From IMG/VR virus record IMGVR_UViG_3300035698_004138, positions 1 to 34,188 of that record: a stretch of 34,188 nucleotides of DNA, one strand, 5' to 3'. Below, piece by piece: positions 1-34,188 of the stretch. The position numbers and the translations under genes are program-made. The notes beneath the pieces were generated by a model, which worked only from the letters and a program-made list of their open reading frames with translations, was not told the DNA's origin and ran no database searches. The DNA is from a virus. Numbering within the stretch: position 1 is the stretch's first letter; every line of letters starts with the position of its first letter.

Positions 1-636
1 GTAGACTTCAAAACTATCATTAAACCTTTAATTATTAAGCCATTCTTTAATCCACTAACAGACAGAAATCCAAAAACTGTAACGAAGAAAGACAAAGAGC
101 TATTAGAACAATGGGCTAGTGTGAGGGATAGTGTAGGGAGTAGTGTAGGGAGTAGTGTAGGGAATAGTGTAAGGGCTAGTATAAGGGATAGTGTAGGGAA
201 TAGTGTATGGAATAGCGTAGGGGATAGCGTAAGGAATAACGTATGGAATAGCGTAGGGAATAGTGTATGGGCTAGCGTAAGGGCTAGCGTAAAGGGTAGC
301 GTAAGGGCTAGCGTAAAGGGTAGCGTAAGGGCTAGCGTAAGGGCTAGCGTAGGGTCTAGCGTATGGGATAGCGTAGGGAATAGCGTATGGGCTAGCGTAT
401 GGTATAGCGTATGGAATAGCGTAAAGGATAGCGTAAGGGATGGCATGTGGTCTAGCGTATGGGATAGCGTATGGGCTTATGCTTCTGGCTTCTTCGATAT
501 CGAATTTGACTACGATTTCTCTCCTGTTGTAAAATTATGGGAAAGAGGATATGTTCCATCTTTCGATGGTAAAACTTGGCGATTACATAAAGGTCCGGAT
601 GCAGAGATAGTTTATGCTTGGGAAAAAGGAGAATAG
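1..636 (+). CDS. Tetrapeptide-repeat protein, 5' end outside the window
   Basis: The reading frame is open from base 1 with no stop, so the gene begins upstream of the window; a GTG at 121 lies inside the repeat tract and is not a credible start. Visible product: about 38 residues of non-repetitive sequence, then 30 consecutive four-residue units of the form S-V-x-x (x mostly W/R/G/K then N/D/A/S), then a 53-residue C-terminal domain containing the segment VPSFDGKTWRLH. I recall similar SV-repeat proteins with this C-terminal signature from phage and metagenomic sequences, but they have no established function. The regular spacing suggests an extended or solenoid-like structure (inference). 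The stop codon precedes the ParB-like gene by one base, so the two are probably co-translated. Confidence 0.85.
   Translation, partial: VDFKTIIKPLIIKPFFNPLTDRNPKTVTKKDKELLEQWASVRDSVGSSVGSSVGNSVRASIRDSVGNSVWNSVGDSVRNNVWNSVGNSVWASVRASVKGSVRASVKGSVRASVRASVGSSVWDSVGNSVWASVWYSVWNSVKDSVRDGMWSSVWDSVWAYASGFFDIEFDYDFSPVVKLWERGYVPSFDGKTWRLHKGPDAEIVYAWEKGE
118..477 (+). repeat. 30 tandem copies of a 12-nt unit encoding S-V-x-x
   Basis: Thirty in-frame 12-nt units, roughly AGYGTADGGRMT, run without interruption. Bases 274-297 are duplicated perfectly at 298-321, so part of the array expanded in 24-nt (two-unit) steps. Units 1-8 use AGT for serine while most later units use AGC, suggesting blocks amplified at different times. 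Only three units break the SV pattern: SI at unit 6, NV at unit 11 and GM at unit 28. Confidence 0.95.
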
Positions 637-637
637 A

Positions 638-1525
638 ATGGCAATCCAACATGAGTCTATCGTGAAAAGCGGAAGTGTTTATTATCTTAATCCTGAAAAA
701 ATTCAGATTGAAGAGGGTTGGAATCCAAGGGAAGACTTTGGGGATATTGAATCTTTAAAAAAATCAGTTCACGAAAACGGCGTATTGGTTCCAATTCGGG
801 TTAGAAAATCAGATAACAATATTTATTTAACCGATGGCGAAAGGCGATTAAGGGCTGTTCTTTTGTTATCTAAAGAAATTGGAGAAATAGTTTCTATTCC
901 GGCAATTGTGGATACGAAAAAAGAAACTGACAGCGAGCGGTTATTTAAAACCCTTGTTACAAATTCTGGAAAGCGATTATCTTATTTTGAAGAGGCAAGG
1001 GCTTTCAAGAGATTTATTAATTGGGGTATCAAACAGTCTGATATAGCCAAGCGGATAGGCAAGAGTGGTTCATATGTTTCACAGCGAATTAAACTTGTTG
1101 ATCAGGCCACTCCAGAGCTATTAGAAGAGATTAAAAACGATCATATAACCCTACAGTCGGCCTTGGATATTATAGCTGTTTCTGAGAGCGAAAAAGAACA
1201 AAAAGAGATTCTTGCTGACCAGTTAAAATTTCAAACAAATGAAAAAAAAGAAAACAATAAACGAAAAGGAAAGTCACCAAACCTTTCAGATAAGAAATTT
1301 AATCTTTCGGCTTCTTCTCTTAAAAAATCAAGCGACAAGAGCGGTAGATTAAGCGAGGATGAAATTAACTGGCAAGTAAGAATTGCTTCACAATTAGGTT
1401 TGTCTGGAGTTGTTAAGGGTTTAAAAATAGCCCTGGGCACCGAGCCTCAAATTACGGCTAGTGATGATTTTGGAAACAAAGAAGAATCATCAAACATTGT
1501 TAAGTCTTTTAGGTTCGATAACTAA
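638..1525 (+). CDS. ParB-like DNA-binding protein
   Basis: 295 residues. An N-terminal ParB/Srx-type domain carries the motif DGERRLRA (about residues 66-73), which in ParB/Spo0J/Noc proteins forms part of the CTP-binding pocket. A helix-turn-helix follows at about 115-165 (SDIAKRIGKSGSYVSQRIKL), then a polar linker and a short C-terminal segment. The start at 638 is preferred because AAAGGAG at 625-631 sits 6 nt upstream; an in-frame ATG at 614 would overlap the previous gene. No ParA ATPase is adjacent in the window, so it may act in partition with a distant partner, or as a regulator or replication accessory. Domain call is firm; role is open. Confidence 0.85.
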   Translation: MAIQHESIVKSGSVYYLNPEKIQIEEGWNPREDFGDIESLKKSVHENGVLVPIRVRKSDNNIYLTDGERRLRAVLLLSKEIGEIVSIPAIVDTKKETDSERLFKTLVTNSGKRLSYFEEARAFKRFINWGIKQSDIAKRIGKSGSYVSQRIKLVDQATPELLEEIKNDHITLQSALDIIAVSESEKEQKEILADQLKFQTNEKKENNKRKGKSPNLSDKKFNLSASSLKKSSDKSGRLSEDEINWQVRIASQLGLSGVVKGLKIALGTEPQITASDDFGNKEESSNIVKSFRFDN

Positions 1526-1534
1526 TTTAAACAC

Positions 1535-1554
1535 ACTCGCCATTGTGGGCGAGT
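1535..1554 (+). terminator. Hairpin after the ParB-like gene
   Basis: ACTCGCC (1535-1541) pairs perfectly with GGCGAGT (1548-1554) around a 6-nt loop. It is GC-rich against an AT-rich background and lies in the 59-nt gap between two genes. What follows is AATAAATAT rather than a run of T, so it is not a canonical intrinsic terminator; it could be a weak terminator, an mRNA-stabilising or processing stem, or a protein-binding palindrome. Confidence 0.5.
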
Positions 1555-1584
1555 AATAAATATCGCTTTTGATTGGAGTTTTAA

Positions 1585-1758
1585 ATGGAAGATATGGAAA
1601 AAATGAAGTTGGAACTTGCGCGATTGCGTGACGAAAACAAAGATTTATCAGAGTCAAGAGAGTGGATTAGAAATCTTGCATCGCATTATTTAGACAAGTA
1701 TTTCGTGATGTATAAAAAGATTAAAAGCTACGGATTGGAGGAAAAGTTTTATGACTAA
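1585..1758 (+). CDS. Small coiled-coil-like protein, 57 aa
   Basis: ATG at 1585 follows TGGAG (1575-1579). The product is charged and helical (MEDMEKMKLELARLRDEN at the N-terminus), with leucines at heptad-like spacing, and ends in a basic/aromatic segment. It overlaps the next gene by 8 nt. No family recognised. The ribosome binding site, position and overlap support a real gene; a role as an accessory of the nuclease it overlaps is only a guess. Confidence 0.65.
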   Translation: MEDMEKMKLELARLRDENKDLSESREWIRNLASHYLDKYFVMYKKIKSYGLEEKFYD

Positions 1759-2923
1759 AGGCGAAGTCTATACTGAGTTGTCAAGCAGGTTTCAAGACAT
1801 GTCTGATTGGCTAAAGGCTAATGTTGGCGAGACATCAAAATCTGGCGTTGCTATTGATCATGTTTCAAACAGCAGTTTATATTCTTTTTGTCAGTGCCCA
1901 AATAAGTTTAAACTTCAAAGATTTGATAAAATTTTACAGGTTGAAAAACCAAAGGCTTTAAGGTTTGGATCATTATTTCACACTATGCAAGAGGAATATT
2001 GGGAATGTGTTCAAAGAGGATTCGATTTAGAGATACTAAAGGCGTTTTTAAGTGACGCTTGTTTTGGCGAGATGGATAAAGAGAAAGAAAAATTATCTAC
2101 ATTTGATGACAATCAATTTCCTTGGTTTGACAAGGAAGAATACTTATCTAATTTACAAGAAGAAATTGATGATTGTTATTTGATGACAATCCAATATGCC
2201 GAAGATTACTATGAAACAGACAAGGAAAAATATGAAGTCCTCGAAATTGAAGAACGGATGGAATTTTTAGTTGGCGATATCAAGTATGTTGGAATTGTTG
2301 ATGCCGTAGTTCGTGACAAATCAAGCGGGGCTGTTTATTTGGTTGAACACAAAACCACAGCCGATAAGAATCATGAGAAATATAAATCTGACTTACAATA
2401 CAACCCTCAACCGCTTGGTTATTGTTATTGGGCGAGAGAAAAATATGGAGATGAATTTGGTGGTGTTATTTACAATGTCGTTAAAAAACAAGTTGTGTCC
2501 AGTCCGTATGTTTTAAAGAAAAAGAAAAATGGGAATTTGTTATCTGTTGCAGATACAAAACTGGCTAATGTTAGCGAAAAGACATTTTTAGAGGCCGTTA
2601 TTAAACATGATCCAGACAATTATGATGCAAAGAAAAAAGAAGTAACCAGCAAGGAATACAAGTTAGTATTGGAGAAGCTACGGAATAAAGTCTTTCGTTT
2701 TCGGTATCACATTTTTTACGACAATGAATTAATAGATAAGTGGTATACGGATAGGGATGAATTAATTGGAATGATTACTTATTGCACAAGTAACAATATT
2801 TTTCCAAAGAATTATTCTGCTTGCTTTAGCTCTTTTATGCCATGTGTATATCGATATTATTGTCACAATCATGACAATATTGATTTGGGTCAGTTGGGTT
2901 TTTACGTGAAAGAGGATGAATAA
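1751..2923 (+). CDS. PD-(D/E)XK nuclease with Fe-S-type cysteines (RecB/Cas4-like)
   Basis: 390 residues; ATG 9 nt after GGAGG (1737-1741). Nuclease motifs in order: GSLFH (73-77), the IVD motif with D184, and EHK with E199 and K201, followed by a Q-x3-Y-like helix near 216-226, which is the RecB/AddB/Cas4 exonuclease arrangement. One cysteine precedes the core (C49, in CPNKF) and three lie at the C-terminus (C358, C365, C371), as expected for a 4Fe-4S cluster holding the two ends together. Probably processes DNA ends to single strands for the annealing/RecA-like proteins encoded next. Polarity cannot be read from sequence. Confidence 0.85.
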   Translation: MTKGEVYTELSSRFQDMSDWLKANVGETSKSGVAIDHVSNSSLYSFCQCPNKFKLQRFDKILQVEKPKALRFGSLFHTMQEEYWECVQRGFDLEILKAFLSDACFGEMDKEKEKLSTFDDNQFPWFDKEEYLSNLQEEIDDCYLMTIQYAEDYYETDKEKYEVLEIEERMEFLVGDIKYVGIVDAVVRDKSSGAVYLVEHKTTADKNHEKYKSDLQYNPQPLGYCYWAREKYGDEFGGVIYNVVKKQVVSSPYVLKKKKNGNLLSVADTKLANVSEKTFLEAVIKHDPDNYDAKKKEVTSKEYKLVLEKLRNKVFRFRYHIFYDNELIDKWYTDRDELIGMITYCTSNNIFPKNYSACFSSFMPCVYRYYCHNHDNIDLGQLGFYVKEDE

Positions 2924-2926
2924 AAA

Positions 2927-3718
2927 ATGATTAAAGTTCAAAAAGCGGGTGAGTTAGCAAAAGAGGATTTTCAATTTATTACAATTTATGGAGATACCGG
3001 AAGTGGTAAAACCACGATGGCAGCAAAGTCTTGTAAGAAGCCATTAATATTATTGACAGAACCAAACGGTAGATCATCTATTATTGCTGCTAATAAAAAT
3101 GCTGATGTGATTCAAATTACATCGGTTGATGATTTGAGTGATGCTTTTCAGTATGTGCGAGAGGAATTTGTTAAAGCCAAAAAAGCGAAGCAACCCAAGC
3201 CTTGGGATTGGATTATTATGGATTCGTTTACTGACGCACAGAAGTTATTGTACGATGCTATATTTCAACTAAAGGCACAGAGCGGAAACAAAAACCCCAA
3301 CGAGATTAAAATGGCAGACTTGGAAAAAATTGGAACTTTAACCATGCGCGAGTGGGGTATTATTATTGATCGTAGCAACAATATTTTAAGACAGTTTCGG
3401 GCGCTGCCGGTTCACAAACTGTTAATTTGCTTAAAGAGTGCGCCAAGTTCAGATGGCCAGGATGAAACATTTACAACTTTGAATATTTATGGCACCAAAC
3501 TACCAAATCAAATTGCGTCTATGAGCAATATTGTTGGCTATGTTTTTCGCGGTAAAAAAACAGGTGAGCGCAAGGTGATGTTCTCTGGTGCTGGTTCGCA
3601 AAGCTATTTATGTAAAGGACATGTAAATTTAAAGAATTTAGAATCACCGGCTATTTATGATTGGTTGAAAAAAATGCAAGACGAAGTAAAGGAAACGGCT
3701 TTTGAGGATTATGTTTAA
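2927..3718 (+). CDS. Sak4-like RecA-fold ATPase (AAA_24 type)
   Basis: 263 residues. Walker A GDTGSGKT at 22-29 follows a short lead; the Walker B strand WDWIIMDS is at 93-100 (D99). The length, the compact N-terminal Walker A and the segment LTEPNGRSSI are typical of phage Sak4/AAA_24 ATPases, which are RecA/Rad51-related and promote single-strand annealing together with an SSB. An SSB-like gene is next and an exonuclease gene is just upstream, making a compact recombination operon. Start supported by AGAGGA at 2911-2916. An alternative reading is a generic phage NTP-binding protein, but the context favours recombination. Confidence 0.85.
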   Translation: MIKVQKAGELAKEDFQFITIYGDTGSGKTTMAAKSCKKPLILLTEPNGRSSIIAANKNADVIQITSVDDLSDAFQYVREEFVKAKKAKQPKPWDWIIMDSFTDAQKLLYDAIFQLKAQSGNKNPNEIKMADLEKIGTLTMREWGIIIDRSNNILRQFRALPVHKLLICLKSAPSSDGQDETFTTLNIYGTKLPNQIASMSNIVGYVFRGKKTGERKVMFSGAGSQSYLCKGHVNLKNLESPAIYDWLKKMQDEVKETAFEDYV

Positions 3719-3786
3719 TGGTTAATAAGAAAGCAAAGGCTATCAAGCCTGTCTGTGTAACTGAACTATAGAATAGGAGATTGATT

Positions 3787-4266
3787 ATGGAGTTTGATCC
3801 AACTAAAAGAAAAGGTGATTATGATGTGTTGCCAGCCGGTGAGTATTTGGTGAAGTGTGTATTGGTTGAAGTAAAAACCAATATGGCTAAAGATGGCAAA
3901 AACCTGAACACAAGATGGTCTGTTGCGGGAGATAAATATAATGGACGGTTAATTTTTGATATACAAAGCTTAAAGGTTAAAATTTCTTTTTGTTACAATC
4001 GACTTGCCGATATGCTTGAGGCTTGTGGTACAAAAAAGAATGTGCAGCTTAATGCAGAGTCGTTAAGTGATGCATTAAATGAGAAAACGTGTAAAGTGCG
4101 GGTTGTTGTTGATCAATATAATGGAAAAGAAAAAAACAAAATTGAGAAGTTTTTACCATTAAGCGAAGAAGAGTCTTCTAATGTTGAGGTTAGTGAAGAT
4201 ATTGGTGATGGCGTTCCCTTTGCTAGTGACTCTAGCGAATGGGAAGATGACGATATGCCGTTTTAA
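3787..4266 (+). CDS. Single-stranded DNA-binding protein-like, DUF669 type
   Basis: 159 residues. The N-terminus (FDPTKRKGDYDVLPAGEY) resembles the phage DUF669 proteins that accompany Sak4 ATPases; the middle is beta-rich, and the acidic tail ends EDDDMPF, very like the DDDIPF tip that bacterial SSBs use to recruit partners. The start at 3787 is chosen because AGGAGA at 3775-3780 gives normal spacing, whereas the in-frame TTG at 3781 abuts it. Likely coats ssDNA made by the upstream nuclease and recruits the Sak4-like ATPase and replication proteins (inference from neighbours and tail). Confidence 0.75.
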   Translation: MEFDPTKRKGDYDVLPAGEYLVKCVLVEVKTNMAKDGKNLNTRWSVAGDKYNGRLIFDIQSLKVKISFCYNRLADMLEACGTKKNVQLNAESLSDALNEKTCKVRVVVDQYNGKEKNKIEKFLPLSEEESSNVEVSEDIGDGVPFASDSSEWEDDDMPF

Positions 4267-4269
4267 ATT

Positions 4270-5115
4270 ATGAGATCAAGAGCAATAAGACCAGAGTTTT
4301 TTTCTGATCAAAAAATGAATAAGTTTTCTTATTTTGATCGGTTTTTATATTTATCTTTAATTGTAATGGCCGATGATAAGGGTCGGGGATATGGGGATAT
4401 TTTTACAGTCAAGGCTTTTGCTTTTAGGTCTGATAGATCCGTTTCGCTAGATGATGTCAAGGCGGGTTTAAAAAGGTTAGAGCTTGGCAAAAGAATTGTA
4501 CTGTATAAGTCTGATAACGAAGAGTCTTATTATTGCATTTTAAAGTTTATAGAGCATCAATGGGCCACAAATCCATCCGAGTCTAAGAATCCCAAGCCGA
4601 CACTTCTTAAGCTGAAGCGATTAGATTTGTCTGATGTTCAAATCGAAGAGTTGCGAGATGATAGACCTTGGAACTGGAGCAGGGGCAAAAGGAAGCATCC
4701 AGAGTATGATGAGAATAAGGCTCAGGCAGAAAAAGAGACAACAACAGTGTTTAGATTTTGGGCTAGAGTTCACCAGAAAAAGAAAAACATCAAGTTTAGT
4801 CAGGGTCGAAAAAAGAAAATTAAAGCTAGGTTGAATGCAGGTAGAACCATTACAGAATTAAAACAAGCTATTGTTGGTTGTCGATTAAGCCCCTTCCATA
4901 TGGGAGAGAATGAACAAAGAAAGGTTTATAACGAGTTAACATTGATACTCCGTAATGATGAAAAGGTAGACCAGTTTATTGATGTTTTTGAACAGAACAA
5001 TATCAGAAGGGAAAGTATTGGCTTGGTTCCGATTGACGTTATGAGTCGTGTTGATGGCACTGATGTCAGGGCCGATTATAAAATGATAACAGACGATGGA
5101 GATGGTTGGTCATAA
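4270..5115 (+). CDS. Winged-helix phage replication protein (initiator/loader-like)
   Basis: 281 residues. The N-terminus has the pattern RAIRPEFFSDQKMN...FDRFLYLSLIVMADDKGRG, recurrent in phage replication proteins with an N-terminal winged helix. A basic linker follows (about 130-180), and the C-terminal part has FWARVHQKKKN...GRKKKIKARL, resembling the C-terminal domains of DnaD/O-type helicase-recruiting proteins. It directly precedes the primase-helicase and overlaps it by one base (TAATG), which fits origin binding or helicase loading. No Shine-Dalgarno is obvious, so translation may be coupled to the SSB-like gene. Role inferred from family pattern and position. Confidence 0.65.
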   Translation: MRSRAIRPEFFSDQKMNKFSYFDRFLYLSLIVMADDKGRGYGDIFTVKAFAFRSDRSVSLDDVKAGLKRLELGKRIVLYKSDNEESYYCILKFIEHQWATNPSESKNPKPTLLKLKRLDLSDVQIEELRDDRPWNWSRGKRKHPEYDENKAQAEKETTTVFRFWARVHQKKKNIKFSQGRKKKIKARLNAGRTITELKQAIVGCRLSPFHMGENEQRKVYNELTLILRNDEKVDQFIDVFEQNNIRRESIGLVPIDVMSRVDGTDVRADYKMITDDGDGWS

Positions 5116-6911
5116 TGGAAAATGTTCGTTCTTTTTTAGACAGAAAAGGCTTGGTTATTGTTGAAGAATCAAAAGAAAGGAGTGGACTACAGGCTATCTT
5201 ATCGGAATGCCCTTTGTGTGGAAAGAAAACAAACATCAAAAAAGGGAAAAGACGATTTTATATTAACATTGAAACAGGGGGTTGGAATACATATTGCTGT
5301 GGAGAACAAGGCGGGTTGTTTTCGTTAAAACAAAAACTAGGTGATTTCGGAATAACTCAAGGTGGTAAAAAAGAATCGCAAGAAGATTATTTAGATTTAA
5401 AAAGAAAAAAAGACTATGTAGATATCGATGTTGATTCGATGTGTGAATCCCTTTGGGATGACGAGGGTGCAAGAGAATATGTTTTAGAAACAAGAAAAAT
5501 AACCGAGAGTGTTGCAAGAGAACATAAGCTTGGTTATGTTGAGAAAGGAGGCTTTGGTTATCTTGCTATACCGATATACGATAGAAAAGACAGGCTTTGT
5601 TTGGTTAAATACCGATCTATAAAGGGCAAGAAGTTTCAGAGGGCAAAAGGCGGCAAGACTATTCTTTACAACGAATCATCTTTATTAAATTCGGATTATA
5701 AAGAATGCGCTATATGTGAAGCTGAAATTGATGCCTTATCTTTTATGTCTTATGGTATTGACATGCCCATAGTTGCCCTTACTGGCGGCGCACAAAGCGG
5801 TAAGAACTTTATTCGTCAGTATAAGGATTTGTTTTTAGACTTTGATGTTATTTATTTAATATTTGATCAAGACGACCCTGGTGCCAAAGCGACAGTAGAG
5901 GCTGGTAGTGTGTTGGGTGCGTATCGTTGTAAGAATGTCAGGCTTGATTATAAAGATTTGAATGAGTGTTTAACAAACGGATTGACCGAAATAGAAATAA
6001 GAAGGTCTTTAAAGAATAGTGCTTTATTGTCTGATAATTTAATTAAGCATATTTCAGAATTTGAAAAAGACATTATGAGCGATGATTTTGACCCTCTTAA
6101 AGAAGACCCAATAAAGAGTCACATAGAGCCAATAGATGACTTGATTCATGGTTTCTATCCTGGCAACCTAACAATTATTACTGGCGACAAGGGTAGCGGT
6201 AAAAGCACATTGGCCTGTAAGATTTCTCACAATATTGCATCTGCCGAATGTCCTATTTTAATAGCATCTCCTGAGTTAACACAGAAGGAGGTTATTCAGA
6301 AGCTATTATGTATTGAGGGCGATAGAAGTTATTATGATATGGAAAAGGATGATGTGTTGGAGAATTTTGATGCGTTATCTACAAGGCCAATTTATCTTTA
6401 TGATAATTGTGGTAGGATTTCTTTTTCAGAAGTTGCCGACCTGATAGAGTATAGCGTTAGGAAGCATGAGATTAAAGTTGTTCTTTTGGACCATTTACAT
6501 TTTTTTATAAAGCCAGAGCGTGGAGATAACGAGAGGTTGGTTTTAGAGGAAACCGTTTATGATATGCATGGATTAAGTAAAAAACTAAATATTCATATTG
6601 GCTTGGTTGTTCACCCCAAAAAGCTTGGCCGGGACTATAAGGGTAAAAAAATTAAAGTTGAACTTGGCGACATGAAAGGGACTAGCGAGATTGACAATCT
6701 GGCGTCTTTGGTATTAAGAGTAGCAAGGCCGAGGGGTGATGATAGAAGTTATTCCGACATACCAAAAACCCAAATAACAGCACTCAAGGTTAGGTCTATT
6801 GCGGGTAGAGAGGGAAGTGTTGTTTTAAGGTTTCATCCAGACAGTCTTAATTATACAGAGTGGGATGAAGAAGAAAACACTAGGTTGAGAAACATGCGAA
6901 AGTTAACTTGA
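5115..6911 (+). CDS. Primase-helicase (T7 gp4/Twinkle-like)
   Basis: 598 residues. Domains in order: zinc-ribbon primase (C32-x2-C35 ... C61-C62, followed by GEQGGLF); TOPRIM core (CEAE with E202, then FDQDDPGA at 250-257); RecA-like helicase with Walker A GDKGSGKST (357-365) and Walker B VVLLDHLHFF (455-464). It would unwind the fork and prime the lagging strand. The second zinc knuckle is CC rather than the usual C-x2-C. ATG at 5115 is preferred over TTG at 5106 and overlaps the previous stop. Last gene of the replication operon; a promoter follows it. Confidence 0.92.
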   Translation: MENVRSFLDRKGLVIVEESKERSGLQAILSECPLCGKKTNIKKGKRRFYINIETGGWNTYCCGEQGGLFSLKQKLGDFGITQGGKKESQEDYLDLKRKKDYVDIDVDSMCESLWDDEGAREYVLETRKITESVAREHKLGYVEKGGFGYLAIPIYDRKDRLCLVKYRSIKGKKFQRAKGGKTILYNESSLLNSDYKECAICEAEIDALSFMSYGIDMPIVALTGGAQSGKNFIRQYKDLFLDFDVIYLIFDQDDPGAKATVEAGSVLGAYRCKNVRLDYKDLNECLTNGLTEIEIRRSLKNSALLSDNLIKHISEFEKDIMSDDFDPLKEDPIKSHIEPIDDLIHGFYPGNLTIITGDKGSGKSTLACKISHNIASAECPILIASPELTQKEVIQKLLCIEGDRSYYDMEKDDVLENFDALSTRPIYLYDNCGRISFSEVADLIEYSVRKHEIKVVLLDHLHFFIKPERGDNERLVLEETVYDMHGLSKKLNIHIGLVVHPKKLGRDYKGKKIKVELGDMKGTSEIDNLASLVLRVARPRGDDRSYSDIPKTQITALKVRSIAGREGSVVLRFHPDSLNYTEWDEEENTRLRNMRKLT

Positions 6912-6936
6912 AAATAATATATTTTTGTGTTATTAT
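6908..6936 (+). promoter_or_regulatory. Sigma70-type promoter with extended -10
   Basis: TTGAAA (6908-6913), a 17-nt spacer, then TATTAT (6931-6936) preceded by TGT, giving an extended -10. It occupies the gap after the primase-helicase and ends about 27 nt before the next start codon. Likely drives the small-gene operon beginning at 6964. Confidence 0.75.
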
Positions 6937-6963
6937 TAGTGTGTTTGTTTGATGGAGCAAAAA

Positions 6964-7248
6964 ATGAGTAAAGAATACAACTTCTGTTTTGATTGCGAAT
7001 ATAAAAATTCTAACGTGGATAAGCCATGTGATAATTGTACGAAAAAGAAAGAAATAGAAAATTATGGTTTGGATGGTTTTATAGTTGTGTTTAATAATAG
7101 TGTTTTTGGCCATAGGTCCACCATGATTGAGGCTCAGGTTTTAGCAGAAAAGAAATCGATTGAATATGTTAACAATCCTGTTTTTATTTACGAATGTAAA
7201 AACGTTGTTGTAAACAAACAGTCTAATCATGTATTGTGGAGAAAATAA
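6964..7248 (+). CDS. Small zinc-ribbon protein, 94 aa
   Basis: Two CxxC knuckles ten residues apart (C8, C11, C22, C25) predict a zinc finger; the rest is a small alpha/beta domain with no recognised family. ATG 6964 is chosen because TGGAG at 6953-6957 is 6 nt away; the upstream ATG at 6952 overlaps this site. First gene after the promoter at 6908-6936, so possibly expressed early or strongly. Function unknown. Confidence 0.75.
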   Translation: MSKEYNFCFDCEYKNSNVDKPCDNCTKKKEIENYGLDGFIVVFNNSVFGHRSTMIEAQVLAEKKSIEYVNNPVFIYECKNVVVNKQSNHVLWRK

Positions 7249-7249
7249 A

Positions 7250-7792
7250 ATGGATAATAATTCTTTAGTATTGGTTTGTTCTATATGCGACTCTGTTGGC
7301 TTTGAGTTATCCAGGGTAAACAAAGACAGCCTTTCTTTTAAATGTACTGAGTGTGGGGCTTTTATTAATATTAAAAATGGCTTGGTCGGGAAATACAACA
7401 TTGACAAAAGCAAATTAAAAATCGTCATGCCAGTCCGACCAGTTCATGATGATATTAAGCCGCAAAAAGAATGGGTATCGATGTCTTTTAGGGTAACTCA
7501 GGGCCAGCGAGATGTTATTAAGAGTGCTATCGATAAGTATAAAAAAGAATATAACTTCGGCGGCAAGATACATAATGGAACTGTTTTGGAAAGGATGTTT
7601 GCCGATTATTTATCAGGCCAGGATGGTTACTCTAAAGATATACCAGATGATGCATATACACCAGACGGTATAAATGAAATATATGGCGACAAGCTAAATG
7701 CATTGTTGTTGCTCGTTGTTCACGAAAACATGAATAGGCTTTATGAAAGCGATAAAGCCAAAAGAGATTTTATTTTAAACATAACGGGTTAG
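7250..7792 (+). CDS. Zinc-ribbon protein with ribbon-helix-helix-like segment
   Basis: 180 residues. An N-terminal zinc ribbon has C10, C13, C32 and C35. A segment at about 77-100 (VSMSFRVTQGQRDVIKSAID) looks like a strand-helix start of the kind seen in ribbon-helix-helix or CopG-like regulators, followed by helices to the C-terminus. ATG 7250 lies 8 nt after GGAG (7238-7241); the ATG at 7229 would lie inside the previous gene. Possible DNA-binding regulator; the fold assignment is tentative. Confidence 0.7.
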   Translation: MDNNSLVLVCSICDSVGFELSRVNKDSLSFKCTECGAFINIKNGLVGKYNIDKSKLKIVMPVRPVHDDIKPQKEWVSMSFRVTQGQRDVIKSAIDKYKKEYNFGGKIHNGTVLERMFADYLSGQDGYSKDIPDDAYTPDGINEIYGDKLNALLLLVVHENMNRLYESDKAKRDFILNITG

Positions 7793-7793
7793 T

Positions 7794-8396
7794 ATGAAAA
7801 AATATTTCAAAGTTTATTATGAGGCAGAAGAAAAAGACCAGGAGTTAGTGGATCTTTATACTGGGAACAAACTTAAAATTTTAATAAGTATTGATCCTGG
7901 TATTCATTCTGGTTTCGCCATATTTTTTTCACTAGACGATGGCGACTGGATTCTTTTTTCTTGCGGAACACTAAACTGTGGCGATGATGTAAAAATAAAA
8001 CATTACAGAATTGCAGAGTTTTATAACTATTGGTTTACAACAAATCAATATACAAAAGGAAATTACACCTTATGTATTGAGGATCAATTTAAGGGGTCGA
8101 ATTTTAAAACAGTTAAAAGTTTGATAGAGAATAAGACATTGTGGGTTGGTTCTTTTTTAGAGATGTTTGATGACACATTACCAAATAGTGATTGGCAATG
8201 TAGCGTTGAAACAATTTATCCGACATCGTGGCAAACAATTTTAGATAAAGAAGTAAAAACAACACACGAAAGAGCAATTGATTTTGCAAATAAAAAATAC
8301 AAATCTCTTGCGCTAGGAAAAAGGGATCATGATGTGGCCTGTGCTATTTGTATGGGCGTGTGCCAGATGGAGAAAACACAATTAGGTATTTGCTAA
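7794..8396 (+). CDS. RuvC-like Holliday junction resolvase
   Basis: 200 residues with an RNase H-fold RuvC arrangement: SIDPGIHSGFA supplies the first acidic residue (D34), CIEDQF supplies E96, and RDHDVACAI near 177-185 supplies the C-terminal acidic residues (D178, D180). The 24 residues before the core are unusual but short. Likely resolves or debranches recombination and replication intermediates before packaging, complementing the nuclease, Sak4 and SSB genes upstream. Starts one base after the previous stop. Confidence 0.82.
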   Translation: MKKYFKVYYEAEEKDQELVDLYTGNKLKILISIDPGIHSGFAIFFSLDDGDWILFSCGTLNCGDDVKIKHYRIAEFYNYWFTTNQYTKGNYTLCIEDQFKGSNFKTVKSLIENKTLWVGSFLEMFDDTLPNSDWQCSVETIYPTSWQTILDKEVKTTHERAIDFANKKYKSLALGKRDHDVACAICMGVCQMEKTQLGIC

Positions 8397-8668
8397 ACTG
8401 GTTAGTTTTGGTTTTATTCGGCACTTTTGCCTTGTCAACAGGTTTTTGGGTTGGTTATTACTATAACAATTCGGTAGCCTATAAAGATGCATTAACTAAA
8501 AGCAACAATGCATTGACGGTATGTTATTACTCTTTACAAACCTGTCTTGAACAAAGAGACTATGTAATAGCATTAGAAGAAGAAGTTATTACTCATTGTT
8601 CATATGAGCATTATGTTTTAGCAACACTATTTGAAAGCGAGACTGGCGATTATGCTTTGGCCGATTAG
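8390..8668 (+). CDS. Small single-pass membrane protein
   Basis: The frame encodes a hydrophobic segment (LLNWLVLVLFGTFALSTGFW) followed by a polar region with three cysteines and a heptad-like stretch (LEQRDYVIALEEEV): an N-terminal membrane anchor with a roughly 65-residue soluble tail. The start is uncertain: TTG 8390 overlaps the resolvase stop by 7 nt; GTG 8360 and TTG 8348 are in frame; the best-spaced Shine-Dalgarno (GGAG 8369-8372) points to an ATT at 8381. It could be a spanin- or holin-accessory-like protein, but nothing specific supports a lysis role. Confidence 0.6.
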   Translation: MLNWLVLVLFGTFALSTGFWVGYYYNNSVAYKDALTKSNNALTVCYYSLQTCLEQRDYVIALEEEVITHCSYEHYVLATLFESETGDYALAD

Positions 8669-8984
8669 GTTTGTGCTTGGTAAAAAACAAGTAAAACACG
8701 ATAAAAAATACTATAAATTTCTAAGCAGTATGCCATGTGTTATATGCGGTAAATCTTCCGGTGTTGAGCTACATCATGTGTTAAAGAAAAGCCATGGTGG
8801 AAACTGTTATAATTGTGTACCGCTGTGTAAATATCATCATGATTTCGCTCATGGTAAAGCAGATAATAATTCTTACATAAAAAAATATGGTCTTGAAAAC
8901 TACGAACAAGAAGAGGTGCAAAATAATTTAATTATGTTACAGGCTTCTTTGTATTATCTTGTGAGGTATTTTAGTGATGTTTAA
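8652..8984 (+). CDS. HNH-type nuclease (DUF968/Ref-like)
   Basis: 110 residues. Zinc-linked beta-beta-alpha-metal motif: CVIC (C29, C32), ELHHV (H41, H42), then VPLCKYHHDFAHG with C59, H62 and H63. This is the layout of phage HNH proteins related to DUF968 and Ref-type recombination nucleases. ATG 8652 starts within the previous gene (17-nt overlap); TTG 8631 is an alternative. It may nick or cut DNA in recombination; no self-splicing element surrounds it, so a free homing nuclease is less likely. Confidence 0.75.
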   Translation: MLWPIRFVLGKKQVKHDKKYYKFLSSMPCVICGKSSGVELHHVLKKSHGGNCYNCVPLCKYHHDFAHGKADNNSYIKKYGLENYEQEEVQNNLIMLQASLYYLVRYFSDV

Positions 8985-9555
8985 TGTTTTAGACCTTAAG
9001 GTGTGGTGGTATAAAGATTATTCAAACTTACCATCTTTAATATTATTGGTTGACTCGGCAGAAGAAGAGTTTGTTTGGGAAAAGAAAACTGAAGATGGTT
9101 TGTATTTTGGAGAAGAATCAAGTGGAAGGTTTTTTAAACATTTGTTTCACAGTGGAAAACCTAAACAACAGAATGGATATGGTGGAACATTGTTTAGCTT
9201 AAAAATGAAAGATGGGTCAAAGGGTGATTTACATGGTCCATGGTTTGGTAGCGTTTCTGATTATGGTGATTGTGGTTTTTTAAAAGAAGACTATATGGAC
9301 ATTGCAATAGCTGACAAGAGCAGTAAGTTTAATTCTCACTACCACGGATTTTGTATCAAGGTTGATTATGCAAAAGAGTTACTAGGAAAATTTGCACCAT
9401 CTCTTGAGGTTTATAAAGAAAAGAATTATATACAATGTCCTGTTTGGTCAATAAAAGAAAAAAACGGTTTTTCTAAAGCAGATATGGATAATTTTGTTTT
9501 ACCGAGTGTTGAAAATGGGAAACATGAGTTTGAGCCGGGAGAAAAAGATGTCTAA
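8977..9555 (+). CDS. Unknown phage protein, 192 aa
   Basis: Soluble alpha/beta protein, rich in aromatic residues and glycine in its middle third (GYGGTLFSLKMKDGSKGDLH). No motif or family recognised. It starts at ATG 8977 (or GTG 8974) after GAGG 8963-8966 and overlaps the HNH gene by 8 nt; its 3' end overlaps the next gene by 8 nt. Part of the small-gene operon of unknown roles. Confidence 0.7.
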   Translation: MFNVLDLKVWWYKDYSNLPSLILLVDSAEEEFVWEKKTEDGLYFGEESSGRFFKHLFHSGKPKQQNGYGGTLFSLKMKDGSKGDLHGPWFGSVSDYGDCGFLKEDYMDIAIADKSSKFNSHYHGFCIKVDYAKELLGKFAPSLEVYKEKNYIQCPVWSIKEKNGFSKADMDNFVLPSVENGKHEFEPGEKDV

Positions 9556-9850
9556 CAAGTGGGAAATAAAAGATTTTGGAGATCGAAAAGAACATAGAAA
9601 AAACATAAGTGACAATTTTGTTAAACTCGTTGTTGAACAGGATGGCTTGTTTTATTCTGTCATTTTTATTGAAGATCATATTAGTTTTGAATTTGATGGA
9701 TATGAAAACTTTAAGTATGGCAGGGGTGAAATATTGTTTACTAAGTTTCAAATGCAATTTGAGCAACCATTAAAAAGTCTTGATAGGGCAAAACGCGCCT
9801 GTTCTGAATTGATTGAAAGTATGCCGCTAAGGAAAATTGATGCAGAATGA
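9548..9850 (+). CDS. Unknown small protein, 100 aa
   Basis: ATG 9548 follows GGGAG (9537-9541). The product has a beta-rich middle (FYSVIFIEDHISFEFDG) and a helical C-terminus with a basic patch (DRAKRACSELIES). No family recognised. It overlaps both neighbours, consistent with translational coupling. Confidence 0.65.
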   Translation: MSNKWEIKDFGDRKEHRKNISDNFVKLVVEQDGLFYSVIFIEDHISFEFDGYENFKYGRGEILFTKFQMQFEQPLKSLDRAKRACSELIESMPLRKIDAE

Positions 9851-10013
9851 TTTTTTGAAAAAGAATTGTGAAACGTGTGATTATTTTGTTAAAACTTGTG
9901 ATGCTGAATCGCATATTGACATCTCTGCAATAACAGAAGAATACTATCATTTTTGGCAAGTTTCTTTTGCTAATGGTGGTTATGGGTGTCCGTTTTATAT
10001 GGAGAAAAAATAA
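9840..10013 (+). CDS. Small cysteine-containing protein, 57 aa
   Basis: ATG 9840 with AAGGA at 9829-9833, 6 nt upstream. Cysteines at C10, C13, C20 and C50 could form a zinc site (C-x2-C-x6-C...C). It overlaps the previous gene by 11 nt and shares a TAATG junction with the next. The good ribosome binding site and gap-free packing argue that it is real. Function unknown. Confidence 0.65.
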   Translation: MQNDFLKKNCETCDYFVKTCDAESHIDISAITEEYYHFWQVSFANGGYGCPFYMEKK

Positions 10014-10426
10014 TGACTGAAGAGAAAGTAGATTTTTATGAGTTTATGAAATTGCATAAACAACATGTAGAATCAACCAATTCTAATCTGTATAAATTGA
10101 CCGATGTTGTTAACAATTTTAAACTTCGTAAGTTTTTAGCCTACTGGGAAGACATTGAAATTGATAATTTTGACTTGCATAAACAAGATGTTGTATATAA
10201 CATAGATGATGTGGGTTATGAATATTATGTATCATTATTGTTTGGGGATGTTATTGTTGATGAAAAACTTGCTATTAATGATTTACAGTTGACATCAAGC
10301 GAATTTGATACATTTTATCGCTATAGTATTGTTCATGGTCTTATTTATCCAGATGGAACAATAAACGGCAAGGTTAAGGAATACTTAAATCTGTTGGTGA
10401 TGAAAGAATTGTTTACGGAAGATTAA
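10013..10426 (+). CDS. Unknown acidic protein, 137 aa
   Basis: ATG 10013 lies in a TAATG junction, with GGAG at 10001-10004. The product is acidic and mostly helical (VDFYEFMKLHKQHVEST near the start). No motif recognised. It sits three genes before the large terminase, just upstream of the possible small terminase, so it may belong to the packaging operon. Confidence 0.65.
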   Translation: MTEEKVDFYEFMKLHKQHVESTNSNLYKLTDVVNNFKLRKFLAYWEDIEIDNFDLHKQDVVYNIDDVGYEYYVSLLFGDVIVDEKLAINDLQLTSSEFDTFYRYSIVHGLIYPDGTINGKVKEYLNLLVMKELFTED

Positions 10427-10428
10427 AT

Positions 10429-11040
10429 ATGGATCAAACAAAAGCATACATTAAAGAATTACAGAAGTCATATAAAGACATAGAGCATAAATGTGATGTG
10501 ACAAGACAAGAATTAACTGGTAAGATTTTAACGCCAGAGGATTATTTTAAAATATTGGAAGTATACCTTGATAGACCATGCATAACTCATATTACGGATA
10601 ATTTTAAAATATCAAGAGACAGGGCTATTAAACTAATCAAACATGGAGATACAATTTATGGTGTTAAATTTCCAGCCCTAAATGAACATATGGGAAAGTT
10701 TGTTGACTACACAACAGATGTTATGATTAAAAAAAGGTCTAAAACTTACACCGAGGCCATGGGCGAGTGGGCACCAATTATTGATAACCTGAAAAAGAAA
10801 CTGTTAGATAGGGTTTCTGAGTTGCGAATAGACGAGATAGATGTTAAAAACATTGATCGTTATATTGAAAAAATATCAAAGATTGAATCTTTTGTTTATG
10901 GTGGGCCAACTGCCAGATTGGGCGTGACGCCAACAATTGAAGAAAAAGTAAAAGCTATTTCTGATAAAACTGGTGTTTCTTATGAGTACCTACTTAAGAG
11001 ATACACAGAAATATCAAGTGACTACAAAGGGGAAAAATAA
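10429..11040 (+). CDS. DNA-binding protein, candidate small terminase subunit
   Basis: 203 residues. An N-terminal helical region contains a helix-turn-helix-like stretch (ITDNFKISRDRAIKLIKHG, about 55-73), followed by long helices (about 95-155) suited to oligomerisation and a flexible C-terminus. Size, HTH plus helical core, and position two small genes before the large terminase match small terminase subunits, which are very divergent. Assignment is from architecture and context, not a family match. Confidence 0.5.
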   Translation: MDQTKAYIKELQKSYKDIEHKCDVTRQELTGKILTPEDYFKILEVYLDRPCITHITDNFKISRDRAIKLIKHGDTIYGVKFPALNEHMGKFVDYTTDVMIKKRSKTYTEAMGEWAPIIDNLKKKLLDRVSELRIDEIDVKNIDRYIEKISKIESFVYGGPTARLGVTPTIEEKVKAISDKTGVSYEYLLKRYTEISSDYKGEK

Positions 11041-11046
11041 ATACAG

Positions 11047-11223
11047 ATGAATAGAATTAACGTTAAGTGTTGCGACGATTGCGGTAATATTTATTATACT
11101 ATTGATACCACAATGATTGTTTGCAACAATTGCATAAGGGGATATTCTAGGTCGGAATTAAAAGAAAGATTAAGAAAGAAAAACGGAGCTAAAAATGAAC
11201 AAAAAGAAAAAAATGGACATTGA
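11047..11223 (+). CDS. Small zinc-ribbon protein, 58 aa
   Basis: ATG 11047 is preceded by AAAGGGGA (11026-11033), rather far at 13 nt. Cysteines C8/C9, C12, C26 and C29 form a compact zinc ribbon (CCDDC ... CNNC), followed by a basic helix (SELKERLRKKNG) that could contact nucleic acid. It overlaps the next gene by 29 nt, which is long, so either gene's boundaries could be off. Function unknown. Confidence 0.6.
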   Translation: MNRINVKCCDDCGNIYYTIDTTMIVCNNCIRGYSRSELKERLRKKNGAKNEQKEKNGH

Positions 11224-11416
11224 GTGTGGCGGCGCATATTTTTCTGTGGATGATTTAATTATGTCTCTTGTTGAGCAACTTAATACAAATCAAGCGCATG
11301 AATTCGTGGTTGAACTTGAGCGACAGTATGCCTCTGGTAAATTATTTAACTCTTTACATGGTTATTTTATAAGCGAGGAATATTTATTGGAAATGGAATA
11401 TGGAACTGACGGCTGA
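11195..11416 (+). CDS. Unknown small acidic protein, 73 aa
   Basis: ATG 11195 has GGAG at 11185-11188 with ideal spacing. After a KKKKM lead the product is acidic (SVDDLIMSLVEQL, then ELERQY). No family recognised. It ends 17 nt inside the large terminase gene, so it is probably co-translated with it. Confidence 0.6.
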   Translation: MNKKKKMDIECGGAYFSVDDLIMSLVEQLNTNQAHEFVVELERQYASGKLFNSLHGYFISEEYLLEMEYGTDG

Positions 11417-12944
11417 GGAAATATTAAAAGAAATTGAATTAGAGGCCATTGCTTTAGCAGAAACTAACAGTAGTATCAAGTTAGCAAACAGGTCTTTAAT
11501 GGATTTTGTTTTATACCACGATGAAGATTATCAAAATCTTTGGTTTCATGAGTTGATATCCAAAAGCCTAGATAGTATATTGGATGGTAAAATTAACAGA
11601 TTAATTATTAATATTCCACCACGTCACGGCAAGTCACATTTGGTGTCACGTTATTTTCCTGCTTATATTCTAGGTAAAAACCCAAACAAAAATATTATAT
11701 TAGCTAGCCACACAGATTCTTTTTCAAAGAAAATAAATAAAGATGTGCAAAGAATTATAGACAGTAAAAGATTTAAAAATGTTTTTCCAGAAACAAAATT
11801 GTTTGGATCAGATGGTTTTTCTCGCAAGGGCGGTACTTACACAAAGAACAAAAATGAATTAGAGGTGGTTGGTAAAACTGGCACATTTAGAAACGTTGGT
11901 GTTGGTGGTTCTATTACTGGCGAAGGTGGCGACATAATCATTGTTGATGATCCAATTAAATCTTGGGAAGACGCTATGTCGCCAACCATACGGGCGAAAA
12001 TTATTGATTGGTTTGACAACACTTTAATGACAAGACTTTCAGACATGAATGCATCTGCTATTATTATTGTTATGACCAGATGGCACGATGAAGACTTATC
12101 CGGTGTTTTGAGAAAAAGATTTCAACATGATCCAGAAAACAATGATGAATACAAATTAATTAAACTTGCTGCATTAAGGGGTAGTAAGGCCAATGATGAT
12201 TCTGACCCAAGAAGATATCAAGAATCGCTTTGGGAAAAAGACAAAAAAGGTAATTATAAATTTCCAAAACATAAATTATTAAAACTTAAAAACAGTCGCC
12301 CTAGAACTTATGCAAATTTATACGAACAGGAGCCAGTACCAGAAGGCGGCGAGTTATTTAAAGAATCTTGGTGGAAGTTTTATGATCGTGTTCCTTTGGA
12401 GTTTGAGGAAATTATTCAAACGTGGGATTTAAGTTTTGGTAGTCTAAGGTCCGATTCGTCCTATGTTTGCGGTCAGATTTGGGGAAGGTCCGGCGCAAAT
12501 CATTTTCTTTTAGATTTAATTAGAGAAAGAATGTCATATAAAGAAACGAAAGAAAATATGAAGTATTGGAACCAGAAGTGGAGCGTGGCGGTTCGCAAGC
12601 TTGTGGAAAACAAAGCGAATGGCCCGGCTGTTATTTCTGATTTACACAATTCAATTCCCGGTTTAATACCTATTGAGCCAAAGGGGTCTAAGTATTCAAG
12701 AGCTATTGTACCTGCTGAGGTTGTAGAATCTGGTAATATATTTTTACCAAAACCATCTCGCTTTCCGTGGTCTACAGAGTTTATTTTAGAGGCGAAAAGA
12801 TTCAGGGGATTAGACAATGAAAAAAACGATCAGGTTGATGCTTTTACTCAATACATTAATGATTACCTAAATAGAACAAGGCAGAACGCCTTGAGTGATG
12901 AAGATTTTTTTATGAACATAGATTCAATAACTGCGAGGTTCTAA
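11400..12944 (+). CDS. terL: Large terminase subunit
   Basis: 514 residues. The ATPase domain has Walker A PPRHGKS (73-79) and Walker B IIIVDD (179-184), and a coupling-motif region near TRWHDEDLSG. The C-terminal RNase H-like nuclease has TWDLSFG (about 341-347), an acidic/asparagine site at VENKANG, and DQVDAF near 477-482. It belongs to the phage terminase type with the psiM2 ORF9-like C-terminal domain. It pumps DNA into the prohead and cuts concatemers. Followed immediately by the portal gene. Packaging strategy (cos or pac) cannot be told from the sequence. Confidence 0.95.
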   Translation: MELTAEEILKEIELEAIALAETNSSIKLANRSLMDFVLYHDEDYQNLWFHELISKSLDSILDGKINRLIINIPPRHGKSHLVSRYFPAYILGKNPNKNIILASHTDSFSKKINKDVQRIIDSKRFKNVFPETKLFGSDGFSRKGGTYTKNKNELEVVGKTGTFRNVGVGGSITGEGGDIIIVDDPIKSWEDAMSPTIRAKIIDWFDNTLMTRLSDMNASAIIIVMTRWHDEDLSGVLRKRFQHDPENNDEYKLIKLAALRGSKANDDSDPRRYQESLWEKDKKGNYKFPKHKLLKLKNSRPRTYANLYEQEPVPEGGELFKESWWKFYDRVPLEFEEIIQTWDLSFGSLRSDSSYVCGQIWGRSGANHFLLDLIRERMSYKETKENMKYWNQKWSVAVRKLVENKANGPAVISDLHNSIPGLIPIEPKGSKYSRAIVPAEVVESGNIFLPKPSRFPWSTEFILEAKRFRGLDNEKNDQVDAFTQYINDYLNRTRQNALSDEDFFMNIDSITARF

Positions 12945-14282
12945 ATGCCAAAAACTTCTGGTGTTAAAGATAATAGTTTTTTTGTAGCCAAGGCGTCTTC
13001 TAATAGTTTTGACTCCGACTCTGATTCTTACAGTGACGAAGATTGGCAATCAATAGCTTCTTTAGCGGCGAAATATGCCAAATCTGTTGGTGTTGTAAAA
13101 AGCGTTGTTGATACGTGGGTTTCTTTTGCCCTTGGTAAAGATTTTCAATATACTATAAAAAAGGATAACAAGAAGCTAACAAAAGAAAAAATTAATGAAC
13201 TAAACAAACAGTATGGTATTAACAAGTTTGCACGAAACATGGTTAAACAGGGGCTTGTAAAAGGGAATACAACTGGCCTTTTCGATGGCACTACATTAAG
13301 GGTTGCGAATTCAACAAACGTTAAAGCTGTTCGTGATGGATATGATATTGTCACTCTCAATTATCAAAACGTAGACGAAAACGGTAACGCTGGCGATGTG
13401 GTTGTTTTAGATATGGAAACAAGCAAGCACATTAGATTTGATGCACAGGACTATGAAGAGAATGGGTTGTCTATTATTTATCCGGCGTTTGACAATATTA
13501 AAACAATGAAGGCTTATCAAGCTGCCGATAGGGAGATAGCTAGACAGTTTGAGACTCCATTTAGGTATATTCAGGTTGGCGGTTACTATGGCGACAAAGT
13601 TTATATGCCAAAACAATCTGATCTTGATAAATATAAAGAAAAAATTAACAAGATGAATCCGAAGGATGCGTTGATTGTACCCTTCCATTTTAAGGTTCAC
13701 ACCGAGGGTATTAGAGAGTCGGTTCCAGACACAGATAAAAAAATTCAAAGTTTGAGAAGTGATATTATTATTGACATGGGCATTGCTCAAAGTGTTGTCA
13801 CTGGCGAGGGCGCGAATAGAGCGACTGTAAAATCTGCCCTTGAGAAATTTGTTATTCAATTAACTCCTATTCAAGATATTGCAAGAGATATTTTAACATG
13901 GGCTTATTTTATTATTTTAAACAAGGTTGAAGGTTATGATTTAACAGAGGCAACCGTTCCAATTAAATTTGATTTTCCAGAAATTGATTTGTCTGATCGC
14001 GAAGAATACCAAAAGATTCTTATTGAGCTTTATGATCGTGCGCTAATATCAAAGAAGGCATTGCAAATTCGGTTTGATATTGAAGAAGATGAAGAAGAGA
14101 AAAAAAATCCAGATAAGGTTACATCTAATCCTGTGTTACTCGGAACCGATATTATCAATATGGTTTCTATGGGCATATTAACAGTAAAAGAAGCTAGAGA
14201 AATATTGGGTTTTAATGAAGACTTTGAAAAGGTTTTCGATGAATCGGAGGCGATAAAAACGAACCGAGAGTTATATAAATAA
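12945..14282 (+). CDS. Portal protein
   Basis: 445 residues, starting at the base after the terminase stop with GAGG at 12934-12937. Position between large terminase and the SPP1 gp7/Mu F-like minor head protein, length, alpha/beta wing-like centre and helical C-terminal third (including an acidic EEDEEEKK stretch near 383-390) fit a phage portal. The N-terminal SDSDSYSDEDW segment is acidic and probably disordered. It would form the dodecameric ring through which DNA enters the head. Overlaps the next gene by one base. Confidence 0.88.
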   Translation: MPKTSGVKDNSFFVAKASSNSFDSDSDSYSDEDWQSIASLAAKYAKSVGVVKSVVDTWVSFALGKDFQYTIKKDNKKLTKEKINELNKQYGINKFARNMVKQGLVKGNTTGLFDGTTLRVANSTNVKAVRDGYDIVTLNYQNVDENGNAGDVVVLDMETSKHIRFDAQDYEENGLSIIYPAFDNIKTMKAYQAADREIARQFETPFRYIQVGGYYGDKVYMPKQSDLDKYKEKINKMNPKDALIVPFHFKVHTEGIRESVPDTDKKIQSLRSDIIIDMGIAQSVVTGEGANRATVKSALEKFVIQLTPIQDIARDILTWAYFIILNKVEGYDLTEATVPIKFDFPEIDLSDREEYQKILIELYDRALISKKALQIRFDIEEDEEEKKNPDKVTSNPVLLGTDIINMVSMGILTVKEAREILGFNEDFEKVFDESEAIKTNRELYK

Positions 14283-15226
14283 TGTCAACATTGTATGATC
14301 CTAAAAAAAGCCAAGATGAAAACATAGGCATAGCCACAGAATTGTCTATGGGCCGAAGAAAAAAATGGGAAACAAAAAGAATTAACGAATTGCTTTCTGA
14401 CATGAAAGTAGCCAGGAAAAATATTACCAAAGAGATAAGTGAATTAAATTTAATATATCAAAAAAACGAATGGACTGGATTTAGAATATCAACACTTAAC
14501 GATTTGTATAAAAAAATAGACGATATATCTGACGAGTTAAAAACAAGCATGACGCTTAATGTGCTTCCTAGAAAAGAAGATGTGTTCAAACTAGGAGCAA
14601 TGCAGTCTGCAAGAGGATTACGTGCTGCTAATGAGCCAGACTTTAAGGGTCTTGGTGTGGGCGCAGTTAATGTTATTACCAATAAGCAATTTAGCTTAAT
14701 ACCAAAACAAGCCATTCAGTTTATGGCTAACTTTGATTTGCAATTACTAGGCAATGTTAGTGACATGTTAGCTAGCGACATTAAAAGCCAAATTAATATC
14801 GGAATTTTAAATGGTGTTTCTGTTGATGATATAACAAGGAACATCGGAAACATAATAACAAATCCAGATGATTTTAAAAAGGCTGGCAAAACAGTTTTTA
14901 AAACTGCAAGCGCCAGGATAAATAATATTGTAAGAACCGAAACAACACGGTCGATGAAGAACGGAAGTTTTTTAACATATCAAAAACTTGGCGTTCAAAA
15001 AGAGAAGTGGTATACCGCAGATGATGAAAGGGTTTGCTCTTTGTGTGGACCACTAGACAATAAAGTATTTGTTTTGGGCGCAGCACCGGGACCACCACGA
15101 CATCCTCTGTGTAGGTGTACTACAACTCCAGAAATTAAAAACAGAAAAGTAGACTCTTATATCGACAAGACAGAGTTAGAAAACTGGGAAAAAAACTTTT
15201 CAAAAAAGCTTGATTTTTCACTGTAA
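14282..15226 (+). CDS. Minor head protein (SPP1 gp7/Mu gpF-like)
   Basis: 314 residues. The C-terminal signature of this family is clear: KWYTADDERVCSLCGPLDNK followed by PPRHPLCRC and TTTPE, including paired cysteines and a histidine that could bind zinc. The N-terminal part is helical and basic. In SPP1 and Mu, members bind the portal and help head assembly or early DNA entry. Directly follows the portal, as is normal. A likely promoter lies inside its last codons, after which the head module is interrupted. Confidence 0.92.
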   Translation: MSTLYDPKKSQDENIGIATELSMGRRKKWETKRINELLSDMKVARKNITKEISELNLIYQKNEWTGFRISTLNDLYKKIDDISDELKTSMTLNVLPRKEDVFKLGAMQSARGLRAANEPDFKGLGVGAVNVITNKQFSLIPKQAIQFMANFDLQLLGNVSDMLASDIKSQINIGILNGVSVDDITRNIGNIITNPDDFKKAGKTVFKTASARINNIVRTETTRSMKNGSFLTYQKLGVQKEKWYTADDERVCSLCGPLDNKVFVLGAAPGPPRHPLCRCTTTPEIKNRKVDSYIDKTELENWEKNFSKKLDFSL

Positions 15227-15238
15227 ATTTGTTATCGT
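15210..15238 (+). promoter_or_regulatory. Candidate sigma70 promoter with extended -10
   Basis: TTGATT (15210-15215), a 17-nt spacer and TATCGT (15233-15238), with TGT directly upstream of the -10. The -10 is imperfect (4 of 6), but the arrangement copies the promoter at 6908-6936 and precedes the first gene of the accessory block at 15267. Confidence 0.5.
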
Positions 15239-15266
15239 AGTCTTTAGTTAATGGAGCTTTTAAAAC

Positions 15267-15380
15267 ATGACAGATTTTATAACAGATTTTTTTTGGTTTT
15301 TTGCACACAATAAACGCTTTTGGCTTTTGTTTATTAGTTTTATTTGTGTATGGGGTTTAATCAGGCTAGGGAGAACATAA
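15267..15380 (+). CDS. Very small single-pass membrane protein, 37 aa
   Basis: ATG 15267 after TGGAG (15252-15256). A short aromatic N-terminus (TDFITDFFWFFAHNKR) is followed by a hydrophobic segment (FWLLFISFICVWGLI) and a basic C-terminus (RLGRT). Probably one membrane helix. The stop overlaps the next ATG (TAATG). Candidates include a holin-like or host-membrane-interacting peptide, without direct support. Confidence 0.55.
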   Translation: MTDFITDFFWFFAHNKRFWLLFISFICVWGLIRLGRT

Positions 15381-15592
15381 TGGCTAAATGCAGATATATT
15401 GTGCGATTGGTTGAAGATAATAAAATTGTAAATGTTTTCAACTCTTATAAGGCAGCGTTTAATTTATTTTCTATAAAAAAATACCACAATAAATTCACTA
15501 ATATTAAAAGAAAAAAACAATTCCATCGTGTTTGGAATTTGAAATACATTATAGAGAAGGTTAAAAGCAAAGATTATTTCCTTAGATTTTAG
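15380..15592 (+). CDS. Unknown small basic protein, 70 aa
   Basis: ATG 15380 with GGGAG at 15369-15373, sharing a TAATG junction with the preceding membrane peptide; a longer frame from 15344 lacks a suitable start signal. Strongly basic (KKYHNKFTNIKRKKQF), compatible with nucleic-acid binding. No family recognised. Confidence 0.65.
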   Translation: MAKCRYIVRLVEDNKIVNVFNSYKAAFNLFSIKKYHNKFTNIKRKKQFHRVWNLKYIIEKVKSKDYFLRF

Positions 15593-15601
15593 TCGGTTGA
15601 A

Positions 15602-16027
15602 ATGAGCAGTTTTGATAAGTATAAAAGGTTTTTAGATGTTGCCTTAGAGGTTAGTCGCTATGGTGGCTTTTCCAAAAAGTATGTAGGTGCTGTTATTGTA
15701 TATAAAAACAAATTTATATCAAGTGGTGCAAACCGGATAAAGACACACCCTAGGCAAAAACTTGTTAGTGTTGATACTGAATATTTACATGCTGAAACTG
15801 ACGCTATTATATCGGCAATGAAAAAGAAAAAAGATCTTTCTGGATGTTATATTTTAGTTGCCAGAAAAACTAAAGATGGAAGTGTTACTATGGCCAAGCC
15901 TTGTTCTCATTGTTTAGGTTTAATTCATGAGGTTGGAATTAAAAAAGTAGTTTATACAGGATGGAATGGAAGGCTTTGCGAGATTGATTATAAGCATGAC
16001 AAGTTTAGCATGGAGAAAAAAGCATGA
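15602..16027 (+). CDS. Cytidine/deoxycytidylate deaminase-family protein
   Basis: 141 residues with the zinc-deaminase signature: HAE (63-65, E65 as the proton shuttle) and PCSHC (100-104). The Shine-Dalgarno is weak. dCMP deaminases (dCMP to dUMP) are common in phages, and ThyX, which uses dUMP, is encoded downstream, so dCMP deamination is the favoured role. Cytidine- or other base-deaminase activity is possible since the substrate loop is not diagnostic. Confidence 0.8.
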   Translation: MSSFDKYKRFLDVALEVSRYGGFSKKYVGAVIVYKNKFISSGANRIKTHPRQKLVSVDTEYLHAETDAIISAMKKKKDLSGCYILVARKTKDGSVTMAKPCSHCLGLIHEVGIKKVVYTGWNGRLCEIDYKHDKFSMEKKA

Positions 16028-16284
16028 AGATTGATTGTTACGATTCGGATATTTGTGATGGCGTGTGCATAAACTGTGGGCTAAATGATAATTACGAGGT
16101 ATCACCAGTGTTAGCAAGAGTTGTTGTTTCCTCAATGCACGAAGATTTTGTTTCTCTTCGGAATATTAACTATAGGGGCATAAAAAAAACACTAACAAAT
16201 GCTGGCTTTAAACCAGGAGATGAAATTGTTATTTTAAACAAGGAAATATACGAGTCTATTATTAAGGGGGCTTATAATAGATAA
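16024..16284 (+). CDS. Small cysteine-rich protein, 86 aa
   Basis: ATGA overlap with the deaminase gene; GGAG at 16012-16015. N-terminal cysteines C5, C11, C15 and C18 (CDGVCINC) suggest a metal site. The C-terminal half (KPGDEIVILNKEIYESII) reads like a small beta domain. No family recognised. Confidence 0.65.
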   Translation: MKIDCYDSDICDGVCINCGLNDNYEVSPVLARVVVSSMHEDFVSLRNINYRGIKKTLTNAGFKPGDEIVILNKEIYESIIKGAYNR

Positions 16285-16504
16285 TTTAGATTTACAAGAT
16301 ATTCATGCGGAATATACAGAAAAGATAATTGATTTTATTTGGAAAGACTTGAGTGATCGCAGAGGTTTTGAGTTTATGGATGACATTGAAACATATATGA
16401 AACTTGACATCCAAAATGAATGGCATGAGCAAATTGCCGAAGATTTAGAAAAATTAAACACAATAATTTTAGATGGAGGTTGTGGTTGTGACTGTAAAAA
16501 ATAA
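16277..16504 (+). CDS. Small acidic protein with possible AUA start
   Basis: An open frame of about 75 codons fills the gap before the tubulin-like gene but has no ATG, GTG or well-placed TTG near its 5' end. AAGGGGG (16264-16270) lies 6 nt before ATA at 16277, suggesting an unusual AUA start; the alternative is ATG 16376, giving a 42-residue product. The protein is helical and acidic and ends GGCGCDCKK. The last 17 nt overlap the next gene and contain its ribosome binding site, so that tail may be a by-product of the overlap. Confidence 0.45.
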   Translation: MDNLDLQDIHAEYTEKIIDFIWKDLSDRRGFEFMDDIETYMKLDIQNEWHEQIAEDLEKLNTIILDGGCGCDCKK

Positions 16505-17636
16505 AAAAAAGAGCGACGGAATTTTTGATATTCCAGATACGCCAGATGATAAAAGAAAAAAGATTGAGGATAAAATTAACCATCCCATTGCCGAAAAATT
16601 TGCGTTTGTAGGCGGGGGTCAGGGTGGGGGTAAAATCTGCGAATCGTTTTGGAACTTGGGATATCGGAGGTTGTTTGTTGTTAATACTACCAAACAGGAT
16701 TTAGATGATGTTAATATTCCAGATGATAATAAAGTGTTGTTTAGCCATGCAGAAGGTGGTGCCGGAAAAGACATGAGTGTTGGCGAAGAATTTGCGCTAA
16801 AACACAAGGATGATATTTTCGACAACATGAGAAACAAATGGGGTGAAGACTTAGACCGTTGCTTTGTTGTGGCCTCTGCTGGTGGCGGCACTGGTGGTGG
16901 TAGTTGTAACGTGTTGATTGATCAGTGTAAAAAGTATATGGATTATATCGGTAAAAAAGATAAGGTTGGAGTAATTTTAACCTTGCCGAACATTACAGAT
17001 AGTAAGCGCGTCCAAATGAATGCTTACTTTTTGTTTCAATCTATTTTAAAGCGTGTTGAGAATAAAGAGATTGCAACACTTGTTGTTTTGGACAATGCAA
17101 GGTTACATAATATCTTTTCGCATGAGCCAATCGGAAAGTATTGGGGCTTAGTAAATCGGTATATGATTCTGCCTTTACATATGTTCAATATTTTATCTGG
17201 CTCTCATTCACCTTTTGTTACTTTAGACAGGGCAGATTTTAGGTCTATTTTGGACTCAGGTTGCATTGTATTCGGCGCAAGCAAAGTAAAAGACTACATG
17301 TCTGAGACTGACATATCAAAGACGCTCAGAGACAGATTTGAGCGTGGCTTATTTTCCGATGCCGATCTTTCAACAAGTAAGGTTGCAGGTGCCATTCTTG
17401 TTATTAACGACAAGATGAAAGATACAATTCCTCAAGGTCATTTTGACTATACATTCACGACTGTAACTAGATTAATGAACGATGACGCTATGATGCATCA
17501 AGGCGTCTATGTAAATAATGATGTTAAAGACATGTTGATTTATTCCATGTTTGGAAGCGTGGAGTATCCTAAAGAGAGAATTGAAAACCTTAAAGCTATT
17601 GCCGGTGTCGAATCTGCCAATAGTTTTTATGGATAG
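16488..17636 (+). CDS. Tubulin/FtsZ-superfamily GTPase (TubZ/PhuZ-like)
   Basis: 382 residues from GTG 16488, 8 nt after GGAGG (16475-16479); ATG 16473 would overlap that site. GTP-binding loops appear in FtsZ order: T1 VGGGQGGGK (41-49), T2 NTTKQDL (66-72), T3 EGGAGKD (89-95), T4 tubulin signature AGGGTGGGS (131-139) and a helix-7-like LVNRYM (221-226). The T7 loop TLDRADFR (245-252) keeps the two acidic residues that complete GTP hydrolysis in the neighbouring subunit, so it probably forms dynamic filaments. Known phage or plasmid relatives (TubZ, PhuZ) segregate or position DNA. No TubR-like adaptor is recognised next to it; a long inverted repeat follows. Confidence 0.88.
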   Translation: MTVKNKKKSDGIFDIPDTPDDKRKKIEDKINHPIAEKFAFVGGGQGGGKICESFWNLGYRRLFVVNTTKQDLDDVNIPDDNKVLFSHAEGGAGKDMSVGEEFALKHKDDIFDNMRNKWGEDLDRCFVVASAGGGTGGGSCNVLIDQCKKYMDYIGKKDKVGVILTLPNITDSKRVQMNAYFLFQSILKRVENKEIATLVVLDNARLHNIFSHEPIGKYWGLVNRYMILPLHMFNILSGSHSPFVTLDRADFRSILDSGCIVFGASKVKDYMSETDISKTLRDRFERGLFSDADLSTSKVAGAILVINDKMKDTIPQGHFDYTFTTVTRLMNDDAMMHQGVYVNNDVKDMLIYSMFGSVEYPKERIENLKAIAGVESANSFYG

Positions 17637-17664
17637 ACCTATAGGGTCATGTTCTTTTTTATTT

Positions 17665-17748
17665 TGGTGTGTGCTTGTGGTCTAGTCAAATTAACTTAAT
17701 CCTACTTGACAGATCTTATGGAATAACCAACAAAGCAAGCACACACCA
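17665..17748 (+). repeat. 13-bp inverted repeat enclosing 58 nt, candidate structured RNA or site
   Basis: In the 136-nt gap after the tubulin-like gene, TGGTGTGTGCTTG (17665-17677) is the exact reverse complement of CAAGCACACACCA (17736-17748). Inside, GTCAA (17685-17689) can pair with TTGAC (17706-17710). The right arm is followed by CTTTTTT (17749-17755), and another T-rich run lies left of the left arm. It could be a terminator with a large apical region, a small structured RNA, or a protein-binding site. A short GACC/GGTC stem (17636-17648) sits at the gene's end. Confidence 0.6.
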
Positions 17749-17772
17749 CTTTTTTAAAATCAAGGGTGATAA

Positions 17773-19275
17773 ATGCCAAAAAAATACACAGATAAAGACA
17801 AAGGGTTTTTGATACTAACTAGAAATTGTTTAAACAACAAATCTTTAGAGTTTGTATTTAAGCATGTTAATGGTTCCCACTTAAGCTATAGCCAGTATTC
17901 AATTAAAAACATTATGTTTCGAATGCGAGAGGCTGGACTTGTTATACCGGCGTTTAAAAGCCAACACGTATATCAGGCAATTAAATATGTTAAAGAATCA
18001 AGTGTGGATTTTGGCGAATACTTAGAGGCTTTGTTTTTATTAGACATAAACGACACTACATGTAACAATTTTGAAAAAGAAGAAATGAAAGTTGATGGCA
18101 ATCACGCCATTCTTGATAAGCGCACAAAAACAAACCCCAAAAACCTTGAGGAATTATTATCTGTTTGTAATGTTGATCGAGATGAGTGGATTGTTGACAA
18201 GTATACAGTTAATAAGTGGGATAATGTTTCAAAAACAAAAGAAGATGAAATTATTGTTACACCACTGTATCAAATAAAAGCTTTTTTAACAAAACGGAAT
18301 CCTGATTTTTGCCAATGGCCAGTTGTTAAGCCTGTTGTTGTTCCGAGTTTTAAACAGTTAAAAAAGAAGTCTGTTAAAAAGAAAAAGAAAATATATTCTG
18401 CCCTGTTAGGATCTTGTTTGCACGTTGGTTTTCGTAGAGATTTAGATACTGGCTACCTAGATCCAATGCACGATAGGCGAGCTATTGACATATTCTGTCA
18501 GTTTGCGGAAGATACACACCCTGATAGAATTATTTTAGCGGGTGATATACTTGATCTACCTATGCACTCTAAGAATTTTCCAAAGACTCCAGATTTTTAT
18601 TTCACAACACAACCTAGTCTTGACGAGGTTCAATACCACTTGCAGAGAATGAGAAAATCCTGTGATAAAATGGATATTATGGAAGGCAATCATGATTATA
18701 GATTCACGGCTTCAATTTTAGATAATCATTTAGAGTCTTACAATTTAAGACGAGCCAATATGACTCTTGGTTCAAACCCTATTAACTCGCTATCACACTT
18801 GTTGGATTTAGAATCATTATGTATTGATTATCATGGTCCATATCATGAAGCTAGTATTTGGTTAAATGATAACTTTAAAGTTAGTCATGGTTTCATTAGT
18901 AAAAAATCTGCCTACAAAACAGCCGAGGCGTTAATTAACAATAAGTCTTATAGTCAGGCCATCGGGCATACACATAAAGTTGGTCTCGACACTAAAGCCG
19001 ACTGGCGCGGTGGTCGCTATAGGTTCTATTTGGGCGCTACGTTCGGTTGTCTATGTAGAATAGAGGATGGTATTGTTCCATCTAATAGGCCAGAAAAAAA
19101 TTGGGTTCAAGGTTTTGCCAGGGTGTTTTACGAACCAGGAAATGGTATGTTTAAATTTGAACAGTACGAGATATTCGATGGCGAGTGTATGATTGTTGAT
19201 ACTGTTTATGTTGGTGAGGACAGGCTAAAAGAAATAGAAGCCTTTACTAATAATAATTTTCTAAGGAAACCGTGA
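17773..19275 (+). CDS. Calcineurin-like metallophosphoesterase with N-terminal extension
   Basis: 500 residues. The first 200 or so are a helical extension and lysine-rich linker, with a segment (DEWIVDKYTVNKWDN) of a type seen in large phage phosphoesterases. The catalytic domain has GDILDL (257-262), GNHD (305-308), a later histidine in KVSHGF and GHTHK, the standard metal ligands. The first motif reads SCLHVG (214-219), so the usual D-x-H aspartate is apparently cysteine. Likely acts on nucleic acid or nucleotides; substrate not predictable. AAGGGTGAT precedes the start. Confidence 0.85.
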   Translation: MPKKYTDKDKGFLILTRNCLNNKSLEFVFKHVNGSHLSYSQYSIKNIMFRMREAGLVIPAFKSQHVYQAIKYVKESSVDFGEYLEALFLLDINDTTCNNFEKEEMKVDGNHAILDKRTKTNPKNLEELLSVCNVDRDEWIVDKYTVNKWDNVSKTKEDEIIVTPLYQIKAFLTKRNPDFCQWPVVKPVVVPSFKQLKKKSVKKKKKIYSALLGSCLHVGFRRDLDTGYLDPMHDRRAIDIFCQFAEDTHPDRIILAGDILDLPMHSKNFPKTPDFYFTTQPSLDEVQYHLQRMRKSCDKMDIMEGNHDYRFTASILDNHLESYNLRRANMTLGSNPINSLSHLLDLESLCIDYHGPYHEASIWLNDNFKVSHGFISKKSAYKTAEALINNKSYSQAIGHTHKVGLDTKADWRGGRYRFYLGATFGCLCRIEDGIVPSNRPEKNWVQGFARVFYEPGNGMFKFEQYEIFDGECMIVDTVYVGEDRLKEIEAFTNNNFLRKP

Positions 19276-19568
19276 TGATTGAGGCTTGGCAAAAAGGATA
19301 TACTTTTTCCGCTCCAGATAATAATAATGTAAAAACAAGATACATGTCTGTTTGGAGTATAGAGTTTGGTGGATGTTGGTTTCTAGCTGGATTTATTGAG
19401 TGTGAAAAAGACGACAATGACATTCCTATCTATGCTGGTTACGTGGCAAGAAAATGTAAAACAAAGAATGATGAACCAATAATGTTTTGCAGGTCTGACA
19501 GCTTAGGAGTCGTAAAAATGCAAATGGTTAAATATTACGGTTTAGAAGTAAATTGGAAAACAAAATGA
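19275..19568 (+). CDS. Unknown small protein, 97 aa
   Basis: ATG 19275 follows AAGGA (19263-19267) by 7 nt; GTG 19272 is the alternative. A small beta-rich domain (YMSVWSIEFGGCWFLAGFIE) with several cysteines. Overlaps the phosphoesterase stop and the next gene. No family recognised. Confidence 0.65.
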   Translation: MIEAWQKGYTFSAPDNNNVKTRYMSVWSIEFGGCWFLAGFIECEKDDNDIPIYAGYVARKCKTKNDEPIMFCRSDSLGVVKMQMVKYYGLEVNWKTK

Positions 19569-19765
19569 ACAAACAATACATACCGCCATTTATAATTAAA
19601 GAGTTGTCACGGTTGGGCCAGATGGGATTTTATGGTGAGTTTAAAATCAAGTTTTCCGAAGGTTTAATTGTTGGTGCTGATGTCACATGGAAAAGAAAAA
19701 CAAAAGACGATGGATCTGATTTTATACCTCTAAATTTTGATGTTGTAGAAGATGCGAAAGATTGA
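19565..19765 (+). CDS. Unknown small protein, 66 aa
   Basis: ATG 19565 sits in an ATGA overlap with the previous gene. Short alpha/beta product with a basic stretch (TWKRKTKDD) and an acidic tail. No family recognised; support comes from packing and coupling only. Confidence 0.55.
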   Translation: MNKQYIPPFIIKELSRLGQMGFYGEFKIKFSEGLIVGADVTWKRKTKDDGSDFIPLNFDVVEDAKD

Positions 19766-20327
19766 CAGGCTATTATGGATAGAGGCCAATTTTGGCTCGC
19801 GCTACCTAATGCCCTATGAGTGGTGTTGGAGTCGCAAAGACATAAGCAAGGGTTATGATGATCTAGGCGGCAAAGAATTAAGCATAAGAACAGATGTTCT
19901 ACAGGGAGATACACAGGGTTATAATTTACCGTTTCTTTATTGCGCCAAAACAAAACAAGATTGTTTGGATTTTTACGACAGGGTACATGAAGACCATTTT
20001 TCTTACATATTGTGCCACTCGGTTACAAAAAAACAATCAAGACATAACTGTGCGGCGTTTCCTATAGACGATGAATGTTTAATGGTTGAGTTTGACAATG
20101 GTGGTCAGGCCCAAAGAGAGTGGGAATATCTTCCCTGTACGGCAACCAGCCGTATCGCTTGTGGGCCATACAATCAAGTAATTTATAATAACATGTCTTA
20201 TCGCTGTTATAAGCCAGAGGATCTTTATAAGCTTGGGCTAGAGCGTCTGTATAAATTGTTTTGGCAGAGCGGGTGTGATGAATTAATTTGGACTATTACA
20301 AAAAACGGTAAGGTGGTGATATGGTAG
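19752..20327 (+). CDS. Unknown cysteine-rich protein, 191 aa
   Basis: Eight dispersed cysteines and many aromatic residues. The segment near 87-110 (YILCHSVTKKQSRHNCAAF) and a C-terminal helix-strand (DELIWTITKNGKVVIW) suggest a folded alpha/beta domain. No family recognised. The Shine-Dalgarno is weak, so translation may depend on coupling to the upstream gene, which it overlaps by 14 nt. Confidence 0.65.
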   Translation: MRKIDRLLWIEANFGSRYLMPYEWCWSRKDISKGYDDLGGKELSIRTDVLQGDTQGYNLPFLYCAKTKQDCLDFYDRVHEDHFSYILCHSVTKKQSRHNCAAFPIDDECLMVEFDNGGQAQREWEYLPCTATSRIACGPYNQVIYNNMSYRCYKPEDLYKLGLERLYKLFWQSGCDELIWTITKNGKVVIW

Positions 20328-20440
20328 AGTTTAATAAATACAAAGATGATTTTTGTCAGCAAGAATCCATGGCAAGAATTAAAGGTTTTGCTAATGGTTT
20401 TTGTAACGATGCAGAGGTTAGGTTGGAGTTGAAAAAATGA
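20321..20440 (+). CDS. Very small protein, 39 aa
   Basis: ATG 20321 after AAGGTGG (20310-20316), overlapping the previous stop by 7 nt and sharing ATGA with the next gene. Product MVEFNKYKDDFCQQESMARI followed by a short helix with two phenylalanines. Its strong ribosome binding site and two overlaps argue for translation. Function unknown. Confidence 0.5.
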   Translation: MVEFNKYKDDFCQQESMARIKGFANGFCNDAEVRLELKK

Positions 20441-20784
20441 AAACAAATAAAATTCCAGAGTTTAAATTAAAGGGTTACAGGTTTAAATACTCAGATCATT
20501 ATTTTTTAGGTTTGTGTTTTGCAAAGAATGCAGGTCAAGCAAGAAACATAGCTTATGTTTGGATTAAACATTGGGAAAGCGAAACACCACTTGGAAATTG
20601 TGATCATACATTTATTGACTTTCCGATAGCGCGAGAAAAAAGAATAGACGATTTAAGGCCAGGTTATATTAGCGCATATGGTGGAGTTGTAGATATTGAG
20701 GATAAACTTTTTCGTTTGGTTGGTGCAAAACATATGGATTATGATGTCAATAAAGATATTTATGTTTTTCGGGATTGTAAATAG
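20437..20784 (+). CDS. Unknown small protein, 115 aa
   Basis: A small domain with a basic, aromatic N-terminus (PEFKLKGYRFKYSDHYF) and an amphipathic helix near 30-46. No family recognised. GGTTGGAG at 20422-20429 serves as its Shine-Dalgarno. Last of a run of coupled unknown genes before a 31-nt gap. Confidence 0.65.
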   Translation: MKTNKIPEFKLKGYRFKYSDHYFLGLCFAKNAGQARNIAYVWIKHWESETPLGNCDHTFIDFPIAREKRIDDLRPGYISAYGGVVDIEDKLFRLVGAKHMDYDVNKDIYVFRDCK

Positions 20785-20815
20785 TCTTTCGGTAAATAAT
20801 TATTAGGAGAACACT

Positions 20816-21142
20816 ATGGATTGTTATTGCGATACGAGCGGGCCGGAATGGCTGCGAGAAAACGACATCGGAAAGGCTAAAAAAGAACACACTTGCTCTT
20901 GTTGTAACGAAAAAATAAACAAGGGGGAGAAATACAAAAAGATAGTTGGCCAATGGGAAGGATATATTGAAACATATAAATATTGTGAGTTTTGCATCCC
21001 TGTTTATCAGGAGGTTTTAAATTCTAACATGTGTTTTTTTTATGATTGCATGTCTTTCCATTATGCTCAATTGTGGGATAAAGAATTAGATTGTCCAGAG
21101 CCAGGACTATATGAGCCGATTTCACCAGAAGAAGGATTTTAA
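20816..21142 (+). CDS. Zinc-finger-like protein, 108 aa
   Basis: AGGAG at 20804-20808 gives a strong start. Cysteines C27/C29/C30 and C57-x2-C60 frame a zinc-ribbon-like core (CSCCNEKINKGEKYKKI ... KYCEFC), a form common among short phage proteins. The C-terminus is acidic. No function known; the ThyX gene follows 2 nt later. Confidence 0.68.
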   Translation: MDCYCDTSGPEWLRENDIGKAKKEHTCSCCNEKINKGEKYKKIVGQWEGYIETYKYCEFCIPVYQEVLNSNMCFFYDCMSFHYAQLWDKELDCPEPGLYEPISPEEGF

Positions 21143-21144
21143 AG

Positions 21145-21810
21145 ATGATATTAACAAAACCAAGTTTCAAGATTGAAAAGATTGTTGGAGATTTAGAGTT
21201 TTTAGAAGAGTGCGCTAGAACATGCTATAAAAGTCACAATCCTGGCGATAAAGATTTAACCGAGAGATTTATCAAAGGTATTATTAGTAGTGGTCATGGA
21301 TCTGTTATTGAGCATTCTATGATTACAGTTAGATTTATTGTTGATCGTGGAGTAAGTCATGAACTCGTTCGTCATCGTCTTGCATCTTTTAGCCAGGAGT
21401 CAACTAGGTATGTGAACTATAAAGGTGGTTGTGAGTTTATTATACCGCCATGGGTTTCTGACAAGATCGTACCGGGAGAGTATGATTGGTGGGATGCTGA
21501 TATGATAAACAAGCTTGCTGAAGAAGTGATCGAAGAGGATTATTTCTGGATTGATCTAATTGGTGAAGCTGAGTCAGTATATCAATCTATGATCGATGGT
21601 GAGTGGACACCGCAACAGGCTAGATCGGTATTGCCAAATTCTACCAAAACAGAGATTGTTATGACATCAAACTTTAGACACTGGCGGGAAATTTTTAGAC
21701 AACGAACATCCAAAGCAGCACATCCCCAAATGCGTGAAGTAATGATACCGTTACTAGCGGAGTGTAAAAGTAAAGTTCCTATTATTTTCGATGATATTGA
21801 GGTGAAGTGA
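21145..21810 (+). CDS. thyX: Flavin-dependent thymidylate synthase ThyX
   Basis: 221 residues, normal length for the family. The ThyX motif RHRxxSxxxxSxR is complete (RHRLASFSQESTR, 76-88), with the FAD/dUMP-contacting C-terminal region (RQRTSKAAHPQMRE). It methylates dUMP to dTMP using methylenetetrahydrofolate and a reduced flavin, supplying thymidine for phage DNA. AAGGA (21132-21136) precedes the start. Together with the deaminase at 15602 and the HD nucleotidase at 22517 it suggests a small pyrimidine-deoxynucleotide pathway. Confidence 0.97.
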   Translation: MILTKPSFKIEKIVGDLEFLEECARTCYKSHNPGDKDLTERFIKGIISSGHGSVIEHSMITVRFIVDRGVSHELVRHRLASFSQESTRYVNYKGGCEFIIPPWVSDKIVPGEYDWWDADMINKLAEEVIEEDYFWIDLIGEAESVYQSMIDGEWTPQQARSVLPNSTKTEIVMTSNFRHWREIFRQRTSKAAHPQMREVMIPLLAECKSKVPIIFDDIEVK

Positions 21811-22001
21811 TGAAAAAATTTAAAATAAGTATATCAACCTTCATAGGTTGTGATGTTGATGGCGAGTTTGAGGTTTCGGATGACGCAAACAGCAAAGAAG
21901 TTGAAGAAGAGGCCATGCTATGGGTTGGCGAGAATGCTGATCTTTGGTGGGAAGAGATAAAAGAAGATGAACAACTTGTTAAAGGCAGTGAAGATGTCTA
22001 A
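21810..22001 (+). CDS. Unknown acidic protein, 63 aa
   Basis: ATG 21810 is 7 nt from GAGG (21799-21802) and overlaps the ThyX stop (TGATG). A short beta strand region (KFKISISTFIGCDV) is followed by an acidic, tryptophan-containing helix. No family recognised. Confidence 0.6.
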   Translation: MKKFKISISTFIGCDVDGEFEVSDDANSKEVEEEAMLWVGENADLWWEEIKEDEQLVKGSEDV

Positions 22002-22155
22002 TTACATCGAAATAAAACAGAGGATATTAATTGATTCAGATGATTTAATTAATAATATAATTAGAAACTGGAAGGCAGAAGAGATAGATAGTTTTATAAA
22101 GAAATTATCTATGTTGGCAGACATGAAAAACATAGAGGTTGAGAACAAGAATTAA
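21994..22155 (+). CDS. Unknown small helical protein, 53 aa
   Basis: ATG 21994 overlaps the previous stop by 8 nt. Predicted mainly helical (NIIRNWKAEEIDSFIKKL). Its 3' end contains the first copy of the 21-nt repeat described at 22146. No family recognised. Confidence 0.55.
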   Translation: MSNYIEIKQRILIDSDDLINNIIRNWKAEEIDSFIKKLSMLADMKNIEVENKN

Positions 22156-22166
22156 TTTTGAAAGGA
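22146..22166 (+). repeat. Direct repeat copy 1 (second copy 22489-22509)
   Basis: A 21-nt sequence beginning CAAGAATTAA and ending GAAAGGA is present identically at 22146-22166 and 22489-22509. Each copy ends in the Shine-Dalgarno for the following gene (starts at 22181 and 22517). This looks like a duplicated translation leader or a shared regulator-binding site. Confidence 0.85.
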
Positions 22167-22180
22167 GAAGAAACACAATT

Positions 22181-22471
22181 ATGGAATCAAACAAAATAAA
22201 AGTAATATCAAGTTATCATATTGAAGCAAAAACAGATGGCGATTTTTGTAGTGATAATTGTCTTTATTTATTTAACATGTTAAATTTAACTCGGTGTTGT
22301 TTGTTTCCGATTAAGTCTGGAAAAAAAAGACTATTAAAAACAAAGAATAGAAAAACCAAAAGGTGTTATACCTGCAAGGATGTGTTTGGTGTTACATGTT
22401 TTCCTGGTAGGGTCTTGGTTTGTGAAGAAGAATTTAAAAAAGACGACTGGGGAAATGAAAGAATATTTTAA
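22181..22471 (+). CDS. Small cysteine-rich basic protein, 96 aa
   Basis: Cysteines C23, C28, C39, C40, C62, C65 and C73 suggest one or two zinc sites separated by a basic linker (KKRLLKTKNRKTKR), compatible with nucleic-acid binding. The start at 22181 is 13 nt from AAAGGAG (22161-22167), longer than ideal. A frame from 22139 exists but overlaps the previous gene. No family recognised. Confidence 0.6.
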   Translation: MESNKIKVISSYHIEAKTDGDFCSDNCLYLFNMLNLTRCCLFPIKSGKKRLLKTKNRKTKRCYTCKDVFGVTCFPGRVLVCEEEFKKDDWGNERIF

Positions 22472-22516
22472 GTGTTTATGTTAAAAACCAAGAATTAATT
22501 TTGAAAGGAAAAACAA

Positions 22517-23083
22517 ATGGCGTGGATAGAAACAAAGTCTGGTATTAAGTTTGATTATAATCAACCGAAAAAATCGATGATTAGTATATATGATGTTGCA
22601 CACTCTTTAGCTAATCAGTGTAGATTTAATGGCCACACAAAAGAGTTTTATTCGGTTGCACAACACTCTGTTTTGGTTTCTTATTACCTAAAGAGAAAAC
22701 AATATAATCGGCAGGTTCAACTTTGGGGATTGCTTCATGATGCGGGAGAGTCATACGTTGGTGATATGCCAAAGCCATTAAAACACTTAATGGATGTCGG
22801 GAGGTTTATTGAACTTGAAAACAACATACTTAAAACTATTTCGGCTAAGTTTAATCTTCCTTGGCCAATGCCAGAATGTATTCACCATGCGGATAATGTA
22901 ATTCTTGTTTGTGAGAAAAGAGACTTAATGAATCCAAGTATTGTTTGGGATGAATGGCCAGACATGCCAGAACCAGATAAAGAGATTGTCATAATGCCAA
23001 TGAATCCAGATAAATCAAAGAGTGTTTTTCTTTCAACCTTTTGCGAACTGGTAGTGGGATATGATGACAACAAAAGCGTTTAA
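22517..23083 (+). CDS. HD-domain nucleotidase (YfbR-like)
   Basis: 188 residues. HD-domain metal ligands: H50 (AQHS), H74-D75 (LLHDAGESYVGD) and D126 (HHADN), matching the layout of YfbR-type 5'-deoxynucleotidases. Such enzymes dephosphorylate deoxynucleoside monophosphates and shape dNTP pools, sometimes with dCMP deaminase and thymidylate synthase. Phage HD proteins also hydrolyse specific dNTPs or signalling nucleotides, so substrate is open. AAAGGA of the repeated leader lies 7 nt upstream. Confidence 0.85.
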   Translation: MAWIETKSGIKFDYNQPKKSMISIYDVAHSLANQCRFNGHTKEFYSVAQHSVLVSYYLKRKQYNRQVQLWGLLHDAGESYVGDMPKPLKHLMDVGRFIELENNILKTISAKFNLPWPMPECIHHADNVILVCEKRDLMNPSIVWDEWPDMPEPDKEIVIMPMNPDKSKSVFLSTFCELVVGYDDNKSV

Positions 23084-23384
23084 AGATTGGGGGCATAAGG
23101 AAAAGTTAGAATATTTTGAATCGGAAATATATGAAGATTTAAAAGAGGCATTCAAGCGTGGCGATAAAAAATACCGTGGAGCAGATTATTTTGCAGATGA
23201 TGATATAATGAATAGAACAAATGAACAAGACATAGCTCATGTTGGAAAGTGTCATGTTGGTGTTCGATTAGCCGAAGCTGAAGACCTTGCCAATAGTGGG
23301 CAGTGGTCAAAGTCATTAGATAAAATAACAAGCGCCATAGGGTATTTAATAATCTTGCATTCCAGAATAAACAGAAGGTATTAA
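23061..23384 (+). CDS. Unknown protein, 107 aa
   Basis: Starts inside the end of the HD gene (23-nt overlap; ATG 23064 also possible). Helical and charged, with the segment VRLAEAEDLANSGQWSKSLDKI. Small phage proteins of this look (YFADDDI, HVGKCHVGVRLAEAED) are sometimes nucleotide-metabolism accessories, but I recognise no family. Ends one base before the sliding-clamp gene. Confidence 0.65.
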   Translation: MMTTKAFKDWGHKEKLEYFESEIYEDLKEAFKRGDKKYRGADYFADDDIMNRTNEQDIAHVGKCHVGVRLAEAEDLANSGQWSKSLDKITSAIGYLIILHSRINRRY

Positions 23385-23385
23385 A

Positions 23386-24501
23386 ATGAATGTGGAAATT
23401 TTAAAAGAGGGAATAACTTTTGGCCTGAAAAACATATTGGGTGCTGTGGAAACAAAAAACACAATTCCAATTTTGTCAAAAGTTTTGTTTAGGGCCAGGA
23501 AAGATCAAGGCTTAGTTATAGAAACAACCAACATGAATATGAGCATGAGGTTTGACTTGGGTTGCAATTGCAATGAAGACCTATCCGCATGTATTGATGC
23601 ATATGATTTGTATAAGCTTGTTAAAAATTTTCCAGACGAATCAATGGTTAGCTTAGACTTTAACGATGATTATCTTGATATCTCTTTTTGCGACACTAAA
23701 TATAGGCTTGTTGTTGTTCCAGATTCGGACTTTCCGAAATTGTTTACAGATAAAATTCAATACCAATTTGTTGATGCATTAAAGATTAAACAGATGGCAG
23801 ATTTGATTTCTCTTTCTATCTCGGATAATGATGTAAGATTATTTTTAACTGGTGCTGGTTTCGACAAAAGCAATGGTGGCATAGAGGTTACATCTTCAAA
23901 TGGCAAACAGTTATCTAATGTGTTTCTTGATATAGATAATAATTTTATACAGAAGCCGTGTATTTTACCTAGGAAATTTTTATTAGAGCTTGCAAAGAAC
24001 ATAGAGAACAATAACATTCAGTCTATAGGTGTTTTTTTTAATGAAGATAAAGCATATTTTAAAATGAATGATATTGAATATCTTTCAAGGTTTATTGAAA
24101 GCCAGTATCCGAAATTAAATGTTATGCTAAAACAATCAATGGATTGTGTTTTCTCTTTGGTCGGTGAGGATCTTAGGAGTGCGCTATTAAGGATGTCTAT
24201 GTTATCATCTGATTTTAGCGACAAGATAACTATAGGCTTAAAGGATGATAAATTATTATTGTTTGCACAGGATGAAACAAAAGGATCCGGCAATGAACTA
24301 ATAGATGTTGTAAAAGAACGTGGTTCTATGGCAAATAGTTTCAACCTTAGTTTAGGATGTTTAATAAATATTCTTGGAGTGTTTAAAAAGAATGGGTTTA
24401 AGGATATAACAATAAAGGTTTGTGACAAGCCAGAGTTTCCTATAATTATTAACACAAAAGACTTTGATGGTTTTGATTATGCCATTATGCCTATAATTTA
24501 A
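23386..24501 (+). CDS. dnaN: DNA polymerase III beta sliding clamp (DnaN-like)
   Basis: 371 residues, the length of bacterial beta clamps (about 366). N-terminal KNTIPILSKVLFRA matches the start of DnaN proteins; the SRFIESQYPKLN segment (domain 2/3 junction) and the terminal AIMPII, equivalent to the VMPMR end near the partner-binding groove, complete the three-domain pattern. It would form a homodimeric ring on DNA and tether a polymerase. No polymerase lies in this window, so it may recruit the host polymerase, or one encoded elsewhere. AGAAGG precedes the start. Confidence 0.88.
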   Translation: MNVEILKEGITFGLKNILGAVETKNTIPILSKVLFRARKDQGLVIETTNMNMSMRFDLGCNCNEDLSACIDAYDLYKLVKNFPDESMVSLDFNDDYLDISFCDTKYRLVVVPDSDFPKLFTDKIQYQFVDALKIKQMADLISLSISDNDVRLFLTGAGFDKSNGGIEVTSSNGKQLSNVFLDIDNNFIQKPCILPRKFLLELAKNIENNNIQSIGVFFNEDKAYFKMNDIEYLSRFIESQYPKLNVMLKQSMDCVFSLVGEDLRSALLRMSMLSSDFSDKITIGLKDDKLLLFAQDETKGSGNELIDVVKERGSMANSFNLSLGCLINILGVFKKNGFKDITIKVCDKPEFPIIINTKDFDGFDYAIMPII

Positions 24502-24515
24502 CAAGGGGGTTCATT

Positions 24516-24731
24516 GTGGAAAAGAATGTATTTAACATAAAGAAAAAAATGTTGGACTTACAGGTTGGATTAGATAGGTACGTGGAGAATACTATAGGCT
24601 TAAGCCAGGACAATAATTATAGTGGTGTTATTAATTGTTTAAACAGTTTATCGTGTGATATAGATAAGGTTATAGTCAAAATAAAAAAGAGAAATCACAT
24701 CTTAAAATTCCAAATGGATTTAGAGTTTTAG
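24516..24731 (+). CDS. Unknown small protein with GTG start, 71 aa
   Basis: GTG 24516 lies 6 nt after AAGGGGG (24503-24509). A helical protein with a long amphipathic N-terminal helix (FNIKKKMLDLQVGLDRYVEN) and a basic C-terminal region. No family recognised. Last gene before the terminator at 24765. Confidence 0.6.
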   Translation: MEKNVFNIKKKMLDLQVGLDRYVENTIGLSQDNNYSGVINCLNSLSCDIDKVIVKIKKRNHILKFQMDLEF

Positions 24732-24764
24732 ATATAAATTTTTAAAAATAGCTGATGTTTTATT

Positions 24765-24790
24765 AAGGTCGGGCAATCCCGGCCTTTTTC
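24765..24790 (+). terminator. Intrinsic terminator
   Basis: AAGGTCGGG (24765-24773) pairs with CCCGGCCTT (24778-24786), with one G-U pair and a CAAT tetraloop, and runs into TTTTT (24785-24789). This is a textbook rho-independent terminator and closes the accessory/metabolic operon. Confidence 0.92.
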
Positions 24791-24803
24791 TATTTTAAAA
24801 AAC

Positions 24804-24840
24804 TTGACTAATTTTTGTGTTTATGATTGAATGTTATAGT
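24804..24840 (+). promoter_or_regulatory. Candidate promoter for the capsid operon
   Basis: Directly after the terminator lies TTGACT (24804-24809) and, further on, an extended -10 TGTTATAGT (24832-24840). The distance between them (22 nt from TTGACT to the TG, 25 nt to TATAGT) is too long for a normal -35/-10 pair, so the extended -10 probably acts alone or with an activator. It shares ATTTTTGTGTT with the promoter at 6908-6936. Placement upstream of the scaffold/capsid genes favours a late promoter. Confidence 0.5.
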
Positions 24841-24869
24841 GATTGTTTTTTATTCATATGAGGTATGAT

Positions 24870-26207
24870 ATGAAGCTGAAATTTTTTAACTATTACAATC
24901 CAGATCAGGTTGTTGCAGAATATATTATGGATGAAAACTTTGATAGTATATCTGATTCTGGAAACAAAAAGGCTAAACCAGAAGAAAAAAAAGAGGAAAG
25001 AAAGGAAGGAAAATTGGTTAGTTCTGCTAGATTTAACGTTAAATTAGAGTTGATTGCCAAAGAAGATGGTGCAAAGAGAAGCAAAGTTAAGTTAATTTTA
25101 ACTCACGTTGGATCAAATGCTAATGGTGATGAATTTACATATGATGAATTAAAGAAGGCCGCTGGTTCTATTGTCGGCCAGAAAATTGATTTTAATCATG
25201 AGCAAGATGCCGAAGCTATTGTTGGTAAAGTTATCAGTGCAAAATTTATTGAAAGCGGTGATGATTCTCACGTTGAATGCATTGGTGAGCTTTTTGATGA
25301 CACTTTACCTTCTGCGTCATTGGCTAGGTTGTTTATTTCGGAAGGTATTATTGAGCATATTTCGATGGAATGTGAATTCCAAAGGGGGCAATGTTCGTAT
25401 TGTAACGAAGAGTATACAAGCATGTCAGAAATGTGTAATCATTTAATGTGGCACAAAGGAACTGAATATAAAGGAAAATATGTTTCTAATATCTTGCATG
25501 ATATTACATTTACAGGATTGGGATTGTTGGACAAAGAGGGTGCAGATAGACGGGCTACGATTAAACTAGCTGCATCAAAGCTTATGAAAAATTATGGAGG
25601 TAATAATATGGATAACGAGAAGAAAAACGCTGAGAAAATGGGTGTTGATGTAAACATTAATATCCAAGCTGAACAGAAAGAAAAGAAGGAAGAAAAGAAA
25701 ACAGAAGAAAAAGAAGACGTTAAAAAGGAAAAAGCTGAGGAAAAAGAAAACGATTCTACTATCAGTGATTTAGAGAAGCGAATTGAAGATCTTGAAAAGT
25801 CTATTGAGGCTAAAGATTCTACTATTCAAGAGTTGGAAGACGAAAAAGCCAAGAGCTTAAGAGAAGAGTCTGCTAAAGAAGTTATGGATTTGTATAAAAA
25901 AGCAGGTCGAGAGTTTAATGACGAATCATTCCAGACTGAAGTTGACAAACTTATTGAAATGAGTGAGGAAAAATTTGATGCTGTAAAAGAAACTGCATCT
26001 GTTTTTGCCACTGAGTTTGAGGTTAAGCAAAACACTGAAGAAGAAAAAGAAGATGATGTTGATGTCGAAGATGTTGATGAAAACAAAACCGAAGCATCAA
26101 AAAAAGAAATGAAATCTAATGCGAATAAAAAAGTTAAACCCGCAGAAGATAATGAACAGCCTCTTGCTGTTCGTCTTGAAAACGCACTAAGAGAATTTAA
26201 CAAGTAA
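24870..26207 (+). CDS. Prohead protease fused to scaffold
   Basis: 445 residues from ATG 24870 (GAGG at 24860-24863). Residues about 50-240 look like an XkdF/U35-type prohead protease: THVGSNANGDEFTYDELK, FNHE with H110 and ISME with S165 as likely catalytic residues. An insert at 175-195 has C-x2-C-x12-H-x3-H, the spacing of a C2H2 zinc finger. From about 247 the protein is highly charged and coiled-coil (scaffold), with AVRLENALREF at the C-terminus. A strong internal start at M247 would make scaffold alone. Next come head genes, as expected. Confidence 0.85.
   Translation: MKLKFFNYYNPDQVVAEYIMDENFDSISDSGNKKAKPEEKKEERKEGKLVSSARFNVKLELIAKEDGAKRSKVKLILTHVGSNANGDEFTYDELKKAAGSIVGQKIDFNHEQDAEAIVGKVISAKFIESGDDSHVECIGELFDDTLPSASLARLFISEGIIEHISMECEFQRGQCSYCNEEYTSMSEMCNHLMWHKGTEYKGKYVSNILHDITFTGLGLLDKEGADRRATIKLAASKLMKNYGGNNMDNEKKNAEKMGVDVNINIQAEQKEKKEEKKTEEKEDVKKEKAEEKENDSTISDLEKRIEDLEKSIEAKDSTIQELEDEKAKSLREESAKEVMDLYKKAGREFNDESFQTEVDKLIEMSEEKFDAVKETASVFATEFEVKQNTEEEKEDDVDVEDVDENKTEASKKEMKSNANKKVKPAEDNEQPLAVRLENALREFNK
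25608..26207 (+). CDS. Nested scaffold protein from internal start, 199 aa
   Basis: In frame with the protease-scaffold gene, ATG 25608 follows GGAGG (25596-25600) with a 7-nt spacer, TGGAGGTAATAATATG, nearly the same initiation sequence as the genes at 26222 and 26659. The product is the charged coiled-coil region only. Phage lambda (C/Nu3) makes scaffold by exactly this in-frame internal start, so a free scaffold made in excess of protease is expected. Inferred from sequence, not proven. Confidence 0.7.
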   Translation: MDNEKKNAEKMGVDVNINIQAEQKEKKEEKKTEEKEDVKKEKAEEKENDSTISDLEKRIEDLEKSIEAKDSTIQELEDEKAKSLREESAKEVMDLYKKAGREFNDESFQTEVDKLIEMSEEKFDAVKETASVFATEFEVKQNTEEEKEDDVDVEDVDENKTEASKKEMKSNANKKVKPAEDNEQPLAVRLENALREFNK

Positions 26208-26221
26208 TGGAGGTATAAATT

Positions 26222-26635
26222 ATGGCGTACTGTAAAGCTTTGCAAAAGGGTCACGTTTATGGTGGTAGCACCATTTCTGGCGCTGGTATTCCTGGTCAGG
26301 CCGTGGTGATGAACGCTAACGATGAGGTTATTGTTAATTCGGACAAAACCGTTGTGTCATTTGGCATCCTATTGAATAACACTGATTCGCAAGCTATTGA
26401 TAAGGCTTATGTAACTGGTGGTTATTGTGCTGTTGCTTACGATGGTGGAATGTACGAAACCGATAACTTTACTTTGGGTGGTTTACAAAAGGGTGATTAT
26501 GTTTCTTTTGATCACACGACTGGCAAGTTTAAAGAGTGGGCAACTGGCGATGCAATTTGCGCTCAGGTATTGAGCGTTACTAGCTCTGTCTTGAAGTTCA
26601 AGCTTTTGTTAGCCCCTAATCATTTTAACGAATAA
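26222..26635 (+). CDS. Head/decoration-like protein, 137 aa
   Basis: Beta-rich, glycine/valine-rich, with no charged clusters (ISGAGIPGQAVVMNANDEV, then VSFGILLNN). Such small proteins between scaffold and capsid genes are usually capsid-cementing or decoration proteins. GGAGGTATAAATTATG gives very efficient initiation, and codon choice is more C/G-rich than in most genes of the window, as for abundantly made proteins. Assigned from position and composition. Confidence 0.65.
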   Translation: MAYCKALQKGHVYGGSTISGAGIPGQAVVMNANDEVIVNSDKTVVSFGILLNNTDSQAIDKAYVTGGYCAVAYDGGMYETDNFTLGGLQKGDYVSFDHTTGKFKEWATGDAICAQVLSVTSSVLKFKLLLAPNHFNE

Positions 26636-26658
26636 TTTATTATATGGAGGTATAAATA

Positions 26659-27501
26659 ATGAATATGTTTAAAAACGCAGAACAAGTTGGGAAGCTAATG
26701 AAAGAAGCCATTAGTGCTGGCCCAAAAGGAATGCAAGCTATCGCTGCTGCGATTAATGGTATCTTGGAAGATTACGTTGATGAACGTGCTATCGTCCCTG
26801 AGATTCTGACTTTAGATAATACTAATGGTGAAAACCCTGAGTATTCGGTTGTTGAGGATGGCAAGGCTTATTTTATTGCCGAGAACTCAAAACCAATTGA
26901 AGATCCAACTGAAGGCGCATTGGTTCGCCCTTCTATTCTGCGACTACACTCTAATCCAACTATGGATATTGGCGTGTTTGAGCGTGGTCAGGTTGGTAAA
27001 ATGAATGAGCGCATTGCAAATGCTGGTTTGGCAATGGTTAAAGAAGAGAATAGTTATGTGACTACTCTCTTGTCTGCTGCCTTAACTGCACTTGGCGCAA
27101 CCAACACTGTTAATGTTGCTGGTGGCTCATTAACTATGGACGCTTTAGATTCTGCTATTGCTTTTGTTGAAGACAATGGCCTAAGAGTCAAGTCTATTCT
27201 AACTCGCGGTCAACATCTATCCTCGTTTAGTGCTTCTGATTCTCCGAATTTTTCTGATGCACAAGCTTTGCGCGGCGCGGTAAAAACCTATCATGGTGCG
27301 ACTGTTTACAATGTCCCTCAAATGGCTGCCGATCAAGTCATTTTAATTCCAGATAAACAAATTGGTTGGGCACCTGTGCGGTCTAAAATGAAGACCAAAG
27401 CCTCTTCTACTGGTTTCCAGATGGATATTTTATCTTGGAAGGAAGTTGGTTATGCTTTAACGCTAGCTAAATATTCTGCCCAAGTTACTATTACACCATA
27501 A
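26659..27501 (+). CDS. Major capsid protein (HK97-fold type)
   Basis: 280 residues. Position after protease/scaffold and decoration-like genes, very strong ribosome binding site (GGAGG 26646-26650) and composition point to the major capsid protein. Pattern elements of the fold: a long N-terminal helical stretch (about 1-38), an E-loop-like region (LTLDNTNGENPEYSVVEDGK), a spine-helix-like AIAFVEDNGLRVKSILT and a C-terminal strand segment (SWKEVGYALTLAKYSAQV). Weak sequence conservation in this family means the call rests on context and general pattern. Confidence 0.82.
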   Translation: MNMFKNAEQVGKLMKEAISAGPKGMQAIAAAINGILEDYVDERAIVPEILTLDNTNGENPEYSVVEDGKAYFIAENSKPIEDPTEGALVRPSILRLHSNPTMDIGVFERGQVGKMNERIANAGLAMVKEENSYVTTLLSAALTALGATNTVNVAGGSLTMDALDSAIAFVEDNGLRVKSILTRGQHLSSFSASDSPNFSDAQALRGAVKTYHGATVYNVPQMAADQVILIPDKQIGWAPVRSKMKTKASSTGFQMDILSWKEVGYALTLAKYSAQVTITP

Positions 27502-27512
27502 GGGGGTTTATC

Positions 27513-27929
27513 ATGGCTATTACATTAACGAACCAACTAGCGACTAAGTTGTTTATTCCAGACGCAACGACTTCTGGTGCTGGCTTAGAGTTTGCCCCGA
27601 ATGGCGAGACTGGAGAGGATCAGGTTGTTTATAAAATGACATCCAGTCTTTTAACCGCCCTTGCTAATGGTCACTTATCTAGTGCCGGTACAAGCGATGA
27701 TGTAAAAATCTTAGCGGAACAAACCGGAACTGGCACAGAACAAACCATTGCTCATGGCTTGGGGTCAACTCCATCCTATGTTGGCGCTATGGTTAGCGAA
27801 GTTCCTGACACTGGTTATGGTGGCGGTAGTGCCAAGCCCTTTGACGTGGTTGAAGGTGTTCATGATGCTACTAATGTTAAGTTTACAGTTGCAACAGGTG
27901 TGAAGTATAAACCTATTGTAGTTGGCTAG
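27513..27929 (+). CDS. Small structural protein, 138 aa
   Basis: Starts after AAGGGGGTTTATC. Threonine/glycine-rich beta protein (AEQTGTGTEQTIAHGLGSTP), the last segment being a motif common in phage virion beta-domain proteins (fibre or decoration type). Directly follows the capsid gene and ends the visible virion block. Could be a second decoration protein or head fibre. Confidence 0.6.
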   Translation: MAITLTNQLATKLFIPDATTSGAGLEFAPNGETGEDQVVYKMTSSLLTALANGHLSSAGTSDDVKILAEQTGTGTEQTIAHGLGSTPSYVGAMVSEVPDTGYGGGSAKPFDVVEGVHDATNVKFTVATGVKYKPIVVG

Positions 27930-27949
27930 TTCTTTAAAAAAGCAATAGA

Positions 27950-30865
27950 ATGAAGGGTAACAAACCTGTCATTGCCATAATTGGCGAGTCGTTTTCGGTC
28001 GGCGGGGCCGAAAGAATGACTGTCGATATGGCCAACGCTTTAAATGAGGAATATTATACTCATTTGGTCTTGACTATATCTGACAAAGGGGTTAATAAAG
28101 CTCACCTAAATAAGAAAATTGACTATAAGTTAACGGCCTCTGCTAAGAATTTAGTAGGGGCTTTAACTTATGTCCAACACGACATGGTAATTTTTAATAA
28201 TTGCCGATCTGTTTTAAAAGTATTAGACGAATTAAACAACCATCCCAAAAGGCCAAAGACTATTGTTTCCATGGTTCATGGCAGCAATAAATTATCATTA
28301 GACTTAATACCAGACCATCCATGTATCGATAGGGTGTTAACGGTTTCAGATAAAGCCAGGATTGGAATTGAGAAACACCTACCATATTGGGCTGGCAAGA
28401 TTGATGTAATACAGAACTACGTTGATTCTAGTCTCTTTAAGCCTGTTAATAGAAATAATTTAGACGTAGAGATTGATGGCTGGTCAAGAGATTCTAAGAT
28501 ACTAGGCTATTGTGGTAGGTTTTCTGGTGAGAAGTCTTTAATATCTTTGGTTACAATTCTTAATAAATTAAAAAGCATCGATCAATCATGGAAGCTATTA
28601 ATGATTGGCGGCATAGATGAAGATGTTGATGTGTTTTTAGATTACTGGAAAAAAGAAAAAGCATCTGTTGAGAATATGATTAATCAGTATGGGCTAGGGG
28701 ATGATGTATTAATTACTGACAGTGTTGAAGATCCAGAAAACTACTATCCACTGATTGATGTGTTTGCATTAACCAGTTGTTATGAGGGTAGCCCCTTGGT
28801 TATACAAGAGGCCATGGCTTGTGGCTTGCCTGTTGTGTCTACTAATGTCGGTGATGCTGAAGAAGTTATTTATGGCGCTAACTGTGGTTATATTGTTGAT
28901 AAGAAAAAACAAGACCTTGATGACGTAGAAACAAATCAATTTGTATCATTAGTAATTGAATCTTATAAAAACAAAAAAATGTTTGGCGAAAATGCTAGAG
29001 GTTGGATTGTTAAAAACAGATCAATTGATTCTTTTGACAAAAACATAAAAGAATATATATTAAATCCAAACATATTTAAGGGTGAAAAAAAAGAGAATAA
29101 AACAAAAAGATCAAAACCCAATAGTGTTTGTTTGATTCCAGATCAGCCGGGATGGGCCTTTGATAGAATATCAAATCTTATTAAGTCTAAGTTGTCACAT
29201 AAATATAATTTTAAGATATCTTATTTGCAAGACTTAATAAGAAACAACACAAAAGAAGATCGGGGAATTTTATTTTGGTACAACAGCATAAATGGAAATG
29301 TTATCAACAAAAAAGATAGTATACCATGTATATATGATGGTGTCTCATGGGGCGATTTAGACATATCAAATTTGGCAAATAGTGCCAAGGCGATAGCTGT
29401 AGCAAATAAAAAATTAAAAAAAATAGTTTTAAAAAATAAAGATGTAATTAAAAATAAAACAAAAATATTTGAAATACAAGACGGTGTTGACACCTCTGTT
29501 TTTTATTCAAACAAAACAAAAAACAAAAAACAAAAAATACAAGTAGGGTGGACTGGAAACTCAAAATTAAAATTTAAAAATACTGACGTGAAGGGTTTTT
29601 GGATAATACAAAAAGCGATGAGTCTAACATCGGATATTGCCGATTGGCATATTGTAGATAGAGATGTTAATGGTATTCCGTTTGACAAAATGCCAGAATG
29701 GTATAATGGTCTTGATATTATAACCTGTATGTCAACAGAAGAGGGTACGCCGAATCCACTACTCGAAGGCTTGGCCTGTGGGTGTTTGCCCGTTATGACA
29801 AATGTTGGGTTGGCTCAAGAGTTGATTGATGATGGCTGTCAAATAGAAATAATAGAGCGAAGTGTTGATTCTTTGGTTTCAAAAATAAAACACATTAGTA
29901 AAAACAAAAGCTTGATTCATTGTGCAAAAGATAAAAACATTCCAATTGTAAAAGAAAAATGGGATTGGAATATTAGAATAAAGAATTGGGAAAAAGTTAT
30001 TGATTTCTATTTGGACAATAAAAAAGAACCATTAGAAAGAAAACATAAAACAGATTTGTCAAATGATGTTACTGTTTTTGTTACAACTATTGGTGCTGTT
30101 GACTATAAACACTGTATAGAGTGTTTAGAGAATCAAGATTGTAAATTTAATATTGAGGTAATAAAGAACGTATCGCCAATGAATGCAGCTTTTCAAAAAA
30201 TGATAGATAATTGTAAAACCAAATATTACATTCAGGTTGATGAAGATATGATGCTCTATCCACATGCGGTTAGGACAATGCATGATCGAATATTAAAAGA
30301 ACCTGACACAACCGCCATACTTGTTCATGGGCTTCATGATGTTTTTATAGACATGAATATAACTGGCGTGAAAATATATAAACATAGTATAATAAAAAAA
30401 TTCCCATATAGCGTCAATGGTTTTTCGTGCGAAACAGATCAGTTAAAAAAATTAAATAATTCTGGATTTGGTATTAAGTTTTATTATAACGGATTGATCA
30501 ACACAATAGACGATACCGTCATGGGCGACTTAAATGAACACTGGGATCAATGGGGAGTGTTTGAAAAATATAGTAGAGATATGCAAAAACTAAAAAGAGA
30601 TCCAGATAATCAAGGCTGGATGTCTATGTTGCTTCCTATTTTTATTGACAAAATCAAATGTGGATATGATAATATTGCGCTATATGCTATACTTGGCGCT
30701 ATAGTTGGTCTTGCATCGCCCTTGCTTAAGGACAAGGAAAAAGACTTTACAAGGCCAGAGTTTCTGCCGGTATTTAATCTTTTAAAAGAAATTCTAAAAA
30801 ATAATTTTAATGAAAACGTAAGCCTAAAAATTAAGAACATAAAAAGAAATATTGGTAATTTATGA
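27950..30865 (+). CDS. Three-domain glycosyltransferase (GT4-GT4-GT2)
   Basis: 971 residues. Domain 1 (about 1-370) is a GT-B/GT4 enzyme: IGESFSVGGAERM near the N-terminus and SCYEGSPLVIQEAMACGLPVV with the E-x7-E donor-binding motif. Domain 2 (about 390-690) is another GT-B domain with STEEGTPNPLLEGLACGCLP. Domain 3 (about 705-971) is GT-A/GT2-like with VDEDMM as the DxD metal site. The first and third appear catalytically intact. No clear Shine-Dalgarno precedes ATG 27950. Likely builds or modifies a glycan, on virion proteins or host surface; acceptor unknown. Confidence 0.88.
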   Translation: MKGNKPVIAIIGESFSVGGAERMTVDMANALNEEYYTHLVLTISDKGVNKAHLNKKIDYKLTASAKNLVGALTYVQHDMVIFNNCRSVLKVLDELNNHPKRPKTIVSMVHGSNKLSLDLIPDHPCIDRVLTVSDKARIGIEKHLPYWAGKIDVIQNYVDSSLFKPVNRNNLDVEIDGWSRDSKILGYCGRFSGEKSLISLVTILNKLKSIDQSWKLLMIGGIDEDVDVFLDYWKKEKASVENMINQYGLGDDVLITDSVEDPENYYPLIDVFALTSCYEGSPLVIQEAMACGLPVVSTNVGDAEEVIYGANCGYIVDKKKQDLDDVETNQFVSLVIESYKNKKMFGENARGWIVKNRSIDSFDKNIKEYILNPNIFKGEKKENKTKRSKPNSVCLIPDQPGWAFDRISNLIKSKLSHKYNFKISYLQDLIRNNTKEDRGILFWYNSINGNVINKKDSIPCIYDGVSWGDLDISNLANSAKAIAVANKKLKKIVLKNKDVIKNKTKIFEIQDGVDTSVFYSNKTKNKKQKIQVGWTGNSKLKFKNTDVKGFWIIQKAMSLTSDIADWHIVDRDVNGIPFDKMPEWYNGLDIITCMSTEEGTPNPLLEGLACGCLPVMTNVGLAQELIDDGCQIEIIERSVDSLVSKIKHISKNKSLIHCAKDKNIPIVKEKWDWNIRIKNWEKVIDFYLDNKKEPLERKHKTDLSNDVTVFVTTIGAVDYKHCIECLENQDCKFNIEVIKNVSPMNAAFQKMIDNCKTKYYIQVDEDMMLYPHAVRTMHDRILKEPDTTAILVHGLHDVFIDMNITGVKIYKHSIIKKFPYSVNGFSCETDQLKKLNNSGFGIKFYYNGLINTIDDTVMGDLNEHWDQWGVFEKYSRDMQKLKRDPDNQGWMSMLLPIFIDKIKCGYDNIALYAILGAIVGLASPLLKDKEKDFTRPEFLPVFNLLKEILKNNFNENVSLKIKNIKRNIGNL

Positions 30866-31794
30866 TTAAAGAAAAAACAAATGGACCATACTCGCTAAAT
30901 GTTTATTTAACATATAAGTGCAATCAATTGTGTCCTTTTTGCAAAAGGCAACAATCTGGATATGTTAATAGCCAAGCCAAAGACTTTGATGCACAGATGG
31001 CCAGTGATGTTATTTCAAGGTTTCAAGATTTAAAAAATATATGTATAGCTGGTTTTGGCGAGCCTCTTTTGTCTAATAGTTTGTATAAAGTAATAGATGT
31101 TTTTGTTTCAAAAAGAATATCGACAAATGTTATTACAAACGGAGTGTTGTTAAAAAAACATGCGACAAGAATTTTAAACTCAGGCTTATCATCTATTTCT
31201 GTTTCTGTTAATGCCTCAAACAAAGAAGAAAGAAAAACAATAACAGGACTAGACTCTTGGGATGATATGATAAGTGGAATTAAAATTTTGATTTCTGGCG
31301 GCATGGATGTTTCTACTTCGTTTGTTATTACAAAAAACAATTGGATGAACATACCATCTTATTTTAAGGAAATGTCATACCTTGGAATTGGATACAGGAT
31401 AGACTTACTTAATCTGTTGCCCCATTCTGATGACGAATTAGATATAAATAATTTTAATAATTTAACAATAAAAGATACCGATACAGACATATTATGTGAG
31501 ATAGATAAGTTTAAAAAAATGGGTGGAAGCCAAAATGTTAGAAATTGGCCGGTTGGATCACCAACAGGAAAGATAGATAAGTCATCTTGTCGGTCGCCAT
31601 TTAATACAATAGGAATAGATGGAGATGGAAATTGCACGTCATGCTCTAGGGTATATGGTCCTTCTGATATGGATGCAAACATAAAAGATTTAGACGTTTG
31701 GAATAGCGAGTCATTTATTAATTTGCGTAGTGAGGTATCTGGAGAAAAAGAAAAAAAGATTCTTTGTAGTAAGTGTTGGGGCCACTTGCAATGA
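30862..31794 (+). CDS. Radical SAM protein with SPASM-like C-terminus
   Basis: 310 residues. CNQLCPFC (C20-x3-C24-x2-C27) is the radical SAM 4Fe-4S motif, followed by the GFGEPLLS strand and the NGVLLKKHA region typical of the barrel. The C-terminal part has cysteines at CRSPF, CTSC and CSKC (about 243, 259, 262, 301, 304), a SPASM/twitch-like auxiliary cluster set. Radical SAM enzymes near glycosyltransferases often modify sugars or peptides; the substrate here is unknown. ATG overlaps the previous stop (ATGA). Confidence 0.88.
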   Translation: MIKEKTNGPYSLNVYLTYKCNQLCPFCKRQQSGYVNSQAKDFDAQMASDVISRFQDLKNICIAGFGEPLLSNSLYKVIDVFVSKRISTNVITNGVLLKKHATRILNSGLSSISVSVNASNKEERKTITGLDSWDDMISGIKILISGGMDVSTSFVITKNNWMNIPSYFKEMSYLGIGYRIDLLNLLPHSDDELDINNFNNLTIKDTDTDILCEIDKFKKMGGSQNVRNWPVGSPTGKIDKSSCRSPFNTIGIDGDGNCTSCSRVYGPSDMDANIKDLDVWNSESFINLRSEVSGEKEKKILCSKCWGHLQ

Positions 31795-32480
31795 AAAACA
31801 AATGGGAGAATGGATTGTTAAGCGAACTGGGTTATTGGAAGTGGACAATGAAACAACCATGTTATGGAGAAATGAAAGACAGGGACAGTAAAAACAAACC
31901 GCTTGATTCTTTTGTTCGGTCCTTGTGTCCACAAAACACTAAAGAAAAAATTAAGATACTTGATGTTGGTTGCGGTCCCTTAAGTCCATTAGGTTTGGTT
32001 TCTGATATACAGATACAGATAATCGGTGTTGACCCACTTGCTGATAGGTATAAGGAAATGCTTATTAAGCATAGCGTAAACACAAATAGCGAATTGTTTC
32101 CAGTGCAAGGCAAGGCCGAGTCTCTTGTTTTGCTTTTTGGAAACAACATGTTTGACGTAACCGTATCATTTAACAGTCTTGACCATATGGCTGATCCACT
32201 TGTGGCTATAAGACAAATGACTAGAGTTACAAAACATGGTGGCGTTATTTATGTTTGGTGTTATGAAAACGAGGGTTTGTTTGAGGATTATAAAGGGTTA
32301 CACCAATGGAATGTTGAATTAAAAGATAACCATGTTTTTGTGTGGAGAGAAAACTATAGGAAATCATTAGATGAAATAGTTAATGGTTTTGCAGAAATTA
32401 AAAAAACATGGAAAAGTAAAAAACACAACAAAGATATTGTGCATTTTATTTTAACTATAGACAAGAAAGAGATAGTCTAA
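31791..32480 (+). CDS. Class I SAM-dependent methyltransferase
   Basis: 229 residues. ILDVGCGPLSP (56-66) is motif I of the Rossmann methyltransferase fold; GVDP (motif II) and SFNSLDHMADPL (motif IV-like) follow, a pattern of the Methyltransf_11 group acting on small molecules, lipids or sugars. ATG 31791 overlaps the radical SAM stop (ATGA), so the two are coupled. Probably methylates the product of the cassette. Confidence 0.85.
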   Translation: MKNKWENGLLSELGYWKWTMKQPCYGEMKDRDSKNKPLDSFVRSLCPQNTKEKIKILDVGCGPLSPLGLVSDIQIQIIGVDPLADRYKEMLIKHSVNTNSELFPVQGKAESLVLLFGNNMFDVTVSFNSLDHMADPLVAIRQMTRVTKHGGVIYVWCYENEGLFEDYKGLHQWNVELKDNHVFVWRENYRKSLDEIVNGFAEIKKTWKSKKHNKDIVHFILTIDKKEIV

Positions 32481-33536
32481 ATGGAACACATAGGAAACAT
32501 TAATAAAAACATTTTTGTTCCCGTTAATTGGATTTACTCAGAAGACAAAAGCATGCAGATGATTAAATCTAGTGCTATTCCATTTTTTAAACGATTACTG
32601 AATGGAGAAATTGTTAATCCGCATGATGTTGAGTTTCTTTGTTGGTATGCTAAATCGTTATCAGACATAGGACAAGGATCATATGATTCAATTATAAATC
32701 AAAAATTTACTAACCTATTGTTTATGGTGGACCAGAGCAGGGTGAATGGTTTTGATTTTGAGTTGCCAGCATCGCTTGATGCAGATGGTAAGTTTAGGTT
32801 GTTAGATGGCCACCATAGGGCAACCATGGCTATCGCGGCTGGAGAGAAAAAATTAAACATAACAGTTAAACACGTTAGTCCTATGTGGTTAGATTTAAAC
32901 AATAAGTTATTTTCGGTATACAATAAAAAAACATTATATCAAGAAATAAATCATCCATGGTTTAATGATTGGGATGTTGCAAGAGTGGGAAGGCTTGGGG
33001 TTATTGAAAGGTTTATTAATTCTATTGGTCACAGTATAGAAAAAAGAGATTGTGCCGATGTTGGAAGTTGCACAGGGCACACTTGCAGAGGCTTGTCGAG
33101 GCTAGGCGGGATTGTATATGGTTTTGACTTAGACCCTAGAATTACATCGATAGCGGAATATTTAAACTTTGTATATCCAGATCAATATGTATCATATTAT
33201 TTACACTCAAATGCTATTGATCCAATTAAACACATAGGCAAGTTTGGAATCATTACATGTTTGTCATTATTGCATCATTTTTTATGGAAAGAAGGTGATG
33301 GTGCAAATGTTGTAAGGTTTAAAGAATGGCTATCTGTTTTTGGAGACTCTTCTGATTTGGTTATTATTGACACAACAGTGAACGGTGATATAAATTTAGA
33401 CACTAAAGAAATACCGTTTGACACAATTGGTTTTAAGAAATGGATGAAAGAAGTTATTGGTATAAAATCTATTGTTGAATTAGAAGTTAATGATGGAAGG
33501 CCAATGTATGCGTACTCTAAAAGGTTATCGTTTTAA
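32481..33536 (+). CDS. DGHHR (ParB/Srx-like) domain fused to methyltransferase
   Basis: 351 residues. N-terminal part contains LLDGHHRATMAIAAG (107-121), the ParB/sulfiredoxin-like DGxHR loop that binds nucleotide. The C-terminal half is a Rossmann methyltransferase: DVGSCTGHT (193-201), VYGFDLDPR (212-220), then CLSLLHHF. In the family, DGHHR-type domains appear in ParB, sulfiredoxin and kinases that phosphorylate small molecules such as serine (SerK), so the N-domain may use ATP. A two-step enzyme is plausible (inference). Begins right after the methyltransferase stop. Confidence 0.78.
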   Translation: MEHIGNINKNIFVPVNWIYSEDKSMQMIKSSAIPFFKRLLNGEIVNPHDVEFLCWYAKSLSDIGQGSYDSIINQKFTNLLFMVDQSRVNGFDFELPASLDADGKFRLLDGHHRATMAIAAGEKKLNITVKHVSPMWLDLNNKLFSVYNKKTLYQEINHPWFNDWDVARVGRLGVIERFINSIGHSIEKRDCADVGSCTGHTCRGLSRLGGIVYGFDLDPRITSIAEYLNFVYPDQYVSYYLHSNAIDPIKHIGKFGIITCLSLLHHFLWKEGDGANVVRFKEWLSVFGDSSDLVIIDTTVNGDINLDTKEIPFDTIGFKKWMKEVIGIKSIVELEVNDGRPMYAYSKRLSF

Positions 33537-34188
33537 TGGAACACCTTAATTTTATATTTGCGGCAAACTGTATTATTAGAAATGTAAAACTACCAAGCTT
33601 TGCAGCCCATACAAACGGTAGGGTTTATTCAGACATGTTTACAGATGGTCTTGTTAGGCTATTAAGTGGATCTAAAATAGAACTGCACCCACAAGACAAG
33701 GCTATTTATTATAAAGAAAACAAAGAAAGAAAAAAATCACAATGGGATATTTTTAATCCAATATGTCCTGATTCTATTGATGGTATAATGTGGTCGCCAT
33801 ATACCGATTGTGTTAGTTTTGTTCCACAGGCAAGGTCTTTAGACTATGGTTCGTTTTATCCATATGTGCATAGCTCTATATATAAAACATTTGGATACAC
33901 GGGTGGTTTATCAGAGAATATAATAATATCTGTTTGGAAAGATTTTATTAACATAACTAAAGATATACCCAAAAAGGGATTGTTTATTTATCCAACAGAC
34001 TTTATAGATGATTGTGATAGCACGCACTTAAGAAACAAAACTAGGGTTGATGGGCTTCAGGCGTGCGCGGTAGATCTTTTTGCAAAAGCAGGGTGGAAGT
34101 TGTTTAAGCCAAGTGAACCGATCAAAATTTCAAATGATAATTGGTGGGCGCACCTTACTGACGATTCAATTTCCAATATGACTCATGA
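33536..34188 (+). CDS. Unknown protein, runs off the window end
   Basis: ATG 33536 overlaps the previous stop (TAATG) and the frame stays open for 217 codons to the end of the window. Aromatic- and aspartate-rich (GIMWSPYTDCVSFVPQARSL, DYGSFYPYVH, IYPTDFIDDCDSTHLRN). No motif recognised. Coupling to the methyltransferase fusion places it in the same cassette; it could be another modifying enzyme. Confidence 0.7.
   Translation, partial: MEHLNFIFAANCIIRNVKLPSFAAHTNGRVYSDMFTDGLVRLLSGSKIELHPQDKAIYYKENKERKKSQWDIFNPICPDSIDGIMWSPYTDCVSFVPQARSLDYGSFYPYVHSSIYKTFGYTGGLSENIIISVWKDFINITKDIPKKGLFIYPTDFIDDCDSTHLRNKTRVDGLQACAVDLFAKAGWKLFKPSEPIKISNDNWWAHLTDDSISNMTH

Follow-up and report, generated by a model that had tools for sequence, protein, structure and literature searches.

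A TubZ-sister tubulin family in uncultured phages, most often encoded among head and packaging genes

Introduction

Most discussion of phage tubulins concerns jumbo phages that form a nucleus, or partition of the plasmid-like kind. Both centring of the phage nucleus and transport of capsids have been reported for PhuZ filaments (PMC13282480), and a phage-encoded tubulin has been treated as a mark of the Chimalliviridae, with few scattered exceptions (PMC11835377; PMC9123017; PMC7162821). Induced tubulin/FtsZ clusters were reported from a hot-spring virome and left unresolved (PMC8597652). The open-access literature searched contained no description of the clade, motif or head-gene linkage reported below, and the viral tubulin family is apparently undescribed.

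We analysed a 34,188-base stretch of viral DNA (the window), which is the complete IMG/VR entry IMGVR_UViG_3300035698_004138. The record has no end repeats and is therefore probably a genome fragment. A first-pass annotation had proposed that it encodes a phage tubulin/FtsZ-like GTPase within its head-gene region, possibly belonging to a new type of filament system.

Results

A full-length tubulin-fold GTPase

The tubulin, a protein of 382 aa, is encoded at 16488-17636 (+ strand), with its stop codon ending at 17636. The reading frame is open from an in-frame ATG at 16473, and the likely start, judging from the sequence, is GTG 16488, which is preceded at a distance of 8 bases by a GGAGG ribosome-binding site (16475-16479, +). 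The end part of a small acidic ORF (16349-16504, +), which is not matched by the TubR profile, overlaps the tubulin start by 17 bases.

In a single-sequence scan, Pfam Tubulin matched the protein at 1.3e-14 and TubZ-like_C at 1e-5, the latter precisely at its 26-bit cut-off. The top match among PDB sequences was Bacillus cereus TubZ (1.1e-20), and the NCBIfam ftsZ score of 55.8 bits was far below the cut-off of 295.2. An AlphaFold2 model built with 24 sequences had a pLDDT of 86 and a pTM of 0.86, falling below a pLDDT of 50 at residues 1-19 and at the last three residues. TubZ ranked first against this model both by Foldseek (E 1e-22) and by VIA-align (Z 37.7 over 337 residues), followed by CetZ and FtsZ, with Z values of 28-38 across the three. 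Membership of the tubulin superfamily, as first proposed, is thus borne out by structure prediction and alignment, which rule out a fold of any other kind.

The GTPase loops, all on the + strand, are conserved between the window protein and its relatives (family alignment A2). In the T1 loop GGGQGGG (residues 42-48, 16611-16631), G42, G44, Q45, G46 and G47 are invariant, as are G91, A92, G93 and K94 in the T3 region GGAGKD (residues 90-95, 16755-16772). The T4 tubulin signature GGGTGGG (residues 132-138, 16881-16901) has an invariant GGGTG and G138, and the T7 catalytic loop LDRADF (residues 246-251, 17223-17240) an invariant D247 and D250. The two T7 acidic residues are kept in 81/81 distinct family members, so the initial description of this loop as intact holds; T1 and T4 are intact as well. 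The T4 ending, described in the first-pass annotation as GGG rather than GSG/GTG, is not unusual: T4 reads GGGTGxG in 64 and GGGSGAG in 17 of the 81 members, and its last variable position is unremarkable, GGGTG[A/S/T/G/C]G all being found in the family. By its predicted fold and its loops, the window protein is a full-length tubulin/FtsZ-fold GTPase.

Directly 3' of the gene lies an intergenic element (17665-17755) in which a 13-bp perfect closing stem, TGGTGTGTGCTTG/CAAGCACACACCA, surrounds inner helices; a T run follows, and the fold has a z of -3.9. It may be a terminator of elaborate form or else a small RNA with structure. An Rfam scan of the whole window, this element included, returned 0 families.

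A viral clade sister to plasmid TubZ

An alignment query identified at least 281 IMG/VR loci related to the window tubulin (157 in the first round), of which the best 80 of 157 and then the best 80 of 281 were examined. Single-sequence scans of viral contigs and genome contigs found no relative; alignment queries alone recovered them. Three queries of 50,697 GenBank phage records likewise gave no relative, the one match being at chance level (E 1). Among 84,980 species genomes, the alignment query found one relative, whose contig is phage-like and also carries genes for DNA polymerase III and a Clp-like protein, and the 15 weak relatives on plasmids were TubZ from Bacilli and CetZ from haloarchaea. 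A pattern scan for the GGGTGGG variant of the window produced four loci, all unrelated.

The first 80 loci and the window formed 24 clusters at 80% identity. Pfam Tubulin matched all 24 cluster representatives, and TubZ-like_C five of them, the window included. The window tubulin is about 35% identical to the first 80 loci, which are about 50% identical to one another; its closest relative among the matches listed is L114 (44% identity), found later and in a different gene background.

In an IQ-TREE tree of 47 rows, the window and all viral members formed one clade (support 100/99), within which the window was the deepest branch. This clade was sister to plasmid TubZ (99/97), lying outside and not within the TubZ clade. 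FtsZ, CetZ and PhuZ each formed a separate supported clade (100/100 for PhuZ), so the window tubulin is distinct from all three, with plasmid TubZ as the sister group. Median dN/dS over 12 close pairs with usable dS was about 0.05, indicating strong purifying selection.

A conserved motif on the N-terminal arm

The N-terminal 35 residues had been described as charged and extended. They are charged, but not merely so, as they carry a conserved motif. An LPDIPMP-like motif, of which LPDIPMP is the commonest form, occurs 26-35 residues before T1 in 80/81 distinct members; the family pattern is [hydrophobic]P[DNE]xxP, about 30 residues before T1. The sole member without the standard motif, L085, has LPDDLLVP. 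Shuffled N-terminal arms contained the motif in 5% of cases, and it was present in 0/22 TubZ, CetZ, PhuZ and FtsZ proteins searched over their first 90 residues. The window version, IPDTP (residues 15-19, 16530-16544, + strand), is a reduced form in which the proline P16 corresponds to an invariant column of A2. The motif region is disordered in the AlphaFold model of the window tubulin, and we infer a putative binding site on a flexible arm. This motif and the terminase/portal gene linkage described next are the two features of the family that look new.

Tubulin genes among head and packaging genes

The window has a head-gene module (genes with coordinates here are on the + strand) comprising a terminase large subunit (11400-12944; phrog_38, 2.7e-97), a portal protein (12945-14282; phrog_2739, 3.5e-26), a MuF-like minor head protein (14282-15226; Phage_Mu_F, 1.4e-10), a 9-kb cassette, a probable head protease/scaffold (24843-26207), a decoration protein and a major head protein (26659-27501; phrog_2522, 1.5e-23), in that order. 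The protease/scaffold was named from its position, its E/K-rich tail and a weak N-G-D...NH resemblance to the protease of relatives. The cassette holds genes for dCMP deaminase, the tubulin, a metallophosphoesterase, ThyX and a beta clamp. Placement of the tubulin among head genes, as first noted, is therefore confirmed by the MuF-like gene upstream and the protease/scaffold-like and major head protein genes downstream. Because about 9 kb of nucleotide-metabolism and uncharacterised genes separate MuF from the protease, this region may be an insertion hotspot and the window tubulin just one passenger among several.

Several other genes of the window were recorded. Directly after the tubulin, 17773-19275 encodes a protein of 500 aa that has a metallophosphoesterase domain at its C-terminal end (phrog_20266, 2.9e-34) and an uncharacterised N-terminal part of about 180 aa. 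A complete DNA polymerase III beta sliding clamp (23386-24501) lies amid the head genes, between MuF and the protease. The region directly after the head genes (27950-33536) encodes a 971-aa double glycosyltransferase, a radical SAM/SPASM protein and two methyltransferase-like proteins, possibly modifying virion or host glycans. Positions 1-636 form an open ORF that matches no Pfam family and consists of short repeats containing SV (such as NSVWASVR and GSSVGNSV); repeats of comparable style, GNxVxLG, are also seen in L041 near 12753-15535.

Among relatives, a portal gene clustered with the tubulin in 54/80 loci and in 16/23 sequence clusters (our count). Two alternative orders were found: TerL-portal-(c5)-tubulin-...-protease-MCP, and TerL-tubulin-portal in the L008/L010/L026 groups. 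The tubulin gene often overlaps its upstream gene by 2-5 bases in head-linked relatives. The identification of the terminase is secure (phrog_2, 3.5e-24). The portal gave weak PHROG matches (4.8e-5) and a poor model (pLDDT 52), for which every one of the top Foldseek rows was a phage portal protein, none with a value below 0.001; protease and MCP were named from position and very weak matches only. PHROG scans picked out the terminase and gave weak matches for the portal and very weak ones for head proteins, without identifying most other head proteins of the relatives. The c5 protein (434-436 aa in L011/L025, e.g. L025:8395-9705), whose gene separates portal from tubulin in many relatives, had no PHROG match and is a candidate tubulin partner.

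The linkage has exceptions, since in 7/23 viral clusters the tubulin lies away from head genes. The tubulin of L063 is next to folE/queuosine-like genes and those of L032 and L039 are near such genes (named by inspection of the sequence), that of the later-found L114 adjoins tail and replication genes, and others are near uncharacterised genes.

The window shares the clade-defining arrangement, its tubulin lying between terminase/portal and protease/MCP, specifically between MuF and protease/scaffold. The position of the tubulin within the head cluster varies between lineages. When the portal, protease and MCP profiles of window and relatives were compared, hhalign probabilities were below 5%. 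Apart from one weak methyltransferase match, the tubulin is the sole gene that L001-L088 other than L019 share with the window, and L019, the only viral-contig relative of the window terminase, is the same virus. Since the head proteins of window and relatives have no recognisable homology, the common head location is not simply inherited synteny. Thus, the tubulin came into the head regions of different phage lineages.

Partition partners and alternative roles

A profile built from TubR of six plasmid loci recovered 6/6 controls and had no significant match in the window or in 80 viral loci, in agreement with the initial observation that a TubR-like adaptor is lacking. No tubC-like iteron array was seen at 15200-19300 of the fragment record. 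All tubulin-bearing records are fragments, and a TubR or nucleus shell gene may lie farther off.

These results bear on the possibility that the protein is a partition filament of an extrachromosomal prophage or pseudolysogen, pulling DNA as TubZ does through a non-TubR adaptor. Plasmid TubZ is the nearest relative by tree and structure, and the TubZ of phage c-st is a known partition case (cited in PMC7824862). The adaptor in the window might be a protein with ParB_N and HTH_ParB/KorB domains (614-1525), encoded here in a lytic-looking phage fragment. However, ParB_N was found in 0/17 other tubulin-bearing contigs, and ParB was accordingly rejected as a family-wide partner. TubR is absent from the loci examined, the tubulin sits among head and packaging rather than replication genes, and the long C-terminal tail of TubZ is lacking in most family members. 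We regard a partition role as unlikely.

Tight operons with portal, protease and MCP could also point to a part of the virion or procapsid in place of a dynamic cytoskeletal filament; such a part might be structural in the head or might assist assembly in a GTP-dependent way. The complete tubulin signature for polymerisation and hydrolysis is nevertheless retained, and other lineages carry the tubulin outside head clusters, making this role distinctly improbable. Least likely is interference with host division, in which the tubulin would co-assemble with or titrate FtsZ or its partners and the PDxP motif would mimic an FtsZ tail peptide; this suits a tubulin/FtsZ fold and a disordered arm that bears a short linear motif, but the family is nearer to TubZ than to FtsZ, and the strong purifying selection on catalytic residues exceeds what simple poisoning needs.

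Discussion

We favour, at a probability of roughly 0.5, a filament-forming tubulin coupled to phage heads or to packaging. Its fold, catalytic residues, clade and gene linkage are observed, and filament formation and cargo are inferred. This reading is preferred because the protein is equipped as a polymerising GTPase and because of the sisterhood to TubZ, the lack of TubR, the new arm motif and the portal/terminase linkage. A role with heads or other cargo has a precedent, since PhuZ, from a separate tubulin clade, reportedly centres the nucleus and carries capsids.

Under this head- or packaging-coupled model, the tubulin would probably be made late, together with the head and packaging proteins. 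It would polymerise head to tail as TubZ does, hydrolysing GTP through the intact T7 loop upon subunit stacking. The flexible N-terminal arm with its PDxP motif would replace the TubR-DNA complex as the site of filament coupling, the partner being a head, packaging or DNA component of the phage. The filament would then serve to bring heads and replicated genomes together, or into position, for packaging. This would be a PhuZ-like role arrived at from the TubZ branch, in phages with no detectable phage nucleus.

The earlier idea of a new filament system appears to gain from the head-gene linkage across the family and from the N-terminal motif. More tentatively, the family may represent a widespread third lineage of phage tubulins beside PhuZ and partition TubZ, serving head assembly or packaging with no nucleus and coupled through PDxP instead of TubR.

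A tubulin of this TubZ-sister clade is present in hundreds of phages, uncultured and for the most part smaller ones, and its usual place is the head operon. This suggests that filament building by the phage itself, late in infection, is frequent among phages of ordinary size. If these filaments act on heads or packaging, virion assembly would be organised by a cytoskeleton far more commonly than one would think from the few cases in culture. Both the portal gene and the N-terminal motif offer direct, testable handles on function and cargo.

Comparison with known systems

The top viral fold match of the window protein (E 4.2e-38, 28% identity) was A0A6J5RW92 of an uncultured Caudovirales phage. 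Its name, 'FtsZ Cell division GTPase', is an automatic annotation, and it is probably a deposited member of the viral tubulin family. PHROG 17961, with function unassigned in PHROGs, matches most family representatives (22/24, best 1.7e-10), the window protein being unmatched.

FtsZ resembles the window tubulin in fold and T7 motif but belongs to another clade, and the phage protein has a short C-terminus in place of the long FtsZ-type linker and tail. PhuZ, the spindle tubulin of Chimalliviridae, is likewise a phage-encoded tubulin fold with a similar proposed cargo of heads and DNA, yet it forms a separate, well-supported clade and was a weaker structural match to the window tubulin in BFVD. 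PhuZ carriers are jumbo and nucleus-forming phages, whereas a chimallin query (phiKZ gp54) had no match in 12 large tubulin-bearing contigs of the viral family, an absence that is at most suggestive, as all 12 are fragments and the query found the control phage Noxifer but missed JM-2012, a PhuZ carrier. TubZ, of the plasmid type III partition system TubZRC, is the closest described system, sharing with the window tubulin a sister-clade position, the best PDB fold match, Tubulin and TubZ-like_C domains and a D-x-x-[D/E] T7 loop. It is 24-27% identical to the window tubulin and has a long C-terminal extension; the viral family, with no TubR gene beside it, is set apart by a short tail past the last strand, by its N-terminal motif and by its head-gene context.

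What the first reader, a model, noticed from the sequence alone, without database searches (positions are those of the whole stretch)
27950..34188. Coupled glycosyltransferase / radical SAM / methyltransferase / DGHHR-methyltransferase cassette
Four complete genes plus one partial gene overlap or abut and encode a coherent biosynthetic set: sugar transfer, radical chemistry, two methyl transfers and a possible nucleotide-dependent step. I do not recognise a described phage pathway with this combination. The product may be a modified glycan or glycopeptide on the virion or the infected cell, used for adsorption, immune evasion or superinfection control.
Basis: partly seen in the sequence, partly recalled or inferred. 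Interest (0 to 1): 0.78.

Follow-up and report, generated by a model that had tools for sequence, protein, structure and literature searches.

The report
Phage sugar-building and sugar-capping gene cassette
Next to its shell gene this uncultured phage carries an enzyme set that very likely builds a sugar chain and caps it with methylated phosphate, using a kinase unlike those of the two bacterial capping enzymes described so far; the same set recurs in unrelated uncultured phages but was not found in 50,697 deposited phage records.

Summary
The genes are real: four complete overlapping or abutting genes and one cut gene, just after the major capsid gene. The first gene is three fused glycosyltransferases (GT4-GT4-GT-A). 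The third domain (here GT2D) reaches no Pfam, NCBIfam or PHROGs cut-off, yet recurs in uncultured phages, fused to or beside the same radical SAM enzyme and a 'DGHHR' kinase-like/methyltransferase protein: 15 distinct lineages, the window included, carry GT2D with a partner and 7 carry all three.

The DGHHR protein is the key. Its methyltransferase half is closest to WbdD, which caps E. coli O9a antigen by phosphorylating the last sugar and methylating that phosphate. WbdD's phosphate-methylating residues H132, H133, R203 align with H265, H266, R340. Its front half is closest to SbnI, a ParB-fold free-serine kinase (DGxHR). So it probably caps a glycan with methyl-phosphate, using a third kinase fold besides the two published ones. 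A bacterial homologue lies in a surface-glycan locus.

Position beside capsid or sheath genes in four phages, and a small shared protein upstream in three, suggest the glycan decorates the virion; that step is inferred. No activity or product was tested. New variant of a known kind.

The parts
26659..27501 (+). Major capsid protein gene (neighbour; possible glycan acceptor)
   Evidence: phrog_2522 major head protein 1.5e-23
27513..27929 (+). Small 'HGL' protein (138 aa) directly upstream of the GT gene; candidate acceptor or virion decoration protein
   Evidence: No family match; homologue in L034 (phmmer 1.6e-13); motif-sharing protein in L033; each directly upstream of a GT gene, and no other such protein among 896 ORFs
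27950..30865 (+). Fused glycosyltransferase, 971 aa: GT4 (about 1-375), GT4-like (about 395-700), GT2D (707-950)
   Evidence: Pfam PF00534 two stretches, PF13524; GT4 motifs EGSPLVIQE at 279 and EEGTPNPLLE at 597; GT2D profile
30068..30799 (+). GT2D domain, GT-A fold, YYIQVDEDM motif
   Evidence: Invariant D-x-D in 5 and in 9 sequences; model of a homologue matches GT-A enzymes at Z 15-17; no PDB sequence match at E<=1
30862..31794 (+). Radical SAM enzyme with four conserved C-terminal cysteines (auxiliary-cluster pattern)
   Evidence: PF04055 5e-15, SPASM 1.8e-4; C20/C24/C27 and C243/C261/C302/C305 invariant in 7 sequences
31791..32480 (+). SAM-dependent methyltransferase (listed ORF starts at GTG 31773; ATG at 31791 overlaps the previous stop)
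   Evidence: PF08241 1.2e-11; start choice from sequence
32481..33536 (+). ParB/Srx-like kinase-like domain + WbdD-type methyltransferase, 351 aa (proposed methyl-phosphate cap enzyme)
   Evidence: Profile vs PDB: WbdD 1.7e-13, SbnI 9e-4; model pLDDT 75.8, top Foldseek and Z match WbdD
32805..32819 (+). DGHHR motif (residues 109-113); R invariant in 11 of 11 homologues
   Evidence: SbnI aligned stretch reads DGVHR
33273..33278 (+). H265-H266, aligned with WbdD H132-H133
   Evidence: role of H132/H133 from PMC3482155
33498..33500 (+). R340, aligned with WbdD R203 (RPMY in both)
   Evidence: role of R203 from PMC3482155
33536..34188 (+). Partial unknown gene, 217 aa seen, cut by the contig end
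   Evidence: No significant family match; no tblastn match in phages; none in fetched loci

Best explanation
A phage glycan-assembly cassette. The fused GT4-GT4-GT2D protein adds up to three sugars; the radical SAM enzyme alters a sugar by radical chemistry (the GT2D-radical SAM fusions suggest it acts on the unit GT2D handles); the stand-alone methyltransferase methylates; the ParB-fold domain phosphorylates the terminal sugar and its attached WbdD-type domain methylates that phosphate, capping the chain. The glycan most likely decorates a virion protein, the capsid protein or the small HGL protein beside it. Shown by computation: gene set, domain folds, conserved residues, recurrent linkage, position. 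Inferred: every reaction, substrate, order and the acceptor. Rough odds per step: glycan synthesis 0.9, phosphate methylation 0.7, ParB domain is the kinase 0.6, virion target 0.5.
For: Recurrence: 10 of 13 distinct contigs found with the radical SAM profile alone carry GT2D in the same protein or nearby; window, L023, L024, L031, L060, L061, L067 hold all three parts. Order GT, radical SAM, methyltransferase, ParB-methyltransferase is the same in L067; without the extra methyltransferase in L023, L060, L061. Cap enzyme: methyltransferase half vs PDB WbdD 5e-16, next family 3e-7; WbdD R203 kept in 10 of 11 homologues, both histidines in 6 and at least one in 10 (PMC3482155). Kinase half: best PDB hit SbnI 1.6e-4; ParB-fold/methyltransferase fusions can bind ATP (PMC12704722). 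A full-length cellular homologue, found in one of 398 Pseudomonadota genomes, lies among Stealth phosphotransferase, sulfotransferase, GT and aminotransferase genes. Virion: downstream of capsid genes of three different PHROGs (window, L034, L030) and of a tail sheath gene (L033); HGL protein.
Against: No activity, glycan or virion data. Histidine pair incomplete in L034a (HR), L033 (YH), L060 (NH), L061 (HG), and the whole triad is lost in L034b. SbnI match is weak and covers about 36 residues; [quoted passage not shown] No coiled-coil length ruler as in published cap enzymes, so chain-length control is not expected. Acceptor unproven; HGL protein in only three lineages. Donor-sugar synthesis not seen in this fragment.
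Confidence: 0.55

Rival explanations
1. The same enzymes modify the infected cell's surface glycan (O-antigen or capsule), blocking superinfection or changing the host antigen, rather than the virion.
For: The cellular homologue of the cap enzyme sits in a surface-glycan locus; WbdD itself acts on O-antigen (PMC3482155).
Against: Cassette lies inside the structural gene block in window, L034, L030, L033; no transporter, flippase or acyltransferase recognised in the part of the cassette seen; HGL protein linkage.
Confidence: 0.25
2. A DNA-hypermodification operon: sugars and methyl-phosphate groups added to phage DNA bases, with the ParB-methyltransferase acting on DNA.
For: Phage ParB-fold/methyltransferase fusions have been read as DNA methyltransferases (PMC12704722); the phage also has dCMP deaminase, thymidylate synthase and nucleotide phosphatase genes.
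Against: Methyltransferase is WbdD-type with its phosphate-methylating residues; no base-oxidising or hydroxymethylating enzyme recognised among the window genes searched; cellular homologue in a glycan locus.
Confidence: 0.1
3. A peptide-modification (RiPP-like) pathway: the radical SAM enzyme modifies a small protein (for example the HGL protein), which is then glycosylated.
For: SPASM/twitch radical SAM enzymes often modify peptides; model matches include SuiB, SkfB, PqqE.
Against: Best structural match by Z is the sugar-nucleoside decarboxylase BlsE and the top Foldseek match the sugar deaminase DesII; the radical SAM domain is fused to the GT-A domain in nine lineages; no precursor-peptide gene identified.
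Confidence: 0.1

Closest known systems
WbdD (E. coli O9a kinase-methyltransferase chain terminator; PMC3482155)
   Same: Methyltransferase domain (PDB profile 5e-16; Z 18.2 over 195 residues, rmsd 2.6), HH...R phosphate-methylating residues, kinase + methyltransferase in one protein, glycan setting
   Different: Kinase-like domain is N-terminal and ParB/Srx-like, not C-terminal eukaryotic-like; no coiled-coil ruler; encoded by phages beside capsid genes
ORF6-O7 methyltransferase-kinase of Klebsiella O7 (PMC11231755)
   Same: Kinase fused to methyltransferase making a methyl-phosphate cap; shows that the kinase fold can be exchanged
   Different: Kinase resembles AmiN, methyltransferase closest to CgnL; coiled coil and GT modules in the same chain
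SbnI and SerK free-serine kinases (ParB/Srx fold)
   Same: DGxHR motif (SbnI); best PDB sequence match of the front domain
   Different: Act on free serine; not fused to a methyltransferase; only a short stretch matches
Mycobacteriophage virion glycosylation (Che8, Rita, as cited in PMC11256854)
   Same: Phage-encoded glycosyltransferases linked to glycans on the capsid protein
   Different: Radical SAM, kinase and cap chemistry not mentioned there; in that phage the GT genes lie near the 3' end of the genome
BtrN, BlsE, DesII radical SAM enzymes
   Same: Radical SAM core; BtrN also has a single four-cysteine auxiliary cluster (PMC9012708); sugar or cyclitol substrates
   Different: No curated family cut-off reached; fused or coupled here to a GT-A domain

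Membership tests
WbdD-type chain terminator | Methyltransferase domain with H132, H133, R203 for phosphate | tested here: met
   H265, H266, R340 in the window protein
WbdD-type chain terminator | Eukaryotic-like kinase domain C-terminal to the methyltransferase | tested here: not met
   Methyltransferase ends at the C-terminus; front domain matches ParB/Srx proteins
WbdD-type chain terminator | Extended coiled-coil molecular ruler | tested here: not met
   351 aa with no long helix after the methyltransferase in the model
WbdD-type chain terminator | Adds phosphate then methyl to the terminal sugar | not testable with these tools
   Needs an enzyme assay
ParB/Srx-fold kinase (SbnI/SerK type) | DGxHR-type nucleotide-binding motif | tested here: met
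   DGHHR; R113 in 11/11, H112 in 10/11; SbnI best PDB match 1.6e-4
ParB/Srx-fold kinase (SbnI/SerK type) | ParB/Srx fold by structural comparison | tested here: inconclusive
   Domain modelled only within the 351-aa protein; the methyltransferase filled the match list
ParB/Srx-fold kinase (SbnI/SerK type) | Phosphotransfer to a small molecule | not testable with these tools
   Needs an enzyme assay
Twitch-type radical SAM enzyme | CxxxCxxC plus four cysteines for one auxiliary cluster | tested here: met
   C20/C24/C27 and C243/C261/C302/C305 invariant in 7; the cluster itself is not testable here
Full SPASM radical SAM enzyme | Seven-cysteine SPASM motif for two clusters (own knowledge) | tested here: not met
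   Only four conserved C-terminal cysteines, though Pfam SPASM scores 22.1 against a cut-off of 21.5
GT4 glycosyltransferase | E-x7-E type motif within a PF00534 match | tested here: met
GT-A glycosyltransferase (GT2D) | GT-A fold with DxD | tested here: met
   Homologue model Z 15-17 to GT-A enzymes; DxD invariant
Phage virion glycosylation system | Glycan covalently bound to a virion protein | not testable with these tools
   Only gene position is known

The most novel reading that the evidence does not exclude
A recurrent, undescribed phage virion-decoration system whose signature is a GT-A/radical SAM unit plus a ParB-fold glycan kinase fused to a phosphate methyltransferase: a third, independently recruited kinase fold for methyl-phosphate glycan caps and the first ParB-fold kinase acting on glycans.
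Probability: 0.35. Interest if true: 0.82.

Novelty: new variant of a known kind. Interest (0 to 1): 0.7.

Why it matters
It gives a concrete, testable function to a class of phage ParB-fold/methyltransferase fusions now read as DNA methyltransferases (PMC12704722), would add a new kinase fold to glycan capping, and points to a chemically rich virion glycan in uncultured phages, with a named candidate acceptor.

Tried and rejected
Single-protein scans found no relative for the radical SAM enzyme, the ParB-methyltransferase or the capsid protein; TerL found only an identical 6-kb fragment. DNA and tblastn searches of GenBank phages gave nothing or weak generic matches. The ParB-methyltransferase alignment was too diverged to scan with. 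Profile searches of 294 genomes of the phylum of L035 (ParB-methyltransferase) and 198 of the phylum of L043 (radical SAM, E<=1e-40) were empty, without a positive control. Methyltransferase-only matches in other bacterial genomes were discarded as generic. A hybrid query meant to extend the WbdD alignment stopped short; the R203 region was then confirmed with a WbdD segment recalled from memory that matched the PDB entry letter for letter. Considered and set aside: chance clustering of ORFs (recurrence), a host polysaccharide locus captured whole (0 of 20 bacterial GT2D loci have the partners), DNA modification (see rivals). No ParB- or SerK-fold entry is among the rows listed for the whole model, which says nothing, as the methyltransferase filled the list. 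Promoter-like matches were below shuffle expectation.

Full report
Setting. The window is a linear IMG/VR virus record of 34,188 bases, clearly a tailed phage: terminase, portal, head morphogenesis, capsid, primase/helicase, sliding clamp, thymidylate synthase. One 6-kb contig is identical to part of it; no other close relative was found.

Observation. The genes at 27950-34188 are real, on one strand and tightly packed. Gene 1 holds two GT4-type domains with their motifs and a C-terminal domain that reaches no Pfam, NCBIfam or PHROGs cut-off, called GT2D here.

Recurrence. A DNA pattern for the GT2D motif IQVDEDM found L013 (a 44.8-kb virus), where the same kind of fused GT is followed by radical SAM and ParB-methyltransferase genes, and L004 in another virus, with GT2D fused to radical SAM. 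Profile scans then gave 12 viral and 21 bacterial GT2D loci. A separate scan with the radical SAM profile gave 15 loci, 13 distinct; 10 carry GT2D in the same protein or close by. Counting each lineage once, seven hold all three parts (window, L023, L024, L031, L060, L061, L067). Nine more hold GT2D: five with radical SAM (L030, L032, L058, L066 and L054, a phage-like contig binned in a bacterial genome), three with ParB-methyltransferase (L034, L026-L028, L033) and one with neither (L029). Among bacterial GT2D loci other than L054, 0 of 20 have either partner, against 8 of 9 distinct viral ones. Such repeated co-occurrence and gene fusion means that the proteins very probably work together.

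GT2D and radical SAM. The AlphaFold model of the L054 fusion (pLDDT 84.4) gives a GT-A domain (Z 17.2 to a Leptospira GT, 15-16 to WrtF, B4GALNT1, SpsA) and a radical SAM domain nearest BlsE (Z 22.7), with PqqE, MoaA, SkfB and DesII next. Three core cysteines and four C-terminal cysteines are invariant in seven sequences. A single auxiliary cluster held by four cysteines is that of the twitch enzyme BtrN, which oxidises an aminocyclitol (PMC9012708). A sugar substrate is therefore plausible but inferred.

The cap enzyme. The ParB-methyltransferase profile matches two solved families in two separate stretches: WbdD over the methyltransferase and SbnI over the DGHHR region. With the methyltransferase alone, WbdD scores 5e-16 and the next family 3e-7; for the front domain alone SbnI is first. 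The model's best match is also WbdD. In WbdD, H132, H133 and R203 are essential and are said to confer use of a phosphate nucleophile, with no equivalent in other known sugar methyltransferases (PMC3482155). In two alignments made in different ways these fall on H265, H266 and R340. Across 11 homologues R203 is kept in 10, both histidines in 6 and at least one in 10. The exception is L034b, a tandem second copy that has lost all three and looks degenerate.

Kinase by association. WbdD pairs its methyltransferase with a eukaryotic-like kinase; Klebsiella O7 pairs another methyltransferase with an AmiN-like kinase (PMC11231755). A ParB-fold kinase would be a third solution. ParB-fold/methyltransferase fusions are known to be enriched in phages, and bacterial examples bound ATP, but the phage ones were interpreted as DNA enzymes (PMC12704722). 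The one cellular homologue found, full length with DGRHR, HH and R, lies in a locus with Stealth phosphotransferase, GT4, GT2, sulfotransferase, asparagine synthase-like and DegT genes, which favours glycan over DNA.

Target. The cassette follows the capsid gene in the window, L034 and L030, whose capsid proteins fall in three different PHROGs, and a tail sheath gene in L033. A small protein with a conserved H-G/D-L motif stands directly before the GT gene in window, L034 and L033, and a profile of the three finds no other among 896 ORFs. This suggests, but does not show, a virion acceptor. Virion glycosylation itself is known in mycobacteriophages (cited in PMC11256854).

Limits. Everything rests on sequence and predicted structure. 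Sugar identities, order of steps, acceptor and benefit are unknown; the last gene is cut. The scans sample collections by short patterns, so absence is weak evidence.

Noticed in passing
window:54-507: A long run of 12-nt repeat units (24 registers reported) encodes a four-residue repeat (like SVWN/SVRA/SVGN) in the ORF open at the window's left end.
   Followed up: partly
window:24843-26207: A 454-aa protein upstream of the capsid genes matches phrog_27806, labelled DNA methyltransferase (1.6e-45), over residues 80-445, but no Pfam methyltransferase.
   Followed up: no
window:23386-24501: The phage encodes its own DNA polymerase III beta clamp (PF02767 7.4e-15).
   Followed up: no
L045, L048-L053, L055: Nitrospira-type genomes carry GT2D inside giant proteins (about 1,100-2,300 aa) without the phage partners.
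   Followed up: partly
L034:10699-12710: Tandem ParB-methyltransferase copies; the second has lost the phosphate-methylating triad and may be a non-catalytic partner.
   Followed up: partly
L057, L062: Relatives of the radical SAM enzyme without a recognised GT2D; L057 lies near GT-like and CMP-sugar synthetase-like genes (judged by eye).
   Followed up: no
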